DNA from: Scolanthus callimorphus
Lineage: Eukaryota; Cnidaria; Anthozoa; Actiniaria; Edwardsiidae
Length of the DNA: 64,000 nucleotides
NCBI GenBank assembly: GCA_033964015.1
Contig: CM066912.1
Coordinates: forward strand, 29,040,532 to 29,104,531
Direction of reading: 5' to 3'
The notes beneath the pieces are model-generated. The model was not told the DNA's origin. It worked only from the letters and a program-made list of their open reading frames with translations, and made no database searches. Positions 1-64,000 of this stretch are shown here, piece by piece; position 1 is the stretch's first letter, and each line of letters starts with the position of its first letter. The position numbers and the translations under genes are program-made.

Positions 1-269
1 GAAGGCGGTGAAAATTCAGAGTTTTCTTTGTCTTCTACCATGTTTGTTGGAGAGTCATCGTCGAAAAAGCAGCGCCCGTTTGAAGGCGGTGGGCTTGAAA
101 AACCAGCATCCCAGAACTCGTCTGCATTCTCAGGAGTCTTCATATTAGTTCTCAAGAAGTTGTCCTCACTGAAACTGTCTGATTCATCCAACGAAATATC
201 CGTTGTTTCGTGCTCTGCTCTTTCGTCGACAAATTCGAGAGGCCGTCTTCGAAGTCTTGTGAAAGCCAT
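1..269 (-). CDS. First exon of a gene cut by the window edge, possibly a Wee1-like kinase
   Basis: A minus-strand reading frame starts at the ATG at 269-267 and stays open to the window edge (about 89 residues), so only the N-terminus is present. It begins MAFTRLRRRP and is rich in Ser, Asp, Glu and Pro. It contains EFWDAGFSSPPPS, which recalls the acidic 'W-E-E-G-F-x-S-S-P' patch in the N-terminal region of animal Wee1 kinases. No kinase domain lies in the window. An E2F-type site and a CCAAT box lie 240-295 bp upstream, which suits a cell-cycle gene. The coding call is fairly good; the Wee1 identity is inference from a short patch. Confidence 0.45.
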   Translation of the reverse strand, partial: MAFTRLRRRPLEFVDERAEHETTDISLDESDSFSEDNFLRTNMKTPENADEFWDAGFSSPPPSNGRCFFDDDSPTNMVEDKENSEFSPP

Positions 270-505
270 CGGAATTCTTCCAAAATTCGGCTCTAAATTT
301 TGAATATACTATTTTAATTTACTGTAAAAGCTTTTTTTAAGAATGAGGGAAGTAGAATAAGCGTTTTAAGCGCTTTGGATGGGATAGTTTTGGAGTAATT
401 TCAGGTCAAAATCATGAAGTTTGTTGAGCGTCTGTTTGTCGTGTGATGTTCAAAGCAGTGTTCAGCGCTTGTCTTTTGAATAAAATAAAACCGCCTTCAA
501 ACTGA

Positions 506-562
506 CCAATCACAGACGAGCTTTTTCCCATGGGATTCATTGAATGAACATTTGGCGCGAAA
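506..562 (-). promoter_or_regulatory. E2F-type site plus CCAAT box upstream of the 1-269 gene
   Basis: TTTGGCGCGAAA at 551-562 fits the E2F/DP consensus, and CCAAT at 506-510 lies about 40 bp from it. The pair sits 240-295 bp upstream of the minus-strand start at 269, the usual spacing in cell-cycle promoters. Recognition is by motif only. Confidence 0.45.
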
Positions 563-569
563 ACATAAT

Positions 570-1420
570 AAAACTCATCAACAGTTATTAGCTTTTTTGA
601 ACGGGAAAACTGATAATAGCTTCTCTTAAATATAATATAATAGCTAAACATTTCAAAGGAAATTTAGTTTTCCTATCAAGGTGATGTTAGTCGCTTCAAA
701 AATCTAGTTCAGTTCAGTTTAGTCTATTTTTAGAAGCCACTACATGGTATGACGGACACGTACACGTAGATACTATTTCTGTCAGCGTGACTCGACAGTG
801 GTCACTGACCCCGGCTGGAACGTTTATACTTTATGTTGGGGGGGAGGGGGGTCGAAAAATACTCCTGAATTCGCACGACTTGATTTATTTAGTAACATTT
901 TTGGCTGGTGAATTATTCGTGTTTTTTTTTAAAAATAAAGATGATCTATCTATCTATCTACGAGACCAGAGGGCCTAAATCGAAAATGAGGGTCTCGGCT
1001 AGGGACTTTGTGCCGTTTGACCCTAGCTAGCTAAATAACCGAAACACGTCACAACGTTTCACACGAAAACTAAAACGGCGGGCACACTTTCTAGCCGGGA
1101 GTATACCGAAAACAGACAAGTACAGAATAGCTTTTGCGAAAACAAATTAAAGCGATGCCATTTCGAATTTTGAGTTGAAAGCAAGAAAGTCGACTGAGCA
1201 GCGTGCGCCCTCTAGAGAAGCTCAGAGAGGCATAGTTTGTATCAATGAGACTCGTACCCAGGAAAAAAAGAGATTGCGCCGACAAAAAAAAACTATCAGT
1301 CTTTTTGGGATCTGTTTCCGCAGTAGTCTGACATCGTCTGACAGATGAATCCTTGTTCCGTTGCCGTTAGTAAAAACAGGCTCATCCTGCAGTTTGTAAG
1401 TACTTATCAGGTCAGACTGG
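570..1420. other. Intergenic spacer, no gene seen
   Basis: The only features seen are G runs near 838-850 and a short TCTA microsatellite at about 943-960. The short reading frames here lack coding character. Confidence 0.5.
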
Positions 1421-1429
1421 GCAGGCCGG
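1421..1429. repeat. Left 9-bp target-site duplication of the MULE
   Basis: GCAGGCCGG directly abuts the left end of the element and matches 15405-15413 exactly. Confidence 0.9.
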
Positions 1430-1651
1430 GCGAATTTTTTTTCCAGCCTAGTTCATTGCGCATCCTCTTCTGCGCATATCTTAAATTAGATATTCCGTGA
1501 CGTGTAACACACTTTGTTGACACAAAATTCAAGATGGCGGCAGATTCGCATCTCGCGATGGAGAAACCCGGAGAAACACCGTGAAAACCATTACTTACCC
1601 TTTGTTGAGAGTGGAATATACTGTTTCCAACCAGGTATATTGTAAATAAAC
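1430..1651 (+). repeat. Left terminal inverted repeat of the MULE
   Basis: This starts GCGAATTTTTTTTCC and runs inward for 222 bp. It matches the reverse complement of 15183-15404 with two substitutions and two 1-nt indels (T8 versus T9, and AA versus A). It contains AAGATGGCGGC (1531-1541), a match to the YY1 consensus, and on the outward strand a splice-donor-like GGGTAAGT. Its open reading frames on the outward strand are incidental. Confidence 0.93.
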
Positions 1652-1738
1652 GATATGAAATACGTTTTCTTTTCAAAAAGCGCTATGGCTGCCTCAAAAT
1701 CAATGCTTCGCTGGCTACCGAGGTTTCAACGCATGAAG

Positions 1739-2015
1739 TAGGCTGTATTTTATGCAAATTATTTTTTCAGCCCAGTTCATGAACGGGACAGATTATCGAA
1801 TTACTCATACCAAACTGCTTAGGAACGCATGACATTTATTCCAGAAAGCCCACATTTCAAAAATAATTTGCATAGAATGCAGCCTAGTAATATACTTCTC
1901 TGAGTCGTCGTGTTATTGTTATCTAACAAACTCGACTCAGACTCAGAGAAGAACTACAGGCTGAATTTTATGCAAATTATTATTAAATATTTATTCAGCC
2001 CAGTTTACGAACAAT
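1739..2015. repeat. Subterminal inverted repeats in the left arm of the MULE
   Basis: A motif reading TAGGCTGTATTTTATGCAAA (1739-1758) is repeated inverted at 1861-1888, giving a 150-bp unit with about 28-bp arms and possible TA flanks. A third copy in direct orientation starts near 1957. The companion motif CAGCCCAGTTCATGAAC (about 1769-1785) has related copies near 2000 and, inverted, at 15060-15115 close to the right end. These could be a nested MITE or subterminal binding sites of the element. Confidence 0.6.
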
Positions 2016-2620
2016 TTACTAGATACTGAAATGAATGCAACTCGAAAGAAAACACCACAAGGTATTAATTTATAGTGCTGCTGTGCTAGTCTAAGCTATA
2101 GAAAAATGTTTACTCAATGTTTTCATAGAAATTTGTTTTTTATAATGACTGCCTGGTGCAGACTAGCGACATACATACATGTAGGGATAAGAATGTTATG
2201 TTGTAGCTCTGAAATCGTGGGAAAATGACTGAGGTAATAAAAATAATTTGCTAAATCATAAACTACTTTCCCACAATTTCTTACATATCCGCTACAGATG
2301 CTAACGCTTTGCGGATTATGACATACTGTATAAATAAAATACTTAGTTTTGAGATAGAGCCGTCAGGATTATACTTAGAGAATATTATTATTCATGACTT
2401 TCACAGACTTTGTGTTGTAAATGTGTCACTTCGACGTAGCACGCTTGCTCCGAGGGAAGCAAGGTAGTGTGTACGTTTGTTGAAACTTGAATGAAAATTT
2501 TTCTCCGCTCAAATCTTTCAAGTTAGAATTATCCCTGCACATTTCTGTATGAAATCTGTAAGAGAACCATTTGGGTTTCAATGTCTTTGGTGCTTTCGGC
2601 TGCGCGAACTGAGTTCTTTT

Positions 2621-2840
2621 TTAGTTTCTGTGGGAGAATTCAACATGGCTCCGATGGCGGCTTTGTCCCTCGCTTAAGAAATCGCTTGAATTAGAACTTT
2701 GCCCAGGGTGAATCTTTTCCAACAAAAACACGCCCACGGTCCAGATTTCCAGCTCTTCAGGTTTGCGAACTTCTTTTGGCGGCACAGCTTCAGGGCTAAG
2801 CGGAGTGAGTGTGGACACGATTTCTCTTACGGTATTAATA
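2621..2840 (-). pseudogene. Coding-like fragment in the noncoding left arm of the MULE
   Basis: A minus-strand frame of about 65 residues, open upstream to about 2835, reads STLTPLSPEAVPPKEVRK and then PEELEIWTVGVFLLEKI. Composition and periodicity look protein-coding, unlike its surroundings. I do not recognise the family. It could be a captured host exon, since MULEs are known to pick up gene pieces, or chance. No matching neighbouring exon was found. Confidence 0.25.
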
Positions 2841-2954
2841 TATAGATTGAAGGGGATGCCTAGTGCCTTATGTTACTAGTACTTTCGTCGTATTCATTCT
2901 GAAAGTTGACTTGCACATGTATTCATGTAAACTCAAATCCTATCATTTTGTTCC

Positions 2955-3735
2955 ATTCCTGCCTGGGGGGGGGGGGGACTCTTAGGTTAAAATGCTAGGG
3001 GTGACCCTAAAAATACCTGGTCGGAAGAAATTTCCACCCTAAAAAATACCTCCCAGTCTGAAAATACCCTAAAAATACCAACAACTTTGACTGATGAAGG
3101 CTAGTTAACTAGCCGAAATATAGGTGTTTGTTTTGATATCCACTTTTCAATTATTGTTTAATCTTCTCTCAACTTTCAAATACACTACCTTATTTGTGTG
3201 AGAAAAATACCTATTTTTCTTACCATACCGGTTTTTTTTTCGAACCACTAAAAAAATACCAGATCGCCGATTTCAACCCCTAAAAAATACGATGGTCACC
3301 CCTAGCATTCAAATATAGCGAGTCCCCAGGAGGTACTTGGATATAAAAATGATGGGGGGGTCCAAATTTCATACCCAAAAAAATACCTGAGCCATAAATT
3401 TTATATCCAAAAAAAATACCTGCTCCCAAAATTTCATACCCCAAAAATACCCAATGTTTTTGGCCTAAAAAGATACCAGCATACACATTATGGCGGTCCC
3501 ATTATGTTTCCTGGAAATAGCTTCAGCTTAACTAAGTGCAGTATCTTGATGATCAACTTAACGTTTCAACCCCCCAAAAAATACCCATGGATTTTTCAAC
3601 CCCAAGAAAATACCTGGTGAAATTTTCACCCCAAAAATACTGTTACTACAAATTTCATACCCCAAAAAATATGTCGGACCCCCCCCCCCGTCATTTTTAT
3701 ATTTGAGTCCCCCCCTGGGAGCGAGTCCCCCCCCA
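2955..3735. repeat. Nested low-complexity inverted-repeat elements inside the MULE
   Basis: Degenerate units of the form AAAAATACC recur across the stretch. One element is bounded by inverted copies of ATGCTAGGGGTGACC (about 2992 and 3290-3306). A second is bounded by GAGTCCCC and ATATAAAAATGA near 3320-3350 and its inverse near 3687-3715. Runs of 13 G and 8-10 C occur at the borders. No protein is encoded. Confidence 0.55.
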
Positions 3736-3779
3736 AGGCAAGGCATTGCTGTTTAAATGTAGTTTTACACGTCAGTAGG

Positions 3780-6700
3780 TTAGAATTTCCCTGAATTTTG
3801 CTGGTTTAAAGATGTATTCTTTGATAGAGAATGTTGTCGTTTTGGTACTTTTATTTTTTTTCTTTTGTGCATCACATGGAAGTCATCATCATCACTTGCA
3901 ACTCGCTTCTTAGTGCCAAGTGCTGGGCGGCCTTGGGCAGCTTTCTTCATGCCCTTTGAAGGACCAACAGAACGTCTCCCAGAAGCTGTGCTTTGGACTG
4001 GAATCCTCTTTCCATATCTCCTGAGAGACGTGCCTGTGGTTTTCGATGTTGAATTTCCTTGCTGACCAAACTTGTGGAATGCAGATGCAATGTTGCAGAT
4101 GCTATTGCCTGATGCCATCATCTTTTGTATCTGTCACAGAACTTGTCCACTCCAGATAAAAGGTTCACATCATTTAGCATGAGCTTTGTCGACAGGTCGT
4201 CCAACACATCATTCAGCTTTTCCCTGACCTCAGAAGCAATGCAAGGTCCACTGGTCTTCCTACTGGTATCAGCACTGATCTCCTCGTCTGATGAGTAATT
4301 GCACTCTTGAGACAAAGTACACTCATCAGTTTGGCTTTTATCCAGAGTGCCAGCAGATTCAAGTTTGCTGTTGGTAGTACAAGAAGCAGAAGTGGTACAT
4401 CTATTTTCAATGGTCTGCTGAAAGAGGCTGGCATAAAAGGATAAATCCTTCGTTTTTGCGCCCATTGCCAGATTTGCATACTTCTGTCTTCCTGTGGCAT
4501 CCAGAGATGGAATAAAATTTATGCATGGAACCTTGTATTTTACCACAGCAGCTGCTTGGTGCTTACATGGTTGCCCTGTCATGCCAACTGGACATTCACA
4601 GACCCCAACACTCAAATCTACTGTATATCTAGTTTGTTTGTCGGAGCTCAACACAGAAAAAGAGTTATTGGAAAGTTTTCTTATTTCATCTGGATTTAGG
4701 TCATCAACCTTCAAGTTCATGAATCTGTGGGACACAAAACGATCAAGCCTGTTATGTGCAATGGATAGTAGTCTGCTCTGATGATAATTCTCAAGTGTTA
4801 TAGTGATAAAGTCAAACACTTGCACCAAGTTGTATGCCTTCACCCTATCAAACACAATGTCCTTCAGTATACGTATTCCAGCTTCTGCATAGTTGTTTGT
4901 ATGATTGCCCCTCAAGCGGAGGTGTATCCGGTGGGCCAAGGACCATTCTTTTTGTCTGTCCATGAGCTTGGTCACACGCTTGATATAATTTGGGTATTTC
5001 TTTGCTATTGAGTCATCACAAAGTTCCTGAAAACTGCTCTTTAGTGACTCTTCCGATTGAGCAAAAACAAGTGTTTTCATCAGTCCCATGAGATGCACTC
5101 TGTCACCCTGACTAACTCCATTTTTTTTGTTCCAGAGCCAAGTCCAATTTGCTTGTAGGTAGTGGAATATACAGAGCAATAACTTTGATACTTTCCAAAC
5201 CTGTTGTATGCCCTCACGCTCTGGTGGGCTATCATCAGTTAAGAAAACCAAAGGGCCTTTCTTTCCTCTGACATAGAAAGCATTTTGGGGGAAGACTTGG
5301 TCTCTTAATGTGGACATGGCTGTTGTTACAACATGTTCACTTTCGCCCGATGTCATGACAACCCCTAGTGGTAACCCCCCTGCTGCATTACTAGTTGAAA
5401 GGATGAACAGAGGATTGTTAAATCTCTCAAGGCCCGCTGTAGCATCACAGTATACAATTTCAGCACTCTGGGGGACCATCTCATGTACTCTTGTCATAAG
5501 AGGTGTGCATATTGCCAGTATGAGGGGCTGTTGCTGTACCTTTTTTTCATCTACGTAGAAACTGAAACTTCTGTAAAAAAGCCTTTCCTCCCGCCTTGGC
5601 ATTTTCTATGTTGTACCTTTCAACTCTTTCTTGCAGTTCTTCAAACATAGGTTTCCCATTCTGGTCACCTAGGGTGCTGCCTCTCCAGTTATTGTAGAGA
5701 CGGTAAAGATACCCAAGGTCTGGATTATGGAACCTGTCAGCTGCCAGAGTTTCGAGGTCCTCATCTTGAGTAATAGCCCTGAGTTGCAGCTGTTCCTGGA
5801 TGATTCTCTTAACCGAGCTGGGACTGTGACCCTCTTTGAAATACCTTAAGCACTGCTCCTTGATGTCTGAAGATGGATCTCGATATCTTAGGGCTGAGGC
5901 TGAGTGGAGAGGGTGGTTGTGGTTGTATCGCAATGTAATACTACAAGGGTGTGTTTGGATGAAGGGATCTCTCTTACAGGCACTCTCAGATTTTGTGAAG
6001 ATTTTTGCAGTAAGCTTTGCCGGGCATTCAGTATCTTTATGCTGTCGGGTGGATGATCCGGATGAGGCTGACACATTTTTTTTCCGCTTAGTATAACCAG
6101 TGTTATGCTGGCAACATCTTACTGTTTTAAATGTAATTCGTTCACCTATACACTTAGGTTTTCTTTCCTTCCTGAAGGTTGCCTCTGTAATCATCTGGTA
6201 CTCTTTAATCCAATCCTCTACCTCTGATTCATGGAAAATGTTCACCCTTAAGCAAACCTCAAATGACTGTTTTGCAGCTCCTAAAAAGGCAATTTTATCT
6301 AGGGCTTTAAAACTTTCTGTAATGTAGCTGAACTGAGGGGGCAAAACTTCAAGTACAGCAGATGGTATGTTCTTCTCAGCTTTACATTTGGATTTCTCTG
6401 GATGCATCCGTGCTTTTTTGTTTTCATCGTGGACATTTTCTGGGTTCTGTTCTTTTTTGTCATCTCCTGATGTTGTGCGTTTCCTACTGTCAGAGCTTGT
6501 TGTTTGTTTTCTTATAACATTTCTTGGGTTCTGGATTTGTTTGTCTTGTATTTTGTCAATTCCTATTGCCTGGTTACTTGTGTCATTTCCTGTGTTCTGT
6601 TTTTTGTCATCATCTCCTGTGTTCTGTTTTTTGTTGTCATCTCCTGTGTTCTCTTTTTGTTGTCATCTCCTGTGTTCTGTTTTTGTTGTCATCTCCTGTG

Positions 6701-6865
6701 TTCTCTTTTTTGTTGTCATCTCCTGGAGTTTTATCAGTTTCCGTTACACCATATTCCGGTTGTTTACATGTCGACTCCTGTTCTGGTTTGGTATTTGCCA
6801 TGTGGTAATCTGGATTATCAGTATCACTGCACATTGGACTGGAAATCAATAATAACAGTGTCAGA
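3780..6865 (-). CDS. MULE transposase part: zinc-binding domain, DDE transposase, SWIM finger (last exon)
   Basis: A single long exon. In order it holds an acidic linker with 9-residue GDDNKKQNT-type repeats (about 6600-6740); a Cys/His-rich WRKY-GCM1/FAR1-like domain (RCCQH, CPAKL, NHNHPLH; about 5930-6110); and a transposase with Asp in YCDATAGLE, Asp in FLTDDSPPE, the Cys-His-Trp signature CIFHYLQANWTWLW and Glu in NNYAEAGIRIL. A SWIM finger, CECPVGMTGQPCKH, sits near 4555-4600, and a basic tail (KRKKIKVPKR) precedes the TAA at 3780-3782. The frame is broken by 1 nt at 5547-5602 (near an A6 run) and at 4118-4121, and twice inside the 27-bp repeats. The exon follows the Ulp1 exons in phase (two acceptors, 6865 and 6838, both in frame), so it probably belongs to the same protein. 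Confidence 0.88.
6600..6740 (-). repeat. 27-bp coding tandem repeat in the transposase exon
   Basis: Four to five copies of a 27-bp unit encode GDDNKKQNT or GDDNKKENT in the acidic linker between the Ulp1 and zinc-binding parts. Adjacent units differ in the length of an A5/A6 run, which is what breaks the frame here. Confidence 0.75.
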
Positions 6866-6967
6866 CTGAAAACAGCATCATTCATTTGTACTGATGTAAT
6901 TCAGTAATTTTGTCACAGAAAATTATTCTTGAGAATGGTAACACAAAGTAAAAAAGGTTATTATTAC

Positions 6968-9900
6968 CTGTAATTTGCACCAAGAATGTCTACGCTCATA
7001 AGCAACCGGAAATAAAGCATCTTTTCCTGTGAAATTTAAGAAATAATCTAACATTTATAGGGGATTGTTTCAACTAGAGGCTTAATGAATTCCGCTGAGT
7101 ATGATGTGGAGAATTATTCAGATTGAGGGGATGTTATTCATTTAGGCTGACGGCCGAGGTGGATAACACTCAGAGATCTGAATAATTCTCCACATCATAC
7201 AAAAGCTGAATTTATTATTAATTGTTTTATTATTCATTCAAAATGAACTTCCCCACTTTACTTTGAAGGCAGGCAGTTTTGACAGCCTCCCTACAAGCGT
7301 AACACGTTACGTGACGTCACGTTACATGCAATAATTTTTTTAAACTTATCTAATCTTTGACATCATTGATGAAGTTGCTTGCCTTCAAAAACATCAATAA
7401 TTTGCCGGGGGCCCTCAACCAATCAAAAGCAGGGAAATATATTGAATGAATAATGATAAGGGTTAACCTAGGAATCATTACCATGGTTACTACTACATGT
7501 ATGTAATAATAATTATGTTTTGTGCTACGTCAACTCAACCCATGCCTAGGGTTGCCTTTTAGTGAAACTAACTACAAAATCAAGAGTACTAAAGTACCAT
7601 AACTGAAGAAGTTGGCGCTCCCATTATCAACTAGACTTGGTTGTAGGAGGGGCTAAAATGCATTAACATTGATGAAACAAATTATCTTGTTCTTCTTACC
7701 TGACTGAAGTAGAGTGGCACTCCTTCTGCAAGGTGCGCTGCATACTGCAAGTCCAATATATAATTTATAAATTCACAATGTCTAGCAGATTATTTTTAAA
7801 TGATATGATTATTGTGTAATCAATTTAGTTTAATACTTTATCAGGTGGATAACATCCTTACCTGACATGTAAACACTCCACAGTCATAGCCATTATTTGA
7901 GAGGGAATTGACTGCAAAGAAAATAGGGTTTAGTACTTTTTATAGCTTCCAGTGCTTTTTTTATTTCTTTCCTTGGAGCATCACCCAAACAGCTTTCACA
8001 GATTTTTAAATTTTAATTTTAATTTTTGAATTCTTGCAAGGTACAGGGATTGTTGGGTTGTGGTGGTGGTGGTGATGTGTCGGGGGGTGGGCAAGGAGGG
8101 GTTCTCTAAGGACAGAGGGATTTGTTTTTAAATTTGGTTGTAAGGCAAAGGGATTTTGCTCATTTGCTCTCTCCATAGTGCCCCCCTGCACATAATTGTC
8201 ATGTGCAATCAAATTTGTACCAGCTTCAAATTATGTAGCTACAAAAAGGTATGCACTGACCTTCTCAGCTGGAGCAAAGAAAGACCATTGACTGAAATCT
8301 AGTTGAAGCCCTTTTTTGTAGTAATACTCTTCACTTAGGAAAAGGCTGAAAGAGAGGAGGACAATAATATATTATTACCCAACCATTGCATTTACTAATA
8401 GATTCTCACTATATTATTTGAAAAAAGTTGTTATTACCATAGGTTCTCAAACCAAGGTGCTGCAGTTGCTGTTGATCCTCCATAGGGGTCTAAGAATAAA
8501 CTTAATCTCTTCTTCATGTAGACAGCCTGTAAAGTAATAACAAGTGCATCTGAGCAACAGCAACATAATTATTACATCTATTAATTTAATGCAGTCAAAG
8601 TGTAAGCTGTAGCTTTTCCATTCTAGTGAATAACATGATATAAAAAAAAAGATTTGTGGTACTGGTGATCTGTTGACCATAAAATGATTACCTACCAATA
8701 AGCACCAGTGTTTATTGTTGATGTTAACAGGAATTATGATAAGGTCTTCTTCGAAGATGTCAATTCCCTGTCAAATAAAACGTCACACTTCTTGTCACCT
8801 CAAAGATTCAAAAAACCATTATAAAAACAACAGATATTATCATTTTACATTATGCCATTTCACTTCTTATTTACCTTTGACCATTTATATAATTTTTTTT
8901 TCTGGTAACCAGGTGATGCTATAAGCTCTAGCAGTTTGTTGGAAAAGAAGACAACCTTCTTGCCCTGTAGCATAAAATCAATTTTATTCTATGAAAATAT
9001 AGAAAAACATTTTAAATAATTATCAAGGAGGATTCCATAAAATATGAAATTCTCCTTTTTATTATATAAACACCAATGAAATCGGTTGATCTCAAGTGAA
9101 AAGTTGACATCTTCACACACGAAAATAACATGTGAAATTACTTCTACATAATATTGTTAAAACATCACACTTGCCTTTACTCAATGCTCGATTTTTAGCT
9201 TAACTCAAATAAAATTTAATTTTGGTATTTCATTGATGTTTAAACAGAACATTACATGACCACTCAAAGATAAAAATAAAATTTGTATCTCCGTGCGGCC
9301 ATGTAATATCCTCTATATATTTAAACATGCTTGTATTTTTGGATATTTTTACTTTTACTCCTTTGTCTGCCCCTTATTATAATTATCTCCTATATTTCAG
9401 AAGAGAATGCTTTAAACAGAATGATGGTAAATACTTGACTGTAAACTTGTAACATGTGTAATATATTGTACTTCACCTTATTCCGAAGACATTTCTGCAT
9501 CAACTGGAGATATGTCTCAATGACCTGGAAAGATATGCAAGTTTCACAATGTCTGTTCTCAGTTGAAAGAAAAGCATTTATTACTGAAGGCTTGCAGTAA
9601 TGTTTTCTCATTTTTACCAGGACAGACAATAGATAAATACATACATGGTAAAGCACACAATAGAAGAATGGAACTTACACTTGCACTGAGCCATTTTCGA
9701 GGCTTTAGAGTAGCTATAAGACGTCCTTTGGTGTGTAAATCTGATTTCTTTCTAACTTTTTCAACCTGCAAAATGAAATGGTTGCTTTTATTCATAACTT
9801 TAACTCGGTCAGACAAATTAATCATAAAACTATTGAGCTTGACATTGAATGCTTACTAGTTGAATCTCTGTACTGCTTAGGTCTCTGTGCCTAAAGCCTT

Positions 9901-11194
9901 TACTTGATGTTACACCAGCTGGCATTTCTGCAGTAACCCGTTTTCTGATTTCCGTTTTGATGTTTTGCAGGAATGCCTGTGTACGTTTAGCTGCTTCTTC
10001 CATTTTGATTTCTCTGTGTGGTGCCTGTGATGCTGCTGCTGGATGGTATTGTGTATATGTCGCATTTTCTGCTGGGGGGATGCCACGGGCCTCTGCTACT
10101 GGAGGGCAGCATTCCTTAGGTTGAACCTGTTCCTCAACTTGTGGTACCTGACCTGAGGTCTGGTGATGTGCCAAGTTTGGTGTAGGTGGTACTGGTGGTG
10201 TGTTTGGTGCCTGACGTGAGGTCTGGTGGTTTCCCTTGTTTGGTGTAGGTGTACTGGTGGTTTGTTTGGTGCCTGACGTGAGGTCTGCTGATGTGCTGTG
10301 TTTGGTGTAGGTGGTACTGGTGGTGTGTTTGGTGCCTGACCTGAGGTCTGCTGGTGTGCCGTGTTTGGTGTAGGTGGTACTGGTGGTGTGTTTGGTGCCT
10401 GACGTGAGGTCTGGTGGTTTCCTGTGTTTGTAGGTGGTACTGGTGGTGTGTTTGGTGCCTGACGTGAGGTCTGGTGGTTTCCCTTGTTTGGTGTAGGTGG
10501 TACTGGTGGTTTGTTTGGTGCCTGACATGAGGTCTGCTGATGTGCTGTGTTTGGTGTAGGTGGTACTGGTGGTGTGTTTGGTGCCTGACCTGAGGTCTGC
10601 TGGTGTGCCGTGTTTGGTGTAGGTGGTACTGGTGGTGTGTTTGGTGCCTGACGTGAGGTCTGGTGGTTTCCTGTGTTTGTAGGTGGTACTGGTGGTGTGT
10701 TTGGTGCCTGATGTGAGGTCTGGTGGTTTCCTGTGTTTGGTGTAGGTGGTACTGGTGGTTTGCTTGGTGCCTGACGCGAGGTCTGGTGGTTTCCCGTGTT
10801 TGATGTAGGTGGTACTGGTGGTGTGTTTGGTGCCTGACCTGAGGCCTGATGGTTTCCTGTGTTTGTAGGTGGTACTTGTGGTGTGTTTGGTGCCTGACGT
10901 GAGGTCTGGTGGTTTCCCATGTTTGGTGTAGGTGGTACTGGTGGTGTGTTTGGTGCCTGATGTGAGGTCTGCTGGTGTACTGTGTGTGATGTAGGTGGTA
11001 CTTGTGGTGTGTTTGGTGCCTGACGTGAGGTCTGCTGGTGTGCTGTGTGTGGTGTAGGTGGTACTGGTGGTGTGCTTTGTGCCTGACGTGAAGTCTGCTG
11101 GTATGCCATGTTTGGTGCAGGTGGTGTGCTTGTTGCATGACGCGAGGTCTGTTGGTGTACCATGTTTGGTGTTTGCAATGGTACTAAAGGCGTC
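6968..11194 (-). CDS. Ulp1/SENP-type SUMO protease domain with a Pro-rich repeat N-terminus (MULE cargo)
   Basis: Exons: 9857-11194, 9679-9765, 9477-9524, 8875-8964, 8696-8767, 8438-8526, 8261-8345, 7862-7911, 7700-7744 and 6968-7026. All have GT-AG borders and compatible phases. The protease core reads PRKWLSAS (Ulp1 WLND box), YKWSKGIDIFEEDLIIIPV, NKHWCLL (catalytic His), FLDPYGG (catalytic Asp), PSQ (oxyanion Gln) and NGYDCGVFTCQYA (catalytic Cys). Thus the full C48 His-Asp-Gln-Cys set is visible. Family members remove SUMO or related modifiers from proteins. Two 1-nt breaks are seen: one in the Pro-rich array (about 10252) and one in exon 7862-7911 just before the catalytic Cys. The last exon joins the transposase exon in phase. 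Confidence 0.87.
7099..7200. repeat. Palindromic MITE-like insert in a MULE intron
   Basis: Inverted arms of about 25 bp (TATGATGTGGAGAATTATTC and its reverse complement) enclose about 50 bp. The element lies in the 673-bp intron between exons 7700-7744 and 6968-7026. Confidence 0.7.
10170..11190 (-). repeat. Coding minisatellite: about 17 units of 60-63 bp, with a four-unit higher-order repeat
   Basis: Each unit encodes a variant of QAPNTPPVPPTPNTAHQQTS or the NTGNHQTS form. A block of four unit types repeats with a period of about 249 bp: the segment starting near 10233 matches the one starting near 10481. The first copy has lost one base (about 10252), shifting the frame. The array links the USP and Ulp1 domains and would form a flexible Pro/Gln/Thr-rich spacer. 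Confidence 0.9.
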
Positions 11195-14100
11195 TCATTC
11201 TTGTTCTTCATAGAATGCCATGTATGGAACTTGTCTTAGAATTGTGCTCTGGACCATGGAAATCTAAAAAGAAAAAAAAAATTACCAACATCATTGCCTG
11301 CTTTAAAATTAGCTATAACTATTACCTGTATGGCAGTAGTTTATACACTCATTTCCGACACATTTATTGCTACAGTATGGTATTCACCTTTCCATCGCTA
11401 GCAAGCATCCATTTTTTTCATGTGGAAAGCATGTCATGAAATGGCCTCCATTGAAAGGTCCACTGTGGACAACAAAAGCTGATAGCTTGTAGGCAGATTC
11501 TATGGGGCCTCCATCCTGAAATGATACAAAAACAATACAGTCCAGTATCTACATAAGAAAGTAACTTTTATTGAGGTGTGGGGCACAGACAGGTAACTAT
11601 AGTAAAGAGGTGACTGCCTAAGAGAGGTTCAACTTTATATAATATAGTGGTCTATCCAGAATTCACACTTATTCTATTGTCAAAAGTGCTTCATCAAACT
11701 TGTTGGGAAGCACTGAACAACAAATTAGCTTGCACGTACAGGGACATACATCACTCCTTTCCTAAAAGCAATATTATAATGTTAAGTCATAGTATGTAAC
11801 ACAAGCTTGGCAGAAGACTGACAAACGCTCCCATATGACTTTTTAAAGACATCTGTTTTTCAGTATTTCAGAAATGTGAGAAGCTAGCAGTACCTTATAT
11901 AATGATAACTGTATCTGTGTATTGATCAAAAAAGCTGGATTGTCAATCATTCCTTGCAGTCTGTTTAAACAAAAAATGTGAGAATATTGTCAGCTCCAAC
12001 AAACAATTGAGGTTGACTGTTTTTAGTGTCCAAGTTGTTTGTCATTTTTTTGGGAAAAAAGGATAAAATACTGGACCTACAGCACAAGTGGTAGCTGTGT
12101 GGTGACCATGGCTTCAAAAGAGATGACAGCTTAAAATAAATTTGTTCAGCACTCGGACTCCCTTAATAAATATCAACTTACATGGAATTGGGGTTCATCT
12201 GTACATACCTTGAGAAATGAATTACCAGCACATTTGGACATGAGTCAAACTGCATCTTTTTCACTGCCAATGTTTGGGTATGGCATCTATTATTTTTAAA
12301 GGACAGACACCTGTTTAATATTAATTTGCAACAGGCACAGGTGGCAGTGTGTACTAGTGATTGTTAAGCAATATAATAATATCTGAAAGGCAATACTCAA
12401 TTTTAACTTTCACATTTGTAACCATTTATTTCTCTCCCCTTACATAATGCTGGAGTGCTTCACTTATTGAGTTGCATGTTCGTGCCTAAGAAGAAGAAAA
12501 AAGAGATCAAATAATTGTGTGTAACATTAGAAATCGTGCATACTGTTTTTTTTTATTAAAGCACAGGCCTCAGGCTAGGAGAAAATCGATAGAGAAGTTT
12601 AAAAATAGCCAAGTTGTCCGAAAAAGTACCTTAATCAACTGAATAAACAAAATAAAGAATACTTACTATTTTTATACTTCTCTATTGATTTTCTACTAGC
12701 CTGTGAGTCATACAAATTTGTACTGCTTACCATCAGGAAATGCACAGAAAAGAGAGGGGGGACATCCATAAATTATTACCTAAGTTAGTTTATTATACAC
12801 ATTCTCCAACAAACAGAAATGGAAAAGCTCCAAAAGGAAAATTAGTGCAGTTGTTCTTTGGATACAAATGTTGTATTTGGCTGCCTGAATGTAATCCTAA
12901 CCTCCGTGTTTACCTTTGCTGTCAGTCATGACTGCAAATTTGGATTCTGCTAGACATGCAAGATTTGATTTTGACTTTACCACTTACCAGAGGATCAAGT
13001 GTGATAGATGTTGCTTGTGTATCAGCTGTTCTATGAGATATGTTACATTTTTGGCAAGTAACTACAAGCAATGAAAGAAAAGCAACATTATGTATAATGC
13101 ACTAGTCATTTGTTTCCACCGACCCCAAACCCCCGCGAAATAGCAGGGGAATATGAAACAGATGTTGTCAAATTTGAAATAATTCCACCGCCTACCAGGG
13201 GAGAACGCCTTGGCAAATTCCCTACACCCCGGGGAAACATTTCCTACACCCAAGGGACAAATTCCACCCTCCACAAGATGGATGCAAGAAACTTAATTCC
13301 TAATACTATCAAAACCAGTAGTATGTCTTTTCCGAAATGAAAAAGACAGATTTTTTGTTTCCCCTGCCATTCCCCCGGCCGGTTATCTGAGCCATAGCAA
13401 ATTTGAAGTAAACTCCCTGGGGATCGGGGCACGAATACAAGACAAACCACTGATATTTCCCCCAATATTGCCTGGCAAAATCCCTGCATGTCGCGGGGGT
13501 TGGGGGTCAGTGGAAGCAAATAACACTGCATAATTGATACAGTATTTTGTATGCATTTAATCTTTGAAATGTGATGGGGCATCATTACCTATACTATATA
13601 CTTTACATTCAGACATCAAGACCTCCCTGTAAAATAAATTAGAGTAATATCTACTGTACTGTAGGAAATATGCAAAATTGCCAGCATTTGGGGAGCTTCA
13701 AAGACACCCCTTACAGAGACAAACTGACATTTTTAATAGTTACATTGGTGCTGCCCAATTAAATCTTAAACACAAACATTGAAATACAAAGCTGGCACCA
13801 ACCTATTGAAACTTAGCCAACATGTCGCCATAAGGAAGCCCAACCCCTCCCTCTCCCAGCAAATAGATCCAGTTGTGTGTTTTATATTATGCAATATGTA
13901 ATTCTTTAATAAAAGCTATTTACCATAAAAGTTCTAATAAGCCTGTGGGGGTCTTGTTAAAATACTGGGACTCGTAGAAGGAGGACTTATAGCAAAGGGG
14001 GCTTAATAGATAGGGGGGCACATGAGGGCGTTTACGGCATGTCTATGTCATGTTAATAATGAAGCTTGTTGGGGATTTGGGGGGGGGGGAGCAGAGCCAT

Positions 14101-14954
14101 TGTGGCTTTTTCTATTGCTCACTGATGACGGCTGCTGTGAGTGAGTGAGATATTTCTCTGATTCAACATGTATACAGATTTTTGTTTGCAATCTCCATCA
14201 CTGTTTTTATAATGGTACACTGGAAAGCAAAAAAACAGTTGTGGGGGGGGGGGGCTCTTTGGTTAGATTGTATGGCAAGGTGGGGGCTGAGTTAAGTGAA
14301 AATTTATGAAAACTAGAGCCCCCCCCCCCCCAACCACACCCCCCATCCTGAGTCAGTCCCTCCCCCCTCCCCTCCCCCAAAACATGTGCTTCATGGAAAT
14401 AAATACCTTGCATGTGGCAAAAGGTTGTTTGTCAACTGCAACATCATCCCTGTAAAACACTCATGTGGATCTCCAGTTTTTCCAGTTGTAAAATTCTGAG
14501 AGAGTACTTTGAAGAGTAGAAAGAAAAAATAGGAAAATATTGCTTTAATTTAGATAAGCTTAAATCTAAAGCAGAAACTCTCCTTGAACCCGCAAGCAAT
14601 TTTGTAATTATAAATCAACTCACCTGATTGTTTCCAAAATACTCCTGATGGGTAAACTATTTTCCGTTTTGTGGAAAGCATCTCCGTGAACAAGGCGTTT
14701 ATTTCACAGATGATGCAGTTGGTTTCAGAGTGATCTTAAGAGAAATATTTGAAATCACGCTCAGTCGATTGTGCAACTTCATGTCAAAAAGACTAGCCAT
14801 AAGCTGCATAATATAATTGGTGCTCACCGTGATTTGCCCTCAGGGCAGCTCTCTGGAACATAGTTAACATTCTGGGCGTGTGAAGTAAGCATTGTAAAAC
14901 GGCGTTTATAAAACACCCGTTTCCAAAATTATGAAGTCCACAAATAGCCGGCAT
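11195..14954 (-). CDS. Ubiquitin-specific protease (USP) domain carried by the MULE
   Basis: Ten exons: 14828-14954, 14624-14734, 14407-14495, 13589-13626, 12988-13061, 12407-12485, 12209-12286, 11894-11960, 11388-11515 and 11195-11263. The protein starts MPAICGLHNFGNGCF at the ATG 14954-14952. The USP boxes appear in order: Cys box GLHNFGNGCFINAVLQCL, GDPHECF (QDxHEF box), zinc ribbon TCQKC and YKCERC, VKKMQFDSCPNVLVIHFSR, His box YKLSAFVVHSGPFNGGHF, WMLASDGKV, and the terminal VPYMAFYEEQE. It resembles USP17/36/42-type enzymes but is compact (about 287 residues). In the current sequence TGA (11197-11195) ends this frame, and a 1-nt shift would continue it into the Pro-rich array. Further 1-nt inconsistencies occur at the exon 2/3 junction, 12429-12431, 12407 and the T7 at 11412-11418. 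Confidence 0.88.
12562..12706. repeat. MITE with about 40-bp inverted arms in a MULE intron
   Basis: The left arm reads CACAGGCCTCAGGCTAGGAG and the right arm is its imperfect inverse ending CTAGCCTGTG. It sits between USP exons 12407-12485 and 12988-13061. Confidence 0.7.
13113..13519. repeat. About 400-bp inverted-repeat element in a MULE intron
   Basis: The left end TTCCACCGACCCCAAACCCC pairs with the right end GGGGGTTGGGGGTCAGTGGAA. The interior is rich in CCC/GGG and codes for nothing visible. It lies between USP exons 12988-13061 and 13589-13626. Confidence 0.65.
13780..14400. repeat. Repeat-rich MULE intron with G and C runs
   Basis: The segment at 13930-14030 (GGGACTCGTAGAAGGAGGAC and following GGGGGCTTA motifs) is related to 23590-23960. 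Runs of 10-11 G and C occur near 14081, 14243 and 14320. No exon was recognised between 13626 and 14407. Confidence 0.4.
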
Positions 14955-14974
14955 GTTGTTATCGTCTTCGAAAA

Positions 14975-15002
14975 GCGCGGGAAAAGAATCATATTTCCCG
15001 CG
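14975..15002 (-). promoter_or_regulatory. Two E2F-like sites upstream of the MULE gene start
   Basis: GCGCGGGAAAA (14975-14985) and TTTCCCGCG (14994-15002) lie 20-50 bp upstream of the USP start codon. Both fit the TTTSSCGC E2F core. They could tie expression of the element to dividing cells; this is inferred from motifs. Confidence 0.4.
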
Positions 15003-15182
15003 TACAAAACTATACTAAGCCTACCCCCATACTTTCACTTTGGCGATTCTGTCTTCGTTCATGAATGAACTGGGCTGAACAACTAATTAACATAACGCTC
15101 AGCCTAGTTCATGTGTTCGTAAATTCCGTAGCCAAGTCAACGCTTGTTTGCAAAATAAATCAAACCACAATACGTTTCAACA

Positions 15183-15404
15183 GTTTATTTACCATATACC
15201 TGGTGGAAACAGTATATTCCACTCTCAACAAAGGGTAAGTAATGGTTTTCACGGTGTTTCTCCGGGTTTCTCCATCGCGAGATGCGAATCTGCCGCCATC
15301 TTGAATTTTGTGTCAACAAAGTGTGTTACACGTCACGGAATATCTAATTTAAGATATGCGCAGAAGAGGATGCGCAATGAACTGGGCTGGAAAAAAAAAT
15401 TCGC
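15183..15404 (-). repeat. Right terminal inverted repeat of the MULE
   Basis: This is the inverted copy of 1430-1651 and ends AATTCGC at the target duplication. The same YY1-like motif is at 15292-15302 (reverse orientation). Transcription of the element's gene would start just inside this repeat. Confidence 0.93.
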
Positions 15405-15413
15405 GCAGGCCGG
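15405..15413. repeat. Right 9-bp target-site duplication of the MULE
   Basis: GCAGGCCGG directly abuts the right end of the element and is identical to 1421-1429. Confidence 0.9.
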
Positions 15414-15424
15414 TTGGGATTAGC

Positions 15425-15990
15425 CTCCGCATTGGCTGATTGCATTTTTATTCCGAACCGGGGGGGGGGGGGGGTTGAGGACCAGTGGAACTTTTTCAGG
15501 GGAGAGGTCGATCCCACTGCCAATCCTGGAAATTCCAGGGTTGGGGTCATTACCAAGGCTGGAAATTCCAGGGGAGGGGTTTTATTATCAAGGCCTGGAA
15601 ATTCCAGGGGATGGGGGTGTTGATTGAGGATGCACGGGAATTCCAGGGGAGGGGGGTTATTATCAGAAATTCCAGCTGATGAGGGTGTTGAAGATCACGG
15701 GAATTTCAGGGGGGGGGTTATATTGAGGATGCATGGAAATTCCGGGGGAGGAGAGGTAGAGGGGAGGGGAGGTATTGGGGAGGGGAGGTATTGAGGATGT
15801 ACGGAAATTCCAGGAGAGGGGCCGGTATCGAAATGCCACGGAAATTCCGGAGGAGGGGGGTACTGAGGATGCACGGAAATTCCAGGGGAGGGGGATATCG
15901 AGGATGTACGGAAATTCCAGGGGAGGGGGGTACAGAGGATGTACGGAAGTTCCAGGGGGAGGGGGTCATCCCAAAGCAAGGTCCTCAACC
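15425..15990 (+). repeat. Degenerate tandem array of GGAAATTCCAGGGGAGGGG-type units
   Basis: At least eleven imperfect units follow a TGGCTGATTGCATTTT boundary motif and a G12 run, immediately outside the right MULE end. The array ends with GTCCTCAACCCC, inverse of the opening GGTTGAGGACC, so it is an inverted-repeat element of its own. A related element lies at 57400-57765. The long frames here are low-complexity. Confidence 0.65.
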
Positions 15991-15999
15991 CCACCGGTG

Positions 16000-17000
16000 C
16001 CATATTGCAGGCAGAGGTCCGGTACCGTGGTATTCCTGTGGTGTGACAAAATGTGGCCGAGACGGCTGCACAGGAAACCCTAGCAACTTTTGTATTTTGA
16101 ATATATTTCTAACTACGGAAGACGGACAACAGGCTTACACATCAATGCCTACGGCCTAGCCTCGTGCAGCCGAGCTTCGAATGACATTGACCCGATCAGA
16201 AACACTTATATGTGGCTGTCCCGATCAATTCCTACTGCAACGCTGTAGCAGTAGTCATTTCTTCACTTGAGTTTACCATTTCAATTCACTCCATGTCCAT
16301 AATACATTGCTTGTTTTTTGTTTGCATGATTCATTGCTAAAACTTGCTAGTGCGAAATGCGCTAGTGCTAAGATCACAAGATATAGCTTTTTACCCTGCT
16401 TTTTTTATTGAGAATGGCGGCGAAGTGCATTATGATCAGAGTGAGCCGGCCCCTTTCCCCCCTTTCCATCTTCGCACTCCGAAAAAGACAGTTTAATTTG
16501 CAAACTGATGATTTTATTTAGAAAACTATATTGGCTCATAAAATAAATGTAGCCTGGCCATGCACGCAATTTCATGCATGCACTGTAGAACGACTCGTAC
16601 TGGCAAGAACCGGCCTTCTACTCATTTTTATGAAGAATCATGCCTCAAAAACTTGGGAATACATTCTCAATAGCTTCTGTAAAGAATATCAGAATTTTAC
16701 AATTTTCACTCTGAATGGCCCCCGTCGCCGCTCATAGCAGCCGGCAACATGTTATCTGTTGTTTTTGTAAGTACTGTTACTTCGTAACTTCAAAGTACTG
16801 TTTGGATTTATTGTAACTTGTCTTCCGTCCTGGCGTGTGTATTATTATAATATTTTCGATGTTAGTATTAATGTATGACCTATTCTTGAATTCAGTCCTA
16901 ACTGTAATATAATAATAAACGATTATTATTATATTATTATTATGTAAGTGTTTTTAAATACATACGGTATTTTTTTTCTTTAGAAAATACCAGCTTTTTG
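16000..17000. other. Spacer without a recognised gene
   Basis: Only an ATT-rich microsatellite near 16905-16945 and short incidental frames are seen. Confidence 0.4.
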
Positions 17001-17361
17001 GATCAATCCTGTGAACTGTCTCGTTTTTGAAGTACAACAAAGATCTGAAGACCCTGTACGAATATTGCGTTACTAATAACATACAGTCGCCTGGCATGAT
17101 GACAGCTAAACTCCAGCTCGTCTGGTCTGGCAACAAGACCGAAACCCAGTTAAACCAGTTCTATAAACCTGCTGCCAACTGGAGAAAAGCTGCTGGCCTC
17201 TTGCTTTGCTGAAGTACCGCAAGGGGGAAACATTCATACGAATTTGCGAAGGCAGCAACATTTTCACTGCGATCTGCTCAAGCCAAATGGATAATTCTCA
17301 AATCTCCTGAAGACTGGAAGGAAATTTCGCGCCGTCTGGGGCGTTACGAAAGTTTCTAGTT
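16984..17361 (+). pseudogene. Broken exon of an unknown protein
   Basis: A pyrimidine tract and AG at about 16983 precede a coding-like stretch spread over three frames: PAFWINPVNCLVFEVQQ, then NNIQSPGMMTAKLQLVWSG and FYKPAANWRKAAG, then QAKWIILKSPEDWKEISRRL ending at TAG near 17359-17361. At least two 1-nt shifts are needed, one near the G5 run at about 17224. I do not recognise the family. It may be a damaged last exon, a transposon remnant or a gene affected by sequence error. Confidence 0.35.
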
Positions 17362-17404
17362 TATGCGGACCTGCTGGAAAGTAGAGTGCTAGAATAATTC
17401 ATGC

Positions 17405-17787
17405 ATGGAACAAAATGTCGCTAGACATACACTGAAGAAACAGATCCTCGTTAACGGAGCCTTCATTTTTATTGGAATCATTTTTATAACGCTTTGCTTT
17501 GTGTTCTTATCTCTCGCGTTTCAAGATGTTAAGGAGTGCAAGAAATCAAATCAATGCACAGCGGATATTTATTACAGGGGGAAAATTCTCCGGATCACTG
17601 CGGCCGGTTTATTTATTGTCGGTTTGGTTTGATGAGTGCATTTTGGTGGCGTCTACGCTCGATTAGAACTGTTCGTGATCTCCACGCGAGAATTGCCGAG
17701 ATGGAGTTGCAAGGGTTACACAGAAGGAATTCTGTAGTAAACAAACCAGCGGGATGGGATATTGTACAACAAAGGAATTTAATGTGA
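17405..17787 (+). CDS. Small two-pass membrane protein, intronless, with one frame break
   Basis: The frame starts MEQNVARHTLKK at 17405. A first hydrophobic segment (ILVNGAFIFIGIIFITLCFV) is followed by a Cys-containing loop (KECKKSNQC) and a second segment (AAGLFIVGLV). There the frame meets TGA, but adding one T to the TTT at 17628-17630 would join it to a basic C-terminal part (FWWRLRSIRTVRDLHARIAE) ending at 17787, giving about 127 residues. Coding character persists across the break. The family is not recognised; the topology suggests a tetraspan-like half or a small TMEM protein. Confidence 0.5.
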
Positions 17788-18245
17788 GATGTCAAGGTGA
17801 GTCACAAAAGACACGGGACAAACTACTTGAGGAGCTTTATAGATGCCCCGCTGCAAGCTCAGAATAGCCTTATCCAGAAAGAGGAACCTTATCCGAACCT
17901 TATGAAAGGGTATTGTGAACTAGGATATACATGACTATTAAACCGATTTTGATATGTATGGCAAAATGTCACGCAACAGCTCAACAAAGGAACAACATCG
18001 AAAAATACATAATTATTATCGTTTGGAGGCTGTCCAAGAGGAGTTTCATCGCAAATTGCAACCTTATAACCCCAAACGTTCATCCATGATTGTCATGAGT
18101 AGTTATCGAATCGACAAGGGGATATCGCAGAGGCGGATCGGTTTAATTTTGTAAGGGTAGGGGTAAAGTACAAAGTGATGTTAAACTTGGGGAATAGGGG
18201 GCTGGGTTACTAAGAAACTAAGAGGGTACTGAGGAATTCACGAAA

Positions 18246-18345
18246 TTTCCCTGCTAGCAGAGGCCTCTTCCTTTGTATTCGCTGGCCGTCAGCTAGCGAA
18301 ATCAGGACTAGAAAAGAGGCCTCTGCTAGCAGAACTAGCAGGGAA
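18246..18345. repeat. Fold-back element with CTGCTAGCAGAGGCCTC arms
   Basis: CTGCTAGCAGAGGCCTCTTC near 18252 pairs with AAGAGGCCTCTGCTAGCAG near 18315. A related fragment lies at 40850-40885 in the TMEM19 intron. Confidence 0.6.
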
Positions 18346-18528
18346 TGAAAAGATATGAGAGAGGTAATCACCTTATTCAATCCACCCCCGCCCCTGGATT
18401 TTCCTCTATCGATCATAACGATCATCGCGTAAACCCTCGAGCAAGGCAACTACAAGGACTACTCTGGGATCTTATCTCGCCGCGAGATAATGCGAGTTTA
18501 TCTGAGATAAAGCGATATAAGTTGAGAT

Positions 18529-18646
18529 AGAGCAGATTTCGTATGACTGTGAAAAGTATCGCCAGTGAAATCGCGTAGTCGCGGTACGGTCGCGGCGCGG
18601 AACAACTTTGTCACGGTACTTTTCACACTCATACGAAATCTGCTCT
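18529..18646. repeat. 118-bp MITE of the AGAGCAGATTTCGTATGACTG family
   Basis: Inverted arms of about 33 bp with few mismatches. Outside lie inverted TTATCTCGC/GCGAGATAA motifs. Related ends occur at 19003 and in the elements at 29768-31292 and 50225-50944. Confidence 0.75.
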
Positions 18647-19959
18647 AAAGCGAGATAAGGAAAAATTGTGCCAATTAGGAGTGCGCTTTCTTCCCTTAAT
18701 CTAGCTTACAGGAGTACCAAAAGATAATTTGCGAGCACAATATTCAGTTTCTTTGCCAGACCAACATTTCTCATTTTCGACAAGTCTGCAGCAGATGTTA
18801 CAGTTGTTAGTATCTGAATATCGTTCAGTGAGTACAAATGCAGCTTTGGGAACTGGGAAGTAATCGAATATCGCGAGGGCGCGCGCGCGCGCTTGAAATT
18901 CAGTAGCTGCGAGCACAAACATCCTATACTGTATAGTCTAATTACTTCTGGGGATTATAATAAAAGATGAGATCGACTTTTGAATTAAATGCACTAGTAA
19001 TAGAGCGGATTTCAGATGACTGTCGATCGTGAGTAATTCGCAATTACTTTGTAATTACTCCTATACGTTCTATTCAGAATTGGTGTAATTACTTTGTACA
19101 CGCGTACACACACGTTAAGTATGAGTGACTTGCTGTCGGAAAAAGCTCAGACTAAAGGAAGAAAATAATTGTTCACACAATACTCGAGCTACAGAAACGA
19201 AAAAGCAAGTAAAAACAAGAAAACAATTATTTGTAGGTTGAAATGTGAAACTTTCTGCATGGAATCTCTCGAAATTGGCTACCACACGGGCGACTATTTC
19301 AGCACTGTCACAGAAAAGTCTGGCATTCAAACAAATTAGACATTTATTCTTCAGAAAGATTTTCTATCAGGACCACTAGCCTCCCACTCTAGCCAGTTAG
19401 CGCCTACAGGAGCGCGCACAAGAAACCAAAGAACTATCGCCCGTATTCCTGCCCGCGCGCCAAAAAAAACAACAACAGATACCCGAAAAGAAAACCCACT
19501 GAGGTGCCGGCTCGCAGTGGACAGGAAGCGGACCCCGCATCCCGTGGACTTCTCTGTTGTTTTCGTTTAGTATTATTGCCGAAATTTGTAAGCTCTATGA
19601 TGATGAGAAATTAATGTGCGGGATTCAAGGTTGGAACGCTGGATTCTTCCCCTTTGCTCTCCTCGTGTTTTCACTGCTTGAGCTAGTGTAAGTAGGGCCC
19701 ACTGAGAGCTTTTTTAAAAGCTTAAAAGATTTGAACTGTCAAGTTAGTAGCACGCAATTGGCTGATCCAGAAGCTAAGCCGTATCTTTTTTTCTTCTTTT
19801 TTTTTGTTTGTTCCAAAAACCAAAAGCACATTTTGACCCAAATGAAAATATTCTAGCTACGGCCTTGATAAAGTGACCGACCGACTCTCCAGACTTGCAG
19901 CGCGTAAGCTGAATTACGCTTGGATCTCACGGCGCCAATGGCTGCCAAGCAGTCGTAAC

Positions 19960-20290
19960 ACAGACACTAAGGATGATCACTCCCGGGGTGCTTACCATTG
20001 GTCAAGGAAAACCGGTTGGTTTGATCAGCGTCCAATGGTATAAATATTCCGGTTGGGATGAAATACCGAGTGGAATGGCGCTTACCATTCGCTTATTCGC
20101 ATTTCGGTTCGGATTGGCTACCTTATTTGGTCATAAAACCGGTTGGAGTGCCAATGGTACAAACCATTCCGATCGCCGGCTCGTTCCAACTGGAATGGCG
20201 AGACAACCTCTGAAGCTGAACCTCTCGTACCAACCGGAATGACCGAAACATCGACTGTACCATTGAAATCCCAACCGTTCCTCTGGTTCA
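19960..20290. repeat. Cluster of CCGGTTGG / CCAATGGT / GGAATGG motifs
   Basis: Short motifs (AACCGGTTGG, CCAATGGTA, GGAATGGC) recur in both orientations. I take this as a decayed repeat; the 89-residue frame across it is low-complexity. Confidence 0.4.
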
Positions 20291-20708
20291 AGTTAATGTA
20301 GTGCATGTGATAGACGGGACATACAGTTTTACGTCCTTTTACCAGAGAAGACAACAACAAATTATATAGTGACTATCGTAAGCGATGAAGCTGTTGTTGA
20401 TACTGTTTAGTGACAATTACGAAAGTAGGATGATGATACAATGATGATTTATGTATCCTCTATACTCTTTTCCTATTTGGCAAAAAATCCAAGTGGGCAA
20501 TGAAATCCGTCTTCGACATCCACTCTTGACTTGTGCCCAATGTTCACATGTTCAAGCAAAAGTCTTGCAACTCCCCTTTCCTTTTTGCAACTTAATTGAA
20601 TGATTGCGTTTAGATTTTATCAAAATAATATTTCTTCAGTCTAGTTTCTTATTTCTTATTTTATTTGTATTGTAAATTCAATAGCAAAGATCTTAATCTA
20701 TAATAAAA

Positions 20709-20918
20709 TTATTCAGATTTCGTGTCATGATCCTCATTTGCACTTGCATCGAAACTTCTGATTTTTTTAAAGAAACGCTCGTTTGTCGTTTTCTCCTCCA
20801 ATGGCATCTCGTGTAGACTTCCATGGATTGCAAACCCAGGACTTACAGAATTTATCAACTGCCCGGGCTCCCTATCTACATAACGGCTCATACTAGCCAA
20901 TTCAAATCTAGCAATCAA
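20709..20918 (-). CDS. Short hypothetical protein frame
   Basis: A 69-residue frame starts MIARFELASMSRYV with mixed composition and a charged end (KKIRSFDASANEDHDTKSE). No family, signal or membrane segment is evident. It may be chance or an isolated exon. Confidence 0.2.
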   Translation of the reverse strand: MIARFELASMSRYVDREPGQLINSVSPGFAIHGSLHEMPLEEKTTNERFFKKIRSFDASANEDHDTKSE

Positions 20919-20999
20919 CTTTCACTGCCTGATCACGTGAACACCTCGTGCTAAGCTTGTTTACTGTTTACCAGTATTTCTTGCAGCACGTTTTGCTCA

Positions 21000-22440
21000 C
21001 GTGCACATTTGATGAAAGTCCCTCTTGAGAGAGTGATATAAATCTATGACTTTTGACAAGACAATAGGATCCAGTATTTGTTTATCAGATGTAGAAGATT
21101 CCATCAAGTGCTATCACTTTGTAAATTTGCAGTTTGTGTAGTTATGCAACAGAAACTGCAGGTCACGCAATACCTAAAAAAATCACGCAGCTATATAATT
21201 TACTAGAATAACGTCACAGAAAAAACTGTAATGAAAATAAAAATTACCAAGTCTCTTCGTCAAATTGTAGTGATGTTTGAGAGTACGAAGTTATTTTTAC
21301 TGTTGTCACGCGTATGTAATTAGAAGAAGAAGTTTATTCTACTTATACCGTTATCGATACATGAGAATACATACAATAAATCATACAAACATTAAGAGAA
21401 ATGGAAAACTGTACCAAATCATAGTAGATCATACTGGTAATTATGTTATTATGCAATACAATCAACTCAATCATTGGTGAGATTACCATTGGCTGTTTTT
21501 TTGTTGTTGTTGTTCTCTGATTTATCTCTTCAACATTTTTAATTTGCTAACCACAAACGTACTATATTCCAAGAAATATTATCAAAGAGAAATGGAAAGT
21601 GAGACTTCAACATCGCTTGAAGCATTTTAATTTCAGTTCACGCGAAATATTTACTGAATAAATTGTCAGGTCGCCAAATTTGAACTCTTGCTTTAGTTGT
21701 CAAAATCCTTTTATCCTATTGGTTAATCGCTATGGTTCGATATTTGTCAAGCAAACCTGCATATGTACATATCGACTCTTCATTACAATATGCGAGCTTG
21801 CACGAACGCCTTTACAATTTGTAGCCGCTTATGAAAAGCTGACTCAAAAAAACGTCGCTGGGTTTGGTCGAGAAAACACGAGAAAACTTCAGAAACCTCT
21901 TGTTTTGATTTGGTGAAGAGGCTTACACTGCATGTCACCGAAATAGTGGTTATATTTCCTATGGATTTATAAAAAAAATTGAATGAAGTTTATAAAGGGC
22001 AACCCTCCAAGCCAAGCTCTATGAAATAACGGGCTGTCACTTCAGTTATTCTGAATTTAATCAAGAAGTCTTGCAGAGAGCCGGGCCGCATTGCATATTT
22101 GATAAGGACACCTTCAAGATTAGAAGAAATTTAAAAATACACTACAGTACTATACTGCAGTAAATGAGCTACCCAGGAAAGTGTAAATGAAGTAGTACAA
22201 GTGAATGAAAAGAAATTATTCCAAAGATTCAGTCTTGCAGAAAATGTAAAGATGCTGAATTAGCAAGAAAAAAAAATATACGAATTAGTTGAGTTGGTAT
22301 TGCGGGTATTGCTAGCGGCAAGCAAGAAATAATTTTAGAGTGTACAAGAAGGGGAATAAAACCTTTTCGATTTTCGAGGAAAGAAACGAAATCCTAAGCT
22401 ACAAGATTTGCGAGGATTTGCCAGCATCGTCGGCGCGCAG
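21000..22440. other. AT-rich spacer without a recognised gene
   Basis: Short incidental frames only; no inverted repeats longer than about 15 bp were noticed. Confidence 0.35.
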
Positions 22441-22442
22441 CA

Positions 22443-22634
22443 ATGGATAGTTTCACAGCAGCTATGGTTTCGTCTCTGGCATTTGCTCTCCTAATTCTTA
22501 TGTGGTGCGTTGGGATTTGGTATTGTAAAGGTCCCTGCAGGGATACAGATAAAGAGAGTGCGGTGGAGCGGCAGGTTGAACCGCAGGAAGAGCTTGAATG
22601 GCCAGCACTCCCGCACAAAACAATGGTGTCGTGA
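22443..22634 (+). CDS. Candidate 63-residue single-pass membrane protein
   Basis: The frame MDSFTAAMVSSLAFALLILM starts with a short N-terminus and one hydrophobic helix ending WCVGIWYC, followed by an acidic cytosolic-like tail (DTDKESAVERQVEPQEELEW). The layout fits small integral membrane microproteins. No homologue is recognised and no intron is needed. Coding status rests on composition alone. Confidence 0.35.
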   Translation: MDSFTAAMVSSLAFALLILMWCVGIWYCKGPCRDTDKESAVERQVEPQEELEWPALPHKTMVS

Positions 22635-22869
22635 CAGTCACGCAATATTTCGAGAGTCACACAAAACTCTGTGACAAGTCAAACTAAGACAACTTTACGG
22701 GAATTTTACTGACTTTTGCTTCATTGACGACTAGTGATCTGCAATCTCCTACTGAATAGAAAATGTTTTTCTATTATTGAGCGAAAAGTGAAGAAACTCC
22801 ATCTCTGTTCCCAGTAATTGCCTCCTGACAATATTTCCCTTGGAATATAATTTTAAAAAATCCTAGTTT

Positions 22870-23340
22870 CACCGCAAACATTTTTCCCCGTCACGCGGAC
22901 TATTAAGTTTGGGAGGTGATTGCGACTGTCAGGCAATAGGCATGCGATGAGCATGGTTTGTGATGTCAACCGCCACCAGGGGATGTGAGAGGGGCGCGAA
23001 ACGTCTAATCGCCTCCACGGCAACTTGTTGCGCACTGTGTTGGAGGGGGCTGAGCGAAAGCCATTTGGTAAATATGCATCAATGCATGATCCCTGAGATG
23101 CGCTCGCCTCATTGGTAACGATTTGATTTGACGCTCTCGGGACATCCATTTGAGGGCCGTCGCTGATTGGTTGATTTTGAGCGTTGGGGCATGCGCTGAA
23201 AGGTCTTTCTCTCAGCAGCTCTGTATTAAATCTCGCGCATGCGTCAGTGGCTGTCACCATAGAGCCTTCCCGCGCGAGGTTACGAGCCGGGGAGCTCTGG
23301 GTTCGAGAATGTGATTTGATGCGAAATCCTCTTTCCGCGT
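22870..23340 (-). repeat. MITE copy of the GAGCCGGGGAGCTCTGGGT family
   Basis: The clearest part is 23128-23311, the reverse-oriented relative of 46606-46825 (shared TGGTTGATTTTGAGCGTTGG, CGCATGCGTCAGTGGCTGTC and ACGAGCCGGGGAGCTCTGGG). It carries little divergence from the other copies in the window. Confidence 0.7.
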
Positions 23341-23589
23341 GCCGGGCTAATAATGTATGCGGTTGTAATTAGGACAATATTTTTTAGTGCAATTGTGGTG
23401 GATCCAAGATAGCATTGAAATGCCGGCTCGTTTAGACACGCCCTAAGCAATCTATGTTGGTTCTTCATAGATAATCTTTATAAGATGTTATTAAGATTGC
23501 TTCTTTGAGAAGAAGTAAAAAATTTACATACAATATGCTGGTCCCTCTTCATTAACGCCTCTAGAACATTAGTATATCCCGCTGGTAAA

Positions 23590-23980
23590 CGCTATATAAG
23601 CCCCGGGGGGCTCATTTAAATTGGGACTCGTAGAGGGGGAACTTATTAGAGAGGGGAGGGGCTTATTAAAAACTCGAAAGACAAAATACTAAGGCTATGA
23701 AATCGCAATCAGTTTTAATAAATATATACAGTATTAATAGTATGTATATAGTATATTGAAAACAGAACTTGACAAGAATCTAACAAGAAAGCGAAAAGTG
23801 GTTCAGATGAAATTTGAAGTGGGTACTGTAAAGCTAAGAGTCAGCATTTAAAATCTTACTTTGCCCTGTTTGGTTTGGGAGGGAAGGGGTTATTAGAGAG
23901 GGGGGCTTATCAGAAACTTGTGGGTCTAGAGGGGGCTTATTAGAGAGAGGGGGCTTTATTATTAGAGCGTTTACGGTAAA
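23590..23980. repeat. G-rich dispersed repeat
   Basis: Motifs of the type GGGGGCTTATTAGAGAGGGG repeat at both ends (23600-23660 and 23880-23960). Related sequence lies in a MULE intron at about 13930-14030. Confidence 0.5.
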
Positions 23981-24009
23981 TCAATTAGAGGTCCATATTA
24001 GTATATATA

Positions 24010-24124
24010 ATAGGACTCCATGCTGTCCAATTAAGAAAAAATTGGATGACTCAGAGGAACTCCAAAATTTGGAGTTCCGAGGAATCATCCATTTTTTTCT
24101 TAATTGGACAAACATGGAGTCCTG
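24010..24124. repeat. Long hairpin MITE
   Basis: Two arms of about 55 bp (starting AGGACTCCATGCTGTCCAAT) are inverse to each other with almost no spacer. A degenerate relative lies at 38035-38150. Confidence 0.75.
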
Positions 24125-24129
24125 TTATT

Positions 24130-25196
24130 TATTAATTATATAACATCCATGTTCAAACCCAAACTGTCCAATTTTAGCGCAAACTGTCCAATTAGAGCGC
24201 GCGCGATCCAATTAAAAAATAATTGGACGATTCAAGAAAAATTGATCTGCCGGCACAATGGGATTTCGAGCTGGCTATATAATTAACAATACAATTAACT
24301 ATACAGGCGTAAATATGCCTGAAATGTTTCCTTTTACGCCTAACGTAAAATAACAACTGTGTAAATTTCAGTTTCTGCAGTGTTCTCCTGCGTCAAATTA
24401 CGACTATGATTATTTCTTAATTTCGAGCCCTGAAGTGCTTGTCTTTCTAGGATTGTCCAGAGAGAAAATAGAATCGCTAAAACAAATTTTTCTCACGCAA
24501 GTTATAAGTAATAACCAAATTTCAACTAAACGTGGCGAATGGAAAAATACCTGGCGCAAAGCGAAATCCAAAAGGTTCTCATTAAATATCTAAATGTCCC
24601 GGAGCTTATTGCTAGAAGCTCTTAACTGAGTACTTAGTGCACAATTATAGCGATCTATTAGAATGACCGCTTGAAATGATACTACAGTTGACATGGCAAC
24701 GCATGAAATGAAACCGCTGACCGGGCAGACGAACACACCACCTGCTACGATTGCCCTGAAAATAGACGTATTTGTACAGACAATATAGTCAGTTTTCTAA
24801 TATTGATCTTGTTTATGTATTTGACCATCTTTTTAGGCTTCTTTGGCTATTTGACCATCCAATTAAAGTAAAATGTTTACTGTTTTCTTTGTGAGGAAAC
24901 TCGAGTCATAATAGAAAAGTCAGTCGGCGTCTTGGAGTCTCTAAAAACTAATGAATCTTAAAATAAAAGTCCCAATGTCTTAACAAGATGCAGTTCTTTT
25001 ACAGCCATTAATAATAAATTATGTTGCATATGTTATAATTTCAAAGTCATAGCGACACACGCTTTGTATTCACTTGCCTTGAATTTCCCTTGGAAACATT
25101 GAAACACAGATCACAGTCCTATTTTCAACCTTGGCAGCAAAGTAAAAAATAACGCCTGTAAAAAGTACGGAACATAGCGCTACAAAGTTTGTAGAA
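24130..25196. other. Spacer upstream of the coiled-coil gene
   Basis: Fragments of the 24010 hairpin family (CCAATTAAAAAATAATTGGA near 24210) are present. No gene was recognised. Confidence 0.35.
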
Positions 25197-26710
25197 ATGT
25201 CTGCTAAACAAGTTCGATTTAGTGCAGGACGTGAAAGAGAATTTGAAAATAACTCTCCTAATGAGGTATCTGAAAATGTTGAAGTCAAAACACAGGAAAA
25301 TGAAAACTCGTTGTTGCCCGACATTCTCCTTTCAAAGAATACCACTCAAAGCAACGAGAAAGAACCCGCAAAGAGAAAGAAAAAGAAGAAGAAAACAGAG
25401 CTACAGCAGCTCAAAGGTGAGAAAAAGATGTTACAAAAGGAGTTGAAAATTGCTAAAAAGCATATAAGAGCCGACAGTGCTCAAAAAGAAAGTGAAAGTT
25501 ATTCACCGTTTGAAAATCGTCACCGGTTGGCTAGAACGACTAGTGAACTTCAAACAAAGTTGGAATCTTTGAAGGATCAGATTTCTGTTAAGGATAATTC
25601 AAGAAAGAGAAAATAAAGAAGAGTTTTCACACGAAGATTAAGAAGAAAAGCATCAAAGCCGATAAGCAGCATAACAGGCTGATTAAGATGACTGGTAAAC
25701 TGGAAAAAATAAAGCGAGGAGAGGAAGACTTGAGGATGGAAATTGCTGAAGAAATGGCTCAGCTTGACATTGAAGAAAAGGAAAAAGAAAAGGAGTTAAA
25801 TAAATTGAATGCTACACCACGAGGGATTGGAATTAGAAAGGGAGCAAAATTGGCAAAGAGCTTTGGAATAAATGATTCTAGCATCGAGGAAAAAAGGAAT
25901 TCAAACCCTTTTCAAACGGCGAGTTTTAGTGGTAGGAAGTTAGGAAAGTTGTCGGAAGTTGATGATGATTCGGAAAAGAATGTTCCAGAAAAGTCTACAA
26001 ATGGGGTTGCTGTGTTCAAGCTGGATGCCGGGTTGAATGGCGCCATGGTGCCTATAGATCAAGCCCCGACCCATGCCTGGGTACGAATGCCATGTGTTGA
26101 CACCGAGCCTAATATGAGACTCGGGCGAAGACTTAGCACCGTAGAGACTAGAATCACACCTCCGCACCCTCCTATACGGCGATTCAGTTCTTTTGGACAC
26201 GGAAGTAATCCGCAAGGTACCGCCCACAGCAGTATTATAAGAGGATCGAATTCGGGTACTTCCGGGTTCCAGTCCCCTAACGAAAACACGGGTCTTTTAC
26301 CACAGGGTGACCAAATCAAGCCCGAAAGAGCCGTGCGGTCCGCTGTTGGATTTGAGCGCGAACTGGATGAGGAATTGACGTCAGATTTAGCGCCCCGCGC
26401 GCTGTCAGCAAGACTACCTAATGAGCGATGGCTGAGCATAGAGGAAAAGAAAATACGAGCCGATAAATTAGCGAAAAAGTATGAGTTCACTCGCGAATTG
26501 CGAAATACGATACACGAGCATATGATCACAAGATCTTATAGTTTCTCATATTTCAATATCATACCGCCGTACAAACACAAGAAGCAGAAGGCTGTGAAAT
26601 CTAAGCAATCATACAATCGGGTAGTGTATGAGGATAAAATGAGAGTGACCGAGTTTAGTAAGAAATATGGGAGCGCTAAACATAGAGGCAACGATCACGC
26701 AACTGCGTGA
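25197..26710 (+). CDS. Unknown basic, coiled-coil protein, single exon, with one frame break
   Basis: The frame starts MSAKQVRFSAGRERE at 25197 and runs to TAA at 25614-25616. Adding one A to the AAAA at 25609-25612 would carry it on to the 25688-26710 frame, giving about 504 residues. The first part has a Lys-rich nuclear-localisation-like run (KRKKKKKK) and heptad-rich helices. Helices continue to about residue 200, then a Ser/Pro-rich disordered middle and a C-terminal helical basic part (IEEKKIRADKLAKKYEFTRE) follow. I do not recognise the family. The single base needed and the continuity of the helix favour one gene. Confidence 0.65.
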
Positions 26711-26812
26711 CGTGACAATGAGGATTGTACAACATAGGGGCACCGATCACGCAAATGCGTGACGTGACATCACACAATGAGGAGTTACGTTACTTGAACA
26801 CGTGACAATGAG
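26680..26812 (+). repeat. Short tandem duplication spanning the stop codon of the coiled-coil gene
   Basis: The segment ATAGAGGCAACGATCACGCA at about 26683 recurs about 50 bp later as ATAGGGGCACCGATCACGCA, with GCGTGACGTGACA in both. The stop codon TGA lies in the first copy. Confidence 0.65.
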
Positions 26813-27254
26813 GAGTTTGCAGGTTTGAAGGCTTCGATGAAGAATATCGAAGATCATTCAGAGAACCTGAAATAATAGTCTGTGTTGACGCCCACTCAGG
26901 CAATTACTGGGTGATTTATATTTGTTCGAGGGTGCTTTTTTGTGGCATTTTCATGGTTTTTTTTATGACATGTGTTCTTGCACTAAATATTTCAAAGCAT
27001 TTTGTAATGATTTATTTTATATGTTGTTCCTTTTTATAATCTTTCTATATATTTTATTTATCATTAAAATTTGTGTACAGTATTGGGCAGTCACATTTGT
27101 TAACACGACCCGTACATTTTGTTCAACGGCCTCAAGACAACTTTGTTAAAATGGCCCGCTATTTTTTCCGTCTGTGGTGGTCCAAGCTGATTTAGTACTC
27201 TTAGCACCTCTGCACCAAGTGTCCCTCGTACAAGAATGGACAATTTATTCACCC
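26813..27254. other. 3' flank between the coiled-coil gene and BECN1
   Basis: T-rich sequence with no recognised gene or repeat; the two genes are convergent here. Confidence 0.35.
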
Positions 27255-30200
27255 TTAGTCCGTGAACTGCGATGAAACCCATGCCAATCCCCATTTTAGG
27301 TTCGTTAGCATAAACTTTAGTGCCTTGGTCCACTGTTCTTCAGAGTTGAATTGAATTTTGATTGAAAAGGCTCCTCCGCTCCCACTGGAATCGTAAATCT
27401 TACCTTTCTCCATTCTATAAGGCAGACAGAACCGCTTGTCCACCTGGGGAGACAGAGACAGGTTTTTGTGGAGAGCATAGACAAGTTTGTTAGGTTGAGA
27501 TTGATACCCTCAGTGCAAAACAATAGAGGGTCATACAATAGAACAAGGAAACAATGGGAATGCTTTGTTCTGCCTATCTAATCACACAAGATCTTCTGAG
27601 AAGCTGTAGCACTCCTGGTATTTTTACTGTACTCTACCCACCTTTTCTACAGCCTCTTTGAATTGTTGTAGACAGTCCAGGAAGGCTACCATTGCATGAT
27701 CAAACTTGGTGTCCCAAAAGAATCTGAATCCCCCAGATCCATATAAAGGGAGCTCTTTAGACTTGTCTGTAAGGCAGTCCAGGTAGGAGTGATTCCCAAA
27801 TGGGACTAGCCGATATCTGTAGAGCAAAAAAAAAAAGTTCAAATTTGGTTCAAGAGTGGCATTACCAAACGATAGGGGTACCCAATAGAACCCATTAGAA
27901 ATTTTAAATTCTGTCCACCCCCCGTGGTTGTTCAAATTAGCATCACCACAGGAAATGCGCGTAGCAAAATTTGCTCTTGAAGAGAACGAAAAGCTCTGAC
28001 TGAGAGAAACAACGAGAGCCTACATAGGAGGCTAGTTGTCTGGAACCTTTTGCATGATGTGACACAAATATAAACATAAACAAAGGAGAGAGAGAGACAT
28101 CTTTATTTAAACAAAAATATATCTGCATGTTGTCCCATGGTAGTCCATTCGGAGAGACTATAACCTCCCTGCCCTGGAAACAACATGCTTACATGTTAAC
28201 TAAATATTTAATATATCACATAAAACACAATCTAAAAATTGGTTAACGAAGGCTCTAAAAAGCATACCTCTGAAAGGTCAGGTTCATTTTACGAGCCAAG
28301 GAGTGTAGTAGAAGCACAGTTTGACCCCAGGCAGCATTTATTTCAGACCACTCGACAGGAACACTTGGAAGGCGACCAAGACAGAAATTATTAATGGTGC
28401 CAAAATGTCCCTTATGCCATATGTGGAATGTGCTATTGAAGACGTTCGTCTTCTTTAACTTTTCAAGTTGAGCTTGGGCATACACCATCTGATTTTCAAC
28501 ACTAGAACAAAATAGCACCACAATAGAAATGCATAATATGTTATTCTAATCATAGCTGCCTTACATGAGGAAATTTGACTCATTTGAAACAAGTCTATCT
28601 CTGCCTTTTTTCAAACATACTGAATTTGCCAATTTGAAATGTTCTGCACTGCTTCCTTTAAACTAACTCTTTCAATTTCAGGAATATTTTTGTACAATAA
28701 ATTATTTTCATGTTTTCTAGGTGACCATGTCACATAAATGTCAACTTCTGTTTATTATACAATAAGACAGGGGGGACAGGGGTGCTTGTCCTATCCCTTA
28801 GGGTATAAAATTCATCCAACTGCTATCTCTTAGGGGTGTCCAAAGAATCTGCTATCCCTTAGGGTGTCTCACACTAAAGGTGACCTAGAAATTCAGGGAG
28901 AACAAACCAAATTGTTTCAAGTTGATGGTATTTGCAGGGACCGCAATGACATTAGGATTTTCCACATCCAATTTGCTACCTCTTAAGGGGCAAATTTATT
29001 TTTTACGCCCACTTCAAGATGGTGGCTAGCTAGTATAAATATTCATTATGAATCACATATTCTCATTTGACAAGTGAATTAAAAGGAGGATGTTGACCTG
29101 CCAACTCTCTTGTTGCTCATGTGTAAGATGTTGGGGTATGAATAGGTAATTTGCACAGGGTTGAGGGTTCACACCACCATGAATACTTAAAAAAAGTGCC
29201 ATGAAGTGGGCGTAAATTAAACAATCGCCCTCTTAGGGGTAAAATTCACTTTTGACCACACCCAATTTACTATCCCTTAGGGTTAAAATCAATTTTTCCG
29301 ATAAGCACCCCCATCTATTTTATGGGAAGTCCCCCGGGGTAAAAAAGTCAGCTCACCTTTGCTGTTCATCGTCAAACTCCAGCAGCTCTCGATGGTACTC
29401 ACAATACTCTGTATAATAACTCTTCTCAGACTCGTCAAGCTGCTTGGATGCCTCCTTCTCCTTCTCCAGAGCATTTGACACTGCCTTGCTTTCCTCCTCG
29501 ACTGCCTTCAGCTTACTTATTAACTCTGCTTCTTCCTTCTGAAGGTCTGATAACTCTTGGGTCAATGTTTCATTATTCCCTAAATAGATAGTATATTGTT
29601 TGAAAATTCCACTAAAGAGCCTCAGTTAGCAGCCATTTGACCAGCCTAGTAAAATACAGTCAGAGAAACCATCCATTTCCATTGGCTGATTTACATAATG
29701 GTAGTGCAATATTTTCAATTGAATTTGAAAGAATAGGCTGACTTTAGCAGTATCAACCATTAGAAGAAGTGGTTTTCAGATGACTGTCGAAAGTATGTAA
29801 ACAAGACTTGCGTTTTCTATGCATTCCATTGGTTGAGGTCTTGGGTCTCTGTTTACTCAGACAGGGAAGAAAATGCAAGTTGTACTTAGTTTGTCCCCTG
29901 GTTGGTCAGTTCTTGAATGGGCAATTCCAGAAAATAAAGGTACCCCCCCCCCCCCCCCCCCCACAGGCAGCATTTGGAAATTCCGAAGGGATGGGGGTTT
30001 AAGAGCTCGGAATTCTGATTGCAAGGGGGGTTTTCAAAGCTGGATTTCTTGTCACAAGGGGGGGTCTGAAGATACCCAACTTCTTAAGGAGTTCGCATGT
30101 TTTTCAGTCTGCTAAAATAGCGTTTTTCAGAAAGAAAATAATTTCGCCGCCATTCGATAGATAGAGAATGCTTGCCAGTTCGTACTTGTCCCTTCTAAGA

Positions 30201-33200
30201 CAGAATCTCCATAATTTTCTACTGATTTTGACTGTTAGTTCAATCATGCAATCACGCAGCAGGTTCAACTTTGTACAATCACACATTGAAATTAATATAA
30301 AGAATGTTGGCGATACGGGATAAGTTGAGCTTGCATGGACACGCAACTTTCGCCAAAACCCGCAACTTTCCCTAACATATCTAATGAAATCCCGGAACAA
30401 CACGGTATAGTTTAAAATGTTTCTCAAAAAATGGTACATGTTTTTCTTTTACTCCTTTTTAGAGTTTCTAAATGGTTTTTTTCTAAACCTCAAATATTCG
30501 AAGATCCGCAAAAAGTAACAACTAGGCTTTCCAAGCTTGGTCTAGCTCATTCTAATGTGTTTTCCTATTGGTTATATTTGGAAAAATTGTTTTAGAAAGC
30601 GATTTGAAAATGTGTGTTGCAAGTAAATAGCTTCCACACTTCATTTGAAATGTCTATTCCCCCATTTCACGATCGAATGGCGAAAGTCTCAAGTTTTTCC
30701 GTGATAATATCATCCGATTCTTTGCTCCTACAATTCAAATCTTACAAAATAGCCAGTAAGCTACTAGCTAAACACACTAAAAATGTAGAGCTCATATTCA
30801 GTGGATGTTGTGAATGCCGGTGGTATTTTTTTCTTCAAAATCAAACTATACTGCTCTGTATTAATATTCTGAAACAAGATTATGCGCTTTTTGTGTTTTC
30901 TTTACTTTGCAAATTTAACAAATTCCCGCAACAACCCCCGCAACTTTTGCCTTTTTCTCAGCAATGTTTACCTCTCAAGGTGGTGATTGTTTGGATTCCG
31001 GAGGTATGGGTGGGGGGGTGGGGTGGGGGTGGGGTGGGGGGGGGGGGGTGTAAAAGTTACAATTTCTGAAGGGAAGGGGGGTTTAACCTACCCGGAATTC
31101 TATATGCACGGGGGGGGGGGGGGGGAAACCATTTTGGAAATTCTGGATGCATGGGGGGGGGGGTCAAAAACTAGTGCCGCCCGTGGGGGGGTACCTTTAT
31201 TTTCTGGAATTGCCCAATTTGTTTTGTTTCTGATTGGCTAAGCATATTTTCTTTGGGTTTAGTTTTTTTTAAACTGATCTGAAATCCACTCTACCAATAA
31301 AAATATAAAAGCAAACCTGAGAGATGCTGGTCATTCAGCTTGTGTAGGAAGTCCTTGTAGTCCTTGAGCTCATCTTCTGTTATCCTTAGTTGCTGATCAA
31401 GTTGATCCAGTAATGTATCAGTACATTCTTCACATATTGGATGGTCTACTTCAGTCTGACCAGACATGATGTCAAATAGTTGGGTGGTTACCTTTGAAGA
31501 AAACAAAAATAAAAGCAAATGTATGGTGCCTAACCACAGAGATAGAGCTGTCTGTCTGTCTGTCATCAGTCTTTCTGTCAGTTGATTGACTGATTGGCAT
31601 ACTTTTGGCCACTTAAAAGGGAAGCAACTTTCAGAGCACAATCAACTTTGCTGTTTTTATACTGCAGTGGCCAGTTCAAAGACTATGCTCCTATGGTTAT
31701 GGCACACTTTCTACCAATTTAAAGGCAGCTTCCTTCCTGTATCAAGCATATATTAATTAACTGTATTCTAAAGTGTAAATAAAAAAATTGAATGGATTAT
31801 TCCAGCTATAATCATGCATGCTCTCTTTTCTTTAGAAATGCCTCTGGAATGTAACACAGCTACCAGGATGCATAAAAGGCACTTGGTCCATGAAATGTAA
31901 CAAAACTACCAACATGCAGGGCTCATTCATTATAGCTGGAATCACCCACTGAACTGAATTGCTTACCTTTAGTCGGTGGCTAATGTTGTCTGACTTGTGC
32001 ATAACTTGTGCATCACCTATCAGGGTAAACCCATTACCATCTGAGAGCATTCTTTTGGGTGCAAGTGTTCTCCTTTCAACCATACTGTCCTGTAACTCAG
32101 TGCTGGATTTGTCTGGTCTACTAGAAGTGCTTCCATCTGTGTTATGGAATTCTTCATCTGATATGTCATCTCTACAACAGGAATAAAGTGTACGTAAGAA
32201 CAAGACAGTTTTATCAATATCAAGACATGGTGTACACCTGCGAGTGTTGCCCACTGAAGAAATGAGATATTTCTTGGTTGCATGGTTGGGTAGTGTAGCA
32301 TGTAAAGCGCTTGCTAAATCTGTGCACCAGGTTGGATTCCCAGCCAGTTAAGCTGGGATTTTTCTCTGCTGTTTTGAACCTTGTGTTTATTGTGGGTTGA
32401 AGTGATTCATCACTTCTCCTGTGTTTCACGTCTTTCAGATGAGACAATAAACCGAAGTCCCATTTCTCAGCCCACTACACTAAATCAGAACACAAGGGAC
32501 TCACTACAGAATTATATATCTAACAACCACTCATGATTGCAAACTGCATTGTATAAATTGCTGTCCACATCTAGGGATCAGACAAGTCCACATCTGTAAA
32601 GACTGGTTTTCATATATCGGGAACCGCTGGGAGCGATAGGGGATCCGTGGTTTCCCGACCATCCCAGTCAATCCCAGTTTTATGAAAACACATATCGGGA
32701 ATTGTCGGCGACATCAGCGATTTACTGGGATGCGATCGGGAAAATAGCAATGGTTTCTATTTTCCCGATCGCATTCCAGGTGATTGCCAATGCCGCCAAT
32801 TGTCCACGAAGCTGTGTTTTCATATGTCGGGAATTGACTGGGATGGACGGGAAACAGGTCAACGCCGATCATTCCTGACAGTCCCGACATATGAAAACCA
32901 GCCTTAAACCACATTTGAACATGTATGGATAATTGCGATATACAAGTGTGTACATTTCATTGCATTTTGTATGTGTGGTATGAAACCCACAAATGGTGTC
33001 AAAGGTTGCACCTCCCTGACCTGAAAACAACTGTCAGACTCAGCTCCGTAAGATGGTTTGGCCATGCAGAGAGTAGCAACAGATGGATCAGAGTAGGGTG
33101 TAGCCCCAGGAGCAGGCCACGCAAGACATGGCAAGAGGTTATTTTCTTTCCCCCTGAAGCGGGGTAAAGCGGAAGGGTTTCAGCGGAAGGAAAGGCTCAA

Positions 33201-33393
33201 TGATAAAATAATGGAACATGATACTAAACCTGGTAGGGTACTCGGGCAGCGGGGCTGTCAGCTCGGCAATTGTATCTCCATCTACGGAGGAGATTGAGTG
33301 ATGAATCTTGAGGGGTTGATAGCACCTCTGGCACACAAAACTAACATGCGTTGTCCCTCGTACAACTTCAGAAGGTTGTTTCGCAGTCGCCAT
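27255..33393 (-). CDS. BECN1: Beclin-1 (autophagy PI3-kinase complex subunit), complete
   Basis: Seven coding exons, all phase-compatible: 33230-33393, 31967-32171, 31317-31491, 29357-29579, 28268-28501, 27642-27816 and 27255-27443. Together they give 454 residues (human has 450). N-terminal CQRC (residues about 21-24), a BH3-like segment around NISHRLKV at the exon 2/3 junction, [19 protein letters not shown], a coiled coil in exon 4 and the conserved BARA/evolutionarily conserved domain from exon 5 ([20 protein letters not shown]) to the end ([14 protein letters not shown]). Beclin-1 scaffolds the VPS34 lipid kinase complex in autophagy and binds Bcl-2-type proteins through BH3. Introns hold transposon remnants. 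The start ATG is the first in the exon. It is divergent from a BAK-like gene 500 bp away. Confidence 0.97.
28770..29340. repeat. Inverted-repeat element in BECN1 intron 4
   Basis: Units of TATCCCTTAGGGTATAAAAT recur, and the ends (GGGGGGACAGGGGTGCTTG near 28770 and AAGCACCCCC...AGTCCCCC near 29303-29337) are inverse. A short relative lies at 35300-35510 in the BAK intron. The upstream 28555-28735 is a copy of part of 37440-37680. Confidence 0.6.
29768..31292. repeat. About 1.5-kb element of the GGATTTCAGATGACTG family in BECN1 intron 3
   Basis: The left end AGTGGTTTTCAGATGACTGTCG and the right end TGATCTGAAATCCACTCT are inverse. A C20 run lies at 29943-29962, and G runs with GGGGGTGGGG units at 31008-31170. 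No transposase was recognised, so it is non-autonomous. Confidence 0.55.
32268..32510 (+). repeat. tRNA-derived SINE-like element in BECN1 intron 1
   Basis: GGGTAGTGTAGCATG (A-box-like) and GGTTGGATTCCC (B-box-like) are spaced as in a tRNA head. They are followed by a body containing CAGATGAGACAATAAACC, a motif also seen (CAGATGGACGTTAAAGAACC) at 47785. It is not a functional tRNA. Confidence 0.5.
32598..32906. repeat. MITE with CTGGTTTTCATAT ends in BECN1 intron 1
   Basis: The left end ACTGGTTTTCATATATCGGG and the right end CCCGACATATGAAAACCAG are inverse. Internal copies (TTTTATGAAAACACATATCGG, TTTTCATATGTCGGG) suggest a tandem-nested structure. TAA-like flanks occur on both sides. Confidence 0.7.
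32985..33145 (+). pseudogene. Fragment of a LINE reverse-transcriptase C-terminus
   Basis: The plus frame reads [18 protein letters not shown] and then [18 protein letters not shown] and [10 protein letters not shown]. The VRWFGHAE...RPRKTW pattern is characteristic of the end of non-LTR retrotransposon ORF2 proteins. Only this tail remains, inside BECN1 intron 1. Confidence 0.7.
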
Positions 33394-33893
33394 TGAAGTA
33401 TGAAAAGTTTCACTACTTGAATTACTTTTTCACACTGGAAATGAACTACATCGTTCTGGCAGAAGTAAAGGTGTATGGTTTACCTTTGCAGAAAGAATAT
33501 TTTCTAATAATATACAGTACTAGATTTAGAAAAACATCGAAGGGCAAAAGGAAACAAATAAATTCAGGATTCCTCCATTTTGTTTTCAATCTATTACACC
33601 GCCGGAGGCTTCTGGGTAAAATACGCCACAGGGAGACCGCATTCGAAATTATGTAATAAGCAAAAATTTAAATTCTATAAAATTTGAAATATAAATGTGT
33701 ACAACACAGTTCTTTTGGCTAGGTAAATAAATATTGTACACTTATGTCAAACGTTATTACTGAAAAATATATTTTGTTGCGCTTTTAAAGAGATTGCATA
33801 ACCTAGCACATGACGGTATCCCTGTGTTAATTTGCGTATCACCGCTGTATTTTTTGGAGCCCGAGATTTCTCATTTCGAAGTACTTGACAAAA
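33394..33893. promoter_or_regulatory. Shared 500-bp upstream region of BECN1 and the BAK-like gene
   Basis: The two start codons point away from each other across this stretch. It is AT-rich with no TATA box placed convincingly; a bidirectional promoter is inferred from spacing only. Confidence 0.4.
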
Positions 33894-35703
33894 ATGGCGT
33901 CCTCGGCTGCCGGGAACAGCTCATCAGCCGAAGATCCAGAGGAAAGCGAAAGACCCGAAACCAATGAAAGGGTAGTTGCCAGAGACACAGAAGGCGTCTT
34001 TCGCTATTTTATGTACCAACGCTTTCAGGAAGAAACCGAAAGAGGCGACAACGAGGTTCAATTCACTAGCGCTCGCTCTGACGCTCTCGAAGAACTCCGA
34101 TCTTGCAATGATCATTCTCAGCAGCATATAGCGACGATAGGACGGCGATTGGGAGAAGTAGGAGATGAAATAGATGCCAAATACAAAGACCAGTTTCAGG
34201 ACATGATAGAAAGTTTGTACCTCACCCCCGGAACGGCCTATGACACTTTTGCCGCAGTGGCTCGGAGGCTTTTCCGCTCGGGGATAAGCTGGGGCAGAAT
34301 AATCGCTCTGCTTTGCTTCGGATACGAAATTGCTATAACTGTTATACGAAGAGGATTCAGTGGCAGCTTCCTGAGGAGGATTATTCGATTTGTGGTGGAC
34401 TTTATTTTCCGCGAAAGAATAGCCCGTTGGATTGCTGAACACGGAGGCTGGGTAGGTGAAATGTACAAGATTCTCGAATACTCGATCAGCAGGCTTCTGT
34501 TCTGTCTCGTCTATCAATCCAATGCTTTATTATCGTTTTAGTAGTAAACAGTGGTGAGAATTATTGCAAGAGATACAATCTATTAGTTGTGTTTTTCCGG
34601 CGCATTGATTCCTGAATTATATATATTGTCTGACTGTACATAAAAACCTGCAAGCTTTTCATATTAATCTGAAATTTATCACAACAAAAACAGAAAAAAC
34701 CCTTTTTTCAGTTTATATCGGAAACAAACGTGAATTGACTTTATTCCAGTTTTTTTGATGCTGAAAGCACGAGGAGACAATAAGCGAAAACAATCTGCAA
34801 ATATAGATGTACTTAAAGCATTTTACATCCAAGTATTTAATGAATAATATATTTAGCTTGTTGATGTCATTATCAAGCATTTCTAAAATGGCATTGATTG
34901 CAATCTCTGCTGACAGTAAATATTTTCCTAGAGTTTTCCTGTCTTGACTTGATTTGCATTAAATGTGTTGTGCACAGGAAGGGGAGGTAAGGGTGTAGTT
35001 AAGCTAAAGAAAGTTTTTCCTTTCACTGAGGGCAAAAAATCAGCTTTTCGCTGAAATGTGTTTTCAGTTTCCTTCAGATTTTAAGGAACTACTGAAGAGT
35101 GCTTTTCTCCCAGAATGATTTGATGTTCTTTACTTAGAAAATACTATTTTGTAATAAAAAAATATTTTAATCCTGCTGATTGTTTTCAGGTTTAGTTGAT
35201 AATCCATCCTCTAGCATGCTTGTGCAAACAATTTCATCATACATAGCAAGCATGAGCCAATTTAGCAATTAGTAGTTCCTATTATTGGGATACTACAGGA
35301 CAGAGGGGAGGGGGGACTTTCCATAAAAATAGATGGGGGTGCTCTTCCTATCCCTTAGGGTATACAATTCACCCACCTGCCATCTCCAAGAGTCTGCTAT
35401 CCCTTAGGGTATAAAATTCACCCACCTGCTATCTCTTAGGGATGTCCAAAGAGTCTGCTATCCTTTAGGGGGCCTCACATCAAAGGTGACCTAGAAATTC
35501 AGTGACAACAGAATAAATTGTTTCAAATTGAGGTCTATTTTTGCAATAAATACTCGGGAGCCACCTTAATCTATAACCTTCTATTGTTCAAGGTATCGGT
35601 GATGGATTTCCGTCTGTCTGAACCAAGCTGGTACACCGTTGGGACTGTAGTTGTCCTAGGAGTGCTTGTTGCGGTCTGGGCTACACAAAGACTCAAGAAA
35701 TAA
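33894..35703 (+). CDS. BAK1: BAK-like Bcl-2 family protein (multi-BH-domain, tail-anchored)
   Basis: Two exons: 33894-34451 (an in-frame ATG also lies at 33885) and 35593-35703, joined TGG|GTA in phase 0, giving 222 residues. Order: acidic N-terminus; TEGVFRYFMYQRF helix; BH3 TIGRRLGEVGDEID (about residues 82-95); BH1 SGISWGRIIALLCFG; RFVVDFIFRERIARWIAEHGGWV including BH2; and a C-terminal hydrophobic anchor (WYTVGTVVVLGVLVAVW) ending QRLKK. The order and wording match BAK more than BAX or Bcl-2. BAK proteins sit in the outer mitochondrial membrane and oligomerise to permeabilise it in apoptosis. It is divergent from BECN1. Confidence 0.92.
35300..35510. repeat. TATCCCTTAGGG-type repeat in the BAK intron
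   Basis: Two to three TATCCCTTAGGGTATA units after GGGGGGACTTTCCATAAAAA, related to 28770-29340. Confidence 0.6.
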
Positions 35704-36670
35704 GACCCTCTAGCTTTAGGTTTCTATTCATAGCAGCCATGGTAGGGTAATGTAAATACTAAGTGCACAAGTTGGATAAATTTTACACAAGGCTGGCTGT
35801 TGCAACAGGCTTTATCAAAAAGTATGAGTAAGTTGGGATGCGAATATAGCAATTAAAAAGGGGGGGGGGGGTTAGTGATCCTGTACTCTCCCTACCCCTG
35901 CCCTATTTCTCTCTAGCTCTTCCTTGGGACATTTTAACTATAGCAAAGGGTCTATAATTCCAGCTAATTTAACTGTTTACTTTCTGAGTTCCAATCCCAT
36001 CCAAAGCCTAGCATTTTTTTTTTATTGCAGGTTCTTTTTTCAGTAGTGTTTTAGGGTTGCATTTACACAAATAAATTTTACTCATATGAAGGGCCCATAT
36101 AATATGACTCCCTGTGGCTTTGATGAACAGCTAAGGTAGTTGGTGGATTTAAATCCCATTCAAAGCCAAATTTGTTTTTCAGTTGTTTTTTCAGTAGTCT
36201 TAGGGTCTCATTTTGCACAAATAAAAATTAATGCTCATATTTTATGGTTAATTAAACAATGAAGTTGCAGTAAGAGTAGCTTGCTTGCCGAGAGTAGAGG
36301 GTGTTTTAATCACAGAAAACCCAGAGTTCATGATTGTGACTGCCATCTTGGTTTTGCTGACAAAACAAGGGGCAAGAATGATAGAATCCCAATGCTGGGG
36401 TTTTCTGTGAAGGGATAAAAACACCATTTACAGCAAGCAGACTACATACATTATGAAAACAAATTTCTATTTCAATGATACAAACTTAAAGACAGTTACA
36501 TTATTCCTAAAGCTTGTTGAATGATTAGGAACTGTGAGGGACGATATTTAAAATATCACTTATAATAAAAAGGTTAAAGATACTGAATAGTACATTGTAC
36601 AGTCATTTCAAACATATGTATGTGAAAAACTATTACCTTTGCCAGTGGGAGAAAAATATAAGTAAACACA

Positions 36671-36879
36671 CAGGGCTCGATCTTAACGGTGGTCAACTAG
36701 CCAAATACTAGTAGAATTTTCGTTTTGGCTAGTGGATTTTTGCTCTTTAATAGCCATCTTGGCTACTGGATTTTTGGCAAGGAAGTAAAAAATATAGTAG
36801 AAAATATATTATGGCTAGTGAATCTTGGCCATTTACTAGCCACTTGACTACTATTTTCAAAAGTTAAGATCGAGCCCTG
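36671..36879. repeat. hAT-like MITE
   Basis: Ends CAGGGCTCGATCTTAAC and GTTAAGATCGAGCCCTG are inverse. The interior repeats 'TGGCTAGTGGATTTTTG'-type units. CAGGG termini are usual for hAT elements. A matching 8-bp duplication was not found. Confidence 0.65.
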
Positions 36880-37089
36880 GCACATGAGTTTAGGTGTGTA
36901 ACAAGGTTGTGCTGTAATCCCAGTGCCAAAGATAACCATGTTTGGGGGAACAATTAAATGAATACCACCCCCTGGTATTCTCACTTCCCTCCTAGTTGGC
37001 AAATTTGGCTTTTTCTGGGATTACACATCTCAACTCACTAATATAAATTGTAACAAAAAAATATCCAAAGCTGTAGTTTGCTTTTACTA

Positions 37090-37678
37090 AAGCCAGGTGC
37101 GCACTTGTGACATAACAACATCAGAAAAATATCACATAAACAAAATTTAGTGGTTTCAAAAAGTTAAAATCCCCCAAAATATTGCTTTGGTGAAGTAATC
37201 TAATGATGCTCCATGGAGAATATTGATTTTATTTCAATTATTTTCCCATACTTTTTTCGTTGCAACATAACATCCTTATGTTGCAAGTGTGCACCGCTTA
37301 AAGGGACATGGTCACCGAAAACATCAAAATTATAACATCACAAATAATAAAAATAACAAGTCAAATTTGTAAAGAATGCTTTCAACTTGATATGGTGAAA
37401 ATTTGAGGTCATTTTGATGTAGGATTGCAAAGATATTCGCGGATTGTAATTACAGCTTACATGAGGAAATCCGACTCTTTTGAAATCGGTTTACCTCAAT
37501 CTTTTTTCAAACATACTAAATTTGCCATCTTAATTCACTCATATCTCAGCACTCCTTTATTGTAATCCAATGAAATTTTCCATACTTCTTTCTTTAAACT
37601 GACTCTTTCAATGTCAGAGAATATTTTTGTATTTTGTGACAATAATTATTTTAGTGTTTTCTAGGTGACCGTGTCCCT
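37090..37678. repeat. TTAA-flanked MITE (37302-37678) beside a second inverted-repeat unit
   Basis: AGGGACATGGTCACC at 37302 and GGTGACCGTGTCCCT ending 37678 are inverse and flanked on both sides by TTAA (37298-37301 and 37679-37682), the piggyBac-type target. To its left, GGTGCGCACTTGTGACATAAC (about 37096) pairs with GTTGCAAGTGTGCACC (about 37280). Part of this MITE recurs at 28555-28735. Confidence 0.7.
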
Positions 37679-38828
37679 TTAAGCAAACATTCAGCTCACC
37701 TTTAAGTAAGAGCACAGCAATATTAGTGCAAATAGAATATTTTCTGAAAAATATCATTTGTTATGTTTGGCACTGGTAGTGTAAGGGCATTTTAGCACCA
37801 ACAAGTGAAAAGTACCCTTATACAGAATTCTAATTTGTAATGTAGCAATCTGGCAAAATAATTAGCAATAAAAGTTTGTGTTTTATGCTGAACGGAGATT
37901 TTTTCCGGTTGTGGTTCACCAAACATTTTTGGTTCCATCAGTCAAATGTCTAACGAGTTACATTTTGCAAAACCCTCTGTGAGATAATTTTGGTTACTTA
38001 GTGTTTGGTATTTTTACCTTAGATTTGTATACATAATAGGACTCCATGCTGTACAATTAAGAAAACATTGGATAAGAAATTTCAGAGGAACCCAAAATTA
38101 GGAGTCCAATTTGATGTTCCAAAGAATTTGACAAGGATAGAGTGCTGTTATTATTTATAAATTCAGGGGAGGATTTAGGGGGAGAGCCCCTCCTTGAGAT
38201 TCACATACATTTACTATATTTGCTGGGGGCTAATGTGAAAATATTTGTCACATGTTTTCACTATCTGGCCCCACTTTCTGAAATTCCTGGATCCGCCCCT
38301 GAATTCTATAGCATTCAGACATGACTTGCAATCCAATAGACCTTTTCACAGTCCCTGGCTTTATTCTGACTCAAATTGGAATTCTAGCCTGAATTTGAGT
38401 CTGCCGTTGACCAAACAATACATTGGTCAATTAGAGGCTAGATCACAATGGAGCAAGTAACTGAAAAGAACTATTAAGGAGAAATTGGACACTTGACAAA
38501 ACTAGAAAAAAAAATCCATGACAATATTGGGTTTTGAGGTGGCAATTACCGTAGGAATTTTAGTTTTCTTAATACATTGATGGACTGGTTGAGTATTTCC
38601 ACACAACAGTTTCCATAGATGCCAACCCAACAAGTCAATGAAGCAGGAGATTTGGGTCAAACTGCAAATACAGTAACAGTGTATGAGGAAAAACGGGAGA
38701 GTTGGCACTAACTAAATAAAGGGACAACATCCATGTTTAACTTGCATTTCCTTTTTTTTTCAAACTGCTCATCCTAATGTGCCATATAATAATTCAACAC
38801 TTATGTTAAATACTCAAACCTTTTAGGG

Positions 38829-39108
38829 ATTACCACTATGTATTGCTACGTGACCTAAAAATTCAATGTTGCGATGGGCAATTGGCGATTTTTAGCTGTC
38901 AATCAAACCAAAACGCTGGATATGGCTGCTTCAGGGGGTCAATAGTGATTGAAAAATCAACCAAAATGGTTTTAAGGTATCCTTTGGCTTCCTTGCCTAG
39001 AATGTTTAACTTTCTGTTCAAGAAAATTGATATCTAAATTTGCTTGCGTAAAATCGCCAATCGCAACAGTGAATTTTGAGGTGGCGTAGCAATGCATACG
39101 GTGGTAAC
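38829..39108. repeat. 280-bp MITE with about 65-bp inverted ends
   Basis: The left end TTACCACTATGTATTGCTAC and the right end GTAGCAATGCATACGGTGGTAA are inverse, and the similarity runs on through CAATTGGCGATTTT. Confidence 0.7.
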
Positions 39109-39181
39109 ATGACAAGCTAATATAAATATGAACATTGCCTTTAACATTTTTTGCTCTTGGATAATAATATCATGGGAAAAT

Positions 39182-39772
39182 GACTATCACACCTTGTATA
39201 AAAGTAATACAATCATTATGCTCATTAAAATAGGAGATGTTATACAACTCTTTTAAATATGACAACTAAAATGAATAAAATGTACCTTCGTAACTGCTAA
39301 AAAAATTATCTACAACCTTATATTGAATAAACATGACTAAGAATTTAAAATGTAGCAAGTTGAGAAATTCCGGTGTCCTGAAGTGTCTACCCTTCTCACT
39401 AGACAGCTACATGTTCCTTCACCTACTGCCTGCTCTAATGTTCCAAGAAGAGTAGGTATACATTGTTGTACTGTTCAAACTATCTGATAATCGACACTAA
39501 GTCAGGGACATCAACCCCAGAACTTCATAATCTGGAGACCGCTTTGAAATGGCAAAATTTCCTGTAATTCTCCACGGTGAAACACAGTTAATGTATGGCA
39601 GTCATCTTGAATTTTTCCCAGGAGACGAAAAATATTGAGGCAAAACTGGGAAAGTTGATGTCCCTGCAAGGGGATCTCAGTCCAGCTGATCACACCTTGT
39701 ATTAAAATATTACAACCATTGTTGTCCTCATTAAAATAGGAGATGCTATACAACTCTTTTAAATATGACACC
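39182..39772 (+). repeat. Direct repeat pair 508 bp apart
   Basis: About 80 bp from CACACCTTGTATAAAAGTAA (about 39188) recurs at about 39694 with ATTAAAATAGGAGATGNTAT and AACTCTTTTAAATATGACA in both. It looks like a duplicated segment or an LTR-like pair; no coding sequence lies between. Confidence 0.6.
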
Positions 39773-40087
39773 CATGCACACAATGCACAAAAAAGGGTTG
39801 TAAAACTAAAACATTCCTAGGTCTAGCGAGAGATACCTGCGTTTTCACAGTTTTGGGATAAAAGCAAAACCTCAGAGCTGCAAATAATGCTGGAAATCTG
39901 CTTGAAATGCTTGGTGATGCAACAAAAATTGTTCTGGTTGGCAAATTTGGTAATGCTAATCTAATTTCACCAAAATACCATTCAAACCCAAGCCTCTCAC
40001 CCTTGAGTTATAAGACTGTTCACTTCGTTTTTAACTCCCAGCCTTTGACATAATAATATGTTCTGCTACTCGGGTTCGATGGTGAGA

Positions 40088-41370
40088 TTATTTGTTATCT
40101 ATATATTTCCAGAAGTAGTAGCCAAATAAAGCCATAGAGAAGCTTGTAACAGCAGACGAGACTAAATTCACAAGTGGTTATTCAACAGAAGAAGCCCAGA
40201 GATGTGCTTGGTAGTTGGAGACGGTTTATTGACAACATGTTTCTTAACTGAGCAATAACCTGAGTATTGTAGGGTAGCCCCTAGAATAGAATCTACTATT
40301 GACCCAAACAATCCTCCCACTAAGCCTACCACAACTATAGGCCACTGGGAAGGAATATTTGGTTGTTTGTTTCGTAGTAAGACTGTGATGAACAGAGTTC
40401 CATAGTATGCGAGCCCAATGAAAAGGCCCCCAAACAAGCTAGCAAGTATTCCAGGAATAGTAACACCACCATTGGTACCAGTAGGAACTTTCCTTAATGT
40501 GGTAATTAATCTTGGGGCATGGCTTTTAAATGCAGTCCCAATCTCGGACGACCATGTATCACCACAGCTACATGATATGGCACCTAAGATTGCCATGGCA
40601 ACAAGGGAGGCATCAAAGTCATGAGCATAATCTATTATCCTCTCACCACTTCCATTGTCCAACAAATATATGGTAGATAATAAAGCAGCAACTCCAGCAT
40701 TGCATATGACTTGTATCCAATTACGTTGGCCCCCTAAGAGTTGAAATATAAAATATGTATTATGTTAAAAACGTTTAGTTTAGTCTGACACGATGTGATC
40801 ACAAATATTTAGAGCCTCTTTAATAAGCTTAATGCATTCAATACACTTCCCGTGCTAGCAGAAGAGGCCTCTGCCAGCAGGGAATCAATGCACAGGTGCA
40901 AAGTTTAAACTATTCATAAAACAGGTTTGCTGCAACGATCAAAAATGTTTGGAATGCGAGGCTCCTAGCTGCGTAAAACGATTCCCAAATTTATAGGAAT
41001 TCTACCACGTCGCTATAGGCATTAATTTAAGCTTAAAATATTTCCAAAGTTCAAAGTTCGCTACATGGCGGGATATGCAATATTTCTCATGATATCTGTT
41101 TTCGAGTTAAATCTAAATCCTACCTTCTTTAAAATCATCCTCTAGTTCTCTTTTCACATCCTCTCTGAATTTCGTCAGTTTTGAAGAGCTCAAATAGAAA
41201 ATCAACAAACAGGCGAAGAAACACAAGTTGGTCGCTGTCAACACAAAACCCACAAGAACAGCCACGATCGCGCCAGAAAAATCCAGCGACTTGTTTTGGT
41301 ATCCACGGCGTGTAATCGCACAGCAGACAGCGAAAGCAAATCCACAGCGAAGTATAAATTCACTGTGCAT
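40088..41370 (-). CDS. TMEM19: TMEM19 (DUF92 family multi-pass membrane protein)
   Basis: Two coding exons, 41124-41370 and 40088-40733, joined in phase 1 (GAAG|GGGGCC). The protein begins MHSEFILRCGFAFAVCC. KSLDFSGAIVAVLVGFVLTA and SSSKLTKFREDVKRELED match the N-terminal part of TMEM19. RNWIQVICNAGV, GDTWSSEIG, VPTGTNGGVTIPGI and GSIVDSILGATLQYSGYC match the rest. Several hydrophobic helices fit a multi-pass protein. The frame meets TGA at 40168-40170, but a 1-nt shift just before it restores VNLVSSAVTSFSMALFGYY and a stop at 40088-40090, giving about 297 residues. Molecular function is unknown; DUF92 members in plants include a phytyl-phosphate kinase. Head to head with CCDC34. Confidence 0.92.
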
Positions 41371-41644
41371 ACTCTTTTAAAAGATCGTATTAAATAAACG
41401 TCCAAAATAAATAACTTTTCAAAGACCTGTTTCTTTCATTAGAAACGGTCGCCATTTTGTTTTCAACAATGCGCCTGCGGGCATTAGGGCAGCGGATATA
41501 CCCATGGGACCGCCATTGGAGCATAAAAACACAACGAAATTTCACCTCCAAATTTTGCTGGATTTATTGCTTTTTGCTCAAGTTCTAGACAGTTTTCATT
41601 TCTTTTTTGGCTTCAAGTTCACTTGAGCTACATTTAGACTGTAA
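41371..41644. promoter_or_regulatory. Bidirectional promoter of TMEM19 and CCDC34
   Basis: Only 274 bp separate the two start codons. GCCATTTTG at 41451-41459 and CGCCATTGG at 41511-41519 resemble YY1/CCAT initiator elements, and no TATA box is evident. The layout is typical of TATA-less divergent housekeeping promoters. Confidence 0.55.
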
Positions 41645-42639
41645 ATGGAAGGCTATTCCCTCGATTCTTTAGGGGACTCAACGAGATCGTTGCTATCGCC
41701 TCTCTACTCTGAACAACAACAACAAAATTCGAAAGAAAAATCACATTCCCGCTCACTGGATCACTCATATGGATCAAATACAAGTAATTCAAGCACTGAT
41801 TTAGAAAGTCTTCTGAACTCAAGTAGTGTCAGGTCAAGCTCTACGCCTAAAAGAAAGAGTAAAAAGTCAACAACCAGATGTTATTTATCTGGCGTTAGTC
41901 ATAGTGATAGAACTTTTACAGAGAAGGAAAATAAACCCAAAGAGCTAAGTCCTTGGGAAAAATGGCTCATTGATAAAACTGTAAAGGAGAGAGAACAAAT
42001 GAGCCACCGTAAAGAACAAAGGAGGAAAGAGAAACAAGAATTAGAGAAGCAAAAAAGAGAAAAAGAAAAACTGGAAAGAGACAGAGAGATTAAGATTCAA
42101 GAGTGGCTTGCAGAGAAAGACAGACGGTCTGTGCTTTCAAGAAGTAGTACTCGAAAAACTGAAGAAGAGCTAATGGCCAAAAAGAGGAGGAAAAACAGAT
42201 AATTGATGAGAAATCAAAAGTTGCTTATGACAAATGGCTTCAGGAGAAGATGAATTCAGAACATGAGAGAAAACAAAAGGAGGAAATGGAAGTTAGGAGA
42301 AAGAAAGATGAACTTGTGGAAAAGAAAATGAAAAGTGAGCAAGCATATGAGGATTGGTTAAAGAATGCAAAGTCCAGACCACATGGTGTTTCTGATAATT
42401 TTTGTTATGCAGGAGGAAAATTGACTGGATACTACATGTGGGGGTCATATCCTGCTCCGAAATACTGTAACCCATTACCATGGCAACCAACTGTGTCAAA
42501 GAGGAGCAAAAGTGCTAGAGGCAAGAAGGGAGAAATGCAACCACCCTCCCCTCCCTTGCTATTTAGAGACCAGGAGAAGAGAGAGTTAGGTAAAAAGGCA
42601 GGAAAAAGATTTCACCAAGCTGAGATAAGTTGTTCTTGA
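41645..42639 (+). CDS. CCDC34: CCDC34-like coiled-coil protein, with one frame break
   Basis: The frame starts MEGYSLDSLGDSTRS. A Ser-rich N-terminus is followed by LSPWEKWLIDK, a long charged coiled coil with W-containing repeats (IQEWLAEK, YDKWLQEK, YEDWLKNAK), and the C-terminal signature YAGGKLTGYYMWGSYPAPKY then CNPLPWQP. All match CCDC34. The frame ends at TAA 42200-42202; adding one A to the A5 run at 42191-42195 joins it to the part ending at 42639, giving about 331 residues. CCDC34 is linked to cilia and sperm flagella in vertebrates. Intronless here. Confidence 0.92.
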
Positions 42640-44086
42640 ATTTTTGTTATGAACAAATTGTTATCTGTCCCAAAATTCCATGACCACAGCAGTACTCTTT
42701 TCACATTCCAGTCAAGGGGCACCTTGGGTAAATCCAGATGGGACTGGCTAGCTACAATTTTATAAACATTGTTTACTAGTCAGTGGTGGATGCAGAAACT
42801 TTTCAAGGGGGTGCACAATATATTAAATATGTGGCTAAAAAATGTTCTGCACTAAGACAGTTTCATACATTTCCTTAACATATAAACACAAAGGGGGTGC
42901 ATAGGCACCCATTGTACCCCCTCTAAATCTGCCACTGCCCCTCCCCCGAATGACTCAAAATATAGACTAGAATTTGAGGTTGCCTTCAATTTTGCAACTA
43001 AAATGCTACTCGATGCAACTAAATTTATGCAACAATCTGTTAAACTGCAATTATTAACATTGTTTAAGCTGGAGCCCTGTCTCATAATGTGCTTTGTCAT
43101 TCCCAGTTGTACAAAATTTTCATTTTTGTAGCTTTTTAGTAGTACTATTTTTTATGTCACAGGCTTTTGCTTAGTGTAACTTTTTAATAGTACTTCTGCA
43201 GCAAGCATTACTCAAAAACTTGATCATACCTGCCTCATACCCAGGCATCTCAGGTGTGTCAAAAAAGGGCAAAAACCTGTGGTGATCTTGAAAGGTAAAA
43301 TCGCGAGGGGTACAATGCAGCATGGGAAGGCTCAGGCGCTGTCAATAGCATTATAACAGATCAATAAATTATTTATTGTTAATAGTTATTTATTAGTCAA
43401 GTTTAATATGTATGGGCTACATTGTGCAAAAATGATGTGGAAAGCATAACTGCATAAATGTACATGAATGGAAAGTGTAACTAAAATGTCTTCCAAAAAG
43501 TTAATGTCTCCAAATGTTTTGCCTGTTTTGGACTTGTGCTAAGAAAACTAATACTTGAAAAATATATACATCAGTTGAAAGAAAGAAATCCTAAAAGGAG
43601 AAAATTTCAAGTCTAGAAATTTTGTCATTGTCATGCCAGCCAGTCCCTTGCCTGACATCACCTATTTTGTAATGGGCAGTTGTGAAAAAAATATGCAGGT
43701 AAAGATCTCTTGAATTCTCATGGTGGGTATTCCCAAGATTTGAGAATTCTAGATAAAGTTCAGAGCCAAGCTCTTGAAAGGCAGGGTAGCTCTATTTATA
43801 GGAGAATAGATGTGCCTTAGTTATAGGGATTATTAAATATCCCTGTGATCGAACAGCTCACCACTAAGAGGAACTTCACTGGAATAGCGGGGTGAGGGAC
43901 AATGCAAGATTTCCACAATACATCGGTAGCTAAAACTGGGATGATCTGACTGTAAAACGGATGCCACCCTAAAGTTAGTCCCATTTGCCAAAGTAGGAAG
44001 TTAATCCTTCAGTTGCAGAAACAATAATATTCTAAGCGAAATTGGTTTCTAGGTTTTGACTAAAATAAGAATCTCTAGAAAGAGCT
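42640..44086. other. Spacer between convergent CCDC34 and the 89-residue gene
   Basis: Dispersed repeat fragments (for example around 42790-42950, GGGGGTGCACAATAT and AGGGGGTGCATAGGC) are seen. No gene was recognised. Confidence 0.35.
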
Positions 44087-45860
44087 CTATAAAAAGTCAG
44101 TTTGAGTTGCTGCATCTGCTCGAGTTGGCTTCTGGGTTGCCTGTTGAACACATCCATGCTCTCTCCATTTCTTGGTTTCCCTGTCTTTGGTCCTTTTCTT
44201 GATACCAATCTACAGCAAACAACAGTGGTAAATTAATGTTTGAGGTTGCAATACCACTTGGAGGGGGAGGGGGGTTCCTTCACGATAGAAAGCATTCAGC
44301 AGATAGACAGACATTTTTATTTGGAATCGTATACAAAATAGTATATAGACTTCAACCCAAATAAATTTTTCCAAGTTTACAACAACTCTTCAACAATTTC
44401 TTTCCAGAGAGAGAAGCACTCATCTATAAATTTTGCAATTTTCCTTTGCATTTGAATATTCTTGCCTGAATAATTAATTAGAAAGTGAAATTCATTTTTT
44501 TCAAATTTAACCCTCCCCGTTTTCTCGATACATTTAACCAGCTCTTCGCGTTTATCTCAGCATTGAATACATGTGGGTTTTTTTTTTTTGGGGGGGGGGG
44601 GCTGGCTAGACTGGTTCTCACAAGCAACCTTCTTGAATGAATCCCAGTGCAAAGGCTACCCGTGTTTGGAGATGCAATACCTATTTCAATCAAAACTTGC
44701 TCGTTTTCTGGCATTTTTACCTTGCATGTCCTATCTGGGTAATGCTTGGGCTTTATCAGATCTGGAATTTCAGCTATGTTATGCGATATGTCCTGCAATA
44801 CAAGAGTGCACATTTAGTGCTGAATCCAGAAATACCGGAAGGGGTTGCTCATGAACTAAGGGCTGTATCTAAGTATAACAAAGTGATTTTGATTTTACTC
44901 TAGCATACCTTACAAAAAAAAACTCTAGCTATACCCATGACCGTCTGTAAATATTTTGAAGATATGCAAGCCCCTCTGCCCTCGAGGAACCAATCCTAAA
45001 ACTTGTGTGAACAGAAACTGAACTCCCATATGGAGAAGTCTAATACTGCATTCACACCAAAACCATGTTTAGTTAAACAAGGTTTTTCTTCGCCTCACGA
45101 CATGTGAAGCTTCTTACTGCGATAAAGTCTTACTAGCTAATGATCACTTCGTAACATGTACTGTACAGTCTATTTAGTTTTTTCTTTGGAGCTTTCTCCT
45201 CTTGGGAGATAAAATTTTAAACCAGTTTAATTAAACTACCTTTAAACTGGTTTAAGCGCCGGTGTGAATGGGGTATAACATTTTGAAGAACACAATGCAG
45301 ACAGCAGGGGCCATCCTCGTTCCTGGGTCCTCCTCAAGGGGAAGAAAAGGATGGCTTTCGAGGGGAGGACTCTGGAGTGCGGAAGGGATGCTGCTCGATG
45401 CCCCTTCTCATCAAAATTTACAAAGGACATCAGCTCAAACCAAGAAAAAGATGACTTCAGGATCGCGTGCAATAGATGATACAAGTATATGTAGGTATAA
45501 TTTCAAGAAACGGGTTCCTTTAGTCTAGAATCCCGTTCACATGAGATGTAAAATGGTACTTACAATCCACTTAGTGCCGCACTCGGCTAGCTTCCACACG
45601 CCTTGTACCCGTGGCTGTCTGGGGCACTCGCGTAAAATGTCCTCCCATCCGCGAACCCATTTAACCTCTCTACAACGAGAGCACTACAATCAACCATGCA
45701 AAACGAAAACTATCGTCTCAAAATGTTCGCTTTGGATGTTGCACCGTAGAAGGGGACATGGTAAACAAAAACGGAGCGTGAAGGTTTTTATCATCTGCAA
45801 AATGCGGGTGATTTCTTACCGTGTGTAGTATTCACGTTCTTGGTCGTCGTTTCTTGGCAT
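44087..45860 (-). CDS. Small 89-residue protein of unknown function, three exons
   Basis: Exons 45820-45860, 45564-45669 and 44087-44209 all have GT-AG borders and join in frame (phases 2 and 0). The protein starts MPRNDDQEREYYTRE, then VKWVRGWEDILRECPRQPR, VQGVWKLAECGTKW, IGIKKRTKDRETKKWREHGC and a Thr/Gln-rich end before TAG (44087-44089). It is basic, Trp-rich and has no signal or membrane segment. I do not recognise it. The clean three-exon structure and the start in good context make it a probable real gene that is easy to miss because every exon is short. Confidence 0.65.
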
Positions 45861-46605
45861 TGTTCAGATAGCTTCGGAAATATATACTCTATGCAGTGTC
45901 CTATGTATAGTGTTGTTTTCAAAACTGCGTGAATGTTTTCACTGATTGCGCTTGTATGGTCGCGTGATTTGTCTGCGCGCGCGCGCGGAACTTCTAACGG
46001 TAATCAGGCAAGCGCGCGAGTTGTTCTATATAAATGCGCGCCGTGTATTTGCCCATTTTATGAAGCAAACGAAGAGGGCACATTCTGGATTGAGAACCGG
46101 GCGACACAAAGTGATGAATATCAAAAATGGAGTTTGAGTTTTGGAAGACCGAGCCGGCAACAACGTATGCCTGCCAGAGCACAACTCACCTGCCCCTGGT
46201 ATCCCTGTCTTCAACAACAAGGCTAGAAAACGTAGACGACATTACGTCATGAGGTTCCGCTCATAGCATTTTGGCTGTGCATGTGGCGGCTTTTCAGGAA
46301 AAAATCCCATTTCCGTTCCCCATTTCTTGCTAGTCTACGTTTGTAGAGCTTTCTGTCACTTCGCTGACTTTGAACGGCCAACCTCGTTGCTAGAGCCCAG
46401 GCCAACGCCTGGTAGATACTTGATATATGTGGTTCATTATCTCGCCGCTGGCTCAAACATGCACTGGGCTCTGGGAACGAGATTAATTTTGAATGCAGGC
46501 ATGCGTCAATGACTATACCAGAACCTCCCCCCCAATCTCGTACCCAGAGCCGTCATCTTTTGGCCAGCGGCAAGATTCAGGGCATTCACGTACCCAGAGC
46601 TCCCC

Positions 46606-46825
46606 ATTCTCGAACCCAGAGCTCCCCGGCTCGTAACCTCGCGGGGGAGGCTCTGGTGACAACCACTGACGCATGCGCAAGATTTAATACAGAGCCGCTG
46701 AGAGAAAGATCTTTCAGCGCATGCTCCAACGCTCAAAATCAACCAATCAGCGACGGCCCTCAAATGGATGTCCCCAGAGCCACCCCTGCGAGCAGACGAG
46801 CCGGGGAGCTCTGGGTACGAGAATG
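46606..46825 (+). repeat. 220-bp MITE with ATTCTCGAACCCAGAGCTCC ends
   Basis: The left end ATTCTCGAACCCAGAGCTCC and the right end GGGGAGCTCTGGGTACGAGAAT are inverse. The interior contains GACGCATGCGCAAGATTTAA and CCAATCAGCGACGGCCCTCA. Other copies: 23128-23311, 46826-47125 and 59031-59248. Confidence 0.8.
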
Positions 46826-47330
46826 AGAGCTCCCCGGCTCGTCACCTCGCGGGGGAGGCTCTGGTGACAGCCACTGACGCATGCGTATAAGAAAATGGTG
46901 GTTTTATGCCTCATAATTACTTTTGGAGCGTTCAAGTCCGAGGCATAGGTTTAAATGACGACTAGGAAACGAATGCCAGTGTTATTTTGACAGATACGTT
47001 TTTATAAAGCGAGATTAAGCTGCTTTCATGTACGCCTGCACGCCATTTCAGCCAATCAGCGAAGGCCCTCAAATGGATGTCACCAGAGCCTCCTCTGCGG
47101 GGGATCTCTGGGTTCGAGAATGGATTCAGGGCTCTGGGGGAATCCGATTTGTGAGCATGCGTGGTACGTCAAAAACGTAACGAACTTTCCTACACCGTTC
47201 AAACCGGAAACCCAGAATCTGGGTTTTAAAAAAATCGATTCCCCCAGAGATGACGGGCTCTGGGTACGAGATTGAGCCTCCCCCGCGAGGTGACGAGCCG
47301 AGGAGGTCTGGGTGCGAGAATGATTCGCGC
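46826..47330 (+). repeat. Second MITE copy split by an insert, plus a related element
   Basis: 46826-46885 and 47050-47125 together match the 46606-46825 element, with about 160 bp inserted between. 47126-47330 belongs to the GGATTCCCCCAGAG/GGCTCTGGGTACGAGATT family also found at 59467-59690. Confidence 0.65.
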
Positions 47331-47739
47331 TCGTTATTCTTTTCTTCGTTTATGTTCACCTTTGAAATAAAATCTTCCAACTGTTCTGCAATGCATTGTA
47401 TTAAAGTCGATTACAAAACCAACTTTAGAAACACCGACTGCATCTTTCCCGAGTTTTCTACTTTTCATTAACAACTTCCAAATCCCAAACTCGTCGCTTG
47501 GCAACCATCCATCTATAGAGTTCATTAACTAACAATAGCGCTTATTTTGGGATTAATAAGATACTTAGCTGAACTGATTGAGTATTATTCAAGGGCATTC
47601 CAAAAAACTAGAAGATTAATCCCTATGATACATACACCATCCCTTGTAGAATGTGCTCGATCAGAGTATTTAGTAATCTGCCCTTTGCTAGGAAGGATTT
47701 GGATATTACACCAATTCACAACTCGAATGGTGAGTATCA

Positions 47740-48260
47740 GAGTTCACTTTACGGACCCTTTCGGGGGGAACTAACCGGAACCAGATGGACGTTAAAGAAC
47801 CACGAGGACCGTCGGAAGTTGCCCAACCTCTGTGTCACAGAACTCATCATACTAACACACACTCATGTTTATGAAACTGGTTTCTATGGGCGGATGAGTT
47901 ATCCAAAATGTAAAGCGCTTAGAACTTGGAATAAGCGCATAAGTGGGAATAAGTCCCACACTGCTTCAAGGGCGCTGTTGGTCAGTATAAGTATCACGTG
48001 GCATGTGGTTGCTATAACAACACGTATTTTGAGATTGAGAAATATGCTTGAGAAAAAGATTCAATGCGCGCGCTGCGCAAGGGACTTCATTGGCACGGCT
48101 GGGCAATTTGGAAAAAAATTGAAAGCACCCAACTCTTGAAAAGGCTAAGTCCCTGGCTTTCTGGGCTGGGCTTTCTGATCTCCCCTCTTCGTTTTAGTTG
48201 CTTCAGACAATTGTAAGCGCCATTGAGCTTCAAATGGCGCTATATAAATTTTGTATTATT
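47740..48260 (+). repeat. SINE/LINE-tail-like repeat
   Basis: It contains CAGATGGACGTTAAAGAACC and AAAGCGCTTAGAACTTGGA, and ends in GGCGCTATATAAATTTTGTA with a TATTATTAT tail, the usual 3' end of cnidarian SINE/L2-type repeats. Confidence 0.5.
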
Positions 48261-48377
48261 ATAAGTTTGAGATGTGACGAAAGAAGAAACGTTTAGCGTG
48301 CTGCATTTGGTAGAAAGCCAGCAACAGAAACTTTCAGAAGTGTGAATAAAGAACTTCAGACGTATGTGTGTGTGTGT

Positions 48378-48408
<31 letters not shown>
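48378..48408. repeat. G31 homopolymer after a GT microsatellite
   Basis: A run of 31 G follows (TG)n at 48364-48377. Confidence 0.9.
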
Positions 48409-48409
<1 letters not shown>

Positions 48410-48520
48410 GAAGTCCCAGGGCGGATCCAGACATTTCCAAAGGGAGGGGCACACGACCTCGTTAATTTTATAATAAACAATTTGGAGGCCAGTTATTCAT
48501 CGAAGTTCCATTCCTTTCAG

Positions 48521-48663
48521 ATAAATGCGCAGTGGAAGTGTCCGAGCGGGTACCCTGTGGCTATGACGGGATAGCGCCCAGACTGCTGGCCACTGACTGT
48601 TGCTATGACTACAAGCGTAAGACATGCTACAACCACCACGTTGCTACCAACCCACATAAATGA
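48521..48663 (+). CDS. Orphan trefoil (P-type) domain exon, one cysteine missing
   Basis: An acceptor (CCTTTCAG) at 48513-48520 precedes an exon that reads in phase 1: DKCAVEVSERVPCGYDGIAP, then RLLATDCCYDYKRKTCYNH, ending TGA at 48661-48663. The spacing Cys-x9-Cys-x9-[Leu]-x3-CysCys fits a trefoil domain in which the third Cys and its codon are lost. Trefoil domains occur in secreted mucosal and venom-like proteins and glycosidases. No upstream exon was found in the surrounding repeats, so it may be the end of a gene with a long intron or a stranded exon. Confidence 0.5.
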
Positions 48664-49803
48664 TCGAGTTGCTGTTACTTCTCTCCCGACGTTGACACGT
48701 AGAATCTATTAGACTATAGCATGGAGTCGGTTAACGGTTTACCTCTTGTTGCCACCAAATTCAGATGTGATGATTCCTTTGGTGGTTACAATGTCAATGT
48801 TTCCTTACACTTTTCTTACACTTACACTGAGTGCACGAGTGTATGTGCATACAGAACTAACAAAAGTATCCACCACAAGGAATCATCACATGATCTGAAT
48901 TGGGTGGCAACAAGATGTAAACTACGTTATCCGATTTGGTCTATTCCATTAGCGTCCACACCTTCAAATTTGATAGCAAAACAAGCAGCCAGTCAAGTTC
49001 ACCAAAGAGTCCATTACCGAGAGTAAAATTCTTTACCGGTGTGATGTTGCTCCCATCAGCATAGGCGGTGGACCAGGGATGGGGGGGTGGAGGGGGGGGG
49101 GGGGTGCTCGAGCACCCCACTTTTTGAACTGGGTGAGTTTTATTATTTGTATTTACACGCAAAGGAGAAAAGGAACCGAAGAACAGAAGGGTGTCCTTTG
49201 TTTCTGTTTTGACATTAGGCTCAGAGAACGTAGGGGTTAAGATTATATTGTGACATATTTTCATCTGAAATGTATATGAGGTCAAAACATGACAAAACGA
49301 AATTACATTTTTGCCTCTTCGGCACCCCCACTTTTGAGGGTACTCCGCCGCGCCTGATCAGAGCCAGAAAATCTTTTTAGTAACATATTTTCATTATTTT
49401 CTGAGTGTTTGTTTGTGTTAGTTTTTACTCGCGAAGGCTACAAATAAAACGACATGAAACGACTGTCCGTTTTGCATTTCACAGTTTAATTCGTGCGGCT
49501 TGGAGTGAGGTGTTTGTGTAACGTTTAATAGTACCCTACAAGCTATAGTTGGTAAACTGCAAGTTTTTGTTAAACTATTTCAATGCGAAAAATAGACTTT
49601 TCTGACGCTCTCCTGGTAGGGAAAGACCTGGTATGGGAGATTCTTACTCATAGTAATGGTTCGCATCCAGTTGTTTATTCAGGTTCACAGGGAATTTCGG
49701 CAGAAACCCATACATGGGAAAAGCTGAATTTCCCATGTAGAAGAATGGTGGGAAGTTTTCGGATTTCCATGGCTTTTCATGTGAGTTCCAGGGCCGTAGC
49801 TAG

Positions 49804-49804
<1 letters not shown>

Positions 49805-49836
<32 letters not shown>
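49805..49836. repeat. G32 homopolymer
   Basis: An uninterrupted run of 32 G is flanked by GCTAGC and CAGGGCGGC. Confidence 0.9.
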
Positions 49837-49839
<3 letters not shown>

Positions 49840-50224
49840 GGCGGCTGAGGGGCAGAGGGGGCAGTTGCCCCCCCAGCGAAGTAAAATTTTAGTGTCAACA
49901 TGTGGGGAATAATCTGCATGCACCCCCAGCAAAAACAAAGAATGACCAAGGCTTGCCTCCCCAGACAAAAATTCTAATTTCTAGCTACGGCCATGCGTGC
50001 GTGCGCCTTGGGAAATTCAGCTTTACCGTGGATGATGCATGGGTTCGGGTTTCCAGGTTTCGGCTAGCGAACTTATCAATCTCGGTTTACGAAAAGATGA
50101 TTTACTTTCTTGGTTTACTTTCTGATAATTTATTGGAAGTCTAAATAAACAAGTCTGAAAACGTGCTATTTGTTTTGTGTTACTTTTTGCTAATGTATGT
50201 TGATTTATGCCAGTGAAAGACTGA

Positions 50225-50944
50225 CAGAGCGGATTTCAGATGACTGTCGTGAGTAATTGGTAATCACTCGTAGGTTTTTGAATCAGAATTGGTGATTAAT
50301 GATGATAGAGAATGGAAAACCCCCGGGGGGGGGGGGGGGGGGGACTCCCATATTTTGACCGGGGATGATCGTCGTATCTTTTAGGGGTTAAAATCACGTG
50401 GTTTGGTCTCTTTAGGGGTGATCTGATCTTCAATAAATTTAGGCAGATTGGTATCTTTTAGGGCCGAAACTGTGTCCAAATTGCTTTTTTCTCTAAAAAC
50501 CGTGGTAAGAAAGAGAGATTATTCGATGAGAAGACGATGAATTAGAAAACAAAACACGGAAATGTCTTCATGGGTATTTCCCTGTTACCTGTGTCCTTCG
50601 CGCCTACTTGGCACATAAGACCTCATCTTTTAGGGTATCTTTTAGGGTATAATTTTTTTGAGCCACGCTATGGCCCGCCATGTTTGGTATCTTTAGGGGT
50701 GAAACTGAAATTTCCGACGATCATCCCGACAAAAAAATATGGGAGTCCCCCCCCCCCCCCCCCCCGGGGGAAAACCAAAACAGAAACGCAAAATATGCAA
50801 CGTTTCAGACCTTTATTTCGGTCCTTCTTCAGAATTGGTGTTATCACTTTTATAATTACATGTAATTACTCTGTAGGTTTTGTTCAGAATTGGTGTGATC
50901 ACTTTGTGATTGGTTCACTACAGTCATATGAAATCTGCTAGAGC
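50225..50944. repeat. MITE (CAGAGCGGATTTCAGATGACTG family) with a second element nested inside
   Basis: The outer ends CAGAGCGGATTTCAGATGAC and CAGTCATATGAAATCTGCTAG are inverse. Inside, about 50317-50776 is a second element whose ends (GAAAACCCCCGGGG, GACTCCCATATTTTG and the inverse at 50735-50776) also pair. Its interior repeats TATCTTTTAGGG units. Confidence 0.75.
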
Positions 50945-52217
50945 TATAGAATAGTTTACATTAGCATCAATCGTTGTGGAAACGGCTGTGACGAGTTTGT
51001 GTGTAATAAATCGATTGAAATGGGCTCGTTATACAGGTTGCAAAACTTCAATTATTATCTAGTCCTAACTACAGTTCGCTTTAATTTCTTTTTACAGGTT
51101 TGTACGGGACTGTATTCTCTCCCTTTACTGTACAATAGAGAGCAGATCCAGTTGTGTACTGTTTCTACCCTTTTCTCCAGTTGTATACGTTTTCTACCCT
51201 TTTCTCTTGGGTGGGTGCAGGCAAAAGTGATAGTTATCGATTAGGCGCGGCGCGTCTCTTGAATAGAAAACGTACAACTGCAATGGGAGAAAACTGGGCG
51301 AGGAACTGATTGGTTCGTACAGTTTATTGACTACGAAGAAATGCCCAAAACCCACTCGCAATGTTTTGACTATGGGTCGCGTGCTGCCTGAAACAGCTGT
51401 ACGCCCAGCACTCATAAATAAGGCGTTACGAGAATATAGAACCGCTGAAACAAAATAACTCGGTCTGTCCGTCCTAACGGATAGGGGAGAATGGGGAGGG
51501 CTGTGTAATATTAGTAAAGCGCTCTGACACCTGAGCACATAGACAGATGGCAAAACGCCAATTAATTTTAAACTGATCTACATGTATTTGAATTAAAAGG
51601 GCACATTGCTAGCTCGAATTCCAAACAAAGAAAGCAGTTTGAAAAACAAGCCATAGTCTAGACTAGAACGAAACATAAAAGGAAAGGAATTTGCAGCTGA
51701 AAGAGAGTGTTTTTACAGGCTCAAAGATTTTTCTTCCAGATAAAAAGCGTTATTTATCGGTACAATTGTGACTTTGTTTTCAACGCGTGGACCGTTTTCG
51801 TTGTGAGACCGAAAAATCCACTTGCGTCATAAACACGTCCAACGCCCTCGATAATATTTGTTTTGTTACTTTTGTAACACCTCTTATTTGTAAATGAATT
51901 TCGATAACTTTGCAACAAATTTAACAGCGCTTAAACGTTCTAAGACGCACTTTTTCATGCCTGAAAAAGTCTGTTCGCTTTTTCAAAAAGCGATGTGAGC
52001 TTACACACAGGATTAAACCGAAAAACTATTAGCTGCCAATCAATCGAAGCCACCATGGCAACTGACACCCCTCAGCTCATTATACATATTTTAAAAAGCG
52101 GGTATGAACAACAAAGTGATCAGTCCAGTTTTGATTCGCGTGGGTTGAGCTTTTAAATATGGATAGACAAGACTTATATTCACTTTTCCCTCGTAGAGAA
52201 GTGAAACAGCTTTCATT

Positions 52218-52263
52218 ATGTTAACTTATGTCGTAGTCGAGGGAGAAAGCGCTCGAACTATAG
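52218..52263 (+). CDS. Candidate first exon of the synaptotagmin gene
   Basis: ATG TTA ACT TAT at 52218 opens a 15-codon frame (MLTYVVVEGESARTI) ending at a strong donor, G|GTAAGTC. It sits 720 bp before the transmembrane exon. The phase is off by one base relative to that exon, so the link needs a 1-nt correction and is tentative. Confidence 0.3.
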
Positions 52264-52984
52264 GTAAGTCAAAATGGTTGCTATATTTCGAAGTTATTTA
52301 GCAAAGCAGTACAAAACCGTGGTCGATTGGGTATTACGGGTGAAGAGAACAAACTGAAGAGTAATTACAAAGGCTCTTTACAAGACACAAAAGAACAGAA
52401 ACAGCGTATTGCTCATTTAGGATTCATCGATCACAACTTCCTGCTTACGATATTTTCGAAGCGAACGGCAAAAGTTCTTGTTGTTTTGAAATTAATTCGA
52501 AGAGTTTAACGGTTATCAGTTTCGGCTTGGTTTTCTTGGTTCGGTGAACACAAGTCAGAAGCATCCCGCAAATCAATTCAACACTTTTAAATACCAAAGA
52601 ATGTACTAAATAGATCTGTTAATAAGTCTCTAAAGAAGAAAGTCTTTTAAAAGATTCGGGATACCAGTTGAATGTTTTATTCACGAGAACTTTTGACAAT
52701 CGATTAGAAATTTGGCGCTCGCTGAATAGTTGAAATTTAATCCTCGTATTTCAGACAGAAGTCACGAAGGTTAAGATAATAAATAACATAGGTTAAATTT
52801 CCATTTCGCCAATCTAAAATCATACACAAAGGCGAAATACCAAGTTCTGATATAAAACCATGTCTTTCAGTTTACGCGTCTCTGCACGCGAAAGTTCGCT
52901 GAGGTGAAACGCGCGTGTCTGTGTTAATTTAAGTCTAACAACATAATTAATTTCCTTTTTTTTAAATATTTCTGATTTGTTTAG

Positions 52985-55900
52985 ATGGAGCAATTGGGCA
53001 CCAATTCTTGCGAGTTTGGTATCCCTTAGCACAGTGGCTATATTATGTTCTTGGGTTACAATTGTTGGAAGAAAAACGTACTTCAAGGACTCGGAGACCT
53101 CTGAAACCTTGGACTCAAGTTCTGAATCGTTAGCATCGACGCCAGGCCATAAATATCGAAAGTATTGGACAAAGGCCGACAGGGCAGATACAGCCGCCCT
53201 ATCAAATGCTTATACCTCCCGTTTTCCGTACGATTCGCCAGATTATGGTAGAAAATCACTTAAATTTGGCCAGCCGCCGGTACAAGAATTCGACTTGCAG
53301 ACACCTCAGCCAGATGTTGCAAAAGTGGAAGTGCCTCCAGCTCCTCCTCCCCTCCGGAATCCAACCTTCCAGGAGACTTGGGAAAACTGTTCTTTTCCCT
53401 CAATTATAATTCGCATCATATGGTCCTAACTCTAAAAATTCTCAGGGCCACTAATTTACCGGCGAAGGACTTCAGCGGGACAAGTGATCCCTTCGTGAAG
53501 ATCATGCTTCTACCAGATAAGAAGCATAAATTAGAGACCAGAGTCAAACGAAAGAATTTAAACCCAGTTTGGAACGAAGTATTTACGTTCGAGGGTTTTC
53601 TCATAATAAATTGCTCGAAAGAACGCTTTATATGCAAGTGCTGGATTATGATAGATTCTCTAGAAATGATCCTATTGGAGAAATTGAGATTCCACTAGAA
53701 AAATATCGACCTTGGACCCATGACTCTCACATTTACCAAGGATTACTACTGTGCAAGAAAGATAAGGTAAGATATGAAACATTAATCTTCAGTAAACATT
53801 CAATGGTAAATTTGTTATTAAATATTCATTTATTTACAGAATGTTAAACATTTTAAACTTTCAAGCAATTAAATTGATATTCAATGCCTTTTGTTTTATG
53901 AATACATTAAATATATTAAATTCTTATTAACTCTTAGAAATGTATGAATTTCTTGATAAAAACAGAGTTCAGCCATTTTCGTTAGGTTTCGCGACTTGCA
54001 GTGAAGGAACCACATTTTCTTTACGAGCGTTTTTATGACAAAGTATTTTTGTATATTTGCAGTACCTTCGGGCGTTTAAAAAAATATATAGTTAGCACAT
54101 AATTTCCCTATAAATAAAACATTTATGTAAAAAGAACAATAACCAGGCGTGTAACTACTGTACGCAAATACGCACGTGCGTACTCGTGAAGCCAAAATTA
54201 AGCAATAAATGATGCAACAGAAATGGGAAGCTGAGCCGCTGATGAAAGCAATGCAGTGCATACCTCAAAAAATGTACGGCTACGCCCCTGAAGTAATGAT
54301 TATTTATATATCAAAAAAAGGCTGTTTAACAATTTGATAAGTGTGCAAGAGTCATATGTCTGAGCTGAGTGAATAAAAGGACTTTTAATTTTTGTATACA
54401 CTTCAAAGAAAACGTTATGAAATATTTATGTTGTAAAACGGTGAAATGGTCGTGGATCGTTGCACGTTTTACGTAAAAACGTTTTCAAGAAACACGAGAC
54501 AGAAATATGCCCAAAACATAAGAGAAGGTCAGAACTGGAAATTAAGAAAAAAATAGGTCGCATTTTAGCCAATAATTTATTTGCATTTACAGAGTGAGAA
54601 ATGCAAATGAGAAACGTTCAATCGAAAACGCGACTCGACCACCTTACAGGCGCAATTTCCAGCCTTGAACAGTTGAATGTTCATAAACTTACTACAAATA
54701 ATTGAGAATTTTTTTACATAGTTTAAGCCCGAGCTCTACTCTAACTCTACTCAAAAGAATATATATCAAATATCAAACTTATCATGAAAGAAAAGATAAG
54801 TGTTATCTGTCAAGCATAGTTCACAATGGGTTATAATATATCTTGACTGGATCCAGAAATTTCTCAAACATTTTTCCTATAAACAGCTGTTCCAAAGTAA
54901 TTAATTTCTCATATAAAAACACTTTGGTAACTGTATTTTATTTAGAAGATGACCAACAGGCTACTCAGTTGGAACTTCCCCTAATAACGAATATTATTAA
55001 TTAATTAGAATGGTTTCCGAATAGTAGATAAGCTGACAGCTGGGAAAAACGCACAGGGTTTCTTGTCAAATAACTTTTTTCTCTGACTGATAAGCAGTTC
55101 CCGCCTTTGGCCCAAAAGCGGGGGAAATATTGCACCTAACAATGTTTTAAGCCGGTGGGGTGGAGGTGTGGCAGGGGGTGGCGCGTCGACATTTCGTTTT
55201 TTCGGTCATATTACTTGCCCTTGGACCGGAATTTTATGCCAAAACATGGTGATTCATTAAGATGCACTCCAGTAGACCGCGGCAGCACTTGATTTTTCGG
55301 CCCGTCGCGGCTGCTTCAAATCAATAGGCCTTATCACGGTTTCCGACGCCATTTTGTTCGGTAGGCAAGATGTGCAAAATCCCACACAAACTCTGTAAAC
55401 GCGAAGTGAAATCGTTGCGAAAATATCAAATATATCGGTAAAATATGAATCGTAGCATTGAGAGAGTGGCTGAAACTGTTTACCTTAAAAGTTTGGAGGT
55501 TATAGCTGCTGTATGAATCGAGTAATTACGTTTTTAATTCTTCACACAAACGCCTGTAAAATCTGTGTGCATCGATGCGTAAAAAGCCTGTCAAAATACA
55601 AGGGTAGATGTGGAAAAATAAAAACTACAATTGCTCGCTTTATAGAGAGCGTAGGAAGCTTAAATTTGATAGAGTGATTGTTTGGCCAAGTAGAATTATT
55701 TTACGCTAAGTACTTTGTTGATATGTGCTATATTTTCGCAACGATTTCACTTCGCGTTTACAGAGTTTATGTGGGATTTTGCACATCTTGCCTACCGAAC
55801 AAAATGGCGGCGGAAACCGTGATAAGGCCTATACTAAGCATCATCGCTTTTTATTTACCACGTGATGCGTTGCTTATTTACCACGTGATCAATACTTTTT

Positions 55901-58864
55901 TGTGCTAGGTTTCAGGATCCATTGTTTTGTTGATCGAAGTTAACGCCTAAATGTATTGATCACGTGGTACATAAACGCATCACGTGGTACACAAAGAGCG
56001 ATCTGGCCGCGTGATCATTTTGAAGCAGCCGCCAGCGGGCAGAAAAACCGAGGGTTGCCGCATGCCGCGGTCTACTGTAGAGCTGTAGTCGGACATATTT
56101 GCAAATTTATTGGAGATAATTTGGCCGCGCATTTTTTAAAATTCTTGCTGATGTTGAATTCGTATTTCACTCACTACGCTATCTCTTGTTGTCTTGTGTA
56201 GCTTGTAAAATTGTCTGCAGTAGTGTTTGGAGATAAATGGAGAGTTCACATTATTTTTCTGATATTATATTCTCAGTTGTCACCGCAAATTTAAACAGAG
56301 AAAAAAAAACCCTCCAGCTATGATCAAATGGCCCTCGGGAAGGGATAGAGAGGGGTTGTGGCAAGGGGTGGGGTCTGACACTATTTATTTTCGGTCAAAT
56401 TTCCTCCCTTCTTTGGGCCGGAATGTTATGTCAAAATGTGGTCAATTCATTACTCCGGGCGACACATGATCAATTAAATGGCCTTCTGGAAGGGGCAGTA
56501 TTATTGCGTCAGAGTGGCAGCTAGCTACCACCTGGCTGGAAAGCTTTACGATATGAAACAAACTCGTGTTTTAACCCCTCTGGAAGTTAGGACTCGGATT
56601 TTATTTTCCCTCTAAGCCCTTGCATGCCAGGGATTGTTATTTATACAACAGCACATATATGTCCCCCTTGCCTTCCCTAAATGCCCCCCTGAAATAGTTT
56701 GCTATTGAGTGATATCAGTTGTCAAGCCAAAAACATTGCGTAGAGCCTGTGTCAGCCGCCATGACAGCATTGCAACATACCAAGTCAGAGAAATCATCCA
56801 TTTCCATCGGCTCATTCAGACAATATTATACACTTAATGACTGCTCTCGAGGGAAACAGCGAGTTTTGTTTTCCCGCTCTAGGGATTTTTGAATTGTAGC
56901 CCGCGCGGGCTACATTGAGTTTGTACCTTACCACGTGACCATGATAGAACCAATCAGAGAGCGCGCTTTGATCGAATAAACACGAGCTATATAATAAAGA
57001 GTAATGTAGACTGCTAGCAGCCCCTACATTGGCGCACCCCCAGAGAAGTGCGCGCGAACCTCGGCGCTCCTCTGGCGTTCGTCTGGCAGTCTAAGAGTAA
57101 TGTTCTCGATTGAATTTGGTAAATATAGTCTGAAACTTTTTAGATGTTTTTAGATGTTTATTAAGAGATTTCTACACGTAATTCGTCTTCTAAGTTCTAA
57201 TATGGAACGAAAACAATAACAAAGGAGTGGCTGACACGGGCTCTTTAATTACCTCCCCATATGGTGGATTATCTTATTCTTTTTGAAGAGAATCCGGTAA
57301 TACACCTAAAGGTCGTACTCTATATATTTCAACTAAGCTTCTGGATCTAAGTAAACAATGTTGAGTCAAAATTTATTGCGATTTTCACAATTCTGCGGCG
57401 AACTCCTACTTTACATGGCTGATTGCATTTTAAAATCGCACCGGGGGTGTTGAGGACCTCCCTTAAAAAGACCCCTCCCCTGGAATTTCACTCGTGAAAC
57501 AGACCCCCTCCCCTGGAATTTCCAACCTCATAAAGAACCCCCTCCCCTTGAATTTCCATTTTTGTCCGGCAAAATACCCCTGGAAAATCTATTTTTGGAT
57601 AAAATACCCCTGGAAAGTCACCTTTTTTACCCCTCCCCCTTGGAATTTCCAGTCTCCAGAACCACTTCCTCCCGTGGAATTTCCAGAGTCCAATACAACC
57701 CCCCTGGAAAATTTTCCATAGGTCCTAAACCCCTGGTGCGGTTTAAAAATGCAATCAGCCATTTACCAACGCCAAACTGCATTTTGGCTTCCGCAGACAG
57801 GTGCATGTTTTTTATTCTTCTTCTAATAGTCTATAAGTTTCGTTTGCATTTTAGGTGTTATTATATTCAGATCTAATGAAGGATGTGGTTGATTTCTAGG
57901 TTCCGCTGGGTGACCTATTGATCTCACTCATGTATCAACCCACGTCCAATCGAGTTGTGGTAGTAGTTATGAAAGCGCACAAGCTGAAAGCAATGGACAT
58001 TATAGGATCTTCAGGTACGTGACAATCATAGCGTGACAGGCGCTGGGCGTGACCCCTCCCCCCTGTGGCGTAAAGACACGAAAACACAACGATCTACACC
58101 TTGCCTAGTCTGCTTGTAGTCTCTTATTTGCCAATCGGCCTTGAATACAAGAGAAACGTCGTCTTAGCCACGCTAGCCTGCTCGCAGGCGTTGAAGAGTA
58201 TTTTTTAGGTCGAAAAGCCCGAGTTTGCTTTCGCGTGACCACACCAAATCCAAGATGGCGGCCACGGGAAGGCAAACCTTATCTGGACGTTCCCTTCGAA
58301 AAGTGGCGTTTTTTAAATGAATTTTCCTTATATGGAAGTTTTTTGTGTACCATATTTGGAATTCCAGAAGTTTTTCTAGCTTTTTTCACACGCTATGTTG
58401 CCCAAAAAGTCCTTAAAACTTGCAGATTTTGGAGAGAAACGTTGCTCTTGTAGGTCGCCATCTTGGTTTTGGCCGAGAGCCTGGCACTACGACACAGGTA
58501 AACCGCATCACACAAAGCACTTGACGAAAACGACATCTTTCTTGATATATTTCCAGATCCATATGTAAAGATCTATGTCATGTACAAGGAAAAAAGACTC
58601 GTAAAGAAGAAAACAACAATAAAACGCCGGACTCGCGAGCCAGTGTGGAACGAGTCATTCATATTCGAGGTCCCACTGGACAAGATCCGGGACCTTACTT
58701 TAGTATTCAATGTAATGGACTATGATCGAATAACACAGAACGAGCTGATTGGTCAAATTATACTTGGGTATCGCACCACAGGGAGCTCGTTACGGCACTG
58801 GACTGAGATGATGAACAACCCAAGAAAGCCTATCGCCCAATGGCACAGGTTACAAGTTTATTGA
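52985..58864 (+). CDS. SYT7: Synaptotagmin-7-like Ca2+ sensor (TM, C2A, C2B)
   Basis: Exons 52985-53766, 57900-58014 and 58557-58864, phase-compatible, ending TGA at 58862-58864. Order: transmembrane segment ([20 protein letters not shown]), Ser/Pro linker, C2A ([47 protein letters not shown], all five Asp ligands present) and C2B ([54 protein letters not shown], last acidic ligand Glu). The C2A wording is closest to synaptotagmin-7. Such proteins trigger Ca2+-dependent vesicle fusion. Two 1-nt breaks occur in exon 52985-53766: near 53372 and at the TTTT at 53596-53599. The N-terminal exon is uncertain. Confidence 0.9.
55270..56077. repeat. 808-bp inverted-repeat element in the synaptotagmin intron
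   Basis: The outer ends CAGTAGACCGCGGCA and TGCCGCGGTCTACTG are inverse. Inner arms of about 105 bp (55327-55432 and 55731-55838) are near-perfect inverses. Between the right arms lies a second small palindrome built on TTTACCACGTGAT and its inverse (55855-56000). No protein is encoded. Confidence 0.8.
57400..57770. repeat. TGGCTGATTGCATTTT-bounded array of CCCTGGAATTTCC units
   Basis: ATGGCTGATTGCATTTTAAA at about 57416 pairs with TTTAAAAATGCAATCAGCCAT ending about 57763; the interior repeats CCCCTGGAATTTCC. It is the inverse relative of 15425-15990. Confidence 0.7.
58240..58475. repeat. Small inverted-repeat element with AAGATGGCGGC ends in a synaptotagmin intron
   Basis: AAATCCAAGATGGCGGCCA near 58247 pairs imperfectly with GGTCGCCATCTTGGTTTTGG near 58451. 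The 72-residue frame between is not supported as a gene. Confidence 0.4.
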
Positions 58865-59030
58865 AGACTTTTTCTTGGACTTTTTCTAGGACTTTGTCAA
58901 GTAAGATGCTAATTCACACACCCTTAGCCTGCGAGGCATCTAAAACGGGGAAGGGTCGAGTTAAAACCGGACGAAGGGACTTAGTCCAGTCCCTGACTCC
59001 GTTGTTGCCTGTAGTCGCCGTAAGGACATT

Positions 59031-59248
59031 TTCGAACACAGAGCTCCCAGGCTCGTCACCTCGCGGGGAAGGCTCTGGTGACAGCCATTGACGCATGCGC
59101 GAGATTTGATGCAGAGCTCCTGAGAGAAACACCTTTGTGCGCATGCCCCAACGCTCAAAATCAGCCAATCAGCGAAGGCCCTCAAATGGATGTCCCCAGA
59201 GCCTCCCCTGCGAGCAGACGAGCCGGGGAGGTCTGGGCACAAGAATGG
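59031..59248 (+). repeat. MITE copy of the 46606 family
   Basis: The ends CGAACACAGAGCTCCCAGGC and GAGCCGGGGAGGTCTGGGCA, with the same interior as 46606-46825. Confidence 0.75.
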
Positions 59249-59264
59249 CCGGAAGTAGAGTGTA

Positions 59265-59735
59265 GAAACCTTTGCATGCGCATGCGCTAGATCTGACCAA
59301 GAACTTTGTTTTGTTACTGCCCATATCCAAATACCGCTGTCAGAGATTGATTGTTGGCATGAATTTTTTTCATCGAGATAGGACGCCATTTTGGCCGTTC
59401 CCGTGACTGAAATTCAACAAACAATCTCCGAGGCGGTATTTGGATCATGCGCACTAACAAAAAATCTCAATCTCGTACCCATCTTTTGGCCAGCGGCAAG
59501 ATTCAGGGCTCTGGGTGAATCGACTTTTTTAAAACCCAGAGATTCTGGGTTTCCTGTTTGAACGTTGTATAAAAGTTCGTTACGTTTTTGACCTACCACG
59601 CATGCTCACAAATCGGATTCCCCCAGAGCCCTGAATCTTGCCGCTGGCCAAAAGATGACGGGCTCTGGGTACGAGATTGAAAAAATATAAGTTCTTGGTC
59701 AGATCTAGCGCATGCGCATGCAAAGGTTTCTGAAC
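59265..59735. repeat. MITE 59467-59690 flanked by a larger inverted repeat
   Basis: The inner element has ends CAATCTCGTACCCATCTTTT and the inverse AAGATGACGGGCTCTGGGTA...GAGATTG. Outside it AAACCTTTGCATGCGCATGC (59268) and its inverse (59705-59730) extend the pairing. Confidence 0.65.
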
Positions 59736-59968
59736 TCTCCTTTCGGCGACCAACAGGCAACAACGGAGCCGCGACGGAGAGTTCAGGGACTGGACTAGAA
59801 GGGACTAGGAAAACCCGAGCGAACGGACGAGTAGCCGGTTCTCCTATGGATTTGTTGGGTTTCATGCGGGATACCTGTGGCGAGCAAAACATAGAGGGGT
59901 GGAGGGATGGGATTTTTCAGCGAACTCTTTCAGTAATAACGATGATACCGACCTTACAGTTGTTTTAG

Positions 59969-60547
59969 CAGGGCCCGACATTGGGGACCATATGGGCGCC
60001 AATGGCGACTAAATTTGGGGGCTTGGCGACCAAAATTTTAGAGCTAGTTGCAAATGGCACCCCATCTTTTTATGTGTGGTTGAAATCCGCGCTTACGTGG
60101 CGACTAAATATTGCTTTTTGGCGACTAAATGTTTTTGAATTGGTCGCCAATGGCACCTAGCGAAAAAAGTTAAGGTGGATCGACCCAATAATTTTGTACC
60201 CATGCCAACCAATTTTGAACCTCTCATATAAAAACAGGTTGAATTCTATCGCGCTTCGGTTACACGTAGGCAATCAGTCAATCTCGAGGTCCCGTAGAGC
60301 ATTTATCGAAAAAATGTCGGTACAGCCTGAAACTGGGGTGAGAGTAAAAATAGGCGTGTCCCGATTGTCACGTGATACTAACTCCGATCTCCCCAACTTT
60401 TGTACTGACATGTATTTCAGTCTATTGGTAGCATGTGTGTTATATTGGCTGCGATATAGAAATCAAACTGTTTTTATATGAGAGGTTCAAAATTGGTTGG
60501 CATGGTTGCAAAATTACTGGGTCGATCCACCTTAATGCCGGGCCCTG
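59969..60547. repeat. hAT-like MITE interrupted by a TTAA-flanked MITE
   Basis: The outer ends CAGGGCCCGACATT and AATGCCGGGCCCTG are inverse. At 60170-60173 and 60532-60535 TTAA borders a second element (60174-60531) whose ends pair over about 75 bp from AGGTGGATCGACCCAATAAT. The right remainder of the outer element is only about 12 bp. Confidence 0.75.
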
Positions 60548-61553
60548 CAGATAGACCCCTGGCCTAACCAATCAAACCGTTTAGCCATTTTTCCTATGTT
60601 TTCGGTTCAGGGGTCACGTGTTACCCACAAGAGCTTTACGAACACAAAATGTACTGTAATTGTTAAGTGATAATTAACTGCTAACCCCGAAGAGGACTAG
60701 GTGAATAGTGGTGGATATATACGGGGACGCGTCAAGGTATATATCCACCGCCTTCCACCGACCCTGAGGGGGAAAGTTCTTAAATAGTATATGCGAAATC
60801 AGTAGAATAAAATACAGTGGTGGATTAAAATATTTAAAACGCAGTATCGCTCGCGAAACGAGCCGCCATTTTGAGAGTTTTCTCACAGTAAAAAGTGTTT
60901 GATATATACTATTTCAGGAACAATCAGAGCGCGCGAAAATGACTATTCACTGACTGGTATATACTTATATATGGAATATTATGTGAAATAGTATCGCAGT
61001 GTGCGATTAAAATTACCAGGAGTCCACTACTCGGAGTGATGATCTTTCGCATTAGTTCTCCGGACCAACACTGTTGAATTGGTGCTATTTTTAGCATTCC
61101 AATAAAAATCGAAATTTAGATGTTTGACGATTGTCGTTTGTCCCAAGAGTAAGTTAAAAGGCACTTTTTAGATTCATAATGAAGTTATCCTTCATTATGA
61201 ACAAAAGTCGTTTTCAGATTCTATAAATAGCACAACCTCTACTGTGATGGCGGGAAACTCAATACGGCAGATCGGCTCTCCTAGTAATGGACTCCTGAGA
61301 GCACGTTTTTCAAATGGGTGTAAATTATTGTTATAGAAGCACATATTTTAATATGTCACGATGTTATGTATGTAAGGATCAATTGTATTTAATTAAAAGG
61401 CGAATGCTGATTTAGCCCGCTGTTTCGTAGTATTTTGTATCGTCAAGAAAGATATCAAGAATATAGTTAGATCATTGATATTGACTAATCAAATTTCTGT
61501 CAACAATGTGTTCAAATTTTATTATTATTAGTGACAAAGTAGCTAATTTAACC

Positions 61554-61696
61554 GGCTCATCTCCAGTGTAAGAACTCACCAGCTGCGTCACAAAGCTTTC
61601 TTTGTTTGGTACAACGAAGGTTGAACCAATCATGATTAAATAGTAACTAAACACAAAGGTGTCCTCAGGGAACGGTTCTTACACTGGAGATGACCC
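61554..61696. repeat. 143-bp MITE with an 8-bp target duplication
   Basis: The ends GGCTCATCTCCAGTGTAAGA and TCTTACACTGGAGATGACCC are inverse with one mismatch. ATTTAACC flanks both sides (61546-61553 and 61697-61704), fitting an hAT-type insertion. Confidence 0.85.
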
Positions 61697-62559
61697 ATTT
61701 AACCCTATCCCAAACTGTTTTACAGATGTAAGAAAGTTCTCTTCATTTCTTGAATATAACGAAGCACGATTAGAAAGTATTTGTTTCTATGGATTATCTG
61801 GTTGGATATAGTGATTTCCCAGTTTAGTCTCCCTTCCGTGCAGTTTCACCAAAGGTTACAGTAAATGAAAACAACGCTCAAATTGGCGCTGAGCAACAAA
61901 CAATGTATAAGTGCGTAGTGATCTTTGAGATGCCATTATTGTGTAATAAACATTGATCATGGATGGCATCTTTTCAGCAGATTTTCATGTTTTCTGTAAA
62001 CTCAGCCCCCGCATTTTGTCATGCATTGTCCTAATCAGTCCCCTCACTTCAAAATCTTGTCTGCCGTTATTGTATTGTATTTTGTTACTGTATTGTATTG
62101 TATTACATGTTTTTTGTGTCGACCTTAGGAGTTAGTTACCACCAGGACAACTAATAATGTTACCCTGCGGGGGTATGTGTACAATATAAAATCAAGTGAT
62201 ATTCATGTGATATTCACAAATACAGTTTAAGAAAATTCAACAAGCTAGGAAGTCTCCTTGTGCTTCGTTCAAACAGCGAAGCCGAAAAAAAACAGTTTTC
62301 AATATAGAGGAGCTGTCTTGTGCAATAATCTTCCAAATGATTCAAACAAACACTCTTGAATTTAGGGACGTGTCATTATTTAGCGGGGGGGGGGGGGGCT
62401 CCTATTTTTGTGGGGAGGGTCAAATTTTTTTTCGCGTCTCTAAAGGGAGGGTCCAAATTTTTTTCAATCCTGTTTGGGGGAGGGTCATAATTTTTTCAGC
62501 AACATTTGGACGATGAAGAGGGTAAAACAAATGGTGATGGTGGTTATTTCAGCAACTTC

Positions 62560-63965
62560 TACACAAAAATTTCGGCGCGCTTCGCGCGCATAAACAATGA
62601 CATATTATATACTCTTTGAGCAATGAGGACACTACCCCGTTGACAAGAACAAGTTATCTTGACAAGGAAAATCAAACTCTCCCTAAATTTCCCTGCAAAT
62701 GATAGGCCTGGAGGGCCAGTCACTATATGTTTGAAAGAAGACCCCTTATTAGGTAAGCGTGAGTTTTCGACGTTAATTACAAGCATAGAAATTCGTCCGT
62801 TGGGCCGCGCTTCGCGCATATGAATATTAATAACTTCGTCATTTGCGGAGCGCAGTTGTGCGCTGAATAATATAACCTAACCTATATATAGTTGAGGTAG
62901 TGTACTTCCTGAGCTCCTGACAGGCTTTTGTTTACTTTGCCGTACAGAAAACATGTTCATGTACCCTTTCTCTAAAGCTTGATGAAATGCGATCAACAAA
63001 CGAAAAAATGATGAACAAACACAGACGTTTATCAAAATTTGGGCGCACTTCGCGCGCAACGAAGGATATGCGAGCCCGTTTTTCTGTAAAATGTTTACAG
63101 TACTAGGTCAAACAGGGGACGGGAGATGTGGGATTATGTTAATCATTGTACTTAGAGGGAGAATCACTGTATTACCAAACATCCTCCACGTAAATAATCG
63201 AGGCGATGAATAATAACCGCGGTTCCTTATGCACCAGTCAATTGACACCCCGGCCCCCCACCCCGGGACAAGGCGGGAAATTATCGCGGCCAGGCCGGGG
63301 ATTTAACACATTAATCTGAGGAAGGACAGGGAATTTAAGACGGACCTTCTATAGCGGGGATATTCAGCGGGGCATTACAAAGAATTAACGCTGAACCAGA
63401 AGTTCGATTATCGTGCGAAAATATATTGGTTTAAGGACCGAGGTCGGAGGATTTTGGGAGGGATCACTTCATTTTTGGGCGAGTGAAAGGGGAGGATCTC
63501 TCGAAACCTGAAGCCTTGAAAGAGAAATTCCAGCAACGAGTTCTATATCATTCTCTAGTTTATTTCACTCATTATGTTGAAAATTTCGGCGCGCTTCGCG
63601 CGCATAAGGAATGGCATCTAATCTAGTTTTAGAGAACTCGCTTGTGGCGCTTAAATGGAATGCGTACGAATGTCGTTAAGCATGTGTATCTTGGCAAGGA
63701 AAAAGCCAAAAGCCCTCCAGTGTACGAAATAGAAATTCGTTTTGGGGCTGCGCTTCACGCATATGAATAATAATAATTTGTAGCGCGTGAAGATAAAACC
63801 AACAGGTTTTTTTATTACACGCAGAAAATAAAACGTTTATCTTTTCTCTGGAGGCTTGATGAAATGCGTTTATCAAAATAAAGGCGAGTTTCGCCATGTT
63901 GCGAAAGTGTCGCCGTGGGTCTGGAGCTTTAGACGACCATGTCCCTGGTGACCGGGAAAATAGTA
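62560..63965. repeat. Two diverged direct copies of a repeat with GCGCGCTTCGCGCGC hairpins
   Basis: AAATTTCGGCGCGCTTCGCG at 62568 recurs at about 63583. In each copy CGCTTCRCGCATATGAATAT-type sequence and then GCTTGATGAAATGCG follow in order (62808 and 62977; 63750 and 63858). The spacing between copies is about 1,018 bp. No protein is recognised. Confidence 0.6.
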
Positions 63966-64000
63966 ACATTTAACACTTAGTGAATGTTAAATCGGGGGCC

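Follow-up and report, generated by a model that had tools for sequence, protein, structure and literature searches.

How does a single stretch of sea anemone DNA come to hold, between one pair of inverted ends, a deubiquitinase, a SUMO protease and a transposase, and do the two proteases belong to the transposon? We addressed this question in a window of 64,000 nucleotides from Scolanthus callimorphus, the whole stretch of DNA that was analysed, in which the element spans positions 1430-15404 with its coding regions on the minus strand. The answer that we lean towards is a Mutator-like transposon (MULE) with a USP and a SENP-type protease as inherited parts of its transposition gene.

Alignment of the two ends of the element defines terminal inverted repeats (TIRs) at 1430-1651 (plus strand) and 15183-15404 (minus strand). 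The repeat starts with GCGAATTTTTTTTCCAGCC... at 1430 and its inverted copy ends at 15404; the pair, about 222 bp long, differs by two substitutions and two single-base gaps. Immediately outside lies a perfect 9-bp target duplication, GCAGGCCGG, at 1421-1429 and 15405-15413. Both the inverted ends and the duplication had been described in a sequence-only reading of the locus, and both hold. The two duplications, GCAGGCCGG here and GGGGAGAGG at a second insertion, each measure 9 bp and so fall within the ~8-11 bp of Mutator elements. Together with the TIRs of ~222 bp and a MULE-type DDE transposase, recognized by its homologues and its invariant D, D and E residues, they identify the element as a cut-and-paste Mutator-like transposon. 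Kaonashi with its KIU gene (Vandal) is a non-TIR MULE, whereas the present element has long TIRs. The viral and prokaryotic sequence collections contained neither a MULE relative nor an exact match to the TIR.

The USP start codon lies ~230 bases inward of the right TIR. The USP region was modelled as ten minus-strand exons between 14954 and 11195 (14954-14828, 14734-14624, 14506-14407, 13626-13589, 13061-12988, 12485-~12427, 12310-12209, 11960-11894, 11515-11388 and 11263 (or 11246)-11195), whose predicted ends were placed by eye from canonical splice signals and domain matches. With one frame break bridged by an X, its reading matches positions 1-225 of the 254 in the Pfam UCH profile (E 1.4e-29). 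The Cys box (GLHNFGNGCF) and the His box (GGHF) of peptidase C19 are both present, in agreement with the earlier description of minus-strand USP catalytic boxes, and the closest solved structure is USP36 (E 3.4e-12). By sequence, the domain is a predicted deubiquitinase of the peptidase C19 family.

Downstream of the USP, the Ulp1 exons extend from 11211 to 6964 on the minus strand. They comprise minisatellite-like coding repeats of 60/63 bp (10141-11194), a linker leading from the repeats to the Ulp1 domain (9857-10140, the end of exon U1), and the predicted catalytic exons U2-U6 (9765-9679, 9524-9477, 8964-8875, 8767-8696 and 8526-8438) and U7-U10 (8345-8261, 7911-7862, 7744-7700 and 7026-6968, the last extending to 6964 if the TAA is used). 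The reading, in which an X again bridges one break, matches Pfam C48 along 1-209 of its 217 positions (E 4.1e-27) and the solved structure of SENP1 (E 1.6e-29). The Pfam C48 and SENP1 alignments locate the catalytic His, Asp, Gln and Cys. The complete catalytic set claimed earlier is accordingly present in its residues, but not in a single window frame: the Gln (SIPSQ) and the Cys (YDCG) sit in different frames, owing to an A that is missing from the window but present in both of the other copies, C7a and C7b, described below. The specificity for SUMO is predicted from the similarity to SENP1/2.

The transposase exon (3783-6838, minus strand) encodes a DDE core, a SWIM finger and a basic C-terminal tail, and contains frame changes near 6650, 5580 and 4125 in the window. 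A DDE transposase with a SWIM finger had been proposed, and this assignment is upheld by the homologues, though the Pfam MULE (E 7.3e-4) and SWIM matches of the window's transposase both fell below the gathering scores. Among 7993 candidates scored, 109 homologues were found at E <= 0.001 (best E 4.7e-147). Pfam MULE (PF10551) matched 39 of the 40 aligned homologues and the SWIM finger 17 of the 40, and the columns of the catalytic D, D and E were invariant in all 20 aligned transposases. Upstream of the DDE core, the CxH..C..HxH positions are invariant or nearly so; we take these zinc ligands to be a WRKY-GCM1/FAR1-like finger.

Some of these relatives also carry an Ulp1-like domain in front of the transposase. 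Of 110 proteins scanned with a motif script, 12 have a CE-clan motif ahead of the transposase core, one of which (P0049) was judged false, and seven show both motifs. We aligned the Ulp1-like domains of seven relatives, including P0017 and P0043, which the script had missed and which were added by eye; the H, D, Q and C are invariant in all seven. At E <= 0.1, Pfam C48 recognizes six of these seven domains (the lowest value is 0.0013, and the match shown lies below the gathering score), and the profile of the relatives' domains matches yeast Ulp1 (E 2.3e-5). For P0041, a predicted model of low confidence (mean pLDDT 52) had Ulp1/SENP structures as its first matches (E 4.9e-7) and also retrieved the ISCth4 transposase (E 3.8e-4). 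When the relatives' Ulp1-like domains were compared with the Ulp1 of the window, no significant match was found, and the SENP1-like Ulp1 of the element may therefore be a replacement or a separate gain. No match to the USP was found in the relatives' proteins. The named relatives without the fusion include those of sea urchins, octopus and thrips, among others.

Separate genes for the USP, the Ulp1 and the transposase are not the best model, as the splice signals and the other copies favour one unit. The apparent stop of Ulp1 (TAA) falls within a donor site, ACAG|GTAATA, and a proposed intron at 6839-6967 (minus strand, acceptor TTTCCAG|T) would connect Ulp1 and the transposase in frame. Scored with a simple matrix, this donor ranks 30 of 715 GT sites. 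The next acceptor, at 6838, is mediocre (168 of 923); like the donor, it is preserved in C7a and C7b. An in-frame splice has a chance of ~1/3, which counts against the polyprotein reading, and two acceptors in the USP model score poorly (ranks 328 and 292). The model contains 18 introns in the USP and Ulp1 and one more before the transposase. In each of the C7 copies, 17 of 19 tested donors are conserved; of the two others, that of USP1 lies in an alignment gap and that of USP6 was tested where the window has no GT. Acceptors are conserved at 18 of 19 sites in C7a, the loss being that of USP4, and at 19 of 19 in C7b.

At the junction between the USP and the repeats, both C7 copies end the USP with AFYERTRMRHPLVP..., which runs in frame into the repeats, while the TGA found here in the window accompanies a base missing in the window alone. 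In the window, the repeats can be read through in any of the three frames, whereas those of the C7 copies have indels; in addition, an A-run puts the USP exon before the repeats in different phases in different copies. Full continuity from USP to Ulp1 is therefore unproved from the sequences. Computed in the three frames over 11 of the 16 units (exactly 63 bp), the pN/pS of the repeats was 2.02, 1.35 and 0.93. The in-frame splice and the C7 copies thus led us to prefer one unit over a model of three separate genes. A single spliced transcript, starting from the right end, would probably encode a polyprotein with the order USP, repeat linker, Ulp1, linker and transposase. We give an even chance to the fuller reading, in which this product of a single gene would equip the transposase, in cis, with erasers of both ubiquitin and SUMO, in a lineage in which some relatives bear an Ulp1-like domain fused at the same place.

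We searched the genome (597 Mb, 302 contigs) for other copies. The left TIR as a query gave six matches, two of which are the window's own ends. On contig C7, the copies C7a (13781881-13807624) and C7b (13249368-13271784) contain the right end, the USP, the repeats, Ulp1 and the transposase in the window's order, split by extra DNA; no left end was present in the parts of C7 that were read. Since the right flanks are common to both, we take C7a and C7b to be one insertion that was later duplicated, and not separate insertions. A left end on contig C256 is bordered on its outer side by the nine bases GGGGAGAGG, identical to the nine that follow the right ends of C7a and C7b; these nine bases, and two stretches that C256 and C7b have in common, link C256 to the C7 insertion. 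Contig C3 bears a deleted derivative in which the tail of the transposase adjoins the right end, and contig C15 contains only transposase pieces, 89-93% identical; the 40 kb of it that was read gave no match to a protease exon.

Two insertions with different 9-bp duplications, both with USP and Ulp1, were thereby shown, and the different duplication of the C7 insertion therefore means that the proteases travel with the element. When the USP was compared with the six frames of the genome (30 candidates scored), at least 22 matches were obtained: among those listed, seven belong to the window copy, 14 to the two C7 copies and one lies elsewhere. The last, on contig C11, is a distant match (36% identical, E 3.7e-4), so that 21 of the 22 matches listed fall in copies of the element, and the matches listed in this genome include no close paralogue of the USP in the host. 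The proposal that the USP and Ulp1 are cargo of the transposon, and not host genes, is thus supported in this genome. A protein search with USP and Ulp1 gave one match, a distant USP, and no cross-species pair; as it required exact shared words, this absence counts for little.

Several of the parts are familiar from other transposons; animal MULEs with Ulp1 and Helitrons with paired deubiquitinases have already been published. Ulp1 has been reported in Mutators of hydra, lancelet and plants (PMC2836005), so that the earlier statement that plant MULEs have captured Ulp1 stands, but not as a feature of plants alone. The element MuDR-6_HM carries an OTU domain (PMC6446971). These animal Mutators resemble the present element in combining a MULE transposase with a cysteine isopeptidase, and differ from it, as far as their descriptions in the accessible portions of both sources go, in that no USP is mentioned (PMC2836005, PMC6446971). 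The relatives identified here (P0015, P0017, P0027, P0039, P0041, P0043, P0047 and others) have transposases 37-41% identical to that of the element and an Ulp1-like domain N-terminal to the transposase in one ORF; they differ in their C48 domain, which does not match the element's Ulp1 significantly, and in that no USP was matched. KIU of Kaonashi likewise places an Ulp1 domain in a MULE, that of a plant; in the excerpt available, the Ulp1 belongs to a VANC-type gene of non-TIR Vandal elements, with no mention of a USP (PMC13317346).

Outside the MULEs, 121 Helitrons with VTD plus OTU deubiquitinases are described in the accessible text of PMC9741609. Like the present element, these Helentrons have two isopeptidases per transposon, but they are rolling-circle elements, and VTD and OTU are neither a USP nor a SUMO protease (PMC9741609). 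A Trichomonas protein combines peptidase C19 with Transposase_11, a fusion of a USP-type peptidase to a DDE-type transposase, but of a different transposase family and, in the portion of the source at hand, with no mention of Ulp1 (PMC2836005). The Ginger1 transposase is fused to Ulp1 or OTU, but it resembles a Gypsy integrase and its protease is C-terminal (PMC2836005, as excerpted). In the literature covered, which did not include Repbase reports and most subscription journals, we encountered neither a MULE with a USP nor one with both USP and Ulp1. Several unrelated transposons have gained ubiquitin or SUMO proteases. Why they did so becomes testable in an element that has an enzyme of either kind, both probably tied covalently to its transposase.

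As families, USPs remove ubiquitin from their targets and SENPs remove SUMO. If both isopeptidases acted in cis or at the transposition complex, ubiquitin and SUMO would be stripped from the transposase and the proteins bound to it, and the transposase would thereby escape turnover and SUMO-dependent silencing; in a variant, one of the proteases would also cut the polyprotein apart. The arrangement suggests that the element edits the protein tags of the cell and so would protect its own movement. The earlier suggestion that the element edits both marks to stabilise its transposase or to blunt host silencing is tentative, and so is our own proposal that tag removal, in cis or at the complex, would spare the transposase from turnover and silencing.

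Of the alternatives, an anti-silencing function in trans survives best, although we regard it as unlikely. The proteases would act on host chromatin factors, such as those of SUMO-dependent repression and ubiquitinated histones, like VANC and KIU of the plant Vandal elements, and the occurrence of Ulp1 in VANC-type anti-silencing genes of Arabidopsis MULEs is consistent with this (PMC13317346, in the part available). The apparent fusion of Ulp1 to the transposase, here and in some relatives, rather favours a role at the transposition complex. Moreover, Pfam gave no additional domain in the USP, Ulp1 and transposase readings. We consider it improbable that the USP and/or Ulp1 mainly serve to cut the product into transposase and accessory proteins, in the manner of adenain-like CE-clan proteases. 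The CE-clan domain does lie upstream of the transposase in the relatives, and one of their seven domains also matches Pfam Peptidase_C5, the adenovirus endoprotease (E 0.013), but USP and SENP1-type domains are by family specific for ubiquitin and SUMO.

The proteases might also be passive, pieces of host USP and SENP genes captured in the manner of Pack-MULEs and without function. Gene fragments are frequent in plant MULEs, according to the accessible part of PMC6431247, and none of the three copies (window, C7a and C7b) is intact, all having frame breaks. However, both domains are complete by profile, the pair is retained in both insertions, no close host USP paralogue is among the matches listed, and the exons evolve more slowly than the introns. 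Counting substitutions and leaving out gap events, whose tally looked unreliable, we found 17/1783 differences in the protease exons against 112/4737 in the introns between the window and C7a, and 18/1776 against 115/4758 between the window and C7b, two comparisons that are non-independent through a common ancestor. The exons thus have ~2.4-fold fewer differences (Fisher p 1.3e-4 for C7a and 2.3e-4 for C7b), and the transposase has 48/2876 (p 0.048) and 47/2839 (p 0.027), respectively. In the two C7 comparisons, the transposase had a pN/pS of 0.43 and 0.24, the USP one of 0.36 both times (each on three synonymous and four non-synonymous changes), and Ulp1 with its linker one of 1.10 and 1.24; the catalytic exons of Ulp1 have three non-synonymous changes to one synonymous and four to one. 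The pooled exons are constrained, while Ulp1 alone does not have a pN/pS below 1, which, like the broken frames, weighs against our preferred reading. Passive capture is quite doubtful. That host genes lie by chance between two inverted repeats, as the many introns and host-like splicing might suggest, is very improbable and largely refuted for this genome, since the USP-Ulp1-transposase unit recurs in another insertion that has its own 9-bp duplication, and since 21 of the 22 listed USP matches are confined to element copies.

In the window, single-base frame changes occur in the USP, Ulp1 and the transposase, and no coding region is open throughout. C7b is open at the window's breaks near 6650, 5580 and 4125 and has breaks of its own. 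A nonsense codon in Ulp1 common to C7a and C7b is either real damage or a shared error. We set aside the frame breaks as proof of decay, as the host gene CCDC34 is similarly broken in the same assembly: in the window it has a single-base break like those of the element, at a place where five aligned relatives are continuous. Because this conserved gene shows such a break, part of the frame damage in the element may be sequencing error. CCDC34, which the window holds in addition to the element, supports a cnidarian and probably hexacorallian host: its best match is in Nematostella (47% identity in the search and 49% over the alignment), and the other named cnidarian matches are from Actinia, Montipora and Dendronephthya.

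On the contig of the host assembly G000 that holds two further copies of the element (C7), one insertion is present twice, at 13.25 and 13.81 Mb (loci L007–L009, L013–L015 and L019–L024). The two occurrences are spaced by about 536 kb and have common flanks, representing either a segmental duplication or a duplicate introduced during assembly.

Outside the element, the window carries a CCDC34-like host gene (41645–42639, plus strand), in which an A-run bears a single-base frame change. The reading is continuous at this point in all five aligned relatives, and this contrast suggests possible homopolymer errors in the assembly.

Within the element, small inverted-repeat structures are nested in a USP intron (13105–13524) and in a Ulp1 intron (7099–7200). 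The minus-strand, minisatellite-like array of 60/63-bp units (10141–11194) is open in all three frames, and its frame is shifted by one 62-bp unit.

Similar translated peptides occur at 22853–23368, 46416–46826 and 58961–59413, as exemplified by DACARFNTE and by NAQNQPISDGPQMDVPRA, in two of the three places; these probably represent a dispersed host repeat. Two overlapping open frames at 25146–26710 (plus strand) look like a single coding region with a frame change. The open frame at 33831–34541 (plus strand) resembles, by eye, a Bak/Bcl-2 family protein.
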